From Cafeteria roenbergensis (taxonomy: Eukaryota > Sar > Bigyra > Bicosoecida > Cafeteriaceae): a stretch of DNA of 64,000 nucleotides. The position numbers and the translations under genes are program-made. Where the stretch lies: NCBI GenBank assembly GCA_008330645.1, contig VLTN01000074.1, positions 91,222 to 155,221 of the forward strand, read 5' to 3'. The notes beneath the pieces were generated by a model. The model made no database searches. It had not been told where the DNA came from and saw nothing but the letters and a program-made list of their open reading frames with translations. Shown piece after piece: positions 1 through 64,000 of the stretch. Position 1 is the stretch's first letter; every line of letters starts with the position of its first letter.

Positions 1-3000
1 GACCGCTGTCTCGCTTCGTGGCGTTGGCCCGATTCCCTTCGCAGCTTGTGAGTGTCTGTCAGGTGGCGTCTGTGTCCGGCTGGTTGGCGGTCGACGGTGT
101 GGGCGGGGGATGATTGAGCCGCGCATGCGGACGTCGATCTGCGGAGCTCGGCGTGGCTTGGGCGGGCCCGAATTGGCGCTGGTGTGGCATCCGTGCGACG
201 TGATCCGACCGCTGTCTCGCTTCGTGGCGTTGGCCCGATTCCCTTCGCAGCTTGTGAGTGTCTGTCAGGTGGCGTCTGTGTCCGACTGGTTGGCGGGCGA
301 CGGTGTCGGCGGGGGATGATTGTGCCGCGCATGCGGACGTCGATCAGTGGAGGTCGGCGTCGCATAGTCGGGCCCGAAGTGGCGCTGGTGTGGCATCCGT
401 GCGACGTGATCCGACCGCTGTCTCGCTTCGTGGCGGTGGCCCGATTCCCTTCGCAGCTTGTGAGTGTCTGTCAGGTGGCGTCTGTGTCCGGCTGGTTGGC
501 GGTCGACGGTGTCGGCGGGGGATGATTGTGCCGCACATGCGGGCGTCAATCTGCGGAGGTCGGCGTCGCATAGTCGGTTCCGAATTGGCGCTGGTGTGGC
601 ATCCGGTGCGACCTGATCCGACCGCTGTCTCGCTTCGTGGCGGTGGCCCGATTCCCTTCGCAGGAAGTGAGTGTCTGTCAGGTGGCGTCTGTGTCGGGCT
701 GGTTGGCGGCCGACGGTGTCGGCGGGGGATGATTGTGCCGCACATGCGGGCGTCAATCTGCGGAGGTCGGAGTCGCATAGGCGGGCCCGACGTGGCGCTG
801 GTGTGGCATCCGTGCGAGCTGGTCCAACCGTTGTCTCGCTTCGTGGCGGTGGCCCGATTGCCTTCGCAGGAAGTGAGTGTCTGTCAGGTGGCGTCTGTGT
901 CCGGCTGGTTGGCGGCCGACGGTGTGGGCGGGGGATGATTGAGCCGCGCATGCGGACGTCGATCTGCGGAGCTCGGCGTCGCATGGGCGGGCCCGAAGTG
1001 GCGCTGGTGTGGCATCCGTGCGACGAGATCCGACCGCTGTCTCGCTTCGTGGCGGTGGCCCGATTGCCTTCGCAGGAAGTGAGTGTCTGTCAGGTGGCGT
1101 CTGTGTCCGGCTGGTTGGCGGCCGACGGTGTCGGCGGGGGATGATTGTGCCGCACATGCGGGCGTCAATCTGCGGAGGTCGGAGTCGCATAGTCGGGCCC
1201 GACGTGGCGCTGGTGTGGCATCCGTGCGAGCTGGTCCGACCGTTGTCTCGCTTCGTGGCGGTGGCCCGATTGCCTTCGCAGGAAGTGAGTGTCTGTCAGG
1301 TGGCGTCTGTGCCCGGCAGGTTGGCGGCCGACGGTGTGGGCGGGGGATGATTGAGCCGCGCATGCGGACGTCGATCTGCGGAGCTCGGCGCGGCTTGGGC
1401 GGTCCCGAATTGGCGCTGGTGTGGCATCCGTGCGACGTGATCCGACTGCTGTCTCGCTACGTGGCGGTGGCCCGATTCCCTTCGCAGCTTGTGAGTGTCT
1501 GTCAGGTGGCGTCTGTGTCCGGCTGGTTGGCGGGCGACGGTGTGGGGGGGGGGGACGATTGTGCCGCGCATGCGGACGTCGATCAGTGGAGGTCGGCGCG
1601 GCTTGGGCGGTCCCGAATTGGCGCTGGTGTGGCATCCGTGCGACCTGATCCGACCACTGTCTCGCTTCGTGGCGGTGGCCCGATTCCCTTCGCAGGGTGT
1701 GAGTGTCTGTCAGGTGGCGTCTGTGTCCGGCTGGCAGGCGGGCGACGGTGTGGGCGGGGGATGATTGCGCCGCGCATGCGGCTGTCGCGCTGTGGAGGTC
1801 GGCGTGGCTTGGGCGGGCCCGAATTGGCGCTGGTGTGGCATCCGTGCGACCTGATCCGACCGCTGTATCGCTACGTCGCGTTGGCCCGATTCCCTTCGCA
1901 GCTTGTGAGTGTCTGTCAGGTGGCGTCTGTGTCCGACTGGTTGGCGGGCGACGGTGTCGGCGGGGGATGATTGTGCCGCGCATGCGGACGTCGATCAGTG
2001 GAGGTCGGCGTCGCATAGTCGGGCCCGAAGTGGCGCTGGGGTGGCATCCGGTGCAACCTGATCCGACTGCTGTCTCGCTTCGTGGCGGTGGCCCGATTCC
2101 CTTCGCAGAGTGTGAGTGTCTGTCAGGTGGAGTCTGTGTCCGACTGGTAGGCGGGTGCCGGGTCGGCTGGTTGGCGGGCGACGGTGTCGTCGGGGGACGA
2201 TTGTGCCGCACATGCGGACATCGATCAGTGGAGGTCGGCGTCGCAGAGGCGGTCCCGAATTGGCGCTGGTGTGGCATCCGTGCGACGTGATCCGACCGCT
2301 GTCTCGCTTCGTGGCGGTGGCCCGATTCCCTTCGCAGAGTGTGAGTGTCTGTCAGGTGGAGTCTGTGTCCGACTGGTAGGCGGGTGCCGGGTCGGCTGGT
2401 TGGCGGGCGACGGTGTCGTCGGGGGACGATTGTGCCGCACATGCGGACATCGATCAGTGGAGGTCGGCGTCTCATAGTCGGGCCCGAAGTGGCGCTGGTG
2501 TGGCATCCGTTGCAACCTGATCCGCCTGCTGTCTCGCTTCGTGGCGGTGGCCCGATTCCCTTGGCAGGAAGTGAGTGTCTGTCAGGTGGCGTCTGTGTCC
2601 GACTGGTTGGCGGGCGACGGTGTCGCCGCGGGATCACTGTGCCACACATGCGGACATCGATCAGTGGAGGTCGGCGTCGCATAGTCGGTTCCGAATTGGC
2701 GCTGGGGTGGCATCCGTTGCAACCTGATCCGACCGCTGTCTCGCTTCGTGGCGGTGGCCCGATTCCCTTCGCAGGAAGTGAGTGTCTGTCAGGTGGCGTC
2801 TGTGTTCGACTGGTTGGCGGTCGACGGTGTCGGCGGGGGATGATTGTGCCACACATGCGGACGTCGATCAGTGGAGGTCGGCGTGGCTTGGGCGGGCCCG
2901 AAGTGGCGCTGGTGTGGCATCCGTGCGACGTGATCCGACCGCTGTCTCTCTACGTCGCGTTGGCCCGATTCCCTTCGCAGCTTGTGAGTGTCTGTCAGAT

Positions 3001-6000
3001 GGCGTCTGTGTCCGGCTGGTTGGCGGTCGACGGTGTCGGCGGGGGATGATTGTGCCGCGCATGCGGACGTCGATCAGTGGAGGTCGGCGTCGCATTGTCG
3101 GGCCCGAAGTGGCGCTGGTGTGGCATCCGGTGCGACGTGATCCGACCGTTGTCTCGCTTCGTGGCGTTGGCCCGATTCCCTTCGCAGCTTGTGAGTGTCT
3201 GTCAGGTGGCGTCTGTGTCCGGCTGGTTGGCGGTCGACGGTGTCGGCGGGGGATGATTGTGCCGCGCATGCGGACGTCGATCAGTGGAGGTCGGCGTCGC
3301 AGAGGCGGTCCCGAATTGGCGCTGGTGTGGCATCCGTGCGACCTGATCCGACCGCTGTCTCGCTTCGTGGCGGTGGCCCGATTCCCTTCGCAGGGTGTGA
3401 GTGTCTGTCAGGTGGAGTCTGTGTCCGACTGGTAGGCGGGTGCCGGGTCGGCGGGGGATGATTGTGCCGCGCATGCGGACGTCGATCAGTGGAGGTCGGC
3501 GTCGCATAGTCGGGCCCAAATTGGCGCTGGGGTGGCATCCGGTGCAACCTGATCCGACTGCTGTCTCGCTTCGTGGCGGTGGCCCGATTCCCTTCGCAGC
3601 TTGTGAGTGTCTGTCAGGTGGCGTCTGTGTCGGGCTGGTTGGCGGTCGACGGTGCCGGCGGGGGATGATTGTGCCGCACATGCGGGCGTCAATCTGCGGA
3701 GGTCGGCGTCGCATAGTCGGTTCCGAATTGGCGCTGGTGTGGCATCCGGTGCGACGTGATCCGACCGTTGTCTCGCTTCGTGGCGTTGGCCCGATTCCCT
3801 TCGCAGCTTGTGAGTGTCTGTCAGGTGGCGTCTGTGTCCGGCTGGTTGGCGGTCGACGGTGTGGGCGGGGGATGATTGTGCCGCGCATGCGGACGTCGAT
3901 CAGTGGAGGTCGGCGTCGCATAGTCGGGCCCGAAGTGGCGCTGGGGTGGCATCCGGTGCAACCTGATCCGACCGCTGTCTCGCTTCGTGGCGGTGGCCCG
4001 ATTGCCTTCGCAGGAAGTGAGTGTCTGTCAGGTGGCGTCTGTGTCCGACTGGTAGGCGGTCGACGGTGTGGGCGGGGGATGATTGTGCCGCACATGCGGA
4101 CGTCGATCAGTGGAGGTCGGCGTCGCATAGGCGGGCCCGAAGTGGCGCTGGGGTGGCATCCGTGCGACGTGATCCGACCGCTGCCTCGCTACGTGGCGGT
4201 GGCCCGATTGCCTTCGCAGGCTGTGAGTGTCTGTCAGGTGGCGTCTGTGTCCGGCTGGTAGGCGGGCGACGGTGTCGGCGGGGGATGATTGTGCCGCACA
4301 TGCGGACGTCGATCAGTGGAGGTCGGCGTCGCATAGGCGGGCCCGAAGTGGCGCTGGTGTGGCATCCGTGCGACCTGATCCGACCACTGTCTCGCTTCGT
4401 GGCGGTGGCCCGATTGCCTTCGCAGTTTGTGAGTGTCTGTCAGGTGGCGTCTGTGTCCGGCTGGTAGGCGGTCGACGGTGTCGGCGGGGGATGATTGTGC
4501 CGCACATGCGGACGTCGATCAGTGGAGGTCGGCGTGGCTTGGGCGGGCCCGAAGTGGCGCTGGGGTGGCATCCGTGCGACGTGATCCGACCGCTGTCTCG
4601 CTTCGTGGCGTTGGCCCGATTCCCTTCGCAGGCTGTGAGTGTCTGTCAGGTGGCGTCTGTGTCCGGCTGGTCGGCGGGCGACGGTGTGGGCGGGGGATGA
4701 TTGTGCCGCACATGCGGACGTCGATCAGTGGAGGTCGGCGTCGCATAGGCGGGCCCGAAGTGGCGCTGGTGTGGCATCCGTGCGACCTGATCCGACCGCT
4801 GTCTCGCTTCGTGGCGGTGGCCCGATTCCCTTCGCAGGCTGTGAGTGTCTGTCAGGTGGCGTCTGTGTCCGGCTGGTAGGCGGTCGACGGTGTCGGCGGG
4901 GGATGATTGTGCCGCACATGCGGACGTCGATCAGTGGAGGTCGGCGTCGCATAGGCGGGCCCGAAGTGGCGCTGGGGTGGCATCCGTGCGACGTGATCCG
5001 ACCGCTGTCTCGCTTCGTGGCGGTCGCCCGATTGCCTTCGCAGGAAGTGAGTGTCTGTCAGGTGGCGTCTGTGTCCGGCTGGTAGGCGGTTGACGGTGTC
5101 GGCGGGGGATGATTGTGCCGCACACGCGGACGTCGATCAGTGGAGGTCGACATCGCAAAGGCGTGCCCGAAGTGGCGCTGGTGTGGCATCCGTGCGACGT
5201 GATCCGACCGCTGTCTCGCTTCGTGGCGGTGGCCCGATTGCCTTCGCAGGCCGTGAGTGTCTGTCAGGTGGCGTCTGTGTCCGGCTGGTCGGCGGTCGAC
5301 GGTGTCGGCGGGGGATGATTGTGCCGCACATGCGGACGTCGATCAGTGGAGGTCGGCGTCGCATAGTCGGGCCCGAAGTGGCGCTGGTGTGGCATCCGTG
5401 CGACGTGATCCGACCGCTGTCTCGCTTCGTGGCGGTGGCCCGATTCCCTTCGCAGGAAGTGAGTGTCTGTCAGGTGGCGTCTGTGTCCGGCTGGTTGGCG
5501 GTCGACGGTGTGGGCGGGGGATGATTGTGCCGCGCATGCGGACGTCGATCAGTGGAGGTCGACGTCGCATAGGCGGGCCCGATGTGGCGCTGGGGTGGCA
5601 TCCGTTCGACGAGATCCGACCGCTGTCTCTCATTGTGGCGGTGGCCCGATTGCCTTCGCAGTTTGTGAGTGTCTGTCAGGTGGCGTCTGTGTCCGGCTGG
5701 TAGGCGGTCGACGGTGTCGGCGGGGGATGATTGTGCCGCACATGCGGACGTCGATCAGTGGAGGTCGGCGTCGCATAGGCGGGCCCGATGTGGCGCTGGG
5801 GTGGCATCCGTGCGACGAGATCCGACCGCTGTCTCGCTTCGTGGCGGTGGCCCGATTGCCTTCGCAGGAAGTGAGTGTCTGTCAGGTGGCGTCTGTGTCC
5901 GGCTGGTAGGCGGTCGACGGTGTCGGCGGGGGATGATTGTGCCGCACATGCGGACGTCGATCAGTGGAGGTCGACATCGCAAAGGCGTGCCCGATGTGGC

Positions 6001-6432
6001 GCTGGTGTGGCATCCGTGCGACGTGATCCGACCGCTGTCTCGCTTCGTGGCGGTGGCCCGATTGCCTTCGCAGGCCGTGAGTGTCTGTCAGGTGGCGTCT
6101 GTGTCCGGCTGGTCGGCGGTCGACGGTGTCGGCGGGGGATGATTGTGCCGCACATGCGGACGTCGATCAGTGGAGGTCGGCGTCGCATAGGCGGGCCCGA
6201 AGTGGCGCTGGTGTGGCATCCGTGCGACGTGATCCGACCGCTGTCTCGCTTCGTGGCGGTGGCCCGATTGCCTTCGCAGGCCGTGAGTGTCTGTCAGGTG
6301 GCGTCTGTGTCCGGCTGGTCGGCGGTCGACGGTGTCGGCGGGGGATGATTGTGCCACACATGCGGACGTCGATCAGTGGAGGTCGGCGTCGCATGGGCGG
6401 GCCCGCAGTGGCGCTGGGGTGGCATCCGTGCG
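1..6432. repeat. 206-bp tandem satellite array, about 31 units
   Basis: The same segment recurs every 206 bp. From about 4,020 to 6,290 the spacing is exactly 206. In the left half some units are longer because of an insertion of about 22-24 bp (near 2,145, 2,376 and 3,433). The array is cut by the window's left edge and stops at about 6,432. Copies on the right are more alike than those on the left, and variants occur in linked blocks (for example 'cttgggcgg' against 'cgcatagtcgg'), which suggests gene conversion. Both strands are open over long stretches, but 206 is not a multiple of three and a stop recurs in every unit, so continuous coding is unlikely. Each unit holds a splice-like GCAG-NNN-GTGAGT core, described separately. 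Confidence 0.97.
45..6282 (+). other. 31 splice-site-flanked triplets (candidate 3-nt micro-exons) in the satellite
   Basis: In every one of 31 units the sequence reads TTCGCAG, then three bases, then GTGAGTGTCTG; in one unit (near 2,563) the first block is TTGGCAG. The first triplet is at 45-47 and the last at 6280-6282. I count GAA 10 times, CTT 9, GCT 3, GCC 3, GGT 2, AGT 2 and TTT 2, all sense codons. The flanks match the acceptor (GCAG) and donor (GTGAG) seen at every intron I could define by protein continuity in this window, and the 203-bp spacing falls within the 147-668 bp range of those introns. Whether the triplets are spliced into any RNA is inference. They may instead be a variable codon of a non-functional open frame. 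Confidence 0.5.
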
Positions 6433-6608
6433 ACACTTGTTGGAGGCGGTGTTGGCAGTATTCTGGTGATCGGCGGCAAGTGTTCCGTGTTTTGCGATGA
6501 GGCCGTGTTGACGCCTCCACTGGCTCCACGGTCACGTGCTCTGCCGTGGCCACATGCTGCTTCTGCATTTCGCGCCGCGATGCTTTCGTTGCTGTCATTC
6601 GCACGCAG

Positions 6609-7193
6609 TCCGGACACACGGCGCTCTCTCTGGCGGCCAAGAACAAACGCCGTGACATCGTCATTGCTCTGCTGCGCGCTGGGGCGAGCCTAAAGCGGAA
6701 GGCAGCTGTGAGCGAGCGGCACTGTCGTCGGCTTCCTTGCCACGCCTGCTCTCGGGTTGTTTGCAAACCTGGAATGCAGCCAAGAGAGTCAGCGTTCATG
6801 CCTTCCGCCATCTCCCTTTCCGTTCTGGCCACCTGACTTCCACCTATCATGCAGGCCGGCAAATCCGTCGAGAGGTGGATCAAGGACAGCTTCGGCGAAG
6901 ACGAGGCGTGGCGGCTGCTCGAACACGCTCTTCTGGCCCGTGCAACGGCGGCCGAGGCGGCCAAACTGGCACTTGAAGCCACGCTGGCGCGGGAGCGCGA
7001 ATCGGCCGCAGCTGCGCTTGAGACGGCCAAACTGGCACTTGAAGCCACGCTGGCGCGGGAGCGCGAATCGGCCGCGGCTGCACTTGAGACGGCCACTGCC
7101 GCCGCTGCTCGGGAGCGCGAATCGGCCGCCGCAACCCTGCGTCGGCTCACCGAACGCATCGCCGCCGTGGAGGCAACTGCGGACGCGATCTGA
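6609..7193 (+). CDS. 3' end of an ankyrin-repeat / coiled-coil protein gene (5' part missing or beyond the satellite)
   Basis: Two phase-0 exons are visible. Exon 6609-6707 follows an acceptor (ACGCAG) and encodes exactly 33 residues that make one ankyrin repeat: SGHTALSLAA near its start and IVIALLRAGA near its end. The donor GTGAGC is at 6708. The second exon, 6855-7193, follows ATGCAG and encodes about 112 residues, mostly an Ala/Glu/Arg-rich coiled coil built from a 22-residue repeat, ending at TGA 7191-7193. No upstream coding exon lies between the satellite's end and 6608, so the gene either lost its 5' part or continues leftward with the satellite inside its introns. An alternative is a short stand-alone coiled-coil protein starting at ATG 6849. 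Confidence 0.6.
6957..7088 (+). repeat. 66-bp tandem repeat inside the coiled coil
   Basis: Two near-identical 66-bp units (6957-7022 and 7023-7088) encode 22 residues each (core AKLALEATLAR followed by ERESAAAALE). A partial third copy of the ERESAAA part follows. Because the unit is in frame, length change only lengthens the helix. Confidence 0.9.
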
Positions 7194-7233
7194 CGCGTGC
7201 GGCTCACAGCCCTGCTTCATCCAGGAGCACTCA

Positions 7234-7236
<3 letters not shown>

Positions 7237-7275
<39 letters not shown>
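7237..7275. repeat. (CT)n microsatellite
   Basis: An uninterrupted CT dinucleotide run lies in the short gap between the ankyrin/coiled-coil gene and the convergent giant gene. I see nothing else in the 7194-7478 gap. Confidence 0.97.
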
Positions 7276-7280
<5 letters not shown>

Positions 7281-7478
7281 CTCGCGCGCCCTCTCTCGGC
7301 CCCACCCTTGCGCCTCGCAATTCGCTGGGCGGGCACAGTCACACGCGTGTGTGGTCAGCCTTGCCTGCTTGTGACTGCGCCGTTGCTGTACGCGTGTTTG
7401 ACACCCAAGGGCAATCCTGACTCACAAGCCGCCCAGCCACCAGCCGCCACGGACGCCATCAGGCCCATCGTTGATCCA

Positions 7479-10410
7479 TCACACAGACATCATCAACAAC
7501 GCCGCGTGCGCCTCCTCCAGCGCAGCGTACAGCGCCGTCAACGCGGCGTCGGTGAACAGCCCAGCCTTCCCCATCAGGCCCCGATCGCGAAGCAGTCGCG
7601 TGAGCGTCGCTCTGCCCATCGGCCGGTAGCAGAGCGCACGGGGTCCGGCGTCATCCAGCAGCGCCCTGGCCAGCGCAACGGCAGGCATGTGGCCGTTGCA
7701 CCGCCACGCGTCGCTCATCGCTAGCCACCACAGGGCCCCCAGGGCTCCTCCCGCCGAAACCGCCGCCACCCGGCCGAACAGAAACCGCAGGCCGCCGCCG
7801 TGCGCGAAGGGGACCATCATTGCGGGCGACGGACTACGCGCCGCGAAACCGCCGCCTAGTCCACCGCTGCGGCGGCGGCCGCCAGCGTCTGTCGATGCGT
7901 CAGATGCGGAGTCGGTGTCCGACCCCGCGCTGTCTCCAACGACGCCACCAGCACCGTCAGCACCGCCACAGTCACCTGCCACACCAGCACCAGCACCAGC
8001 TCCAACAGCACCAGCACGAGTGACACCAGCACCAGCTGCAGCACCAGCACAAGCACCGGCCAGGCCGCTCAACTGCCGCGCTGTGCTGCCGCCGGCAGAG
8101 CCACACCCCTCCCGCCGCCGCCACGCGTCAAACCACGCTTCAACGCCATCGAGACTCGCAGCGGCGGCGCCAGTGCCGCAGACCACATCCACCAGCACGC
8201 GCTCGTCGAGCAGCCACGTGTCGCGGTTTCGCAGCTCTGCTCGGCGGTTTCGCTCATCACGCAGCTCTGCCTCCACTTCCGGCAGCCGCCTGGCGAGCAA
8301 CGCCTGTGTCTCTGACGACCACAGCAACCGCCGGAGTCGCTCGGTCGTGTCAAAGTCTGGCGTGATCCCAACCTCCTCTGCCCCGACCTCCAGGTAGAGC
8401 CCATTCAGCTCTACCACCTTCTTCGTCCTCGGTGCCTCGGCCACGGCTCTGCCGTCCCGAAACTCGACGCTGACCCCGAAACCGCGGCCAAACACGTCGC
8501 CCTCGTTGCGGCGTCTGACCCGCATGACGCCGCGCCGGTACCGAACTCTGACGGCCACAGACGATCGAACCTCAAGCTCCAGCGTGGCCCCACCGCCGCC
8601 GCCACGCGGGTCGCGGGTGGTGCCAATGCCGTCTCTCACTTCGTGAACCTCCTCCCGCTCTACCGGCAGAGCCACTTCGAAGCCGTTGAGGGCGCGAAGC
8701 TGCCTTCTGAGCAGGCGGCGCCCGGCGATGGCAGGGTCGGCGTTGCGCCCGATGAGAGCCGGCAAGTCCTCGTCCCAGAGGGTGACCGCGGCGTCGCAGT
8801 CGTCGAACGCTAGCAGGCAGCGCCACGGAAACGGGGCCACGCTGAGCGACCCGAAGCGCGAAGTGGACGGCTCTGCACCGTCCGGCAGAGCCCCGTCCCA
8901 GAACACGTCCGGGCCTTCCAAGGTGGTTTCGACCCACCTACGCAGCGCCTCGACCTGCGGCGGCGCTCTGGCGTGCTGGAGGGATCGCGACGGCGGGAAG
9001 GCCGCTGCCTCTGCCTTGATGGTGGTCCATCGTCGGGCGGTTTCGCGTCCGCATCCCCGGCTCAACACACCGTCCCAGAACGCGATCCATAGCCGTGAAA
9101 CCGCCTCCGCCCCGGGGTCCCAGGCATCCTTGCCGGACGACGTCAGCAGCGAGGACAGGGGCCCCAGAGGGGGCCCTTGAGCGACCCCGGTCGCCCGTTC
9201 GCCCGATGCCGCGCCGCCAGCACCGTCAGAGCCGTCAGCGGCCTCTCTGCCACCGCTCGAGGCGCCGGCGCCGGTCACTGCACCGGCTTCCAGCATGCGC
9301 GGTTTCGCGGACTTGGTCGATCGTCGCGCGGAGTCGCTCGGACCGACTGCGAGTGCCATTTGCAGGAGCGACGACTGCTCTGCCAGCTCTGCAACAAGGA
9401 CGTTGACCGGCTCTGCCGGTAGATCGCGGAAGTTGGAGCTGTTTCGGCCACCGGCCCTGCGCCTGCGCGCTGCGCCAGCGGGAGGGTCTGACTCCGGGTC
9501 TGACCCCGCGCTGTCCGTTGAGTACTCAAGCGACGACGACGACGATGATGGTGCAAAGTCCGATTCAAGCGTGCGCCTGCGAAGTTGCTCTGCCGCCGCT
9601 GCCAGCTCCGCGCGGATGATGGTCCTCGCCAGGGGCGTGACGTCGGCACGCTGCTCTGCTGAGGCTGTTTCGTCCGTTGCATCCGGGGACGCCACGGCGA
9701 AGTGGCTCTGCCCAAACTGCAGAATGTTCCAGGCGCCGGCGACGTCGCGGCGAAACCGCGGGTGGGACTGGGCGTAGGCAGCGACCGCCGACGCAGCTGC
9801 CGCCACCCCGATCGCAGCCGTCACGACGACTGCGGCGACGTCGGCAAATGCGAGCGAGTCAGTGACTGCAGCGTCAGCTGCTGCAGTTGCCGATACGTCG
9901 GCGGGGGCGGTCACGAGGCCAGCCACCATCAGCAGAGCCAGCGTGATGGTCCAGAGCTCTGCCAGCAGAGCATCGGAAGGATTCTCGAAGAGCGTCGAGG
10001 ATGACGTCACCACAGCCCTGGCGGCGGCCGAAGCGGCATCACTTGCCACGTTGCTGTCCCCGGGGAAGTCGCTCAGGGCTGCGGTTTCGTCGCCATCACG
10101 CGCAGCATCGGCAGAGCCCTTGCTGCGGTTGCAGTTGTATGCGCTGCTGCACGGGCACCACCCCGGCCAATACTTTGGCCGGCTGCGCTGCGACCGCGTT
10201 CCACGGCGACTGCACTGCAGGCAGCGAGTGACAGCCCAGCAGCAACTGCAACTGCAACAGATCCGATGTAGCGCGATAGACCAACACTGCGACACGGCCA
10301 GGCAGAGCCACACAGTGGCAGCAAGACGGCAGGACGGCGGTTTCGAGAGCTGCCGCCTCCTCTGGCGCGGGTGGAGCTGCTTCTGGGGCGGCGGCTGCCC
10401 GAGCTGCTCG

Positions 10411-10451
<41 letters not shown>

Positions 10452-13400
10452 GTGCTGGTGCTGTTGCAATGGCTGCTGCCGGCGGCGGTTGGCTGAATCG
10501 TCGGATATAGCGGCCGCCACGTCAGAGGCACGACCGCTATGACGGCTCGTCGGAGCGTCTGCTGACTGGGAGGTGACCGACAACAGATGGGGGAGTGATG
10601 GGGGGTTGATACAACACGGCAGGCACGACCACCACTCCTTGCGCTGCGTGCTCCTGTGCGAGCGGTTGCAGTTGCAGCCGCTCTGGCGGCTACTGGACCG
10701 ACATCGCGCGCAGCTGCAGCAAAGCTTGGAGCAGAGTTGACACACTCGGCAGGACAACAGCGACGACGACGATGACGACGAGCCATTGGCTGAGAGGCAC
10801 CACACTGGCACCAGGAATCGGCGTAATATTGTGCCGGTTTGCGCCTGCGGCCAGATCCAGAGAGCCAGCGCGGCGGAGATTGCGGTTGCAGTGGCCTGTT
10901 GCGTCACCGGCTCTCGCCAGAGCAGGTGGTGGACCATCAGCAAGACGATGACAGCGGCTGTCGCTATGGCCAGTCCTTGTCGCATCACAGACGAGAAAAC
11001 AATCGTGACGGCGTGCAGGGGGCTTGCGAGCGACGTCGTGTCGCGCTTCATGGCAGAAGCGTATCGCCGCTGCTCGGTGGTTTGCGACCACCTTGTCACT
11101 TCGGCATCGTCCACAGCGAGCACGAGGGCGCCTTGATAGGCTTCCGATCGACAGCAGATGCCGCACTGACGCCACGCGATGCGCCACTCGGCGTCAGACG
11201 TCAACACTGACCGCGAAACCGCCGCTCGCATCTGCATCTCTTGCCGACGCTGCGCCCTGCGAGATCGGCTTGACCGGCCATTGACGCCCGCCTGATAGAC
11301 GGATCCACGCGTCGAAGTGCCTCGGCAGCAATGACCATCACTGGAGCTGCGATTGACACACCAGCTGCTTCTGCAACTGCAACTGCAGCAGCGACTGCGG
11401 CTGCGACTGCTGCCAGAACCAGATGCGGATCCGGAACCGAACCCATCGCAGCAACCCTGCCTGCCAGCCTGCAGCCCGCAGCAGTAGTAACAGCAGCAGA
11501 CCCAGCGACAGCAGCAGCTGACATACACGCAGCAGCAACAGACACGTCGGCACAGGCACGCCGACGCTTGACGCGCGAAACCGCGCTTGGCGGCTCTGCC
11601 CGAAGAACCGGTGCACACTTCGCAGGCGCGATCTCCGCAGCAGTCGCCGGTGCAAGTGTCCGTTGCACGTGCTGCAACTGCGGCTCCTCCGGCGGCCGTG
11701 CCTGCCTTCAGGCCTGGGCTCAGCTGAGCCGCCGTTGCGGCAGCCCCAATGGCTCTGCCGCCAGCGGTTTCGCCGCGACGTGGGGCATTTGCCAACACTG
11801 GGATCAGGCCGAAGAGACCATCACTCTCGTATCCGTCAGCGATTCCGTTGCCAGAGTCGCTCTCATCGTCACTGCTCGTGCTGTGAGACGAGAAGCTGAT
11901 ACGGTCTTGACTGCCAAGTGATGGATCGGCACCTGACCGAGATTCATCGTCCCGACGTCGCTTGACAGGCAAGGGTGGCAGGTTGCTCCGCGCGCGGACA
12001 GCAGCCTCAATCTCCGCACGACGAGCCTCCGCCTCCGCCTCACGTCGTGCCTCAAGCTGCAACTGCAACTCTCGCGAAACCGCTGCGGCAGCCGCCGCAT
12101 CCGCAGCCGCAATCGCTTTGGAGTCGGCAGCAGCTGCTGCGGCGGCAGCCTCGGCGGCACGTTTCGCCGCGGTTGCGTCATGGTGAAGCCTCGTCATCCG
12201 TCTGCCCTGCGGCGTCAGAAGGCGGGATCCGGTAAAGCCATAGCCGGCAGAGCTGTGGAACGCACGCAGGCTGCCAGCAGAGGCAGCGCGAGGGCCGTGG
12301 GCAGGCACGGACGTCGCAGCGGTGGTCAGCTGACGGCCTCTGGTGAAACCGCTGGGGGTGGACAAGGGGTGATGACCACCATCAGCTGACGGGCTCTGCC
12401 CGGTCCGGGTCGGCGCGCGACTGCCGAGGGCGCGGTGCGCCTGAGCGACGATGCCTGCAGTCTGGGGTCGCTGGGGGGCCCCAAACAGGGCCCCAATGCT
12501 CTCGCGTCGGCCGTTCCGAGCGGCTGAAGAGTTGTGCTGGTGGAAGGATCTCCCCTTTATTGCAGAGCCACTTCGACCAACATCTCGCCGCATCCGTGGG
12601 CTGTGACGGCCGCGCGACCGGTCATAAGCCTGTGCGGCGCTGGTGGTCGACACGGTTGCCGGTCGTGCAGCCATCAGGACTTGATGCACAACTGATGTGC
12701 GTCTGACTGGAACCCGACGTGGCTTGGGCCCGTGCTCGGCTGGCAGAGCCCGCTGGCCGGCGGGACGCAACTCGAGCGGCCAGTCGACGGCGTTGGCTCG
12801 GCCGGCCACCACAGCCCTGGCGACGTCAACGGCAGAGCCGCGTCGACTCCGGAAGGGTCGTGGCTGCGAAGTCGCTCTGCCGTCGACGTCTGAGGCCGGT
12901 TGAGACATGCGGTGTCTCGCTCGGAGTCGCTCGACCTTTCTCGCGAAACCGCCACGGATGGTGGTCTTTTTCCAAAAGAGTGGTTCGCCTGACGGCGCGC
13001 AGTCTAGGGCAGCGACCCGACGACAAACATCGACCATCACCGGCACATCAGAGCCATCCCGACGACCGCTGGTGTCGCCGTCAGCCGTCGCACCCAACCC
13101 ATCGGATTTGAAAGCAAAACCCCATGCGGCATAACGTTCCGCCGGGTCAGCTGACTGGGAGCACGCTGTGTCGCTCGAGTCCGTCGCTCTGTCGCCGACA
13201 CCGGCTGAATCGCGAGCAGGGTGCTGAGGTGATCCAGCCGCGGGCGCGCCTGGCTTAAGCGACTCACTGGGCGAACGAGCTGCATCGCTGGGCGACGCGG
13301 CGCGAGGCGGACGGCGGCCCGCAAGCGGTTTCGCGCTCACTGTCCCATTTGGGAACTCGATCCACCGGCGATGCCGCGAAACCGCCAGCGCAACGGATGT

Positions 13401-16400
13401 AGGTCCACCCTCGGCCGCAGACGTCAGCGCCGACACCGCTGCCTCGGCTTTCCGCTGCGAAATCAGCGGTTTCGCCAGCGTATCTCCCGGCTCTGCCATG
13501 GCTCTGCCGCCTCTCGCCTCGTGCATTGATCGATCGTCGGCTTCTACCAGCGGCAGGCGCCACAGCGGACGGTTGTCACATCGGTACAGCGCAGAGCAGG
13601 CAGAACGACGTCGGCGTGATTGGCTGATGACCCTCTCAGCGGCTCTGCCGCCGTCGCACCGTCGCATGGCGGCAAGCAGCTCTGCCGGAATGACCCATGG
13701 TCCGTCAGCTGACGGCGACACGGAATCAGCTGACGAAGACAGCGACGATGACGCGGCCATGACTGGGGCCGCAAACTCGTGATCTGACGATGACTGGTTC
13801 GAGACCCACACTTGACGTTCCGTCTGATGGGAGAGTGACTGAGCAGAGACCCCACCCCCATCGCCGCCGCCGCTGTCTCCGGCATCCGCAGCGGCCCGCG
13901 CTGACCGCTGGCCTGACGCCCTGCCCGTTGCAGGCGCTGTCGTCAGCGTCGTCGTCGTCGTGGTCGTCGTCGTCGTGGTCGTCGTCGTCGTCGTCGACAC
14001 TTTCGGCTGGGCAAGCGGAGTCAGCTGATGGCGGAGTTTTTGGGCCACTTCGTCGACGGCAGAGCCTCTTCGCTGTCGGGGCCGCACTACTGAAGTGGTT
14101 GATTGCGGACTGAACCACTCGTGATTGCCCGCTGACTGCTCGGCGTCCGGGGCAGGCACGCGGCTGGCAACCGCTGCCCGCACAGCGGTTTCGTCGTCAG
14201 CTGCTCGAATCACAGCTCTGCCAGCAGCACGTGACTCGGTGTCAGTACCTGCCACCGCCTGTTGCAGCTGCTGCGTGATGGACAAACGACGCCCATTACC
14301 GACCCGATGACGGTCCATGGATCTGCCAGCAGCAGCAGCGCCACCACCCTCGAACCCGCAATCTCCACGCACGGGGGCTGCGCAAACATCATCATGAGGA
14401 TTCGCAGTTGCAGTTGCAGTTGCAGTTGAGGAACCATGCCTGCCTGCTCCTCGGAAGGGCACAACAGCGGACGCAGAAGCGTCGCTCCTTGCTTCATCGT
14501 TGGAAGCAGCAGCAGAAGCAGCAGCCGTGGCTGCGGCGGCGGCGGCAGCAGTGGCGGCAGCGCGGCCAGCACTAGCGCCACCGGCACTAGCGCCACCGGC
14601 TCCAGCACCTGCAGCAGCGGCGGCGTCAGCGGGTTTCGCGTCCGCAGACGGTTCGCTCAGGGGCGTTGCTTGCCGAAGGGCCCACGACTGTGACCGGTCC
14701 ATGACACGCAGCTGATGCTCTGATGATGACGCCGGCTGGGGCAACTGCGGGTCCGCATGCGCTCCGAGCACCATGTGACCGTCACGATGGGTCACTCGCT
14801 TGGCTGACCGCCGCCCGTTGGCTCTGCCGATGAGTCTCTTTGCACGGTTTCGCATGCGTTGCGCCCTCGCCGCAGCCGCCGCCGCCGCCGCCGCCTCCGT
14901 CGCTGTGGGGGTGGGCACGTCCACAGCGCCGTAGCGAGTGAGGATGTAGAGGTGAAGTGGAAGTGGGACCAACATCAGAAGCAGAGCAAGCAGAGCCATC
15001 GCGAGGGGGAGCGAGTACGCTTCGCTCTGCGCGCAGTCACACGCCCATCGTCTGGCGAACGGAATCGGCAGAGCTCTGCCCGTTGACGGGAGTTGCTCAA
15101 CGCACGACGCGAGGCCAGGGAGCTCTGCCGATGCCGGTGGGAAGGATCCAGGCGGGATCAGTGCGAGAGACGCTTCGGCTTTGGCAATGGCTGCGGCAAC
15201 GGTCGCGGGGTCAGACGACCCGCCCTCTGACGTGGCGACGATGGCGTCTCTGGTTTCAATGAACTCCGCGTAGCTCCGCACCACGGTCAGACCCGCGGCC
15301 CTCGCTCGTTGTGACTCAACCGTCGACGTCGACGCCACTGACCACGCGATCTGGGGAGCACACGCCAGCACCATCCACACTGACCGCGAAACCGGGACCA
15401 ACATCAGCAGAGCCACGTGAAGTGTCCGTTGAAGGAGCTCTGCCCAACCCGCGCTGCGGGGCCCAAAGACGCGAAGCATTCGCTTGGCACGCGAAACCGC
15501 TTCTGCTGACGGCAGCTCTGCCCTGTTGTGGTCGTCACCGTCTGACCCAGCGACCGGCTCCTCGATACCGGCTCTGCCGTAACAGCAGCAGAGCGGGTGG
15601 CTGCATGTGATGCACCGTCCAACGCACAGCAGGGCTCTTCCAGCGGTTTCGCACGCCGGCTGGCAGAGCGGTTTGCTCCAGCGCTTGGCATGCAGCTCTG
15701 CCAGTGACTCGCCCTCCTCCTGGAGTGTTTTGGCGTCGTCAGCGGTGATGCGACGTGACAGGCATGCCTCCGAGAGACCCATCGTGACGGAAATGAGCAC
15801 GGCAACGGCGCAAAGAATCGCCGCCCAGACGTCGGCCGGAACTGCAGGCACCACGTACGGAAGGTCAACTGCAACCACGCCAAGCAGCCATGCCACAGCT
15901 GGCCAACTCCTGGCCAGACCGATCCCTCCACCGACGCTGAGCAACGCCTGCGCCAACTGCAACCCCAGCACGGCGATGCGACCACGCGAAGTGTGGAGGC
16001 AGGCATGAGCGACGTCGCTGCCGCACCGGCTCCAGCGACACACACACGCGGCCACGCCTCTGCAACACTGGCAGCGGCGCGATTCCTGGCCGTGGTCGCT
16101 TGTGGCGAAACCGCCGACATCGTCTTCTTCCTCAAAACCTCCAATGGCGGTGAAACCGCCTTTGGCGAAACCGCGGTGTGCACGGTCGGCAGAGCTGGGT
16201 CGGTCCGAGCGGGCAGCGGCGGTGCCGCCGGCAGAGCCGGGACGGCTTCGCGATCCGCTGCGTTGCCGCTGTATCCCTGGCAACCGGTCACCGCTGTTGC
16301 TGTTGCGGCTGCTGTTGCTGGCTGGACCGGGGTGCGCGGTGCAATCGCATGCCGTTTTGACGAAGGACCAACATCCAGTGACCCGGGTCAGTCCCGTGCC

Positions 16401-17141
16401 GTCCAAAGAGTGGTCGTCGCTGACCGGGGGAGGAAGCCGGTACACAAAGGGATCTGGGGCTCGCCCGGTAACTGCCAGCCACTCTTGCATGGCAGGATCG
16501 CGATCCCAGCTGCCGGAGGCAGCTCCATTCTGGGAAGGATTGGAAGGATCGCCATAGGAAGCTCTGCCACTTCCCCCAACGACGTCGTCACTGGCCTGGT
16601 CACCGCGCCCGAAGCCTCGCAGCACGGCGCCAACGTCCCACTTCGCGTGAAACCGCATGCGGCTCTGCGCGGCCTCGAGCGCCGCATCAAGACTGGCGGC
16701 CCAAGCGGCGTCCTCGTCCACGGTGGGCTCTGCCATGAGCTGCGCCGCGTGATGGCTGGCTGATGGGGCCGGTGAGCGGCGACCATCACCGCGCAACGGC
16801 GGCGTTGCCGGGGCTGTGCCTGCAGGAATGCCTGCCACAGAAACGTCAACTGCAACCGATGAGGGTCCAGCGGCCGACGACGAATGCGGCGACGCTGGTG
16901 CTGGTGCTGGTGCTGGTGCTGCTGGTGCTGCTGGTGGCGGTGCTGGACCCAGTGCTGAAGCTGCTGGTGGCGTTGGATGTCTCGGTGCCGGCGGGGCGGT
17001 GATGGCGCCATGACCGGCTTCTGATGGGCGAGTCGCGTCCGGGTCGTCTCCGAAGCCCGCGAATGGGGTTTGTCTCGCTGCAGTTGCAGTTTCAGTTGCA
17101 GTGTGCCCGAGGTCGCTGCGAGTCACTGCCGCATCAGCCAT
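7479..17141 (-). CDS. Giant low-complexity multi-pass membrane protein (about 3,220 aa), function unknown
   Basis: A single 9.66-kb open frame starts at an ATG at 17139-17141. I do not recognise a family. Hydrophobic clusters that look like membrane segments lie near residues 385-465 (two or three), 570-605, 710-740, 2035-2110, around 2275 and 2390-2450. Between them are long Ala, Ser, Thr and Gln runs, Cys-rich patches and repeated RRGSAVD-like motifs. The last 500 residues, roughly 2700-3200, are more complex and may be a globular domain (it contains a WRCLLAFDDCDAA stretch). The length and open frame on this strand argue that it is real, although introns cannot be excluded. Codon content is strongly shaped by iterated words such as CGAAACCGC and GGCAGAGC. 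It is divergent from the adenylosuccinate lyase gene, with about 820 bp between the two starts. Confidence 0.65.
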
Positions 17142-17959
17142 GCGCCGGGCGGTGTGACCGGGCAGGCCACGGCCAAGGGCTGGGTCAGCGACGTCACGCG
17201 GTGGCGTCTGACCCGGGCGAAACCGCTCTCTGTGGGGCGACCCCGGCGGAGCGAGCCAGGCAGCTAGCTGGCCTTGGTGTTGCGGGCGTGGCCGCGGCGG
17301 CGCTGCGACGCTCTGCGAGACAGGGGCCGAACGCAGCGGAGTGGGCTAGGGTCCCTGTGGTGAGGGGCGCGCGGCGGCTGGGCGGGCAATGCGGCCGACG
17401 AGGCCGGCGCCAACTATGCGCCACACAACTAGGGAGCGGCGAAGTTTTGTAATTGGGGGATTCAGCGACTCACAGTCGGGGAGCTGCACCGGACGAGCGC
17501 GCCGAACGCCTGCCTGCGCGGGGCCGAGGCGACGAAAGCCAGCCGAAGGGGCGGACGGCGGCGGCGGCGATCGAAAACGGAATCGCACGGGCGGCTGGCG
17601 GAATGCCGTGCGGCGGCGAGCGGGTGCAGGGCGAGCGGGCGTGGGGGCGTGCGCAGTTGACGCCCGGCCGTTGGGCGAGCCGATAGCGGGGCCAGAGGGG
17701 CGCGCTGGCGTGCGACCAGCGCACCTGGGGGGGGCACGCGCGTCACCAAGAACGCGCCCGGGAGCGGGACGGTGGGGCGGAGCCCCGGGGCCGGGCAATG
17801 CCGGGCGAGGTGCCAAATGCGAATGCGTGGCGGCGCGGGGTCTGACTCTCGCACAGTGTTCGGCTGCCAGTTGGGGCGCAACTAGGCTCTGCCAGAGTCG
17901 AGGAGCCGCGCCCGACTTGGAGCCGGGGGCAGGGCAAGTCACGCACTCACCAGGCTGCC
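17142..17959. other. Intergenic region between divergent genes
   Basis: This is very GC-rich and holds no exon, RNA gene or repeat that I can support. It must contain the promoters of both the giant membrane protein gene and the adenylosuccinate lyase gene, but I see no clear TATA box. Confidence 0.5.
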
Positions 17960-20530
17960 ATGATTGCGAGAACTGGCCGCGTCGCGGCACGGACTGCGGC
18001 AGCTGCCCTGTGAGCAGGTGCAGACTGAGCTGCGTGCCGCTGGCGCAGACCGCGGGGCAGGCCAGAGCGCCCTTGGCTCTTGTCCCGGCCAAGTTGCGGT
18101 CGGCGCAGCACGGCAGGCGCCGCACCTCGCTCGCCTGCCCCGCGCTGCACCCGCGCCCGGCCCTGATTTGCACCGTGCTGCGAGATCAAGGGCGCCTTCT
18201 CGTCGGGGGGCGTGTTGCTGGCCTTCTGGCCGCCGACCGGGTGGCTTGCCGTGCGAGCGCTTGTCGCCAGCGCCGCAGCGGGCTCTCCGGCCGTCCCCCA
18301 TGCCAGCAGCGCCGTGCGCCGGGCCTCACCCCCGCCACCCCGTTCCCGGCTTTGGTCAAAACGCTGCTGCGCTGCTGCTTGTTGTGGTCGCAGTCGGCCC
18401 GCCCCCCGTGCCGGCCTCGCCGGCGCGGCAGGCGCGCTGGACCTGACTCCGCTCACGGCCATCGGCTCCGTCGACGGCCGCTACTCGCGAATGGTGGCAG
18501 ACCTGAGGCCCTATTTCGGCGAGTTCGCCCTCATCAAGTACCGCGTCCTGGTGGAGGTGGCCTGGCTCAAGACGCTGGCGAACTGCGCGGTGAGCTGCAG
18601 AGCCTTTGCGGCGGGCGCTGCGCCCGCCCAGGCGCTTGCGCTGGCCGGGAGGGCCATGCCGCGCCGCAATCGCCAGCCGCCGCAGGCGCGGGTATCGCCG
18701 TCGCACTCCCAGCTGCAAATGGCCGCGCGATCTGCCCGCCCCGACCAAGTGCACGCCTCGGCTCTGCACACTGAAAACCTGTTTTTGCTGATATTCCGCA
18801 GGGGGTGCCCGAGGTCCCCGCCATGTCGGCCGACGCCCAGGCTGCCCTGCAGTCCATCGTCGACACCTTCGGCGTCGAACAGGCGACGCGCGTCAAGGAA
18901 ATCGAACGCGAAACCAACCACGACGTCAAGGCGGTCGAGTACTTCATCAAGGAGCAGGTGAGCCCGCGAAACCGCCCGGCCCCGGAATCAAGCCTTGCTG
19001 GGTTGCTGGACGCGGTCTTGCAGCGGCCCCGGCCAGGGTCTGGGCGGCGCAGCAGCGGCGTCGGCAGAACCGTCTGCATGGTTGTTCGAGTGTTGCTGCT
19101 TCGCTCGGGCGCGCTTGCGGGCTGAGCTCCGCTTGCACGATCAGGCAGGGCTTCCGGGGCGTGCGCGCGCAACCCATCTTGTCGTGTTTTGCGCGTCTCT
19201 TCTGTTGTTGTTTTTCTTGCTTTTCTTGTTTGTGTTTCGTCTTGGCCCCATTGCCCGGACGTATCCTGCAGCTCGCCGCCGGGCCAAGCGAGCTGGGCAA
19301 GTACTACGAGTTCGTCCACTTTGGTTGCACATCGGAGGACGTCGGCAACCTTGCCTACGCCAAGTCCATCGACGACGCCAAGTGAGACCACGCATCAAGT
19401 GCGCAGCCCACCCGCAAGTGCGCGGCTCTGCCGCCTTCGCGCTGCCTCTGTGCTACCTTCGCGCTGCCCCTCTGCTGCTGCAAGGTCGCCCGCAAACTCC
19501 CCCATATATCTCTCTCTGTCCTTGTGGGCGCGCTGTTCGCCGTGTTGCCTCGGTCCGCGGCTGTCGCAGGCGCGCGGTCATTGTCCCGCAGATGGCGGCA
19601 GTGAGAGACGAGGTGGCGCGCATGGCGGACCAGCATGCCGCCGTGCCCATGCTTGCACGCACCCACGGCCAGCCGGCCACCCCTACCACGGTGGGCAAGG
19701 AGCTGGCCAACTTCTCGGACCGGCTCTCTCGGCACCTGGGGTCACTCGAGGCGGTCGCTCCCTGCGGCAAGTTCAACGGCGCCACCGGCTCTTTCAACGC
19801 CCTGATGGTGGCGTACCCCGACGTGGACTGGGAAACCGTCTCGAGGGAGCTGGTGAGCGACACCCTGGGCCTGGGTTACACGCGCTTCTCAACGCAGATC
19901 GAGCCGCACGACTGGCTGGCGGACACGATGCACGCGTCGATGCGGTACAACTCTGTGCTGCTGGATCTGGATCGCGACATGTGGGGGTACATCAGCGCGG
20001 GGTACTTCCGCCAGAAGACCGTTGCGGGGGAGGTGGGGTCCTCCACGATGCCGCACAAGGTGAACCCCATCGCATTCGAAAACTCCGAGGGGAACCTCGG
20101 CCTCGCAAACGCAATCATGGGCCACCTTGCCGAGAAACTGCTCGTCTCCCGCTTCCAGCGCGACCTGTCCGACAGCACCGTGCTCCGCACCATCGGCACC
20201 GGTTTCGCGCACAGCATCATTGCGTACAAGCAGACGATGGTCGGCCTGTCCAGGGTGGACGTCAACACCGAGGCCCTGGACCGCGCGCTGGACGAGAACT
20301 GGGAGGTGCTCGCCGAGCCCATCCAGACGGTGATGCGGCGCTACGGCGTGGCAGAGCCCTACGAGAAGCTCAAGGCGCTCACCCGCGGCAAGCGGCTCGA
20401 CGCGGAGGGCATGCGTGCATTCGTGCGCACGCTCGAGGCGGAGGGCGTGCCTGCCGAGGCGGTGGCCGCGCTCGAGCGGCTGGAGCCGCGCACATACGTG
20501 GGAGCGGCGGAGCGGCTGGCGCGGGGCTGA
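17960..20530 (+). CDS. ADSL: Adenylosuccinate lyase, bacterial PurB-like, five exons
   Basis: This enzyme splits adenylosuccinate to AMP and fumarate, and SAICAR to AICAR and fumarate, in purine synthesis. Exons inferred from protein continuity are 17960-18009, 18394-18589, 18802-18957, 19272-19381 and 19570-20530 (490 residues). All introns run GTGAG to GCAG. Diagnostic stretches are SVDGRY near the start, TNHDVKAVEYF, the FVHFGCTSEDV block, RTHGQPATP with the catalytic-region His, and the superfamily signature SSTMPHKVNP followed by FENSEGNLGL. The sequence resembles the E. coli-type enzyme closely and co-linearly. About 35 residues precede the point where the bacterial enzyme begins. They are Arg/Ala-rich without acidic residues (MIARTGRVAARTAAAAL at the start), like a mitochondrial presequence. 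The first exon is the least certain; the other four are very secure. Confidence 0.93.
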
Positions 20531-20967
20531 TGCCGATGGGCGAGTGTGCCGCGACGGGTGCGCGGTCCGAGGCGCTTTGCGTGACGCAGCGCGTTGCTCC
20601 TTCAGCGCGCCAGCCACTTTGCTTGGCCTGCGCACGCGCACGCTCCCACCTGGTCGCCGGCCGGCTTGTCATTGTGCGTGTGTGTCGCAGCGCGCCCGGC
20701 AACAAGGCAGAGCGGCAACGCCAGTCGAAACACTCGCTGTGTGACGCCCCCCTCTCGACCAGACAGGGCCGACACAGTGTCCCCGCCCCGGACTGTCACA
20801 AGGTGCCTCGTAACGCAGCCTGCTGCAGCCCCCCCTGGAGCTCTGAGCGGCTGGGAACGAAAAAAAAAACCATGTTGCCATGCTTTCCGCGCCCGGCCAA
20901 TATATGGCATGTCGGCAAATAATGCCTGGCGAGCGCCCGATCGCCGGCACTGCGCTCCTGCGGGGCG
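20531..20967. other. Intergenic region between ADSL and the WD40-BTB gene
   Basis: No gene is visible. It contains an unusual A9 run near 20,860 and a candidate core promoter at 20896-20910. Confidence 0.5.
20896..20910 (+). promoter_or_regulatory. Candidate core promoter (CCAAT/TATA-like) of the WD40-BTB gene
   Basis: The sequence GGCCAATATATGGC is the only strongly AT-rich TATA-like block in this GC-rich intergenic region. It lies about 60-70 bp upstream of the ATG at 20968. The assignment is positional only. Confidence 0.35.
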
Positions 20968-23900
20968 ATGGACCTGCGCGCCGAGGAGTCCTGTCGGCCA
21001 TGGCCTCACCGCACAATGCTGGAGTCCTTTGGCCCGCGCCAGTTTGAGTACAACCCGCGCCACGAGTCGCTGCTGGCAGTGGGCACAGTGACCGGCGAGG
21101 TGAGCGAATTTCGGCAGCGCCTCCTTTGGCCGCGCGTGCGCTCCTGCTCGAGTCTTTCGTCCCTCCCCCCAGTGCGCGGTGGTCCAGCTTGGTGCGGCCG
21201 ATGAACTACGCCAGGCAGGGCGGCAGGAAGTGCGATTCCAGCGGAGAAATCGCTGGGCTGCGTGTTTGAAGCCCGAGTGTCGGCCGCACCAGCCGAGTCC
21301 TCTGTTCCGCCGAGATGCGCGCTCGGCCCTTGCGCCCGGTCCACGTGCGCCCCTCGTCGTGCTACCGCATCGCAAGCCAGTGGCTGCGCCAACAGCGCCT
21401 TGGGAGGGGGGGCGCCGTCTGTCGGTCCGCTGCCTGCCCGAGGGCGCGCCGCCCCATCCGCTGGCAAGCGCCCCGGCCGAAGCTCGCCGCCGTGCGGCAA
21501 CGCGGCCAGGCAAGCCAGCCAGCCGCGGTGTGCTCGCGGCAGTGCCACCCTGGCCCAGCCTGCGGCTCTGTCGGCCGAATCGCTCCTGGTTGCGGCCGCG
21601 AGCCAACGCCCCCTGCCACGCAGCGACGCAGGGACGCAGCGACATGGCTGCCCGGCTTCCTGCCCAGCTGTCTTCCCCAAACTCTGCCCTAGCCTGGCCC
21701 CGAGGAACCCCCCCCCCCCCGCCCCCCAATGCTGCCGCTGCCGCTGCCGCTGTCTGCGTGACCGCAGGTGCTCGTGGTGGACCACGACCGAGGAGTGCCG
21801 ATCGGCTCCTTCTCACGGGCCGGCCGCTCGCCGTGAGCCCTGCTCGCCTCACTGCAGCCAGCCCAGCGTGGCTGAACCGTTCAGATGTCTGCCTGTTGCC
21901 GCCCGTGCGCTCCCCGCCCCACCGCGCTCCGCCCCCCCCTTCCCGTCTCCGCCCCACCCGCGTCGTCAACCTGAGACGTTCGGGTCCAGGCATTTTGCGT
22001 GGGCGATGTGTCCGGCGTAAAACCCCAACGCCACCTGCTGGCCCTGCTGCTTCCAACCTAACCCTTTTTGCTCCCGCCTCGCGCTGCAGAAGGGACGCCA
22101 TCTTGGGCGTGTCATGGCTCAGCTCACGTCCTGACGTGTTCGTGACCGGGTCGGCAAAGGGTCTGACCCGGGTTCACCGGGTCCGCACCGGCCCGTCGCT
22201 GTGCGGGGACCTCGACGCAATGAGCGACGCGGCGGCACCGAGCAAGGAACGCTGGTTGGAGTCCCTCACGTGGCAGAGCGCAAGAGGCCTTCCCTCAGGT
22301 GAAGTGATGGACGAGGCGTCGTGGCGCGCGACGATGGGCTGCGCGCCTGCTCCGAACGAGTGTCACATCACCTCAACGACTCTCAGCCAGTACGCCGACT
22401 TGACGTCGGTCCACGTGAACAGCACCGATGAGAAGTTGCTCTGCTCGGGGTATTCCAACGACGTGTCGGTCTACGACATCGAAACGGGCAAGCGGGTGAG
22501 TCACGCGTCTGCCGCCGCGCAGCGCACGCCCTGCAAAGCGTTTGCAAGGCAGCCGCTTCCAGCGTGCGCAACGCGCCTGGCATGTGGCTCTGGCAAGCCG
22601 GTGATCACCAAAGCGCCCTCGGGAGTATATGCTTGCGCACAAGGAAGTGACGACAGACTCGCCACCCCCCCCAAAAAAACAAATTCCCCGCCCGGTCCAG
22701 ACCAACAACGGGGGAAGGAGGGGGGGGGTGGGGGGGGGCTCGGCCTCGCTGCTCGCGGCCATAATGGGAGCTGACCCTCTGTCGCGATCTCTCACTTATC
22801 TCACTCCCGTTATTTTTGCCGCCGCCACCGCCGCCGCCGCCGCCGTCCCTTGGCCTCGCAGGCAGTGCACTTCCGGTCTGCCCACACGGCCCACATCAAC
22901 ATCGCCCGCTTTGCGCACGAGTCGCCCAACGTCATGGCCACGTCCAGCTTCGACAAGACTATCAAGGTGAGACGCTCAGGCTAAAAACCTATCCTAGGCA
23001 AAGCACAGCGCAACGCGTGCCAACGCAGCCACGAGGCCAAACCAGGCCAAACCACCTGGCTCGGCGCAGGAGAGCGGGAACGCGCGCGCGCGCGCCCCAA
23101 AGCCTTGCGGCCGTGCTGAGCCGCCTGTTCCGTCTGAGATGGCAAATAGCCACCGGCTGTTCAGCGGCCCGGCATCCGGCCAGCAGGGCACAGCCTATCG
23201 GCAAGACCGTTCCCCCGGCCCTCTGGGACCCGCAGCGCTCCTTGGGCCGCCCTCGATGGCCCCGCCTGCTGCTCACGCGCCGCGCCCGCGGCCGCCGCAG
23301 GTCTGGGATCTGCGCACCCCCAAGCGGCCCAACTACACCATCAAATCCGAGCGCGGTTTCGTCATGATCGCCTTCAGCCCCAACGACCTGACCCTGCTCG
23401 GCTCTGCCGTTGACAACGAGGTGACACTCTTCTCGTCGATGGACGGCCGCCGCCTGCTCGGCCTCGACGCCGCGCGGACGGGCAACCGCGACAACTATAC
23501 CCGCAGCTATTTCGTGAGACTCATTCGGCCAGTGACGCCCAACTATGGGTCTAAGTTGCGCTGGTCGCTTGCCGGGAGGACCCCCCTTTCCCGGCACAGA
23601 CGGCCCTACGACCGCCGCTCGCGCTCGCCTGCGGTGCTGAAACGCACGCGTCGCTCACGCGCGTCCAAGGCAGAGCCTCACAGGCTGAACTTTGCCGCCG
23701 GCTCTGCCGCCTGCCTTGGACACCCGAGCTGCTCTGCTTGCGCGAGCGACCCTCGGCCAATGATGCCGCCGAGGCGGATTTCCTTCCCTTGGCTGGCCGC
23801 CCGAACCCAGCTGCCTTTTTGCTGACGTGGCCTCAGCAAGCCCCTGCCATGCTATGCTATGTTCTGCTCTGCCCTGCTATGCTCTGCCCTGCTCTGTTCT

Positions 23901-25345
23901 GCTATGCCATGCTATGCTTTGCTATGCTTTGCTATGTTCTGTTCTGCCCCCGGCGCCCTCCTCAACGCAGATGGATGGTGGCGACGTCATCGTATGCGGC
24001 TCCTCGGAGCAGCGCACCCTGCGGTACTTTTGCGCTCACACGGGGGAGTTTCTCGACTCAACGGAGCTATTCCCGGGCCGCAGTCACTCCTCGCTCTTCG
24101 TGCAGTCGCTGCGAGGATCTCCGCACAGGCAGGGCGAGTCAGTCGTGTTGGTCAACCACCGCGACTCCGCTCACGGGCTGTGCATGATCAAGACCCGCCG
24201 GATGACGTCACGACCCCCCCTGGGCATCGAGGCAGAGCCCGCGTGCGGAGAAGACGGTTTGGATGACGTGGCCATGGCTGGCGACGCACCAGCGGCAGCG
24301 GCAGCGGCAGCGGCAGCGGCAGCGGCAGCGGCATCCACCGTGTCTGCCGTCAATGAGTCGTCTGGCTCTGCCGCAGCGGGTGACGTCGGCGGCGATGCTT
24401 CCCTCTCTGCCTCGTCGTCGTCGTCGTCGTCGTCGCTCGCCCATTTGTACGCGAAACCGCCGCACTTGCCGGACAGGCCTCGTGAGACGCAGCACCTGGT
24501 GAGCGACGCGGCGTCGCTCCTTTCAGCGACTCCTTATCCCTCCCGGGGGTCAGACCCCCTCCGCGAAGTGACCCTCACCACTGACGAAGTGGCCCCGGAA
24601 ATCGCAGCAGCTGCGACACGCGTTGGAGCGGAACCACCTGAACACAGTGGCTCTACCGATCGCACGCGCCCTCAGGGGAGTGACGCCGATGACGATGACG
24701 ACGAGGAGGTTGATGCTGACGTCCACGGGGACGGCGCTGGCGCTACCGCCGCTGCCGCTGCTGGCGCTGCCGCTGCCGCTGCTGGCGCTGCCGCTGCTGG
24801 GCAGAGCGCGGCGTCCTCCCAGGGACCGGAAGGATCTGGCTCTGCCGGTCCCACTTCCCTCACTGCCCGAACCTACGCCCGAAAGCGGAACGTGGCTGGC
24901 GCTGCCGGGCTGCAGTTTGCGGATGTGACGCTGCTCTGCTGGACGCTGTCGCTGCCTCGGCGAAGAGTGGTTGCGCGGTTGCACTTGGGCATGCTCAAGG
25001 CGCGGATGCCTGCCTTTGCAAGAGTGGTCAGGTCAGCTGTTCCGAGCGATGAGGTTGCGACCCCGTTTGTCCTGGCCGTTTCCCCGGACTGGGGTCTGAC
25101 CCCATCGGCTCTGCAATGCGCGATTGCCTTCATCTACACTGGGACGCTGCGCTTGCCACCCTTGGGCGACGCCCTGACGTCAGTTGCCACTCTTGCTCGT
25201 GGAGCTGGTGTGGACGTCCTGCCGACCATCACCGCTGTGTCGCCGTCGCGTCACCCGCTGGCAAGCGACCATCAGTCTCTGCTGCGGTGGGCCAACACGT
25301 CCGAGGCATCGGCCGCCGCTGCCAGCCCCGCGCTGGGGCCCGCGA

Positions 25346-25397
<52 letters not shown>

Positions 25398-28300
25398 GTC
25401 AGCTGCAGCTGCTGCTGCCGCTGGCTCTACCGGGGCGCCGATCGGGCGTGCTGCCTCTGCCGGCCAGTCAGCTGACGATGAAGTGGCATGCATTCCCGGG
25501 GACGTCGCCTTCAACGCAGCGGTTGCAGTTGCTGAGTCGGGTGTGCCCGAGCGGTTTCACGACGCCGTTTTGTCGGGAAAGAGTTTCTCCGCGGAAGCAG
25601 TCGCGTCTCTCAACCGTGAAAGCGCAGAGCTGGACTGTGACGACGTGGTGATGGACTTCCGATTCAAGGAAGACTACCCCGGCCTAGTCGCTGGGGAGGC
25701 ACCGGCTCTCACGCAGTCTGACGCCGCTGCCTCGATGGGCGAGCGGTCGCGCGGATCAGCTGACCTGCCCTGGACGTGCCTGGATGGACGCGGCGGAGAG
25801 TTTGTCCGCCCGGGGTCGCTGGCCAGCGGAAGCAACCCCGCTGCAACCGATGTGACAGCGGCCGACACTGGCGAAGGTTCTTCCCTCCTGATTCAAGCGG
25901 GGTCAGACCTCGGCGAAACTGCAACTGCAACTGCAACTGCAGCTGGTGGTGACGGGTCACGGGGCGGCCTCGCGTCCTCATCGTCGGGGCTCGCTGTGGC
26001 GGCGTCGTCGGCATATCCCCAACCGGGAACGCCTTCGTCGCCAGCAGCAGCACCAGCACCAGGAGCAGCAGCAGCAGGAGCAGCAGCAGGAGCGGCGGCG
26101 GCGGCTGCTTCTGCGGCGGGTATCGGTGCTGCCGGTGTTGGTGGCCGGCTCACCACCACGGCAAGCTCTGCCAGCGGTTTCAGCCGCCGCTTCGTGCTGC
26201 CTGCAGCAACAGTGCTTGCTGCTGAGAAGATGGGTCTCTCCCTGCCATCTGCTGTCAGTACTACAACTGCAACTGCAACTGTCCCGATGGTGTTCGCAAC
26301 CGGCTCGCCGTCAAGAGTGGTTCATGCTGTTGCCGCGTGCCACGTGGCTCTGCTTGCAGGCAGAGCCGTTGGGTCGGAACGGCTCTGCCGATTGGCAGCC
26401 TCGCGACTGGCTCGGATGACGTCTGCTTCCACGTGGCACGAAGTGGCTCTGCTTGGAGTCACTCACCGCGACGAGCAAATCTTTGCTGCCGCGGTTTCGT
26501 GGATGACTGGTGCGTACCCTGCCATGCTCGCCACAGGCGATGCAGCGGTTTCACCGGAGTCACTGCTCGGAGCCCCGTCGGCAGAGCTGGGTCCTGCCGT
26601 CGTTCTCCCAGCGGCACCGTTGAAGGTCACGGGCCCCGAGCTTCGACAGGCAACTGCAACTGCAACTGGAGCTGACGCTGCAACGGCAACTGCAGCGACG
26701 GCCGACGCTGTCGGGCCGGATGCTGTTTCAGGCAGAGCCACTTCCAACAGAGCCACTTCGTCGGATGAGGCCAGCGGGGGCGGAAGACTTTCCAATGTGC
26801 GGCGTGCGCTGCCGGCCGCTGCCGCGGAGGCAGCGGCTTCACAGCTGCGCATGGCGGGGCAATGGCCGCAGCGGCCGCCTGTGGACGACTTCATCGATCG
26901 CGAAACCGCTGCCGTGTCGGTCGCGTTTGCATCCATCGGCGATCGGATGAAGAAGTCAGCAGGGGAGCCAGCACGCATTGTACGTGAAACCGCTGTGGCA
27001 GTGGTCACTGCTGCGTCACAGCTCCATCAGTCGTCGACGTCAGCGATGCCCTTTGATTGCAGCCGTGTCGTGCAGAGCCAGCGAGTGCGCCTGTCAACGC
27101 CGTCGGCAGAGCTGTCGTCGGTCAACGACGCCGACACCGGCCTCGTCCGTCCTGATGCCGCCGGATACGCCGACGCTTCCCATGAGGGCGGCAGAGGCGG
27201 AACGTTCGAGTGGCGAGTTCCAGCCAGGTTCGTCATTGACGACGACGACGACGACGACGGCGATCACGACGGCGACGGCGGCGGTGGTGGTGGTGGTAGT
27301 GGTGGTGGTAGTGGTGGTGGTAGTGGTGGTGGTAGTGGTGGTGGTAGTGGTGGTGACGGTCGGGGCAGCAGCAGCGGCCACGACGACGAAAGCGGTGACG
27401 ACGACGATAGCGATGACGACGGCAGTGGCGGCTCTGCCGGCAAGCCATCAGCTGCAATGCGCTGTCAGGTTGCGTTTCTCAAGCAGTCGGAGCTTGTGAC
27501 AGCGCGCACTGCGCGGTTCCTGTGGCGGGTCGTTCTCCGCGACCTGGATCCAACGGACAAACCACCCATGCCACCACTGCCGCTGGAGGGTCCTCGCGAC
27601 ACCACCAACAATCCAGCCTCAAAGAGTGCAACTGCGGCTGCAGCTGCAACTGCAGCTGCTGGTGAGCCGTTCAACCCGGATTCGGCCATCACTCTTGCGT
27701 CAGCTGCCAGCCATCTCTCCAAGAGACTGGAGCAGGCGGTGAAACAGTTTGCCCAAAACGACGGCAAGACTGTGCGCGCGGCCGCGAGAGACGCCGTCCT
27801 GAGGGCACGCAGTGACCCCAAGGCAACTGCAGCTTCGACTTCAACTTCAACTTCAACATCAATGTCAATGGACGGCAAGCGCCCCGGTGGACTGCCAGGA
27901 ATGGCGACGCTTCTCGAAATCGTGAGACGTGTCTCGCACCCCTCGGTGTCGCAGTGCGCCGTCGACGTCATTGCGGCGCTGCAGACTGAAACCGTCAGCG
28001 CGTGGGCTTCGCGTCACATCACCGCCCTATCACTGGCTCTGCCGACCATCCTTTCAACCGCAAACCTCAACTCCGCACCTGCGCCAACGCCTGCAGAGGC
28101 AGCATCAGCGGCTGCCAGTGCAGCCGCAGCGGCAGCGGCAGCAGCGGCAGCACCGACTCAAACTGCAACTGCAACTACGACTGGGACTGCAACCTCTGTC
28201 ATCACGACTGTGGAGCCGGACTGTGCAGAGCTGCAACAGTGGGTAGAGCCACGCGTCATGCGTTGGCTGGGGACAGGGCCCAGAGCCCAAAGCTCCCCCA

Positions 28301-31300
28301 TTGCAGCTGCAGTTGCACTAGCAGTTGAAGCTGCAGACCTGCCTCTCGGTGACATCATCCGCGAAACCGCGCGGCGGCGGCAGGCACTGGAGCCGTTGGT
28401 GGACAGCGGTGTGTTCTGCAGCGAGTACACCCGTGTGCTCCTGGAGGCCGATCCGCTGCGCAGCTCTGCTGGCGGGTCAGTGACCGATCAAGCGCTCATC
28501 AGCGCAACATCAGCAGCACTGAAGCCGTTGTTCACTGCCGCTGCGGCGGCTGCGGCGGCGGCGCCAGCCGTGGCTGCAACAACTGCTGCTGCTGCTGCTG
28601 CTGCTGCCGCTACTGCTGCCGCTGCCGCTACTGCTGCCGCTGGTGTTTCTGGTGCGCCGGGCTCTGCCACATCGGGCGGTTTCGCGTCCGGCATCATCGT
28701 TTCCCGCGAGATTTCCGACGCTTCGACGGAGTTGCTCGGACTGCCATCACAAGTCCATCTTCAGTGGCTCCAGCGAGCATCAGCTGCCCTCGCCGCTCGC
28801 CGGAGAGCGGTGGCGCTGGTGCTGGCGGTTACACCAGCGATCGACGAAGCGCTGGAAGCCGCTGTGAGGCAGGCGCCGAATGGCCTGTCAGCTGCGCTGC
28901 ACATCACCCGGCAATCACCACCGCAAGCACCAACATCGGCAGCTGCTGCTGTCGTTGCTGGTACTGCTGCCACTGACACCGTTTGTGCCACGGTCGCTGG
29001 CGAAACCGCACCGGCTCTTCCTCACGTGGCTGTGCGGTATCCGTCACCCATCTTCGGTGTGGGGGGCGTTGCTGGGCACAGCATGTGCTCGGTGGGTCCG
29101 GGCGGGCGGTTTCACGTGGTGTTTGGCGGTGACAACTCTACGCAGTATCTGACTTTTTCGCCGGTGTTGGTCCTTGACGGAGCGACGCGTCGCTGGTCGC
29201 GCCTGCCCGTGACAGGGCCCGCCCCGACGTCGCTTGGGTTTTCCGCGGCAGCCACCATCATGACCCCATCACCCTTTTTGCCCGGGGCTTCCAGCGCTGC
29301 GGGTCCGGATGACGTCACCGCGAATCTGGAAGGAGTCGCGCGCCCATCACGCCGCAGTCCGGACCCCATCCCAACGCCATCAACGAATGGCGGGGCAACT
29401 TCGCTTCCCCTGGCTCTGCAGTGTCGCTCTGCCGCGTGGCCGCAACGCCGCTTCGCCATCGTGACGGGCGATCCATCTCGCCGCCATCGTGGGGCAATCT
29501 TTGTGTTTGACTCGGCAGAGCTGTCATGGCGGGCGGTTTCGCCTGGCGCTGGCGCGATCAAGGAGGAGTACGAGGGTTGGGCCCCCGCGCCGCGGCTCAA
29601 CCACTCTTTGGTTGACGTCACTGACGAAACCGCCGCATGCCCGCCAGTTTGGGCCTTGTCTCCGCGAGCGACTCTCGAGGCGTGGGCGGAAGGGTCTGAC
29701 GGGTCGGTCGCTGCCGCAACCGCAGGTGGCGCCGCATCCGGATCGGATCGTGATGCAACGCGTGATGTGCAGGTGATGGACGCCATCGGGGCAGAGCTTG
29801 GGTGGATGAGCAGCTCTGCCGAATCCAGGCTGCAAGCGCCCCTGCCGTCGTGGGCGGTGCCATCGACGGACGATCACGGCCATGTCGCCCCCGGGTCAGC
29901 GACCAGTCGCGCTCTGCGTGCGGCAGCAATCTCGCGACAGGCATCATTGTCGTCATCGTCGTCGTCATCGTCGTCATCGTCATCGTCGTCCTCATCGACA
30001 GCGGCAGCCGCAGCGGCCGCGGCAGCGACTGCGGACGGGGACACTTCCTCGTTCGACGGCGAAACCGCTTCTGGTTCAGTCATTCCGGCACCGTTCAACC
30101 AGCCGTGGACGACGACGCACACCCTCGTGCAGTTCGGCGGTCAGGAGATCGTCGGCCGATTGTCCCGCCGCGGCGCAGACGGAGAAAGCACCATCAAGAT
30201 TCAGTCGCACGTCAGTCAGTCCGTTGATGTGCTGGTGATTCGGGCCACGCACCAGCTGTTCCGAAAGCCGCTGACCGGCGCCGTGTCCGTCCAATCCACG
30301 TTTGCAGCCACGTGGCACAAGCCAACGGTAACCGGTGTGACGCCGCCCACCGCGCGCGTGTCGCACGCCGCGGTGTCGCTGCAGATGTGTCGCGAGGAGG
30401 GGGGACCCGTGATGTTGGTCCACGGCGGGATGGGCAACCGTTTCTTCTTCAGCGACATTGGGGTCATGTCCGTGCAGCTCACCGGCTCTCACGGCGGCTC
30501 CCACGGTTACAGTGGGGTCACTGCCAGGTGGCACCCCTCCTCATGCCGGGGGGCACTGCTTCCCCACCAGTTTGGCCACCGCGCCACGGCCATCGGCCGT
30601 CGCTCGGTCGCCTTTCTCGCGGGCGCGACCACCACCGGAAACTCGGTTGCGGTTACGCTGGGGTCACTGCAGCGGGTCACTACGGTTGCAGATGCGCTTG
30701 TGCACGAGGTGGGGGGCCTCGCTCACCCAAGGCTTCACTACCTCCTCACGCTGTCGTCGGTGTCCGTTATGCCATCGCTTACGTGTCCGCCCGCGATGCG
30801 AGCGGGGCTCGTCACGGTTCCGTCGGCCACACGTTCCCCCGGCGTTGATGCGCAGCTGATTGTCTTCGGCGGGCAGAACTGGGCCCCGTCGGAGCCGCGC
30901 CCCCCTTCCGCCGGCGGCGACGACGACGGCGTGGACGACGGCGGTGCCATCGAGGGCGGCGGGGGCGGCGGCGGCACTGCCGAGGCAGTGGCCGCAGGCC
31001 AGGCCTTTGGGGAGGACGATGGCGGTTTCGCGGCTCTAGACGCCAACCGCGCCACAGAGACGAGGTCTGACGCGAACATCCACCGTTTCAGCATCAAGAC
31101 GGCGCCGCAGAGTGAACGTCTCTTCGCCGAGCAAATGGCCTCCGTGGTGGTCGGGCCCCTGTTGGATGTGCAGTCGGGCCCCCGCCTCCTCCCCGCGTCT
31201 CTCACCGAGCATCGCTCCCTGGCAACGGCCTGGCCGGCCGACGTCCGTCTGGCCGGCCATCACCCGAACATCACCGGCGCGCCGCACGCTGCCCCCGCTG

Positions 31301-32988
31301 CAAAGCCGTCGCTCTCACAGCTCATGTCACAGGCTGCCGCACGCGGGCCCAGGGCAGAGCTCGAGCTGTTCCGCGCGTGCATCGCGGCGCTGCAGCGGTG
31401 GACAACCAGCCCCGCCGCCGCAGCCGCGGCCAGGGTGCGCGGCGCGGACACGGCCCTCGTGCCCCTGATGACGCGGCTCCTGAGCGAGGCCATCGGCGGC
31501 CTCGGCCTAGAGGCCCTCCGCACAGCGGTGGGGATCGACGGCGCGCTGCAACAGCTGGCGGGAATGTTCCCGGGGGGCGCGGACTTTGTAGAGAGCCCGC
31601 AATTCGCCGACGACGCACGAGAAGTCTTGGAGCAATCCGGTGCTGGCAGAGCTGGTGCCGGCAGAGCCGGTGATGGCAGAGCTGGTGCTGAGAATGGTGT
31701 CGACGACGACAGCAACAACGAAAACAACGACGACGACGACGAGGACGAGGACGATAGCGACGACGACGACGCCGGCTCAGTGAGCGGCGGCGAGTTGGAC
31801 GACTTGGCCGACTGGTCGGACGACGATGCCGACGCCGACGCCGACGACTCAACGGCCGTCGCGGCGGCACCCTCGCTCCCGCCGCAGACCCTTGGTCGAT
31901 CGCGAAACTACTCCCACTGGGCGCGGTCGGCCGTCGCCGGCCTCATGGCTCTGCCGGAGAAGTGGCTCTGCCGGATGCCTGCGACGATTGGCCGCTGGAG
32001 CCTGGACAATGCGCGGATGCTGGTGGGCAACCCGGTCTCTCGAAAGTGGCAAGGGGCGGTTGCACTGGCGTCACTCGACGGCCTGTGGGCCCTCCCGGTG
32101 GGGCCCCCCCTGGACGGCAACCGCAGGGCGGCCCGCGCGGCCGCTGGTGTTGTTGTGCAGCGCCTGAGGGCGCTGGTGCGTGCCTACCAGGCTCGCGATG
32201 CAGCCGCGCCGCTGGCGGTGGCTGCGGCTGACCCTGCCGGTGCGGCGAGAGACTCTGACATGCCTGAGATGGAAGGATTGGCGGCAGGCATGTGGGATGT
32301 CCCGCTGACGTGGCACGGCGACGAAACCGGCGACGCTCCTCGCAGCGTGACAGTCCCGCCAAGCAGCCTTGCAACGGATCTCTCGGCGCTTCTTTTGGCC
32401 GAGCAGGACGAAGGATGTGGTCCGGTTCCGGCAGATCTGTTCCGCCGACGCACCGCCGACGTCTGGCTGGAGTCGCTTGTGGACGGAACCCGGGTCGCTG
32501 CTCACCGCTTCGTGCTTGCCACTCGTTCCGCGCGGTTTCGCCGTGTGCTGACGTCCTCCATGCGGGAGGCGCACTCTGACGTCATCAGCATCCCAGACGT
32601 GGACGGCGAAACGCTCCGCCGGCTGGTGGAGTTTCTGTACACCGACGGCATCGCATCGACCACGGGGCCCCAGCAGGCCATGGACCTCCTTGTCGCATCC
32701 AACGCAGGATCCGAGGACCGGCTCTCTCGGCTCTGCGAGGCGTGCATCGCCGGCTTCCTGGACGTCGACAACGCAACGGCTCTGTTCGAGTTCGCCGACC
32801 ATCACTCCTGCACCGACCTGCGCGCTGCGGCGCTGTCGCACATCATTGCACACTTCAAAACTGTGGCAGAGCTTCCTGAATTCGAAAATCTGGCAGAGCC
32901 TCTTCGTGAGGAGATCTTGCGAGTGTGGAGGTCGGTGCGCCATGCGTTTGCCGCCGAAGCCGCAGCCGCCGCTGCCGCCACCCACTGA
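20968..32988 (+). CDS. WD40-BTB-kelch-BTB/BACK giant protein, six exons (about 3,312 aa)
   Basis: Exons from protein continuity are 20968-21099, 21768-21832, 22090-22495, 22862-22966, 23301-23513 and 23971-32988. Phases fit throughout and every intron runs GTGAG to GCAG. Residues 1 to about 370 form a WD40 domain resembling a plant-conserved WD40 family (QFEYNPRHESLLAVGTVTGE, LTSVHVNSTDE, ATSSFDKTIKVWDLR, SAVDNEVTLFSSMDGRR, NYTRSYF). About residues 620-720 are a degenerate BTB domain (FADVTLL, AIAFIYTGTLRLP). About 2000-2620 hold kelch-type beta-propeller repeats (HVVFGGDNSTQ, LVQFGGQE, MLVHGGMGN, LIVFGGQNW). About 3135-3300 form a canonical BTB plus BACK (DVWLESLVDGTRVAAHRFVL, LVEFLYTDG). 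Such proteins often present substrates to cullin-3 ligases, which is inference here. The 9-kb last exon is padded with Ala, Ser, Gly-Gly-Ser and Asp runs. An alternative start is the ATG at 21016. Confidence 0.88.
23851..23950. repeat. Pentamer-type minisatellite in intron 5 of the WD40-BTB gene
   Basis: A run of alternating TGCTA, TGCTC and TGTTC pentamers fills the 3' half of the 23514-23970 intron, just upstream of the acceptor ACGCAG. The pyrimidine-rich composition may serve as an extended polypyrimidine tract. Confidence 0.85.
27271..27360 (+). repeat. In-frame GGT/AGT repeat encoding a Gly-Ser linker
   Basis: A GGTGGTGGTAGT repeat in the WD40-BTB gene encodes an (SGGG)n linker between an Asp-rich block and another Asp-rich block. 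It is one of many in-frame simple repeats in this exon. Confidence 0.9.
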
Positions 32989-33641
32989 GTGAGCCACCGC
33001 TGTGAGGCGCTCGGCGGCGGCCATTGACATGGGGTTTGCGTGGGGTTTGGGTGCCGCTGGGGCTGCTGCTCGTGCCTACTGGCGTCTTTTCGCCATCGCA
33101 AATCTTGAGCCGCCGGCCTGCTCGTGGTGCCGCCGTCACGCCCGCCAAAAGCCGCAACGTCAGCCGCTCGCACGCAAACACCACACGCGATGGAACCCTG
33201 GTGCTGCTCTCCCCCGAAAGGCTGTCAGCAAGATGATGCTGCGCGGTCTTCCCCTGAAACCAACAGCGGCTCAATGCGCCGCAAACCAACCCTCCGTCAA
33301 TGTTTCGCTTCGCCCCAGCGTCGTGCTAGCGGCCTGCAAGTCGTTCGCCAAAGGGCGGCGCACTCGTCGACGGCCAGCGCTGCAGATTGTGGGTGAAGCC
33401 AGCCGTCACTCGGCTGAACGAGGTCATCGCCAAGGGACTGGCGACCCAGCTGATCGGGCAGACGCGGCACCTGCGACAGCAGGTGGAGCGCTTGCGGTGA
33501 GCAGGGGCGGCTGAGTGGCGACTCGTGGCGGTGTGATGGGAGTGATCTGGGCTTGGGACTTGGGATTGCTGATTCGCGCGGTCTGGAATTCATAGTTTTG
33601 GATTTGCCGGATTGGTTTTGATGAGTCTGAGAATCGAGTGT
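32989..33641. other. Intergenic region with one possible coding exon
   Basis: Most of this region shows nothing supportable. One exception is 33386-33500: after a TGCAG there is an open stretch ending at TGA 33498-33500 that reads WVKPAVTRLNEVIAK and then a helix-like segment ending LRQQVERLR. It looks like a last exon, but I could not find convincing upstream exons or a family. GC content falls from about 33,540. Confidence 0.3.
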
Positions 33642-34106
33642 TGTCCGGCAACGCCTCCGATTCGTGCTGATGCGTGTGATCGTAGGGAATAGCGACCACG
33701 CATCCAGCAGTGGCCAAATGGGCACCTGTTTGGTGTCCGGCGCCAGCGGGCTGGGAGTGGCAGGGCCTTGCTTGGAGACTGCACCCACAGGGGCACTGAA
33801 TCCTCGCAAGCCACTTCCCAGCCTGCCGCGGGATGAGCGGGCGGGTCGCGGATGCGGCTTTGCTCTCACACAGCCTCAATGCCGACAGCAACGGGCCCTG
33901 GAGTGCTGTGCGAAAGCACGCGCGGCGCAGAAGGCAAAGCGAAGCGCACGCTGCGCGCGCCTTGCCGGCGAGCTGCTTGTCTTGGCCGCCGACGCAGGCG
34001 GGTAGACTAGAGCTCGAGACCCTTTGGGTCACGCCGGGGGCACCCCCAGCACGCTGTGGGGAAGTCGCGCGGCCCAGGAGAGTGTCGGAACGATGCCAGG
34101 TGGCAC
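33642..34106 (+). repeat. Left arm of a ~460-bp inverted repeat pair
   Basis: This segment matches 39071-39532 in reverse complement with scattered substitutions and few gaps. Matching blocks include AACGCCTCCGATTCG, GGCCAAATGGGCACCTG, GCGGCTTTGCTCTCACAC and the GTGGGGAAG / GAGAGTGTCGG end. The outer edge is abrupt at TGTCCGG (33642). No coding potential is supported in it. Confidence 0.9.
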
Positions 34107-35237
34107 CGAACCGGCCCGCGCGAGTCGGATCCGGGCTCGACCAATGCGCCCGCGCGGGCTCGCGAAGCGTGGGCGTGAGCTGCTTGGCGCGGCTCGAGTG
34201 GGCGGACAAAACGCCGTGTGTGCGCAGCCCGCGAGCCGCATGCGATTAAGGCCGGCCAGGCCACTGCGCAAGGCGCCGGCTGCGCGGCTCGCTCACGGCA
34301 CGCGCATCGAGGTCTGCCGATGTGACTGCCACGGCACACAGCCAACGTACGCGCAGCGCCGCTGTCGTCGTCGCGGGCCACTGCAGCAGGGCGCATGGCC
34401 ACCGGTTCGGGTCGCGCGTGGCCCGTCACACTCGGCTGCCGCTCGCGGGCGACTGCACGCCGATGCTGCTCAGCCCGCTCGCGCCGCCGACGGCGGACGC
34501 ATCGCCGCTGCCGGTCTGCTGGACGGCGGCCACGCCTGTCAGAGTCGGTCCGGCAGCGCTGAGCGCACTCTCGCCAGTTCGGCGGCCAGCCCCACTCGCT
34601 TCATGGCCCACGCCGCCCCGCCGAGCAGGAGGGCTGCCCCCGCGACGGCGCCGAAGACGACGAACGCCGACAAGCCACTGTCATCTGCGGGCTGCGTGCC
34701 ATCGTCCCTGGTGCCGATGCTGCGGGTCGCGGCACCCGAGGCGGTTGGCGAAGCGGAGGGGCTGGCGGTGGGGGTGGGCGAGACCGAGGAGGTGGGCGAG
34801 GCCGAGGAGCTGGCCTCATGGCAGCGACCGTTTCACGCTCTGCCGGCCATCGCTTGCACTGCCCCTGCCGTTCGGCTCTTTCACCGCAACGCGAGGGGTC
34901 GCGCTCGTGCGCCTCAAAGCGGCCAGCGCAGGTCGGATCTGGGCTGGACCATGGACCGCGCGTGGGCTCGCGAAGCAGGTGTGTGCGCCGCTCGACGCAG
35001 CCAGGGTGGGCAGGAGAGGCGTCGAGCGTGCGCAGCTTGCACAGCGCATGCGATTCAGGCCGGCCTGGCCACTGCGCAAGGCGCCGGCTGCGCGACTCAC
35101 TCACGGCACGCGCAGCAAGATCAGCCAACGCGACTGCCACTGCACACAGCCAGCGCACGCGTAGCGCCGCTGTCATCTTCGCGGGCCGCTGCAGCCCGCA
35201 AGCCGCGCGGCGAATGCTGCGGGTCGCTCATAGCCAG
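34107..35237. repeat. Duplicated 3'-flank segments of the RCC1-like gene
   Basis: This region repeats blocks that recur at 37.9-38.3 kb. Examples are GACTGCGCAAGGCGC-type sequence near 34,265, 35,075 and 38,190; GGACCATGGACCGCGCGTGG at 34.95 and 38.08 kb; and CGCAACGCGAGGGGTCGCGC at 34.89 and 38.01 kb. It consists of about two units of flank plus gene 3' end in the same orientation as the RCC1-like gene, arising by local segmental duplication. One unit includes the truncated gene copy listed separately. Confidence 0.7.
34426..34830 (-). pseudogene. Truncated copy of the RCC1-like gene (stalk end, membrane segment, tail)
   Basis: Read on the minus strand this matches only the C-terminal module of the gene at 35238-37631. 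It has a short Ser/Thr/Pro stalk, a GTRDDGTQPADDSG-type linker, a membrane segment (AFVVFGAVAGAALLLGGAAW) and the tail containing AVQQTGSGDAS. No RCC1 repeats or signal peptide precede it, and the frame changes between the membrane segment and the tail. It is probably not expressed as a useful protein. Confidence 0.75.
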
Positions 35238-37631
35238 TCACACTCGGCTCCCACTCGCGGGCAACTGCGCGCCAATGCTGCTCAGCCCGCTCGCGCCGCC
35301 GAAGGTGGCTGTCTCGCCGCTGCCACTCTGCTGGACGGCGGCCGCGCCCGCTGAGGCCGGTCCGGCGGCGCTGAGCGCACTCCTGCCAGTCCGACGGGTC
35401 AGCCCCACTCGCTTCATGGCCCACGCAGCCCCCCAGATCAGGAGGGCTGCCCCCGCGACGGCGCCGATGACGACGAACACCGACACGCCACCGTCATCGG
35501 CAGGCTGCGTGCCATCGTCGCTGGTGCCAATGCTGCCGGTGGCGGCGCCGGAGGCGGTTGACGTGGCTGAGGGGCTGGCGGTGGGGGTGGGCGAGACCGA
35601 GGAGGTGGGCGAGGCCGTGGAGGTGGGCGAGGCTGTGGATGTCGGCGAGGCCGTGGAGGTGGGCGAGGCCGTGGACGTTGGCGAGGCCGTGGAGGTGGTC
35701 GAGGCCGAGGAGGTGGGCGAGGCCGAGGAGGTGGGCGAGGCCGTGGAGGTGGGCGATGCCGAGGAGGTGGGCGAAGCTGTTGACGTCGAAGAGGCTGTGG
35801 CTGAAGGCGAGGCAGAGGACGTCGGCGAGGCCGTGGAGGTGGGTGAGGCCGAGGAGGTGGGCGAAGCCGAGGAGGTGGGTGAGACCGTGGCTGAAGGCGA
35901 AGCCGTGGGGGTCGCCGAAGCTGTTGACGTCGGCGATGCTGTTGGGGAAGGGGACGCGCTCGCTGTGGCTGACGACGAGGGCGTTGGTGACGGTGACGGC
36001 GACGGCGATGGTGTGGGCGATGGAAGTGCCAATGGCACGGGCCCCTTCTTGGATGGCAGAGTGTCTGGCGTGTCGCCCACGTCGGTGGTATCGCCGTAGC
36101 CAAGCCTTCCGTTGCCGCCTGACCCGAACGCACGGGCTGTGCCGTCCTCCAGCATAACCAGGCTGTGCATCGACCCTGCTGCAATGGCGACCGCATTCCC
36201 GCCCAGCGACACAGGACCTTGCTCCGACGGCAGCGTGCCAATTGTGTCTCCCACGTTGGAGGTGTCACCGTACCCAAGCCTGCCGTTGGTACCAAGGCCG
36301 AACGCCAGCACGGAGCCATCGTCAAGAAGCACCAAGCTGTGAGAGTCGCCAGCAGCCACAGCCGTTGCATTGCCGCCCAGCGACACAGGACCTTGCTTCG
36401 ACGGCACTTTTGAGGTTGCGCGTCCGACGTCGAACGTGTCACCGTACCCAAGCCTGCCGTTGTCCCCTTCGCCGAACGCCAGCACGGAGCCGTCGTCCAG
36501 TAGCACCAAGCTGTGAACGTCTCCAGCAGCCACAGCCGTCGCATTGCCGCCCAGCGACACAGGACCTTGCTTCGACGGCACGGTGAAAGGCGTGTCTGCC
36601 ACCTTGGAGGTGTCACCGTAGCCAAGCCTGCCGTTGGCACCAAGGCCGAACGCCATCACCGAGCCGTCGTCCAGAAGCACCAAGCTGTGAGCGCCGCCTG
36701 CAGCCACCGCCACCGCATTGCCGCCCAGCGACACAGGGCCCTTGTCGATCGGCAGCGTGTCGAGCGTGTCGCCAATATTTCTGGTGGAGCCGGATCCGAG
36801 CTTGCCATCGGCACCGTCCCCGAACGCGAAGAGTTTGCCGTCTGCCATCGCCACCAGGGTGTGGCTGGCTCCGGCAGCAACGGCCACCGCGTTGCCGCCC
36901 AGGTTCACCCCTCCCTGCAGCGACGGCAGTGTGGATTCCTTGTCGCCGATTTTGTTGGTGGACCCGTATCCGAGCTTGCCATAGCTTCCACTTTCGAACG
37001 TTTTCACAGATCCATCGACAAGCAGCACCACGCTGTGATACTTCCCGGCCGAAACGGCCGCCGCTAGCCCACCCAGCGGCACTGGGCCCTGGTCGATCGG
37101 CAGCGTGTCCTGCGTGTTACCCACACTCGAAGTGGCGCCGTACCCGAGCTGGCCGTATGAGCCCCAGCCGAAAGCCCGGAGCGTGCCGTCGCCGACCACA
37201 ACAAGGCTGTGATAGTTGCCAGCAGCCACGCTCGTTGCCAGCGTCTGCAGCCGCCTGCCCGCCCTTGCATGATGTGCCACCGCTGCAAGCACGTCGAACG
37301 TTGGCTGCGGCAATGAGTTCGAGGCTCGGCGGGCGAGCGAATCGGGCGGCCGTCCCGAGCGCGTCGCGGCCGCGTCATCTCGCCCTGCGGTCACGCCCGG
37401 CTGTCCGCCGTGCGCGCCGTGGGAAGCCGTCCCGTTCGCGCTGCCGAGCAGCGATGCCGCCTCAGAGCCGCGCGCCTCGGTTTTCCGCAGGCCAGCAGCA
37501 GCGCAGGGCGAGGCATGGGCCAGGACAACGAGAAGTGCTGCCGAAATGGCGAGCGGTGCCGATCTGCCACCGCGCGGCGACTGCTGCACGCGGCCCACGA
37601 TGCGCGGGCGGGCGCAGCACTTGTCAAGCAT
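35238..37631 (-). CDS. RCC1-repeat (beta-propeller) type I membrane protein
   Basis: The chosen start is the ATG at 37629-37631, because it begins a good signal peptide (hydrophobic core APLAISAALLVVLAHAS, then PCAAA); the frame stays open further upstream. Residues about 130-520 hold some seven RCC1-type repeats of about 55-60 residues with the pattern AVAAGxxHSLVLLDDGSVxAFG and GxNGRLGYGDT, which should fold as a seven-blade propeller. A long Pro/Ser/Thr/Ala stalk follows (about 525-690, built on SPTSSAS repeats). Next comes one membrane segment near 713-735 (VFVVIGAVAGAALLIWGAAW) and a short cytoplasmic tail rich in Ser, Gly and Ala. The likely role is as a surface or vesicle receptor; the ligand is unknown. 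The gene lies inside a 5.9-kb segment with inverted-repeat ends, and two truncated copies of its 3' end flank it. Confidence 0.85.
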   Translation of the reverse strand: MLDKCCARPRIVGRVQQSPRGGRSAPLAISAALLVVLAHASPCAAAGLRKTEARGSEAASLLGSANGTASHGAHGGQPGVTAGRDDAAATRSGRPPDSLARRASNSLPQPTFDVLAAVAHHARAGRRLQTLATSVAAGNYHSLVVVGDGTLRAFGWGSYGQLGYGATSSVGNTQDTLPIDQGPVPLGGLAAAVSAGKYHSVVLLVDGSVKTFESGSYGKLGYGSTNKIGDKESTLPSLQGGVNLGGNAVAVAAGASHTLVAMADGKLFAFGDGADGKLGSGSTRNIGDTLDTLPIDKGPVSLGGNAVAVAAGGAHSLVLLDDGSVMAFGLGANGRLGYGDTSKVADTPFTVPSKQGPVSLGGNATAVAAGDVHSLVLLDDGSVLAFGEGDNGRLGYGDTFDVGRATSKVPSKQGPVSLGGNATAVAAGDSHSLVLLDDGSVLAFGLGTNGRLGYGDTSNVGDTIGTLPSEQGPVSLGGNAVAIAAGSMHSLVMLEDGTARAFGSGGNGRLGYGDTTDVGDTPDTLPSKKGPVPLALPSPTPSPSPSPSPTPSSSATASASPSPTASPTSTASATPTASPSATVSPTSSASPTSSASPTSTASPTSSASPSATASSTSTASPTSSASPTSTASPTSSASPTSSASTTSTASPTSTASPTSTASPTSTASPTSTASPTSSVSPTPTASPSATSTASGAATGSIGTSDDGTQPADDGGVSVFVVIGAVAGAALLIWGAAWAMKRVGLTRRTGRSALSAAGPASAGAAAVQQSGSGETATFGGASGLSSIGAQLPASGSRV
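35550..36030. repeat. Minisatellite encoding the Ser/Thr/Pro stalk
   Basis: A GAGGTGGGCGAGGCCGTG-type 18-bp unit (plus strand) is repeated with variation. It encodes SPTSTA/SPTSSA on the minus strand. The array is in frame, so its length variation alters stalk length. Related but shorter arrays occur in the truncated copies. Confidence 0.9.
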
Positions 37632-38344
37632 TCCGGGCCTCGAGGCTTTGAGCGAGGGCGGCGGGAGTGAGGCGGACGCGAAGAAGAGTGCTTGGCGTGC
37701 GCGGAAACCTGCCGGCTGAAGGTTTCGACTCAGAAATGTTGGCCACGCCACTTGACACTGCAGTGCGAATGCGAATGCACTGCGACACGCGCCAACAGCA
37801 CGGACGTGGTCCGGGAAGCGGGATCGGCCCCTCTGGGCGCGCGCACAGGCGCCGCTGGCTGGGGCCGCCAAGCGCAGCGAGCGGGAGCTGCCACCGTGCT
37901 CTGGGCTCTCGGGCCGGGCCGAGGAGCTGGCCCCGTGGCAGCAACCGTTTCACGCTCTGCCGCTCATCGGCCGCGCAGCTTGGACTGACCCTGCCGTTCG
38001 GCGCTTCCACCGCAACGCGAGGGGTCGCGCTCGTGCGCCCCAACGCAGCCAGCGCAGGTCGGATCTGGGCTGGACCATGGACCGCGCGTGGGCTCGCGAA
38101 GCGGCTGTGTAGGCGGTGCTTGGGTGGGCGGACAAACCGTCGTGTGTGCGCAGCCCGCGAAGCGCGGGCGACTCAGGCCGGCCCGGCGACTGCGCAAGGC
38201 GCTGGCTGAGCGACTCGCTCACGGCGCGTGCGAGGGCGGGTGTGGGGTGTGGGGTGGACAGCGAGCGCGTTCGCCATCTGTTTTTGCGATGCCGCTGCAG
38301 CCCGCAAGCCGCGAGACAAATCGTGCGGGTCGCACGTGGGCCCG
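37632..38344. other. 5' region of the RCC1-like gene and duplicated flank
   Basis: About 300 bp of presumed promoter is followed from about 37,915 by sequence duplicated at 34.8-35.2 kb (the common edge reads GGCCGAGGAGCTGGCC). No gene is supported. Confidence 0.5.
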
Positions 38345-38898
38345 TCACACTCGGCCGCCACCCGCGGGTGACTGTGCGCCGATGCTGCTCAGCCCGCTCG
38401 CGCCGCCGACGGCAGATGCATCGCCGCTGCCGGTCTGCTGGACAGCGCCCGCGCCTGTCAGAGTCGGTCCGGCAGCGCTGAGCGCACTCTCGCCAGTTCG
38501 GCGGCCAGCCCCACTCGCTTCATGGCCCACGCCGCCCCGCCGAGCAGGAGGGCTGCCCCCGCGACGGCGCCGAAGACGACGAACGCCGACAAGCCACTGT
38601 CATCTGCGGGCTGCGTGCCATCGTCCCTGGTGCCGATGCTGCGGGTCGCGGCACCCGAGGCGGTTGGCGAAGCGGAGGGGCTGGCGGTGGGTGTCGGCGA
38701 GGCCGTGGAGGTGGGCGAGTCCGTGGAGGTGGGCGAGGCTGTGACCGACGACGAGACCGTCGGCGCTGGCGAGGATACGTGCGTCACGGAAGCAGTGGCT
38801 GTCGGAGTTGTGGTTTGCGAGGCTGGTGGCGTCGGCGTCGGCCATGCCGCTGCGGCCGCCCCAAACCGCGCCATCAGCCGCCCGCACGCAGACACCAC
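38345..38898 (-). pseudogene. Second truncated copy of the RCC1-like gene 3' end
   Basis: The minus strand encodes a Pro/Thr-rich stalk with SPTSTDSPTSTASPTPT, then the same GTRDDGTQPADDSG linker, membrane segment (AFVVFGAVAGAALLLGGAAW) and, in another frame, the tail with AVQQTGSGDASA. It is nearly identical to the 34.4-34.8 kb copy and lacks the propeller and signal peptide. A start at an ATG at 38896-38898 would give about 146 residues. Confidence 0.72.
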
Positions 38899-39070
38899 AC
38901 GCTTGCCTCCACTGTGGTCCTGCGGCTGAGGCTTGGCATGACAATGCCACTTCAGGGTGAGTTCGACTGCACGTGGCGCGAGTGCAGAAAATCATGCAAA
39001 TTCGTTCGGTAACCGGTTGGGTTCATATTTGTCCGCGGACGTAGATTCCAGCCCGACCAAACAGACGAGC

Positions 39071-39532
39071 CATCTTGCACCGTCCCGACACTCTCTTGGG
39101 CTACGCGGCTTCCCCACAGCGTGCTGGGGGTGCCCCCGGCGTGACCCAGAGGGTCCCGAGCTCAAGTCTACCCGCCTGCGTTGGCGGCCAAGACAAGCAG
39201 CTCTCCGGCAAGGCGCGCGCAGCGTGCGCTTCGCTTTGCCTTCCGTGCCGCGCGAACGCTCGCACAGCACTCCGGGGCCCGTTTCGGTCGGATTTGAGGT
39301 TGTGTGAGAGCAAAGCCGCATTCGTGACCCGCCCGCCCATCCCGCGGCAGGCCGGGAGGTGGCTTGCGAGGTTTCAGTGCCCCCCGTGGGTGCAATCTCC
39401 GAGCAAGGCACCGCCACTCCCAGCCTGCTGGCGCCGGACACCGAACAGGTGCCCATTTGGCCACTGCTGGATGCGTGATCACCATCCCTTACGATCACAC
39501 GCATCAGCTCGAATCGGAGGCGTTACCGGACA
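39071..39532 (-). repeat. Right arm of the ~460-bp inverted repeat pair
   Basis: This is the reverse complement of 33642-34106, with an outer edge at CCGGACA (39526-39532). Together the arms bound a 5.9-kb interval. No target-site duplication is obvious outside the edges and no transposase is present inside. Confidence 0.9.
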
Positions 39533-40041
39533 GCGTGGGAGCCGTGCGCGATAGAAGCTCGCCGTGGGCCCTCAACCGGGTTCGCTGGAATGTTGCAACG
39601 CATGTTTTCGCAGCCGAGGCTGCGCGCTTGTCAAGAACGGCAGCCAGAAGGACAAACGGGGTCCGAAGCTACTGTCATGTATTGGAATGATCGTCACTGA
39701 TGAAATTGGCTCCCCGAGTTCCATCAGGACTGAGACACGGGGAACAGATAGCAGGGCTCGCTGAAACGGCTATGCAGCGCCATTTGATGGAGTTCGTGCG
39801 CACGGAGTCAGCATCCGGGCGATCAAGGCGGAATACCGCAGCTCGCAAGCGAATCGGCAGCAGTGCCTTGCAACGTCCGGCGGCAGCATCTTGTACCGAG
39901 CTCTCTGCGGTTGCAAGCGCTCACCTCCCAAGCATGAACTCATCTCTCTGGCCTGCATGCTGCCGAGTCAGAAGCGCTGCTCAGCAAGGGCCTTGCTCTG
40001 CCAAGTGGCACTTGGTTTGCGGTACGCGGCTGCAGCACGGA
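39533..40041. other. Intergenic region
   Basis: This stretch has somewhat lower GC than its surroundings. I see no supportable gene, RNA or repeat in it. Confidence 0.45.
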
Positions 40042-41734
40042 CTACACCGCAGCGCCCGAGGTCGCCGCCGCTGCCTCGCTCCTCAGGGCAGCGGGGCCTG
40101 GGGCAGCCGCGCCGTCCGTGTGGCTGGCCGATTGCTGGATGGCCGTGTCCGCTCTTGCACTGAATCTCGCCACCGGGCCCCTGCTGCGCCGCCTCACGCT
40201 TGTCTGACGGTTTGTGAGCCAGAACGCGCCGCCCACAAGCAGCGCTGCCCCTGCAACCGACGCCACAACCACGCCTGGCGACACGGCCCCACCGCTGGCC
40301 GGCGCACCGACCAGTCCATCGGCGCCGCCATTTCCGACAAGCCCAGCTCCTTGGCTGGGCGTGGGGGAAGGACTGCCCGAGGGCAACGCGGATGCTGTCG
40401 GCGACGGTGTGGCAGTGGGCGTGGTGGTCGACGAAGGGGTGCCGGTCGGGCTTGCAGTGGACGAGGGCGTGCCTGACGGCGACGGCGAAGACGATGGCGT
40501 GGGTGTGGCAGACGGGGTGAGCGATGCCGAGGGCGTCGGGGTGGCGCTTGAGCTTGATATTGGGGTGTGGGTTGGTGGGGAGCTTGGCGTCAGAGATGGT
40601 GTCGACGTCGACGAGGCGGTTGGAGATGGCGTCGACGTCGACGAGGCGGTTGGAGATGGCGTCGACGTCGAAGTGGCTCTAGACGTCGGCGACGGTGACG
40701 GCGAGGAGCTAGACGTTGGCGACGGCGACGACGAGGCGCTAGACGTTGGCGACGGCGGCGACGAGGCGCTAGACGTTGGCGACGGCGACGACGAGGCGCT
40801 AGACGTTGGCGACGGCGACGACGAGGCGCTAGACGTTGGCGACGGCGACGGCGAGGAGGATGACGTGGTCGAAAGACCCCTCGGTGCCAGGGTTGACGTC
40901 TGAGACCAGGGTGGGCGCGTTGGTGCCGTCGTACACATACAGCTCCTGGCCGATGCCGTCGCCTTTGTCGGCACTCATGTACAACTGGCCGTCGAAGACA
41001 CACATGTGAGAAGGATTGCTGCTGTCGGCGCCGTTGGTGTTGATGTCGGAGCCCAGCTTGACGGTGGAGCCATCGTAAACGAGGAGCTCGACGCCCTTGT
41101 TCAGGCCGTGGGAGTCGGCTTGCATGTAGAGCTTCCCATTGAAGACGGTGAGGTACTTGGGGTCGCCGCCCTTGCCCGCCTCAGTGCTGAAGTCGTGAAC
41201 TTTCGACACCGTCTTGTCTGAGCTCATTGCATGCAGCTCCCTGCCTTGGCCGGTGGCCGCCTCAGCTGCAAAATACATCTTGCTGCTGTAGACAGTCAAG
41301 TACGCCGGGAACGAGCTGGTCTCACCGGCGAAAACATCTGCAGCCGAATATACGCCCCACTGGCCAGGGTCGTACAATCCAACCTCAACGCCTTGGCCGT
41401 AGAAGAAGACGGTGACGTAGGTCGTCCCGTCGAAATCGCACATGTAGAGGTCCTCAGTGGTGGTAGCCGTGTCGATGTTTCTCTTCACGGGGGAAGCCGA
41501 GAGCCCAATACTGTACGTGAACAGCTCCACGTTTGGCTGCTTGTTTTCGCCGTCGCCCGCGTCGCCGCCGAAAAAGATGGCGTCGTTGATCTCGAAGAGA
41601 TGGCGTACTTGGCCGTTGCCACCAAACACGTTGATGTCCTTGAGCAGGAAGGGCGCAGTTGAGTCGGCCGTCGCAAGCGACAAAAGTCCTGACACGACAA
41701 GCGCCAACTGGAGCAGAGGGCCGCGCTGCCTCAA
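40042..41734 (-). CDS. ELxxxDGT-repeat surface protein with Ser/Pro stalk and membrane anchor; one frameshift near 40,880
   Basis: The start at 41734 gives a signal peptide (LLQLALVVSGLLSLATADS). The ectodomain, about 285 residues, carries repeats of the type seen in ELWxxDGT proteins: YLTVYSSKMYFAAEAATGQG RELHAM, YLTVFNGKLYMQAD with VELLVYDGS, and MCVFDGQLYMSADKGD with QELYVYDGT. After LVSDVNPGTEG the frame ends about 20 codons later at a stop. Another frame, beginning at the same place, continues as a Ser/Pro/Thr stalk, a membrane segment (VVVASVAGAALLVGGAFWLT) and a tail ending at 40042. The switch coincides with a GGGG run, where one base fewer would join the frames. It may be a sequence error or a real disruption. 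The architecture is the same as that of the RCC1-like gene. Confidence 0.75.
40590..40860. repeat. Minisatellite encoding the second Ser/Pro stalk
   Basis: Tandem 30-bp-type units (plus-strand GACGTTGGCGACGGCGACG followed by ACGAGGCGCTA) encode SSPSPTSSAS on the minus strand. A second block near 40,590-40,670 repeats GTTGGAGATGGCGTCGACG. Confidence 0.9.
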
Positions 41735-42721
41735 ACCCTGGAAAGTCGGTGTGAAAACCTGCGCGGGGAGGCAAGCGGCCCCAAGACCAACGTGGCGCGC
41801 TTGGTGTCATGCTCAACGGCGGTGCAAAAGTGTGCCGCGAAAGGTGAGCCGCCGAACCGAACCGGCAGACATGCCCAAGCCGCGAGCTGTCTCTGGAACC
41901 GCCCGGCTGCTGAGTCTTCAACTGACCTCTGGGATGTGATGCTCAACGAACTGCGGCGGTGTCTCGGGCTGCCTGGGAGCCCGAAGTTGTTGCCGCGATG
42001 CTTGTGGGACCTTTGTCCGGCTCAACAAGTCGCCGATTCCCTCGCAAGCGCGGCGAAGGTGACGATGAGCGCGGGGGCCACTGCTTTTTCGCGGAGGCAC
42101 AAGCTTGGTCTGGGCAGCAGGGACCGCAGCAGCGCGGCTGGCTCGGTGGGTTTGAGTGGCTTTGGTTCGGGGAGCCGTGCAGCGGCAGTGAGGCATTCCT
42201 TCGCGCGAGGCGCAGGACATTGCAGAGCCCCGCGCATTCGGAGCGTGGCGCGCCCGGGACCCTTGTTGTCCTTGGCGTATACTAGTGCGCGAAAGCGAAA
42301 AGTGGGTCGACGGGGTCGGGGCTCGCTTTGCTGGGATGCGCGCCTCGGCCTGATCCCGACTGTGATCCTTGAAATGTTTCGCTGGCTGCGCCCTGCGCGA
42401 GCCCACTCATGCTTCGCTTGCGAGGCACTCCGCGTCGCCCCGTCCGCCCGTGATTTCCTTGCAATGCCCCACCCGGTGCCCCCCCTCCGGACGAGTTTGT
42501 TCGGAGGTCGCTCCCGGCCGGGACCGCAGCGATGCGCAATTCGAAGCGCTGCTGGTCGATCGCACGCGCGGAGCAGAGCCCGCCTCCGGACCGCAACAGC
42601 GCGGCAGACTCGATGGTGCTGGACGCCACCGCCGCGCCGCCTGGTCCGCACTCCCGACGGATCCTTGCCGGCACAAGGAAGCAGCGCGTCCGTTAGCTCT
42701 GGAGGGCTGGGGATTTGCCGC
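41735..42721. other. Intergenic region between divergent genes
   Basis: About 990 bp lies between the ELxxxDGT gene start and the hydrolase start. No exon, RNA or repeat is supported. The frame used by the hydrolase happens to be open leftward across it, but the composition does not look coding. Confidence 0.5.
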
Positions 42722-44872
42722 ATGAGTGCCCCGATGCCCCGCCCAGCGACGGCAGTGGAAACGTTTTCCTTTCCCCTCGGCGCCTTTCCGACGGTGCGGG
42801 CGGCCCTGTGGGTGAACTTCCTTCGCTCGCTCGCCCCGTCCCTGGTTGCGTGGTCTGCGCTGGCATCAGTGGCCCGCTGGAACGCTGACTTGGTGTCCCT
42901 TGCAATCGGAGCGGCGGTCAGCGGCAGCCTTCACTACCTCGGCCACCGCTTCGCCGGCCTCATCATCGTCCCCGGCCAGGCCAAGGCGACAGCCGGCCTG
43001 CTTTCGTGGCTGAGCGGCCAGTCGCTCCTCGACCGGTTCAGCCCTGGTCTCCGGGCGGGGCTTGCCAACGCCGGGCGCCGGCTGGAGCAGGAGGAGCAGC
43101 TCCGGCCAGCAAACGGCCAGCGCCTCCTCGCCAGTGCGGGAGGGGTCAGGGTTCGCCTGCGCATCGCGCTGGCCTTTTCGGGCGGAGATGTCGACGCTGC
43201 GGTGATTGGCGGTGCGGCTGCGCCGGTTCCCAGTGGGGCATTCCTCAGGTGCCTCGCCGCCTCCGGTCTGGGCCCGTGGGCGGGATCCGGCCCGCACACT
43301 TCGCAATCGGGCTCTGTGGGAAGGGGACTTGGCTCTGCAGGCGGCGGCGCGGGCGCCGGTGGGAGTCTGACCCGCTCAGGCCGCTCTCACGGCGAATCGT
43401 TCTCCCGGGAAGGGTCGGTCACCGGGTCGGTCACCGGTTCGGGGTCCGTTGCAAGCGCGCGGTTCGATGACGACGACGCGGCAGACGGCCTCTCAGGCCG
43501 TGGCGTAGCCGCCACTGCCGCAGCTGGTGCCGCCGCTGGTGCCGGTGCTGGTGCTGGTGCCGCAGCCGCTGCTGCTGCCGCTGCTGCCGCTGCTGCCGAC
43601 TCTGACGACGGCGACGACGACGACGACGACAGCAGCGGCGACGCCAGCGCCTCGTTGCTGCGGCGCAGCTCTGCCGCGGCGGCACCGGGTGGCTCTGCCA
43701 GGGGCCCAGGGCGTGGCTCTGCCGGGTCAAGATTCGCGTCGACCCCGTCGGTCGGTGTGGCTGGTGCAGGGGCGGCGGCGTCAGCGGCGGCGGCAGCGGC
43801 GGCAGCAGCAGCGGCGGCAGCGGCGGCGGCAGCGTCTGGTCCCAAGGCCCGTCTGTGTGTGGTGTATCTGGGGGGCAACGCGGAGCTGTGGGAGCGGTTA
43901 CGCGAGGTTGAGCGACTCCTGGGCCGGGGGTGCGTCGTGGTCGCGCCCAACTACCCGGGTGTGGGCGATTCCAGCGGTCACGCCACTGCGAGCGGGATGC
44001 TTCTGACGGGGGCGGCGGCGCTTGAGTTCGCCCAGGTTCACTTGGGGTTCGAGCGGCGCCGCATCGTGCTGTTCGGCCACTCGATCGGGGGCGCTGTGGC
44101 TTGCGAGCTTGCACAACACTACCCCGATTGCCATCTGTTGGCTGACAGAACGTTTGGGAGGCTGGCCGATGTCGCGGCAACGGTTGTCACGCGCATGGTG
44201 GCACCCGCTGCCGCGCTGCGGGTGGCGAGGGCTGACGCCGAGGCAACGGCCGCGCTGACGTCATCGAGCAGCGGGCGCTTCGAGCTGGGCGGGCCTGGCG
44301 GCGGCGGCGGCGGCGGCGGCGCTGGCAGCGGCTGGCAGCATTCGTCGTCGACGGCCGCCGGTGCCAGCACCGCCGGCCGCCGCGCCGGCCCGCCGCCGCC
44401 CGCCTCCATGGTCTCTTGGAGCGACGCGGTGGTGTCCGTTGAGTCGTGGGCTCGCCTGCTGCTGCTCATGGGCGTGGGCTGGGAGCTGGACGGGGCCAGC
44501 GCGTACCGCGCGCTGCTGCTCCGCGAAAAGGCTGCCCGAAGCAAGATGATGCCGGGAAGCCGCGAAACCGCGTCCTTGGGCGGGCCAGGCGGGCCCTCCG
44601 GGGGCAGCGATGCCATCGCGCGCGCGCTTGTTGCGGCGCGCGACGTTCCTGGCCTGGGCAACCGGCTGATGCTGTTTTCGCCCGCTGACCGGGTCATCCC
44701 CGTCCGAGTGTCGCTGCCCTTCACGCTGGGCTGCTACGCCGCAGATCTCATCCCGCCCAGCGAGGGCGTGGGCATGGTCCCCACCGGCGGCGACGAGCAC
44801 AACCGGGACTTTACGCCTCCCGAGTGGCTCCGCGTCGCCGCCTTCCTGGACAAGTGTGCAAGCCATATCTGA
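42722..44872 (+). CDS. Alpha/beta hydrolase with N-terminal membrane region (716 aa)
   Basis: The start chosen is ATG 42722, because hydrophobic N-terminal helices begin just after it (residues about 20-85, including LVSLAIGAAVSGSLHYLGHRF). The catalytic domain begins near residue 378 with LCVVYLGGNAELW. Next are the VVAPNYPGVGDSSG loop and the nucleophile elbow FGHSIGGAVA with Ser454. Later come the acid LFSPADRVIPV (Asp656) and GGDEHNRDF (His693). The triad order Ser-Asp-His and the NYPGVGDSSG motif match ABHD-type serine hydrolases. Two insertions are odd: a run of Ala, Asp and Ser of about 200 residues before the domain, and a Gly/Ser/Ala-rich block between the nucleophile and the acid. 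The iterated word GGCTCTGCC is common in these insertions. The substrate is unknown (lipid or acyl ester by family). Confidence 0.83.
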   Translation: MSAPMPRPATAVETFSFPLGAFPTVRAALWVNFLRSLAPSLVAWSALASVARWNADLVSLAIGAAVSGSLHYLGHRFAGLIIVPGQAKATAGLLSWLSGQSLLDRFSPGLRAGLANAGRRLEQEEQLRPANGQRLLASAGGVRVRLRIALAFSGGDVDAAVIGGAAAPVPSGAFLRCLAASGLGPWAGSGPHTSQSGSVGRGLGSAGGGAGAGGSLTRSGRSHGESFSREGSVTGSVTGSGSVASARFDDDDAADGLSGRGVAATAAAGAAAGAGAGAGAAAAAAAAAAAAADSDDGDDDDDDSSGDASASLLRRSSAAAAPGGSARGPGRGSAGSRFASTPSVGVAGAGAAASAAAAAAAAAAAAAAAAASGPKARLCVVYLGGNAELWERLREVERLLGRGCVVVAPNYPGVGDSSGHATASGMLLTGAAALEFAQVHLGFERRRIVLFGHSIGGAVACELAQHYPDCHLLADRTFGRLADVAATVVTRMVAPAAALRVARADAEATAALTSSSSGRFELGGPGGGGGGGGAGSGWQHSSSTAAGASTAGRRAGPPPPASMVSWSDAVVSVESWARLLLLMGVGWELDGASAYRALLLREKAARSKMMPGSRETASLGGPGGPSGGSDAIARALVAARDVPGLGNRLMLFSPADRVIPVRVSLPFTLGCYAADLIPPSEGVGMVPTGGDEHNRDFTPPEWLRVAAFLDKCASHI

Positions 44873-45745
44873 GTGCGTCGCAGCGAACCCTGGCCGCGCG
44901 AGGAAGCCTGGGCGAGCGGGCAGCGCAGCAGCGCAAACACCCACGCCGTGGCCAGCGCGAGCAGTCACCGAACGCCCCGCCTGGCCGCAGCCGCAGCCGC
45001 AGCCGCTCCCGGACACTCGCCAGGCCGGGGGCGCACACGCGGCCGCGCGGCTGTCTGCGGCGACCCCGCCCACCCTATCCACCCTCGGGTCTGAGCCGGG
45101 ACGAGTAGGACGGACAGACAGTCCGGACTTGCGATTGGTCGCAACCGGGCGGCCGCGCCGCGCTGGCTTCCTCCCGGAGCCGGCAAAGGCGAGCGCGCCG
45201 GGAGGGATTGCCGGCGTTCTCGGCTCGGCCAGCGGCGCCGCGCGGCCCGCGCGAGGCGGCGACCCGGCTCCGGGTCGCGCCAGCCGGCCTTGCAGCGCCC
45301 AGTGACCCCGCTGCGCGGCGGGGTCACAGAAACCGACTGACGGGCGCGGGCGCAACGCGCCTCGTCCCAGCAAAGCTTCGCTCCGCCCTGGAGAGACGGC
45401 CCCGGCTGGGTGCTGTGGCGGGGGCGGTTCGGTGCGCGAGCGATGGTGTGGACCGGGCGAGTGAAGCCGTCGCTGCACTCTGGGCCTATTTGGGACTGTT
45501 CCTGTTCCGGCTGCTCCCGAATAGGAATTCCATTTGGAACGCTAGTTGGGCCGCAGCACTCTGCTCGCCGACCTGCCGCAGACCTGTTGCCGCACTCCCG
45601 CACGGCGCGGCCCCCCCACAAGCGGCCCCGAACCGCGCCCCGCCCGTGCACCCCCGCGACTCTGGCCGGCACTGGCCTCGCCCTGGGCAGCCCCTGTGCC
45701 GCCGAGCCCCCAGCGCGCTGCTGAAGCGACCGTCGAATTCGGCGA
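44873..45745. other. Intergenic region
   Basis: This stretch lies between the hydrolase stop and the proposed first exon of the FYVE gene. No supportable coding exon or RNA gene is seen. Confidence 0.45.
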
Positions 45746-48700
45746 ATGAACGGCCAGCCGATGGCTGCAGGTGAGACAGGTCGAGCCGCCACGCCCGGCG
45801 GCCTCGCCGCGGGCGCGCCCACGCACGCGCAAGGCCGCGGCCAAGGCGCGGGTCCGTCTCGCGCTGGGGCCAGGGGCCCGGCGCGCTCCCCGTGGCGGCG
45901 CTGCTGCGCCGACGGCCGGCGTTGCACTCTCCAAGTCTCGGGCCGGGCGACGCTCGTGCCAGATCGACCTGCCGGTTCCGCTCCCCGCCGCCCCGGGCGC
46001 GCATGCGCGCCCCGCCTCCCGGCCGGTTCCGCGCCCGGGTCTCGAGCCCTCCCCCGGGAAGCCCGCTCGGCGGGCCTCCTGCGGCCCGGTGCCCGTGTTG
46101 TCGCGCGTGCCACCGCCCTGCGCTGCACTTGCACTGCCCCCGTCCGCAGACGCAACTGACCCTGCGGCGGTCCCGACTCTGCCCAACTCTGCCAGAGTCC
46201 GGGCCAAGTCTGAGTACAGGCCTCCAACTACCCCGATGACGTCGCTCCAGCGCGTCCGCTCGCCACATCGGCGAGCTCCGGCGGCCGGAGCGCGGGTCAG
46301 GGGGCGGTTCATGTCCCTGCGCCGCCCCTCCGAGGCCGATTCCGGGCCGCGCCCGCTCTGGGTCCTCGCCGAGGGCGACTCTGGGGCCCTGGACGTGCCC
46401 ATGGCTGTGGTGGACGCCCTGGTGCCGCGCGCGGCGTGGCAGCCGGACGCGTCCGTGGTTGACTGCGTTTGCGGCCGGCGCTTCGGCATCGTCCGCCGCC
46501 GACACCACTGGTGAGCTGCCAGCAGCGCGAGCCCCGCCCGCCACCCCCCGTCCCTTCCCCTTGAGCGCGTTTCAGCCTGTTCTTGCTCCTCGTGCGGTCG
46601 ATCCGGGCCGGGCCGGCCCGCTGCGGCGTGCGAGGGCTGTTTTTGCCGATCTCGGGCTGGCTCCGCAATTCCGCGCACGGGCGCCTGGGCGCGCGCCCCC
46701 CGCCTGCGCTGCCCGCCGCGCAAACGCGCGCGTGCCGCGGCGATCTGGTCCGCCGCTCGAGCCCGGCCTCTGTGCGTCCCGCCCGTCCCCCTGCTCTTCG
46801 TCCGCCTTGCAGCCGGGTTTGCGGGTCGGTTCGCTGCAGCGCTTGCAGCGGCAAGACGGGAGTTCATCTCGTCGTCGCCAGCGCCGAGGAAGCGCCGGCT
46901 TCCGACGGCTCCGCAGACCCGCGGCGGCTCTCGGAGGGCGCCGAGGGACTATCTCTAGCCCCCGCGGCCAGTATCGGGGGCACGGTCGCCCAGGAAAGCG
47001 TCATTTTGGCGTCGATGGCCAGCTCGTCATCGGTGAGCGCAGCGGGCATGGGATCCGACGCTGATGGCTGGTGTGACGACCCTTCAAGTGCCGCCCCGCG
47101 CCTCGTGGTGACGCAAACCGCCTGCGTCCGCGTCTGCCAGCCCTGCTTGGACGCCGTCAGCTCCCGTTGGAGGGTTCTCGGCCAGTTGCGCTACGGCGCG
47201 GCGGCCTCCTCGTCGATCGCCCCGTCCCGGCGCCCCGCCAGCCCGTTCGCTGCGTCCTCTTCGGCCGCCGATGCGGCCTCCCCCGCGGCAGCCCCCGCTC
47301 TCCCTCCCAGCCCGTCCTTTTCGGCGAGCACTGCCGCGTCGGAGCGGCCTGTCCGGCGCTCCGTTCACTCTCGCGCTTCCGTCGAATCGGCAGGCGGCCG
47401 AGCACCACCATGCTCGACGGGATCGCCGTTCAACGCAACTCATCAGCACGACCAGCAGCAGGCCTGCGTGCTCCGGTCGGCGAGGGACGGACGGCGCCAC
47501 CATCGCCACAGCCGGACCAGCACCAGCACGAGCCAGGGGCCGCCTGCAACCGGCACCCCGCGGGCGGAGCAGTCGGTGTTTGCTGCGGCAGCTGAATCCG
47601 GGGCTGCGGTCGACAGCTCCCGCATTTCGGCGGTTTTCCGCACTGCGGCACGCGCGCAGACTGAGCGGTGCCACTCGGCGGGGCACCACGACGCATTGAG
47701 CAGCAGCAGCATCGGGACAACTGCATCCGCGGCAGCCGCAGCAAACGCGCAGCCCTTCTCGGCCGCGGCGACCGCTTCTGCTGCTGCCCCCGCCGGGAGC
47801 TGTGCTGCGCCCCAGTCGACAGCTGCGCCGCACGCTTCCCAAGCTCCCGGCGCGGCTGCCGCGGCAGCTGCATGCGCAGGACCGCCAGCGGCTGCGCGCC
47901 TGCTATTCCGCATCCGCCGCTGTCGCAACGACAACCGCTTGCTGTCCGTCCCAAACGTCCACGACGACGCCTCCCCCGTGCCATCGACGCCCTCCGCGCT
48001 AGCCGAGGCATGCGAGATGGAGGATGCCGCAGCCACGACCGCGTCCGCCGCCTTCCCGGCCGCAGACGGCACAACAACGGCTGCGTCTGATGGCGCCGCC
48101 GCCGCTGCTGCAAGTGCTGCTGCTGCTGCTGCTGCTGCAGCTAGTGCTGCCGTCGCTGTTCCCGCGGAGCGAAGCCCCAAGCCACCGCCGCCCTCGCCGC
48201 AACAGCCGGCAACAGGCAGCCAGCGCCCAGCCGGCCCCGTCGGACCCTCATCGCCCCCCCACCCCCAGGAGCCCCGCACCCAAGTGGTCAGCGGCCGCAG
48301 AGCCGGCCGCAGTCGCACCGCTGACCGGCTGCCGCCCATTGACGTGCACGCGGTCAACGCTCGCCACGCCGGCTACATTGCCGGAGCCGTTGCTGCGATG
48401 GCAGAGCCAGCGGAAGTGGCAGAGCCAGCAGCAGTCGCGGCTGGCCCAACATGCGCGACGGCCGCCGTCACCGGCGCAGGTGCCGGCGGCGGTGGCTCTG
48501 CCAGCGGCAGTTGCCGCGTCCATACTCCCGTGGCAGTCGTCGCCATGCCGGTGTCAGCTGACCCGTTTGCGTTGGCGGCACAGGCTGGCGTGGCCTCGGC
48601 GCGGTCCGGCCCCGCCCTGGCACCGGCCCTGGCACCAGCGCTGGAACCGGCAGCAGCCGTATCAGCAGCAGTGTCAGAGCCGGCAGCGGCTAGAGAGTCC

Positions 48701-49458
48701 ACGGAACCCACGGCTGCCAGTCACGAGCCAGTCAGCAGCGGCGGTGGCGGCGGCGGCGGTGCCGGCGGCGGCGGCGGCGTGACATCGCAGAATCAGTTCC
48801 TCATGTCAGCCTTTGCTGCAGCCGCAACTGTCGGCGCAACGACCCGCGGTGATGCGCGCGTGATGGCCGTATCCTCGCCCTTCGCCCTGGCCGCTCAGGC
48901 AAGCCAGCCCCCCAGCGCCGCCGACGGACCCGCCGCTGGCTCTGCCGCCAGCGCGTTTCCCGCCGCGGCTCTGCCGCCAGCGGACCCGTTCGCGGCCGCC
49001 GTCGCGGCGTCCCGCTCGGTGTCCGTCACGGGCCCCGCTGACGTTGGCACTGACGCGCCCGTGATGGTGACCGCGGTTTCGCCGGGTCGCTCGCGCCATC
49101 AGCGTCGCGTCCCAGCGCTCCCTGGAATCGCCAGCGGCGCAGCAGCCTTTGCGGCTGCGGCAACCATCTCGTCAGCATCGGCGAAACCGGAACAGGACCA
49201 ACATCATCATCATCATGCGCCCGCGGTTTCGCGCCCTGCACCGGTCATCAAGCGCTCGTCTTCTGAGCGGCTGACCGGCAGAGCTGCCAACGCGGCCATC
49301 CGAGCAGCAGCCACCGCGGCGGTTTCGCGGCAGTCGACAGCGTCCACAGCAGGCGCCGGTGCAGGTGCAGGTGCCGGCGCTGGTCTTGGCATCGCCGGCG
49401 GCGGTGGCAGAGCTGTCGTATCCGGCGGGTTCAGCAGCAGCAGCGCCAGCAGCAGCGC

Positions 49459-49490
<32 letters not shown>

Positions 49491-51343
49491 TCACTGCATC
49501 AACCACCGACGGACAGACCCTCAGCGATGCTGCAGGCGACCGCCCGCGCACTGATGGAAATGCGACCGGCGTGCGATTGGCACGTGATGCGCGAGCCACC
49601 TCTGCCGCTGCTGTATCAGCTGCATCTCCAAAGGATGTGACCAGCCCGCCCACCAGCACACCTGCAACTGCAACTGCAGTCGTCTCAGCGCCAGAGCCGA
49701 CTACCCGGCAGAGCCGCACTGCCAAGAGCACCTCCTTCTGGGGCTGGATTCCGGCCTGGGCGGCGAGGCGCCTTGGCCAGACCAACACTTCGCATCACCG
49801 GTCAGCCACGGCCGGATCAGGCCGCAACCCCGCAAGGGTCTCCGACCAGCGATCGTCAGCAGTGACTGCAGCCGAGGCGGATGCAACTGCAACTGCAACT
49901 GGCAGCGTTGGCGGTTTCAGGCGCGGCCTTGCCAGACAGCGTTCCGCCCCTACGCACCGCGGGGCGGTGACAGCCAGCGCAGCGACCGCTGTGGCGGCGG
50001 CAGCGGCAGCAGCGGCTGCGGCAGCAGCGGCTGGTGACAATGACGACACGGCCGAACTTCGCGCGGCATCTGCGCGGTTTCGCCGAGGAAGGGGCCCCCA
50101 GCTGCAGGCGGGGGACCCGCGTTTGCAGCGCCATGCGCACCAGCTGCAACCGCAACCGCAACCGCAACCGCATAAGCAGCACGTGTCCGTTGTGCCGGTG
50201 ACCATCTCAACGGATAGCGGCCGCCTCCGCGTTCGTGTGCGGTCGGTCGACTCGCGCCCGGGCCACGACCACGGGCATGGGCATGGGCACGGCGATTCGG
50301 GCAGCGCTTCGGTCTGCGGGGCATCAGACGCCAGTCATGGCCCGGGCCGCAGCAACTGCAACAGCAACAGCCGAAGCCGCAGCCGCCGCCGCCGCGACAT
50401 CATCCCCGATGATGGTCCATCGCCTGCGATTCCCATGCGCCGCACCCCGCGGGCAGGCGCCGGTTTCGGCGGTTTCGGCGGATTTGACGCGGACGGCGCC
50501 GGAGGCGGAGGCGGAGGCGGAGGCGGAGTTCCCCCTCTCTCGCCAGCCCGACGCGCCCACGGTGCCGGCCACGGTGCCGGCCGTGGCGGCGGTCACGGCG
50601 GCCGACCGTCTGCCGCCGCAGCTGTGGCCGCCGCAGCCAGAACAGCAGCGGCAGTGGCGGCAGCAGCAGCGGCGGCCGCGGCAGCTGCCCCAACCACGGA
50701 AAAGTCATTTGGCCGGCGCGAAACCGGGGGAAGTGGCAGAGCAATTCGCGGCAGAGGCAACAGTGGCGACGACGCCACCGCCAGGGCCAGTGGCAGCGGT
50801 TTCGTGGGTGTCGGAATCACCATCCAGCAGCAGCAACCGTTTGGCGTCGGCGCCGGTGCTGGTGCTGATACCGGTGCTGATGCCAGTGCTGGTGCTGGTG
50901 CTGGTGCTGGGTGTGAGCGACGCGCGCTTGATGGTCTTGCCTTTGGCCCGAGGTCGCTCGGCTCCGGGATTCGCCGACACGGCTCCGAGCCAGCCAACCT
51001 ATCGTCTTTGTCATCCGGACATCAGTCAGTGGTCACCCCGACATCAACCGTCGGTGCGCGCACTGGAGATGCGAACGCCGCCTCGGCCGCTGTAGCCGCT
51101 GCTGCCGCCAGTCCGTTCACTGGCCAATCAGCGGCCGGTCATCACGAGCCGGCGGCCGCCGCGCCGTCGCCATCACCATCAGGTCTCGCCGAGATGTTGG
51201 TCCGGCACGCGTGCAGACACTGCCACTGCCGCATCGCCATTGAAGACTTTGAGCGCGAAACCGCCGCGGCGCAGGGCTTTTGCTCGCGTGATTGCGCGAC
51301 GATGTTCCAGCTCTGCGGAGGCGGCGGTTTCGGCGGCTTCTGA
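45746..51343 (+). CDS. FYVE zinc-finger protein, three exons, with a C-terminal FCS-type zinc-binding motif (about 1,638 aa)
   Basis: Proposed exons are 45746-45770, 46150-46510 and 46813-51343; phases fit and introns run GTGAG to GCAG. FYVE domains bind phosphatidylinositol 3-phosphate on endosomes. The finger starts WQPD, then DCVCGRRFGIVRRRHHC, and continues after intron 2 with RVCGSVRCSACSG; the intron splits the last Cys codon of RRHHC. The final Cys pair is in VRVCQPCLD, after an insertion of about 85 residues in the finger. The first Cys pair is C-x-C, not the usual C-x2-C, so one zinc site may be altered. The rest is low complexity (Ala, Ser, Gly, Gln, His). The last 35 residues hold CRHCHCRIAIEDF followed by GFCSRDCATMF, similar to FCS-type zinc fingers. 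The first mini-exon is the least certain part. Confidence 0.82.
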
Positions 51344-51595
51344 TGAGCTGGCGGTATGTATTCTGCGCCGGCAGATTGCCGCCTCAGGCTGGTGGCTCGT
51401 ATCCGCCTCGGGCTGTTATCGCGCGGCTTGAAGCCGGCGGCTGCCGACGGGCAGTCCAGTCCTGCCCCGCTCTCTGCACGACCGACGCGCGCAACCATGC
51501 ATCGGCGCATCATCAGCCCGAGGCGACGCGGTCTCAATTCGCGGCCTCCCCCCCGCCCTTCTTTCAGCGCCTCGTGGCTGCTCTCCCCCCCGAAG
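51344..51595. other. 3' flank of the FYVE gene up to the inserted element
   Basis: This GC-rich sequence ends in a C-rich stretch and then switches abruptly to AT-rich DNA at about 51,596. The element therefore lies about 250 bp past the FYVE stop codon. Confidence 0.6.
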
Positions 51596-51621
51596 AATGG
51601 AAATGAATTTCCATTTCTTCA

Positions 51622-51642
51622 ATAACCGCCGACGGCGGTTAT
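51622..51642. repeat. Perfect inverted repeat at the element's left edge
   Basis: ATAACCGCCG, one base, CGGCGGTTAT: 10-bp arms with a 1-bp centre, only about 25 bp inside the composition break. A smaller one, TGGAAAT-GA-ATTTCCA, lies just outside it at about 51,598-51,613. These may be end structures recognised by the integrase. Confidence 0.7.
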
Positions 51643-51771
51643 ATCCCCTTACGGACACACCTAGGGGCTTTTATCTAACGGGTCATCCATCAAACGGGTT
51701 ATCCACCACAGCCTCCCCTTTTATGATTCCCCTTTATATATTGACCCATGACGACACCGAGGACACCCCAA

Positions 51772-51793
51772 GACACCATAAATTTTAGGTGTC
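51772..51793. repeat. Imperfect palindrome with GACACC/GGTGTC arms
   Basis: The sequence is GACACC, then AT-rich ATAAATTTTA, then GGTGTC. It is one of the GGACA-type motifs of the terminal region arranged as an inverted pair. Confidence 0.6.
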
Positions 51794-52261
51794 CCCACCC
51801 CATAAAATCATATATTGAAAAAATAAATTAATTTTGTGATGGTTTCCTTCTAAAAATCCCCGTCAAATTTTAAACCATCTAATATTTTATACCCCCTATA
51901 GACAAAAGGACACTGGGGACACTAAAAAATATAATATAATTTAATTTATATATATATATAGAAAAAGTTTTTAGGGGTGTCCTGTCCTGTCCGTCCTGTC
52001 CCCGCCCTGGTCTCCATCATGTGAGAGTGCGAAGCGATAATAAAAATTAAAGCTTCAGTTTTAATTTATCCTTTTTCAACACTGTACGGTTCTTAAAGTT
52101 ATGGCTCCACAAATCTTACCACAATAATTACAAATTTTAATTAAATCTCTAGGACAAAATTAAAAAATGGGTTAAAGAAAAAAAAACTATAGTATTATAC
52201 ATAAACTAATTTTAATTATATTTGATTATATAATTAAACTTATTTTAATAAACTTTCACAT

Positions 52262-52801
52262 TTAAGCATTTTCAAGAGCTTCAACACGTGCAACCAATGC
52301 CGCATTTTGTGCGGTTAATTCTTGAACTGCTTTTATAAGTGGTGCTATAAATTCAGTGTATCTTAGAGAATAATCAAAACCTTCACCTTCAATGAGTGGT
52401 GTTTTTTGAATTGTTCCAGTTCCGTCAGATTGAGGAATAAAGTTGGGGTCTGGTATCATTTTTTGGGATTTAATGACGGTTGCGTTTCCTGTAAGGTCTG
52501 AATCTCCTAAATTGTTAAATACAGTTTCAACTTCTTGAGCTATTAAACCATAATGAACACGATCACTTGTATTTTCTTTAAATTTATACTCAACAGGGCG
52601 GAGTGTGTTTATAAAATCAAGACCTTTTGTTAAATCATTGACATCTTTCTTTTTATTTAAATCTGATGTTTGAATGGTACCATTTGCAGAATACACATCT
52701 TTCCATCTGAAGGTGTTATATCCTAAATCAATGGTGTTGTCTGTCTCTGGTCTGACAACTGGTGTTAATGCATCCAAAACCATAATTGAATTCAAATACA
52801 T
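52262..52801 (-). CDS. C-terminal part of a fibre-like protein: S74 intramolecular chaperone domain
   Basis: This frame carries a peptidase S74 (endosialidase-type) chaperone domain: DLGYNTFRWKDVYSANGTIQ, then TSDLNKKKDV, LRPVEYKF and YGLIAQEVE. The family helps trimeric fibres fold and then cuts itself off. The Ser-Lys dyad is kept (SD-xxx-K pattern at Ser46 and Lys51 of this frame). The end is a short coiled coil (AVQELTAQNAALVARVEAL). It is probably not an independent gene: the ATG at 52799-52801 is internal, no TCTA promoter precedes it, and the frame continues leftward in sense from the 52830-53660 frame across a CCCC run. Together with the two upstream frames it makes one gene of about 580 codons. 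Confidence 0.85.
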   Translation of the reverse strand: MYLNSIMVLDALTPVVRPETDNTIDLGYNTFRWKDVYSANGTIQTSDLNKKKDVNDLTKGLDFINTLRPVEYKFKENTSDRVHYGLIAQEVETVFNNLGDSDLTGNATVIKSQKMIPDPNFIPQSDGTGTIQKTPLIEGEGFDYSLRYTEFIAPLIKAVQELTAQNAALVARVEALENA

Positions 52802-52829
52802 TGCATTATCTCCATCACAATTTAACCAA

Positions 52830-53660
52830 TTAATGTTGGTTGGGGTGAGTGGGGTCTACAGGGTTTAAAGAATTAATAGAAAAACTGTCACCTGTTCGTT
52901 GGTCCACTTTCATTTGCCATATTTGCTTGTTTGCGTTGGTTCTGAAATATCCTGTGGAACCATTTAAATAACCGTTCCAGCTTAAACTGCTCCATCCTGG
53001 ACGAGTCCCCCCTGCATCTGTGCCTGCTTCCATAAACAACTGACCACTCTCACTAGGACTGGCTGCAGGACTTCTGAAACGTGCACATAAATGTGCAGTT
53101 GGTTGATTTGATGATCCCACTGACAATTGACCAGATGCAGCATTATTTACAACCAGAGAATGGTCACCAACATATAAAGTATCAGTTTTAACTTCACCAA
53201 CCACCTCAAGTTCTGCACCTGGGTCAGATGTCATAATACCAACTCTGTTGCCTCTAACTCTCATAGTTTCAGAAAAAACAGAACCAGGAACAACATCACC
53301 GTTTTGAACAGAAAAAATAATATTACCCTTAACACCAGATGTAGGATCACCTGCCATAGAAATTTGTGCAGTTTTCCCGCCATCTAATCCATCATCTCCA
53401 TCATTAAAAATAATATTATGTGGGGTTTTTCGTTGTGCTTCAGTAGATGGAGTAGGGGATTTGAACAAAACTAGATTATTCATATTACTAACCAATTCAT
53501 TTTCTCCAACTTTAACACTGTATGTGGTATTAAAATCGTTATTTCTTTGATTACCAGCTTCATTACCACTATACATATAAATGCTTCTATCACTATCATC
53601 TTGACCACTTAAAAGTAAGCCAGGGCTATAAGCTATAGACCCGTTAAAGTTGGATTCCAT
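52830..53660 (-). CDS. Middle part of the fibre-like protein
   Basis: This 276-codon frame is rich in Gly, Asn and Ser with beta-type sequence (SIYMYSGNEAGNQ, RVRGNRVGIMTSDPGAELEV, LYVGDHSLVVNNAASGQLSV). Such VGIGT/NP-like stretches are common just before S74 chaperone domains in trimeric fibre shafts. It lacks its own promoter. At its 5' end a six-A run separates it from the N-terminal frame (53686-54012), and at its 3' end a CCCC run separates it from the S74 frame. One base less at each place would give one continuous protein. Host attachment is the likely role, by analogy. Confidence 0.75.
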   Translation of the reverse strand: MESNFNGSIAYSPGLLLSGQDDSDRSIYMYSGNEAGNQRNNDFNTTYSVKVGENELVSNMNNLVLFKSPTPSTEAQRKTPHNIIFNDGDDGLDGGKTAQISMAGDPTSGVKGNIIFSVQNGDVVPGSVFSETMRVRGNRVGIMTSDPGAELEVVGEVKTDTLYVGDHSLVVNNAASGQLSVGSSNQPTAHLCARFRSPAASPSESGQLFMEAGTDAGGTRPGWSSLSWNGYLNGSTGYFRTNANKQIWQMKVDQRTGDSFSINSLNPVDPTHPNQH

Positions 53661-53685
53661 ATAAATTGGGTCATTATTTGGAAAT

Positions 53686-54012
53686 CTAATTCCACTTTTT
53701 TGTATTACTTCCAGCGATTGGTTCGCCAGTTATAATAACACTTTTAGTTGTAAGTGGAGTGGTTAAAGATAAGGTGTTAGCTTGAATTTCTCCAATATTG
53801 AGCATATCATCACCATTGCCATCATTACCAGCTGCTAAAACTTGTGAAAGGGTCCCACTATGTGAATCAATTTGAGAATCTACATAAGCTTTATTAGGGC
53901 AGTCGTAATCATCAACAGGAGGGGCCACGTTAGTAATTTTATTTTTTCCAGCATCTAAGCCAGCACAGGTTAATTTATAACTATTACCATAAAGTAAATT
54001 TGAAATAGACAT
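53686..54012 (-). CDS. N-terminal part of the fibre-like protein
   Basis: The start ATG at 54010-54012 has a proper TCTAAGT promoter 12 bp upstream. The frame encodes 108 residues including KITNVAPPVDDYDCPNKAYVD, a pattern seen in phage tail-fibre repeats (NKAYVD), and then leaves the frame at a six-A run around 53,702. The gene is the first transcribed leftward beyond the major capsid gene, so it sits at the end of the structural cluster. Confidence 0.75.
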   Translation of the reverse strand: MSISNLLYGNSYKLTCAGLDAGKNKITNVAPPVDDYDCPNKAYVDSQIDSHSGTLSQVLAAGNDGNGDDMLNIGEIQANTLSLTTPLTTKSVIITGEPIAGSNTKKWN

Positions 54013-54023
54013 TATATATAATA

Positions 54024-54030
54024 ACTTAGA
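54024..54030 (-). promoter_or_regulatory. TCTA late promoter, fibre gene
   Basis: On the minus strand it reads TCTAAGT followed by TATTATATATAATG; the motif is 12 bp from the ATG. Confidence 0.85.
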
Positions 54031-54135
54031 TATTATTTTTTAAGTTATTAAATATATTTGTTAAATGTTTTTAGAGGTTTCTTAAGTCGTGAAGTTGTTT
54101 ATCTGATAATTTTTTACCGCCTTTTTTTCCTGATC

Positions 54136-55890
54136 CTAGTAAAACAATTTCTCCACCTTTCTTTTTCTAGTGGTTGTTTTTTTTTTACCATAACCATAAA
54201 CGGAGGCAATGTTTCCCATCATTGTACCATCTCCCGCATAATCTTTTAATGGTCCCGCATTTCTTAAAAGTTTAGTCACCGTTTTAGTCACAGGATGAGC
54301 TGCCATATGGTTAAAATTAGTCATAACATCACCCATAAAGGACCCGCCCATAACCCGCATTAATTTGTTATTGTCATCAGTAAGTTTTAGGGGGCTTCGT
54401 AATAGTTGGTCGGGAGTGTAAAGGGTTAAATCATCCATAAAGGTACCATCTTCAAAGCTGTAGGTGAGATTATCTCTAATTGAAAACACTTCTAATTTAT
54501 AACGAGCACCAGTACCCGCAGCTTCAGGGGTGACAAATGTTGCTTGTACCTGCATATTAATGGACTTATTAGCATTAGCCATAACATTATAATCTTTTAA
54601 TCCCAGATCGGAAGGACGGAAGAAAATTACAGAACCAGCACCAAATATAGCTTCTTTAAATTTGTTACCAGCAGCCACAGCGGGATCTGCCACAGTCAAG
54701 CCATTAGCCAGAGCACCACTAAAGCATGAAAATCTTTTATTATATCCATTAGATGAAGATAATTCGTACAGTTGTTGTTGTTCAAGTTCTCTAAAAATAC
54801 CAACATCAGAATCCACCTTAATTTCTAATCCAATAATTCCAGCAAGTTGATCAGGGGCAAACTTTTTTGTTGGTGTTTCTTGTGAAACCATAACAGCAAA
54901 CATTGAAGGGACATTATTCATTGCCATACTATGAGTTGTTAATATGTGTTTATTTCGTTCACCAGGGATACCGTAAGGATCCTTTGTATTGAGGCACATC
55001 GAACTTATATTACCTTCTAATGAAATTAACGGGGTGTTATATATTATAGTTTTAGGAATGTCACCAATTTCAAGAGGGGCTACCCAGTTTTGAACAAGCA
55101 TATTAATTTTAAATCCGGTTATATCCACTTCAAAATCTGCTTTACCCGCCACAAGTTTAACATCATCCGCAATACCAATCATATTTTCAGGTTTAAATTG
55201 TCCATCTAATATGACTTTAAATGTGTTCAGGTTTCTAAAAGGTACTGGGTCTTTAATATTTTTATATTGTGTGGGATTGGCTACAAGTGCTTCATCTACT
55301 ACAAAATCAATTTTTACGGATGTGCTACCTGCTGCCCGTGGGTGGATATAATAGGCATAATTACAACCTAAACCGCGAGACATTCGGCTATCGGTAGATT
55401 CTGTACCTTGTCTATAAGGGTTATTCATAGAAACGGCTTTTATTTTATTATATTCATCTACATCAGAGCAGGGAGAAAGCAAAGCAAGTTCTAGAGGATC
55501 CGCATTATATTGATGAAGTTTAATTAATTGTGCGGGGTAACTGGTAAAAGTTTTACCATTCATATTAATTACTGCAACAGGTATACTTCTATTAACTGGA
55601 AAAGATTTCAGGCCTATTTGATCTTTTAAAGATGAATCAGCTAAAATATTTTTAATTTCAGCAGTAAAACTTACTCTTAAACGTGGAGCACCTCCTGTTA
55701 AATTTCCAAGAGGTTGATTAAAAGTTATTTGACCTATACCATTCTTAGGTGCATCTGATACGGGTTGAATTGTTTGAAATGTTGAGTATGGAATGCCTAT
55801 TCTAGAAGCAATTTTAACATTTTTAGAAGTGGGCCAATTATAAGCATATGGAGCTTGTAAAACAGTATCGAGTTCTGGGGGTGTATTCAT
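54136..55890 (-). CDS. MCP: Major capsid protein (double jelly-roll type)
   Basis: The 584-residue frame is close to the mavirus major capsid length (about 600) and occupies the expected place next to penton, protease and ATPase. It has the composition of a double jelly-roll capsid protein, with GAPRLRVSFTAEIKN near residue 70 and a basic C-terminal tail (GKKKTTTRKRK). It starts at ATG 55888-55890, 9 bp from a TCTAAGT promoter. The stop at 54136 is suspicious: one A more in the short A runs at 54157-54166 would give an extra Gly/Lys-rich tail of about 25 residues ending at 54071. The tail looks coding (GGEIVLLGSGKKGGKKL). Identification is by position and general resemblance; a structure search would settle the fold. 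Confidence 0.88.
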   Translation of the reverse strand: MNTPPELDTVLQAPYAYNWPTSKNVKIASRIGIPYSTFQTIQPVSDAPKNGIGQITFNQPLGNLTGGAPRLRVSFTAEIKNILADSSLKDQIGLKSFPVNRSIPVAVINMNGKTFTSYPAQLIKLHQYNADPLELALLSPCSDVDEYNKIKAVSMNNPYRQGTESTDSRMSRGLGCNYAYYIHPRAAGSTSVKIDFVVDEALVANPTQYKNIKDPVPFRNLNTFKVILDGQFKPENMIGIADDVKLVAGKADFEVDITGFKINMLVQNWVAPLEIGDIPKTIIYNTPLISLEGNISSMCLNTKDPYGIPGERNKHILTTHSMAMNNVPSMFAVMVSQETPTKKFAPDQLAGIIGLEIKVDSDVGIFRELEQQQLYELSSSNGYNKRFSCFSGALANGLTVADPAVAAGNKFKEAIFGAGSVIFFRPSDLGLKDYNVMANANKSINMQVQATFVTPEAAGTGARYKLEVFSIRDNLTYSFEDGTFMDDLTLYTPDQLLRSPLKLTDDNNKLMRVMGGSFMGDVMTNFNHMAAHPVTKTVTKLLRNAGPLKDYAGDGTMMGNIASVYGYGKKKTTTRKRKVEKLFY

Positions 55891-55898
55891 ATATATTA

Positions 55899-55905
55899 AC
55901 TTAGA
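55899..55905 (-). promoter_or_regulatory. TCTA late promoter, major capsid gene
   Basis: On the minus strand TATCTAAGTTAATATATATG ends at the major capsid ATG. Confidence 0.88.
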
Positions 55906-56115
55906 TAATATTTTTTTAATTATAAATTATTTTAAACTTACCTTAATAATTTTAAATAATTTAGAGACTTTTTAAAGATCAAAAAAACTAGACTTTAATA
56001 TAATTAATCTATTGATTCAAATAAAAGCGTAAGTTGTATTACTGTTTGAGGAAGAAGAGTTAAAGGGTGTTTTTCATTATCATAATCGTATATGGTAAAG
56101 GATAAATTAAAACGG

Positions 56116-56916
56116 TTAAAAATTAGTTTGTAAAATATTATGGTATTTATTAGAGGAATTTTCAACCCTAAATAAAATGCTGTTATAATCTTGATTGTTT
56201 TGTTGTAAATATTTATAATTAGTAAGGAAAACCCCCGTGTTATCTGATATAGTGGTGTTTTTAGATATTGAAGGGAGTAATTCATAAGATACGGGGAGGT
56301 CGTTAGATTCTATAACAATATGCGATATAGGGGTTAAAAATTCTAAAGTGGAAGCATCTTGTGTTTCTACATCTTCATTTAATATAACTAATGAATACTC
56401 TTCGTCTATGTCGTCAAATTCAAAAGAGTTAAAGTCTACTCTCATGTCATCATTAAACATAATAAAATGACCGTTTCTAAAATTTTCAGTCGTGGTGATT
56501 TCAAATTTTTTACTATGTTTATTAAAACTAAAAACGGGTATGTCTTCTTCTCCTATGATACCGCCACATAATCCAGCTAAAGTTTCATTAATGGCGGTAC
56601 CTACATCAACATAATCGTACATGTACCCGTCTTCATCTACAAAGGTACTAAAATCAACCTCACGTACTCCCATAATTTCATCGGTGGAACGGTTAAAAAT
56701 TCCTACTTGATAGTCATGTCCCGCGGGTTTAAATAATGGAAGTCTTATTTTATGGAGATGGAACTCTTCAACAATTAAGAGATAATTTTTATCAGGGTCT
56801 AAAATTGTAGAAGAACGAAAAATATCAACACTAACGGGTCTTTTATAAGAGCCCCGCGGTCCAGCTAATTGTTTATTACTCTTGATAGTTTCATTAAGCC
56901 AAATATACTGTTTCAT
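56116..56916 (-). CDS. Minor capsid (penton) protein, C-terminus shifted into another frame
   Basis: The 266-residue frame lies directly after the protease gene and before the major capsid gene, as in mavirus-type elements, and starts with a TCTAAGT promoter. Motifs include NYLLIVEEFHLHKIRLPLF and PISHIVIES, typical of single jelly-roll penton proteins. The frame stops after HNILQTNF at a TTTTT run. A second frame overlapping from 56,137 down to 56,004 continues with NRFNLSFTIYDYDNEKHPL, the usual C-terminal signature of virophage pentons (RLNFSIYDEDG type). One T fewer joins them, so the true gene is probably 56004-56916, about 305 residues. Confidence 0.85.
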   Translation of the reverse strand: MKQYIWLNETIKSNKQLAGPRGSYKRPVSVDIFRSSTILDPDKNYLLIVEEFHLHKIRLPLFKPAGHDYQVGIFNRSTDEIMGVREVDFSTFVDEDGYMYDYVDVGTAINETLAGLCGGIIGEEDIPVFSFNKHSKKFEITTTENFRNGHFIMFNDDMRVDFNSFEFDDIDEEYSLVILNEDVETQDASTLEFLTPISHIVIESNDLPVSYELLPSISKNTTISDNTGVFLTNYKYLQQNNQDYNSILFRVENSSNKYHNILQTNF

Positions 56917-56924
56917 ATATATAA

Positions 56925-56931
56925 ACTTAGA
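56925..56931 (-). promoter_or_regulatory. TCTA late promoter, penton gene
   Basis: On the minus strand TTCTAAGTTTATATATATG ends at the penton ATG. Confidence 0.87.
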
Positions 56932-56957
56932 ATATATTATTTTAAGTTAATAAATAC

Positions 56958-57527
56958 TTAATGGAAAGTTTGAACAACCACCTCATCAGGTGAAATATTT
57001 TTCAATTTACTTAAAGATTTAATCACTTGAGCAAACTCGTCATTTGTTAAATTTTTTAAAGCACACCTGGTTAAACACCACCGCCCACATGTGGCACTGT
57101 TATTTGTTAGAGATTGTAATTTATGGTGTGAATAATCAACATCGTACCCACTTTCTAACAGTAAATTTATTAAGCTGTTTTCTTCTTCTTTATATAGGTC
57201 TTTTCTTTGTGTTCCGCTGTACCTTTTTTGGTCTACATCTGGTCTGCCTCCGTAAGAATCAAAAAAATAAATTGTACCTTCTTTTTTACCTAGTATTAAA
57301 GCACAATAATGCCCAAATAAAAACTCGCCTTGATGATTAGGATAAAAAATTATCAATTTGTTATCATTTCTAAATAATCCATTTATATTTTTACAATTAA
57401 TAATGTCGTCATAATCTATAACATTAATTCCGGTTTCATTTGGTAATGTTGAGTGCCATAAATCCCGTAATTCTTGAGGACTTAGAGCTGTTAATAACAA
57501 TTTTTTAATATCTGCTTTCTTTAACAT
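56958..57527 (-). CDS. PRO: Adenain/Ulp1-like cysteine protease (capsid maturation)
   Basis: The 189-residue protein has the C5/C48 clan order: His73 in FGHYCALIL, Asp90 in IYFFDSYGG, Gln138 in HKLQSLTNNS and Cys147 in ATCGRWCL. Such proteases process capsid and accessory proteins in mavirus, polintons and adenoviruses. The gene is intact. A TAGA (TCTA on the minus strand) lies at 57539-57542, with TTTATATATG at the start. It is placed between penton and ATPase. Confidence 0.93.
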   Translation of the reverse strand: MLKKADIKKLLLTALSPQELRDLWHSTLPNETGINVIDYDDIINCKNINGLFRNDNKLIIFYPNHQGEFLFGHYCALILGKKEGTIYFFDSYGGRPDVDQKRYSGTQRKDLYKEEENSLINLLLESGYDVDYSHHKLQSLTNNSATCGRWCLTRCALKNLTNDEFAQVIKSLSKLKNISPDEVVVQTFH

Positions 57528-57538
57528 ATATAAAACAA

Positions 57539-57542
57539 TAGA
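57539..57542 (-). promoter_or_regulatory. TCTA late promoter, protease gene
   Basis: On the minus strand TTCTATTGTTTTATATATG ends at the protease ATG. The AAGT extension is replaced by TTGT. Confidence 0.8.
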
Positions 57543-57560
57543 ATAATTTTTTTATATATC

Positions 57561-58493
57561 TTATTTTATAGTGTCCGTATTAACCACCGCTTTTTGTGAA
57601 ATGGTTAAATGATTGTCTATATTATAACAAACCCACCGCGACTTTAATAATAATTTATCTACCAGGTCCCTTTGTCTTTTTTTTAATCCTAAATAATTTT
57701 TAAAGAGTCCTTCCCGTTGATAAGAGGTTGATTTTTTAAAAATAACATAATTAGTTGTTTCCTGTTTGATAAGACCGAAGGATGGCCCTCCTTGTGTCTT
57801 ATGGTTGGCTATTATCATATTACATTTATAATGCCTTCCTTGTGTTAATAAATGATCCCGTAAAACTTCAATTAATTTGACATCTTTATTTTTTTCGTAA
57901 TCATCAAAAAATATAACGGAATCTTTAAAAATTTCACCTATATCCTCATTACTAAACCTTAATTGATAACCTGTTTTTTTTGGTCCTTTTTTAACCTTTA
58001 AATCATTAATTCTTAATTCTTCTTTTAACACTTCTTCAGGTTCTAGAAATTTTTTAAGATGTTTGAATTTAATTTTTTCTTTTTCATATAATTTAATTTT
58101 TTCTTCTTCATCCTCATTTTCATAAGGAATCACAAAATCATTAATATCTAAATATTTAATTTTACCAAAACGGCGGTCTGGTTTGTCTGTTATGGCAAAA
58201 AAATGCTTAATTCCTGCTCTGGTGTATTTATCTATTAATTGTACCACAAAGGTAGATTTACCCGAACCACTTTGACCGCTAATAAAATATCTATCACTGT
58301 CTATTTCTTTATCTTGAATACTTGGCGGAATAACTTCTAAAAGATCCTTACCATTTGTATGAAAATAATCCGTACCTTCGTCATCGTCCATTTCATAACT
58401 CGGATCAAAATAAATTAATTTACTTTTACTGTACCGTCCTAAAGTTTTATTCTCCGCAATTGGATAACCTTTTTTTAACTCATTAATACTCAT
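57561..58493 (-). CDS. ATPase: FtsK/HerA-type genome-packaging ATPase
   Basis: This 310-residue P-loop ATPase of the adenovirus IVa2/poxvirus A32/HerA group is thought to pump DNA into the capsid. Walker A is ISGQSGSGKST (residues 73-81), Walker B is SVIFFDDYE (193-200) and the downstream motif is CNMIIANHKTQGG (near 225-236). The reading frame is intact and the start has a TCTA at 58509-58512. It lies upstream of protease, penton and major capsid on the same strand, each gene with its own promoter. Confidence 0.94.
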   Translation of the reverse strand: MSINELKKGYPIAENKTLGRYSKSKLIYFDPSYEMDDDEGTDYFHTNGKDLLEVIPPSIQDKEIDSDRYFISGQSGSGKSTFVVQLIDKYTRAGIKHFFAITDKPDRRFGKIKYLDINDFVIPYENEDEEEKIKLYEKEKIKFKHLKKFLEPEEVLKEELRINDLKVKKGPKKTGYQLRFSNEDIGEIFKDSVIFFDDYEKNKDVKLIEVLRDHLLTQGRHYKCNMIIANHKTQGGPSFGLIKQETTNYVIFKKSTSYQREGLFKNYLGLKKRQRDLVDKLLLKSRWVCYNIDNHLTISQKAVVNTDTIK

Positions 58494-58688
58494 TTATATA
58501 TAAAAAGATAGATTTTATTTTTAAATTATAATGATTTAGGTTTTACAGCCGTTAAAATATAAATTGAAAGAGGTAATTTAAAAAAAGCTTTAAAAAAAAA
58601 TAGTCTATGTGTATTTTTTTAAAATTCTGCACCTATTAAAAAAAATTAAGAAAAAACATTAAAATTTTACATGCATTAAAATATATAT
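58494..58688. other. AT-rich spacer upstream of the ATPase gene
   Basis: This spacer holds the ATPase promoter and the 3' flank of the nucleotidyltransferase-like gene. Nothing else is recognised. Confidence 0.5.
58509..58512 (-). promoter_or_regulatory. TCTA late promoter, ATPase gene
   Basis: On the minus strand ATCTATCTTTTTATATATAA leads into the ATPase ATG. Confidence 0.8.
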
Positions 58689-59504
58689 TTAATTATATTT
58701 GGATAGATCCACCAAAGAAATAATTTTATCATTTAATTTTTTATTTAAGTTATTTATCATTTTAGGGATATCAGATAAATATTTTAATTTCCCGTTACTT
58801 AATCTTTCATCATATGCCGCCAATTTAATAAAAATATCTTCTTTTAAATTTGATAAAACAAACTTTTTAATTTTACTATTCATTTTAGAGTCTTGAACAC
58901 TTTTAAGCCGTGAGATGGTCAAATACCCAAAGCCCACAAATGAGTTGTTTAAAATATCATCAAATTTATTTTCAATTTTATTTAATCTTTTTAATGCTTT
59001 AACATAATTCTTTTTTTTAACATATAATTTAAACTCATCATAAAATAATTTTTTAAAATCTTCATCCGCTAAATTTGTTGATGTTGAAAAATCATAGATA
59101 ATAGTCAAATCCTCTAAATATTCCCCAGTAAATAAAAATAAATCTAATTTTAACCATTTCATAGAGGTTTTATTAAGTAAATTAAATACTTTTGTATAAG
59201 ATTTTAAAACTTTTAGAGCATCGTCTATATTTCTAATCGGTTTATCTCCTATTTTAAGCTTGGAAAATTCTGTAATCGGGTCTTTTTTTATCATTTTTAA
59301 AATATTATATACCGCTTCCATTAATAATTTAATCATATTTTCCGTAAAATCTATTTTTTGATATAAATCTATATCACTCGCCCATAAACTCAAAGGATAA
59401 GACCCATTAAGACGCATTGTTTTACCATGTTCAAAGTTAAGCTGGTTTAAAATTGATCGGTTAGTCTTGTTAAACTTTTTAATATTCCGTTGTGTGAGCT
59501 TCAT
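58689..59504 (-). CDS. Nucleotidyltransferase-fold protein, function unknown
   Basis: The preferred start is the ATG at 59502-59504 (271 residues), because the AT-rich promoter-like stretch ends there; an ATG at 59534 in frame is also possible. The protein has the polymerase-beta-type pattern: Gly34-Ser35 in RLNGSYPLSL, Asp44 and Asp46 in WASDIDLY, and a third acidic strand KLDLFLF (Asp121). The rest is Lys-rich helix. This could be a nucleotidyl-transferring enzyme (for example of a terminal-transferase or tRNA/RNA-modifying type), but the motif alone does not fix the substrate. The usual TCTA is replaced by CCTA at 59,515-59,519. It is divergent from the lipase-domain gene, with 75 bp between starts. 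Confidence 0.65.
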   Translation of the reverse strand: MKLTQRNIKKFNKTNRSILNQLNFEHGKTMRLNGSYPLSLWASDIDLYQKIDFTENMIKLLMEAVYNILKMIKKDPITEFSKLKIGDKPIRNIDDALKVLKSYTKVFNLLNKTSMKWLKLDLFLFTGEYLEDLTIIYDFSTSTNLADEDFKKLFYDEFKLYVKKKNYVKALKRLNKIENKFDDILNNSFVGFGYLTISRLKSVQDSKMNSKIKKFVLSNLKEDIFIKLAAYDERLSNGKLKYLSDIPKMINNLNKKLNDKIISLVDLSKYN

Positions 59505-59562
59505 ATAATATAATTTAGGTTTTTTGTTTATCAAAAAAAATATTAATCTAAAAAATTTAATA

Positions 59563-59566
59563 TCTA
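59563..59566 (+). promoter_or_regulatory. TCTA late promoter, lipase-domain gene
   Basis: TATCTAACTT followed by ATTATATATATG ends at the ATG 59580. A second TCTA lies at 59547-59550. The short divergent gap also serves the nucleotidyltransferase-like gene. Confidence 0.82.
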
Positions 59567-59579
59567 ACTTATTATATAT

Positions 59580-59852
59580 ATGGACAACTCACTGAGAAAC
59601 TTGTTATTAAACATAGCGATCAAACGTGGCGAACAATACAAAGCCAGGGCGGAAGCTTCAAACAATGACGAATTATTTAAAAGAGGGGTTGATGAATCTT
59701 TGCGAAAAGAGAAACTAAAACAGGAGGTAGTGCTTGAAAAATTTGAACGGGACGAATATAAACCTTTAGATATGATTTTAAGAGAATCACGAAAAGGTCA
59801 AGAAGTAAGAGGTTTAATTTATTCATCTTTTAATGAATTTAAAAAAACCTAA
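59580..59852 (+). CDS. N-terminal part of the lipase-domain gene
   Basis: The ATG at 59580 follows a TCTAACTTATTATATATATG promoter. It encodes 90 residues, helical and charged (RKEKLKQEVVLEKFERDEY). The frame ends in FNEFKKT at a seven-A run. One A fewer leads straight into the 59833-60144 frame (KKPNPSFEILRG), so this is probably the beginning of one long gene reaching 61738. Confidence 0.7.
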   Translation: MDNSLRNLLLNIAIKRGEQYKARAEASNNDELFKRGVDESLRKEKLKQEVVLEKFERDEYKPLDMILRESRKGQEVRGLIYSSFNEFKKT

Positions 59853-60144
59853 TCCAAGCTTTGAAATTTTAAGAGGCCAAATTAAGCGGCTGAATGATAT
59901 AGTTTTAACTGAAGATTTACCAGCAGCAACAGAAGAAGCAATAAAAAATTATATGACAGGATTTAAAGAAAAATTGATCGTCCCTTTTGGAACTTCTCCA
60001 CAATTCTCCGACAAGCATCAAGAACGATTAATTGGATATGTATCCGATTTACTTAAAATAATAGGTAAAAAAAGATGCACCAAACTCACAATTAGACGAA
60101 GAAGTCCAGGCAATGGAGAGAAAAACAAAAGATCGATTAATTGA
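59833..60144 (+). CDS. Second part of the lipase-domain gene
   Basis: The helical sequence (LRGQIKRLNDIVLTEDLPAAT, LIGYVSDLLKII) has no promoter of its own. It loses frame at a seven-A run at about 60,066-60,072. The alternative frame continues with DAPNSQLDEEVQAMERK into the 60113-61738 frame. Confidence 0.65.
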   Translation: MNLKKPNPSFEILRGQIKRLNDIVLTEDLPAATEEAIKNYMTGFKEKLIVPFGTSPQFSDKHQERLIGYVSDLLKIIGKKRCTKLTIRRRSPGNGEKNKRSIN

Positions 60145-60314
60145 AATTTTCACAAGAGATGGAAATGGAAAGCTTGGAATTTCCGTACCCAAAAAACTAA
60201 TTTTATTAGGTGACTTAGGGTTTGATACATCAAAATTTTCCAATTCATCACCATATGAAGACATAAATAAATATGCTATAAAACAAATTCAAGGCATACC
60301 CGTAAAATCTGCTA

Positions 60315-60375
<61 letters not shown>

Positions 60376-61738
60376 TTTTCCACCTGACCCAAATGTATTA
60401 CCTTTTCCAACACCTCCAGGAACTCAAGAATTTCCACCACTATCACCTCAGACATTAGAAATGGGAAAAACAAAACCCCCTCGACTAGTTGATGAGTGGA
60501 TGATTACACCTAAAAAAAAAATTGTTTTTGATGAACCATCAGGAGATGATGACGATGATGACGATGCTGATGCTTTAGATGTAGACTTTGACTCATCTTT
60601 TGTCGTGAGTAAATTAACACCATCTCAAAGAAAAGAATATGAACGGTTAAAAAAAGAAGAAGCAGAAGCAGACATAAAACAAAAAGAAATCGAAGCAGCA
60701 TTGAAAAATGTAGGAATAGACCAAAAACAAGCAGAAGATGAAGCATTAGCCGCAGCAGCTGCACAAAAAAAACCAGTTGAACGAACACCACCAAAAACAC
60801 GATCAAGGGCACAAACTAGAACAAGAGGAAGACCACCAACAAGAAGAGAAGAACCAACAACAGAAGCAGAAGCAGAAGATGAAGCAGCATATGATGCCAT
60901 TTTTGTACCAGCTCAAAGATTTGGGGAAAAAAGAGACAAAAAACGTAATGCATTGTCTGAGCTTGGAATACATTACACCATGGCAGATTCACATGATAAA
61001 CTTAATCAAAGATATGCTCTATGGAAACAACAAAGAAAAAAAGGAAAAGGAAAAAAAGCAGGATTCATTAAACCATTATGGAACTTAGTGAAAGATATAC
61101 CCGAAGGATTTAGACGAATAAATAAACCAACCTTAAATATTAGTGATATAAACCAAAACTTAAAAGAAATAGTGAAATTAGCACAATCTACCTATAATAA
61201 CCCCGTAAAAACTTTAGAAGGATGGAAAAACATATATTCAACTCTTAGACTTAGAGTATTCAAAAAGAATAATAATATAGTTATAGCAGTAAGAGGAACC
61301 GACAAATTTAACCAGGATGATTTAAACGACGATGTGGCCATAGTTAAAGGTACATTATCTAACTCTCCCCGATTTTTAGAACTTAAAAAAGTTTATGAAG
61401 CCGCTATTAAACAATACCCAAACGCGAATATAATTTTAACGGGACACTCATTAGGCGGGGGAATGATTATAGAATTATCTAAATTTTACCCAGTTAAAGC
61501 GGTGTTATTTAATCCCGCGGTTAATTTTAATAATTTAAGGTCTAGTAAATATAATTTAAAAAATGTACAGACTCATATTATAGAACATGATCCGCTGGCT
61601 TTAACTTCTTCTTTTCTTCCTAATGTTTCAAAATATAAATTCCCTTTCAAATTAACGGGAACACCATCCGATCACCTTAAAGCCCATGAGTTAAAAACAT
61701 TCTTAGGTGGCAGATGTAGATGTAAAACTAAAAAATGA
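60113..61738 (+). CDS. Class 3 lipase-type domain protein (C-terminal part of a ~720-codon gene)
   Basis: The order in this 541-codon frame is: a helical stretch; an Ala-Pro repeat linker (residues about 66-87); an acidic stretch with DDDDDDDAD; a charged Glu/Lys/Arg-rich coil; and from about residue 325 a lipase domain. The domain has LRVFKKNNNIVIAVRGTDK, the nucleophile elbow ILTGHSLGGGM with Ser446, then FNPAVNF, HDPLAL (candidate Asp) and SDHLKAHEL (candidate His). Lipase-3 enzymes hydrolyse acylglycerols or phospholipids; a virion or egress role at host membranes is inference. Joined to the two preceding frames it forms one gene from 59580, with the charged part perhaps packaged. Confidence 0.8.
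60309..60372 (+). repeat. CTGCTC hexamer repeat (Ala-Pro linker)
   Basis: About ten in-frame CCTGCT units encode a stiff Ala-Pro linker between helical and acidic parts of the lipase-domain protein. Confidence 0.95.
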
Positions 61739-61766
61739 AAATTGATTTAAGGATAAAAAAATATTA

Positions 61767-61770
61767 TCTA
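61767..61770 (+). promoter_or_regulatory. TCTA late promoter, gene at 61787
   Basis: TATCTAAGGCATTATATATA then ATG: same spacing as the capsid-gene promoters. Confidence 0.84.
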
Positions 61771-61786
61771 AGGCATTATATATATA

Positions 61787-62164
61787 ATGGAAATATCAAG
61801 TGCAAGTGCAACAACTTCAGGAATTACAATGGCTCTAAATATCCTAACTCCTCTAGCGGTTCATACTTATCGGTCATGTATCCGCCCAAGAATTAGAAAG
61901 GTACAAAACATAAGAAAACAGGTTCTTTTACTCCCTCCAAAAGGTGGTAAGGGTTTTTTATATAACAAACTAAAAAACCAAAAGCAGTACATGGTTATAG
62001 ATGTAGACGAGTATTTAACAAGCCTGGTCACTGAAGAGGAATTAAAAAGACTTAAGAATGCCAAGAAAAACGACTCATTTTTTGAACTAGATCTTTTATA
62101 TTCAAGTTGTGCGGACAAAGTAAAAACCTCTTCTTATACATGGGCCAGCTCTTTTTTCACATGA
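61787..62164 (+). CDS. Unknown element protein, first part
   Basis: The ATG at 61787 has a TCTA promoter (61767-61770). The protein begins with a mildly hydrophobic segment (GITMALNILTPLAVHTY), then a basic patch and YMVIDVDEYLTSLVTEEEL. I do not recognise a family. The frame ends after WASSFFT at a TTTTTT run. One T fewer continues as SFSHDAVCIAAPDSEFF into the 62169-62369 frame, so a single gene of about 193 codons (61787-62369) is likely. Confidence 0.65.
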   Translation: MEISSASATTSGITMALNILTPLAVHTYRSCIRPRIRKVQNIRKQVLLLPPKGGKGFLYNKLKNQKQYMVIDVDEYLTSLVTEEELKRLKNAKKNDSFFELDLLYSSCADKVKTSSYTWASSFFT

Positions 62165-62168
62165 TGCG

Positions 62169-62369
62169 GTGTGCATTGCTGCCCCTGATAGCGAGTTTTT
62201 TAATAAAATTTTAGAAGATCACGACACAGAAAAACGGGAAGCCATACGAAAAGGAAGAGAGAGCTTTTTAGAATCTTTGCCGACTAAAAGTGTATGTACA
62301 ACTTATCACTCATACGAAGAACTTGAAAAAATGATAAGAAACCGTTTAAATATTTGTTACGCAGTATAA
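62169..62369 (+). CDS. Unknown element protein, second part
   Basis: This encodes APDSEFFNKILEDHDTEKRE and a helical C-terminus (YEELEKMIRNRLN). It has no promoter or AT-rich leader of its own. It is best read as the C-terminal half of the gene starting at 61787. Confidence 0.6.
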   Translation: MCIAAPDSEFFNKILEDHDTEKREAIRKGRESFLESLPTKSVCTTYHSYEELEKMIRNRLNICYAV

Positions 62370-62381
62370 TTAAATAAATAT

Positions 62382-62385
62382 TCTA
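62382..62385 (+). promoter_or_regulatory. TCTA late promoter, 58-aa gene
   Basis: TTCTAGATTAATATATATG ends at ATG 62397. Confidence 0.82.
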
Positions 62386-62396
62386 GATTAATATAT

Positions 62397-62573
62397 ATGG
62401 ACGGAGATGAAAAAAAAAAATGTGAAATGATATTTGAAACACTAAGAGAGCTGGAGAAATTTAGATATTATTTTATAGATGATGATAAAAAAAAAGCATG
62501 GAAAAGTTTAAAACAGATGAATTATTTATTTAAACAGCTTTATTATAAAAGAAATTTTGGGAGATTAGTCTAA
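62397..62573 (+). CDS. Small element protein (58 aa), unknown
   Basis: A short but convincing gene: TTCTAGATTAATATATATG ends exactly at its ATG, and the frame is intact to TAA 62571-62573. The product is Lys/Glu/Tyr-rich and helical (MIFETLRELEKFRYYF, LKQMNYLFKQLYYKR). No family is recognised. Confidence 0.7.
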   Translation: MDGDEKKKCEMIFETLRELEKFRYYFIDDDKKKAWKSLKQMNYLFKQLYYKRNFGRLV

Positions 62574-62600
62574 TTAAAAATTATTTTCCAATTATTTTTA

Positions 62601-62849
62601 ATGAGAGTTTATAGTGATATACCGCAACATCTAAAAGATTTTATAGAATTTTTAAAAAATAATAAAATTAAGGATTTTAGTCTTTATGCTTTTATGGGTT
62701 ATCTAACATTATTTAGAAAACCAGAAAAAACCAAACAATATCAAAGCGAATACATAAATAAATTAATAAAAGATTATAAAAGATTTAAGAGCTATATAAA
62801 ATCTTCTATACTTCAAACTAATGATTATAATTCAAGTGAATCAAAGTGA
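62601..62849 (+). CDS. Small element protein, unknown, with a probable acidic tail in the next frame
   Basis: The start is ATG 62601; the nearest TCTA is at 62569-62572, overlapping the previous stop. The helical, basic protein (LKDFIEFLKNNKIKDFSLYAF) reaches NSSESK. If one A is removed at about 62,844-62,846 the frame continues to 62,890 with SSESDSDSIESETIF, a plausible acidic tail. Confidence 0.65.
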   Translation: MRVYSDIPQHLKDFIEFLKNNKIKDFSLYAFMGYLTLFRKPEKTKQYQSEYINKLIKDYKRFKSYIKSSILQTNDYNSSESK

Positions 62850-62915
62850 AAGCGACAGTGACAGCATTGAATCAGAAACCATTTTTTAAAATATAAAATA
62901 ATTTTAAATTAATAA

Positions 62916-62919
62916 TCTA
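62916..62919 (+). promoter_or_regulatory. TCTA late promoter, gene at 62937
   Basis: ATCTAAGTTATATTTATATA precedes the ATG at 62937. Confidence 0.84.
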
Positions 62920-62936
62920 AGTTATATTTATATATA

Positions 62937-63512
62937 ATGTCTAATAATATCAAATTTCAACGGCGATTTAATAAAGAGGAAAAACCCGAAGCCGTAAAGC
63001 TTTTAACCCCTGAAGAATCAAACATTTATTTTAAGGAAGAGTATGGAAAAAATAAATAATTTAGAGGTTACGAACTTTTTACTAACCCACGATCTAAACT
63101 GTAAAAAATAAAATGTGATGAAATCAAGTGCTTTAGAAATGGAAAAGATTAAAAAGAGATTTTAAAGCCCTAAGTTCAAAAGTTTCAAATGTACAACCTT
63201 TAGAAGTATCAGGAGAAGTGAAACAAGATTTAAATTAAATCAAACTAATGTTTTATCTTTAGATAAAGGGTTAAAGTTTGTTAATGAGCTTAAAGCTGTT
63301 AAAATTTAAAGATGATGAGGGCAATGATCATTATGGTTTGGTAAAAAGTGAAGTTGAAAAAATTAGTAAATTAGCAGGTGTTTAATGTGGAACTTGTAAA
63401 AGAAAATAACCATTTAAGCGATAATCTTATTCCCCTTTTAATTAAAATCAATTCAATCATTAAGCAAGCGGCTGGATGTTTTAGAAAAAGTGGACCATCT
63501 TGGAATGATTAA
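62937..63512 (+). pseudogene. Coiled-coil type element gene broken by several frameshifts
   Basis: It begins with a good promoter (TCTAAGTTATATTTATATATAATG) and an ATG at 62937. The first frame runs 40 codons (MSNNIKFQRRFNKEEKPEAV start) to 63059. Coding-like pieces then continue in changing frames: NNLEVTNFLLTHDLNCKK, ALSSKVSNVQPLEVSGEVKQ, NVLSLDKGLKFVNELKAV, KDDEGNDHYGLVKSEVEKIS and NNHLSDNLIPLLIKI. At least five frame changes are needed, many at A runs. Either the gene is dead or the sequence here is of poor quality. Confidence 0.6.
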
Positions 63513-63542
63513 TAATAATTTATATTAACTTAAAAAAAATTA

Positions 63543-63546
63543 TCTA
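63543..63546 (+). promoter_or_regulatory. TCTA late promoter, gene at 63561
   Basis: TATCTAAGTATATATATATA is followed by ATG at 63561. Confidence 0.84.
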
Positions 63547-63560
63547 AGTATATATATATA

Positions 63561-63939
63561 ATGAACTATACTTTGGACGATAATTTCAACTTTGTACCTA
63601 TGGGTGCAGGAACAAAAACAAAAGCTCTTTTAAATAGAACTCAAAAAACATAGGAACACTGGCAGCAGACATAAAAAACTTGAACAAACGGGACAAGTGG
63701 CGGCTTCTTCTTGATTTCCTGGCAACTGGTGTCAATATGATTAAAAATGGAATAGAAGGTAAGAGATGGAGCGATTAATACCGTTTTTAAAGGATTAGGT
63801 ACCAAACAAAAGCAAACGTAAGCCTCACCCGCACAAAAAAGACGGCGGAGCTTATAAGAAGGTCATGGAAAAAGTACGAGTGAGCCTTCCTGAAGCTTCA
63901 AAAATGATTAAACAAGCTGGACCTCTAGAAAAGATTTAA
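63561..63939 (+). pseudogene. Small basic element gene broken by frameshifts
   Basis: The ATG at 63561 follows TCTAAGTATATATATATAATG. The N-terminus MNYTLDDNFNFVPMGAG is followed in other frames by IGTLAADIKNLNKRDKWRLL, DGAINTVFKGLGTKQKQ and then a basic HKKDGGAYKKVMEKVRVSLP segment ending GPLEKI at 63939. The pieces follow one another at A-rich points, so they are one gene of about 125 codons with at least three shifts. I see nothing supportable in the last 60 bp. Confidence 0.6.
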
Positions 63940-64000
63940 AATTATAATTAATTTTATAATTTTAGATAATTACAAATCTTCGCGTTTAATGCTGATGGTG

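What the first reader, a model, noticed from the sequence alone, without database searches (positions are those of the whole stretch)
1..6432. Satellite whose every unit carries a consensus acceptor, one variable codon and a consensus donor
All 31 units read GCAG, exactly three bases, GTGAGT. The 12 donors I could place by protein continuity here all read GTGAG and the 13 acceptors all read GCAG, so both flanks fit this genome's splice signals. The triplet takes seven forms (GAA, CTT, GCT, GCC, GGT, AGT, TTT), all sense codons, several differing at two or three bases, while the flanking words are almost constant. The 203-bp spacing is a normal intron length here. The array may thus be a string of one-codon micro-exons, giving a cassette in which copy number and triplet type set a short peptide, or a recursive-splicing ladder. 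Splicing of such short exons is inference. Other sites in the unit also vary, so the triplet is not the only variable block.
Basis: partly seen in the sequence, partly recalled or inferred. Interest (0 to 1): 0.85.

Follow-up and report, generated by a model that had tools for sequence, protein, structure and literature searches.

The report
One-codon splice-flanked repeat array
Inside one intron of an ankyrin gene of a marine flagellate lie 32 tandem copies of an intron-like unit, each separated by a fast-changing three-base "exon", which may add a variable string of single amino acids to a protein, although no RNA evidence was available to show it.

Summary
All 31 units in the window, plus one just upstream, read GCAG-NNN-GTGAGT. 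The triplet is the most variable three-base window of the 206-bp unit, differing about 20 times more per site than the rest among the most similar units; the 23 columns around it are the most constant such stretch. The genome is very likely Cafeteria burkhardae, probably strain BVI. The array was found at one locus, in sense, inside a 7,349-bp phase-0 intron between two ankyrin exons. Unit length and core sites fit the genome's introns, though their wider context is below average. Two of 20 sampled pieces carry ankyrin exon-intron arrays with 99-bp exons, so this looks like a one-codon version. Proteins on short unnamed contigs show the same immediate flanks, some with other triplets. Against coding use: 29 of 32 triplets are minority codons, their last base is unlike real exon ends, direct splicing already gives a canonical ankyrin repeat, and no RNA could be examined. 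Best reading: splice-competent units with a diversified codon (0.37). Inclusion in mRNA is inference.

The parts
1..6434 (+). Tandem array, 31 of the 32 units (the first lies upstream, from about C74:91054); unit 206 bp = 3-base putative micro-exon + about 203-bp intron-like segment GTGAGT...CGCAG (GGCAG in one)
45..47 (+). First triplet (CTT) inside the window, between GCAG (41-44) and GTGAGT (48-53); recurs every 206-230 bases
6280..6282 (+). Last triplet (GCC, unit 32)
6283..6608 (+). Last intron-like step: donor GTGAGT of unit 32 to the CACGCAG acceptor of the next ankyrin exon (326 bp); array homology ends near 6434
6609..6707 (+). Ankyrin exon 3 (99 bp, phase 0 on both sides), SGHTALSLAAKNKRRDIVIALLRAGASLKRKAA, donor GTGAGC; placed by ankyrin homology and the public model, not recovered by my own gene model
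   Evidence: FNF31_07159 reads the same from SGHTAL; missed
6708..6854 (+). Intron 3 of the host gene (147 bp)
6855..7193 (+). Exon 4, C-terminal Ala/Glu/Arg-rich tail with stop
1..6608 (+). Window part of the 7,349-bp intron 2 (C74:90481-97829) that holds the array; exons 1 (C74:89883-90176) and 2 (C74:90379-90480) lie upstream of the window

Best explanation
The array is a tandem amplification of an intron-plus-micro-exon unit at a module boundary of an ankyrin gene, a one-codon version of the tandem ankyrin exon-intron arrays that this genome makes elsewhere. Shown: 32 units in sense orientation in one phase-0 intron; consensus acceptor and donor cores exactly three bases apart in every unit; ordinary intron length; most constant flanks and most variable triplet coincide; the boundary lies where ankyrin exons join. 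Inferred: the spliceosome handles the units as ordinary introns of about 203 bp and removes them one by one (intron definition, possibly recursively), so some mRNAs retain between 0 and 32 extra codons at the tip of an ankyrin beta-hairpin. Unequal exchange homogenises the introns and sets copy number, while selection keeps the splice sites fixed and diversifies the retained codon.
For: 32 of 32 units keep GCAG-N3-GTGAGT. Array in the 7,349-bp phase-0 intron 2 of a 4-exon gene with exons of 294, 102, 99 and 339 bp, all multiples of 3. Triplet rank 1 of 206 windows; per-site difference 0.47 against 0.024 elsewhere in the 29 pairs of units with 6 or fewer other differences, best window not touching it 0.23. 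The 9 columns before and 14 after the triplet hold 1 minor allele, lowest of 206 placements, median 10. Predicted introns: median 201 bp, CGCAG 84 and GTGAG 98 of 151; without the two array-bearing pieces median 188, CGCAG 62 and GTGAG 77 of 126. Array acceptor at the 50th percentile of 94 confident introns, but at the 25th of 73, and in the top 8.7% of all CAGs, without those pieces. In window 1-6432 GTGAG occurs 31 times forward, 0 reverse. L023 and L026 hold ankyrin arrays of 99-bp phase-0 exons with consensus sites. Outside records: P0003 reads E then A, P0004 E at the triplet; P0005 shows the same left array edge with first triplet NCC (TTT here) and second GCT or GTT (CTT here), adjoining codons unchanged (decoded by hand from the reverse frame).
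Against: No RNA data could be examined. Third base is G or C in 3 of 32 triplets, against 0.816 in sampled coding sequence; six of seven types are minority codons, only GCC is common. Last base before the donor is T 19, A 10, C 3, G 0 of 32, against G 67, C 50, T 18, A 16 of 151 predicted exons (G 51 of 126 without the array pieces). Direct exon 2-exon 3 joining gives the canonical ankyrin spacing; 32 added residues lower Ank_2 from 48.2 to 36.8 bits, though one residue does not (48.4). Donor context beyond GTGAG (+6 to +9) is at the 7th percentile of 94 real donors, 1st of 73 without the array pieces. CGCAGNNNGTGAG is not enriched elsewhere: 229 hits less the 31 of the array = 198, against 194 in the control. 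In sister array L023 the exon is no more diverse than the intron (0.028, 0.033). The public model FNF31_07159 uses no micro-exon. My own gene model called the array non-coding.
Confidence: 0.37

Rival explanations
1. Intronic minisatellite relic. A tandem expansion happened to include a former exon-intron junction; mature mRNA joins exon 2 to exon 3 (or the gene is dead), and the triplet is hypervariable through an unknown mutational process.
For: Canonical direct junction; minority codons, unexon-like last base and poor donor context; arrays of exon-intron units occur in 2 of 20 sampled pieces; the gene model in another strain omits the triplets.
Against: Does not explain why exactly the three bases between the two consensus sites differ about 20 times more than the rest while their flanks are the most constant part and no length change occurs. 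A direct 7.3-kb intron would lie far beyond the sampled lengths (95th percentile 618 bp; the counts were cut at 1,500 bp and the model disfavours long introns).
Confidence: 0.35
2. Splicing decoy or ladder without coding role: units recruit spliceosomes and are removed stepwise or act as pseudo-exons that tune expression of the ankyrin gene; triplets are by-products.
For: Each step would have an ordinary intron length: 579 bp, then 31 steps of 203-227, then 326; splice flanks constant.
Against: Every used step leaves three bases in the product, unlike zero-nucleotide ratchet points; gives no reason for triplet diversity.
Confidence: 0.15
3. DNA-level site: the constant block with a variable three-base centre is the target of a recombinase or nuclease, and the spacer varies by repair.
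For: Constant flanks of 9 and 19 columns (below 0.07 diversity) around a variable centre.
Against: The flanks are this genome's splice consensus, in sense, in a gene intron; no other near match in the assembly beyond 11 hits at 3 mismatches, control 10; no enzyme is proposed.
Confidence: 0.07
4. Conventional coding repeat read through the array on either strand.
For: GC-rich, stop-poor frames up to 594 aa on the minus strand.
Against: 206 is not a multiple of 3; no third-position excess of variation in the triplet's frame; the codon model calls the array non-coding on both strands, though it also missed exon 3; no Pfam match at E 0.001 for the two array frames tested, 594 aa minus and 286 aa plus.
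Confidence: 0.03

Closest known systems
Tandem 90-bp-exon LRR genes of Tetrahymena (PMC6564038: abstract and passages seen)
   Same: Repeat-protein genes with tandem identical-length exon-intron units, uniform intron phase, expansion ascribed to unequal crossing over
   Different: There the exon is 90 bp, the length of one repeat, in phase 2, in thousands of genes; here the exon is 3 bp, one locus, phase 0
LRR-exon arrays of brown algal ROCO genes (PMC11378527: passages seen)
   Same: Stramenopile (recalled); one module per exon (72 bp); diversifying selection on exon residues; alternative splicing among array exons
   Different: Exon codes a whole LRR, phase 2; here a single codon, and splicing is unproven
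Dual-specific splice sites in tandem repeats such as human UBC (PMC10809524: passages seen)
   Same: Tandem repeat in which every unit carries acceptor and donor function, so units can be removed in whole numbers
   Different: There AGGT is one shared site and the unit codes ubiquitin; here acceptor and donor are separate, three bases apart, and the unit is otherwise intron-like
Single very short exons (1 nt in Arabidopsis APC11, PMC4674806 passages; 3 nt in Drosophila homothorax, PMC7392893 abstract and outline)
   Same: Exons of 1 to 3 bases can be spliced
   Different: Isolated exons, not a tandem array of variable ones
Schistosoma micro-exon genes (start of abstract of PMC10526429 in a search listing only)
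   Same: Genes built of many short exons, 3-81 bp
   Different: Not tandem copies of one unit (recalled, from no call)
Prdm9 zinc-finger coding minisatellite (PMC3890296: passages seen)
   Same: Minisatellite with concerted evolution and change ascribed to positive selection at recognition positions
   Different: Whole unit is coding; no intron between units (recalled)

Membership tests
Tandem exon-intron arrays of repeat-protein genes | Tandem units each holding consensus acceptor and donor, uniform phase | tested here: met
   32 of 32 units GCAG-N3-GTGAGT, phase-0 host intron
Tandem exon-intron arrays of repeat-protein genes | Each exon codes a whole structural repeat | tested here: not met
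   Exon would be 3 bases; sister arrays L023 and L026 meet it with 99-bp ankyrin exons
Tandem exon-intron arrays of repeat-protein genes | Exons shown in mRNA | not testable with these tools
   No transcript data held
Zero-nucleotide recursive splicing (ratchet points) | Acceptor directly joined to donor, AG|GT | tested here: not met
   Three bases intervene in 32 of 32
Recursive splicing through an RS-exon | Stepwise removal with observed intermediates | not testable with these tools
   No RNA data
Micro-exons | Very short exon flanked by functional splice sites and present in mRNA | tested here: inconclusive
   Core sites match the genome consensus; wider acceptor context 25th percentile and donor context 1st percentile of 73 introns; inclusion not testable; no genome-wide excess of CGCAG-N3-GTGAG
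Introner elements | Similar introns at many unrelated loci | tested here: not met
   Unit found at one locus (whose first look passes on best candidates only; by pattern); against 156 sampled introns hits at E up to 1 only, the five rows shown 12-24 bases long
Coding minisatellite with selected codons (Prdm9-like) | Diversity concentrated at specific codons in an otherwise homogenised unit | tested here: met
   Triplet rank 1 of 206 windows; that selection is the cause was not tested
Coding minisatellite with selected codons (Prdm9-like) | Unit is translated | not testable with these tools
   No RNA or peptide data; codon use argues against

The most novel reading that the evidence does not exclude
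A codon-by-codon exon array: 32 exons of one codon each, separated by near-identical introns, spliced in variable number into the finger tip of an ankyrin protein, so that copy number and triplet type write a short hypervariable peptide under diversifying selection.
Probability: 0.26. Interest if true: 0.92.

Novelty: new variant of a known kind. Interest (0 to 1): 0.6.

Why it matters
If the triplets are spliced in, the locus would set a lower limit for how finely introns can divide a coding sequence and would be a way of making variable peptides by copying introns. It would also give a natural test bed for splicing of 3-base exons and for recursive splicing at regular spacing. Even if the triplets are not used, a block of exactly three bases that differs about 20 times more than the rest of a homogenised unit, framed by invariant splice consensus, needs an explanation. 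Long-read RNA from a culturable flagellate would decide it.

Tried and rejected
Other loci with the unit: none in the assembly by similarity (best candidates only); by a 22-place pattern with up to 3 mismatches, 43 hits, of which 32 are the array and 11 others all have 3 mismatches, control 10. Genome-wide excess of 3-base exons between consensus sites: none. Search for two sites 170-200 bases apart: 40 rows, 29 in the array, 9 in a 41-bp repeat on C63, one each on C1 and C40. Introner hypothesis: rejected. RNA structure of one unit: folding energy equals shuffles, z 0.02; no Rfam family reaches its gathering score in the window. tRNA: none. Amphipathic order of the would-be peptide: 32% of shuffles as good. 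Linkage of the triplet to the preceding or following intron: some columns associated on both sides; hypervariability holds either way. The 19-column constant run after the donor is not unusual in length by column shuffling. Third-position periodicity: none. Exact array pattern in viral contigs: none (records very near this genome may be left out there). My gene model did not recover exon 3 and called a short doubtful exon after exon 2.

Papers: the listings (titles and starts of abstracts) and the empty one search showed no report of a tandem array of one-codon exons. Beyond the listings I saw only what is named under Closest known systems, plus passages of PMC6972860 and PMC8547959.

Full report
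What was checked. All 31 units in the window carry GCAG, exactly three bases, then GTGAGT. One further unit lies upstream, giving 32. The triplets are GAA 10, CTT 9, TTT 3, GCT 3, GCC 3, GGT 2, AGT 2. The array was found at one place in the 36.3-Mb assembly.

Source. The best protein match to the host gene is a Cafeteria roenbergensis hypothetical protein, FNF31_07159. Its best match in this assembly is only 79-89% identical and lies at this very locus, so it comes from another strain. Assembly size and contig number (36,303,456 bp in 167 contigs) are close to strain CrBVI (36,327,047 bp in 170 contigs, PMC6972860 Table 3). PMC8547959, citing those assemblies, names the strains C. burkhardae. 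Species and strain are inferences.

Surroundings. The array sits in sense orientation in one intron of a four-exon gene. Exons are 294, 102, 99 and 339 bp; introns 202, 7,349 and 147 bp; all phase 0. Joined, the exons match ankyrin repeats (Ank_2, 48.2 bits). FNF31_07159 begins MGGFVVALVWHP, which resembles the last array unit, and then reads SGHTAL as exon 3 does, so the right array edge exists in another strain; that model is a prediction. The left edge of the array coincides with the first acceptor: likeness to the unit's 3' end stops 6 bases before the first triplet. Taken as steps, the intron would be 579 bp, 31 steps of 203-227 bp and 326 bp.

Variation. In an alignment of 31 complete units, the triplet columns are first, second and fifth of 206 in diversity and the first three in inferred changes (a tree of recombining repeats is only a rough guide). 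Among the 29 pairs of units with six or fewer other differences, the triplet differs at 47% of sites and the rest at 2.4%; 20 of these 29 pairs differ in the triplet, 7 of them at all three bases. The best window not touching it reaches 23%. Its flanks (9 and 14 columns) hold one minor allele, the lowest of 206 placements, median 10; with only 4 and 6 columns, 7 of 206 placements are as constant.

Splice signals. I trained a codon model and a two-strand gene model on about 281 kb: bases 100,001-110,000 of contigs C1 to C20 (a fixed rule, not random) plus 81 kb around the locus. Without site preference, GTGAG and GCAG were the commonest ends (26 and 60 of 205; many of these calls are false). 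With a preference, 151 introns gave median 201 bp, GTGAG 98, GCAG 137, CGCAG 84. Two of the pieces hold arrays of near-identical introns; without them 126 introns gave median 188 bp (quartiles 120 and 355), GTGAG 77, GCAG 113, CGCAG 62. Against 94 confident introns the array acceptor stood at the median; against 73 without the array pieces it stands at the 25th percentile and in the top 8.7% of all CAGs, and the donor's +6 to +9 bases at the 1st percentile. So the cores are consensus and the wider context is mediocre to poor. In the unit scanned, GTGAG occurs only at the junction, and none occurs on the reverse strand of window 1-6432.

Kin. Two of the 20 pieces hold ankyrin arrays: L023 with 15 full introns of about 296 bp and 14 complete 99-bp exons between them, all open and 33 aa long; L026 with four introns of 183-184 bp and three 99-bp exons between them. 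By eye, their exons end at the same ankyrin register as exons 2 and 3 here. Exon and intron diversity in L023 are alike (0.028 and 0.033), so hypervariable exon bases are not a general by-product of such arrays.

Outside records. Three short records without names encode the same array: P0003 (674-bp contig; E and A at the triplet), P0004 (489 bp; E), both read in the triplet's own frame, and P0005 (825 bp), read in reverse, which spans the left edge. In P0005 the first triplet must be NCC (TTT here) and the second GCT or GTT (CTT here), if the adjoining codons are as here. All five keep three bases and the same adjoining residues; P0005 has changes a few codons away. Conversion from another unit could explain the differences, so this is not proof of change in place.

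Against coding use. 29 of 32 triplets are minority codons (3 to 24% of their amino acid; GCC, 35%, is the exception), and the third base is G or C in 3 of 32 against 0.816. The last base is never G, whereas 67 of 151 predicted exons end in G. Direct joining of exons 2 and 3 gives canonical spacing; one added residue is neutral for the profile, 32 are not. CGCAGNNNGTGAG shows no excess elsewhere (198 against 194 in the control).

Judgement. Invariant splice consensus around a fixed-length, fast-changing codon, in phase, at a module boundary, is best explained by units that the spliceosome recognises and a codon that is at least sometimes retained. The codon, exon-end and donor-context evidence, and the absence of RNA, hold confidence at 0.37 (lowered from 0.40). 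A neutral relic with an unexplained mutational hotspot is about as likely (0.35).

Relation to known systems. Tandem exon-intron arrays in repeat-protein genes are known in Tetrahymena and brown algae, isolated 1-3-base exons in plants and flies, and unitwise splicing of tandem repeats in UBC. An array of one-codon exons was not seen in the listings; one search returned nothing. I file it as a new variant of a known kind.

Noticed in passing
window 51600-64000: AT-rich stretch (24-38% GC in the 1-kb bins from 52001 on) at the contig end with genes resembling a major capsid protein (PF22031), a packaging ATPase (weak terminase-like PHROG) and a lipase-like protein; fits an endogenous mavirus-like virophage (EMALE), cut by the contig end. 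Observed only.
   Followed up: partly
L023 (C12:100001-110000, minus strand, about 1280-7210 of the reverse complement): Tandem ankyrin exon-intron array, 99-bp exons and about 296-bp introns, most copies 94-99.7% alike, one 83-86%; one of two such arrays in 20 sampled 10-kb pieces.
   Followed up: partly
L026 (C15:100001-110000, minus strand): Tandem ankyrin exon-intron array, 99-bp exons and 183-184-bp introns.
   Followed up: partly
window 6386-6434 and protein P0001: Public model FNF31_07159 starts in a sequence like the last array unit and lacks exons 1 and 2; probably a misannotation caused by the array.
   Followed up: partly
window 2106-2564: Two neighbouring units of 229 and 230 bp share a 23-bp internal insertion, probably a recent duplication.
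   Followed up: no
C63:143308-143852: Another tandem repeat (41-bp steps) that also carries GCAG-N3-GTGAG; the nine rows shown start with the same triplet, and the spacing is not intron-like.
   Followed up: no
window 1165-2949, minus strand: 594-aa stop-free frame across the array on the minus strand without a Pfam match at E 0.001; probably a product of GC-rich composition.
   Followed up: partly
L009 4475-4600: Perfect 6-base repeat, 21 copies (consensus GCGAGG).
   Followed up: no
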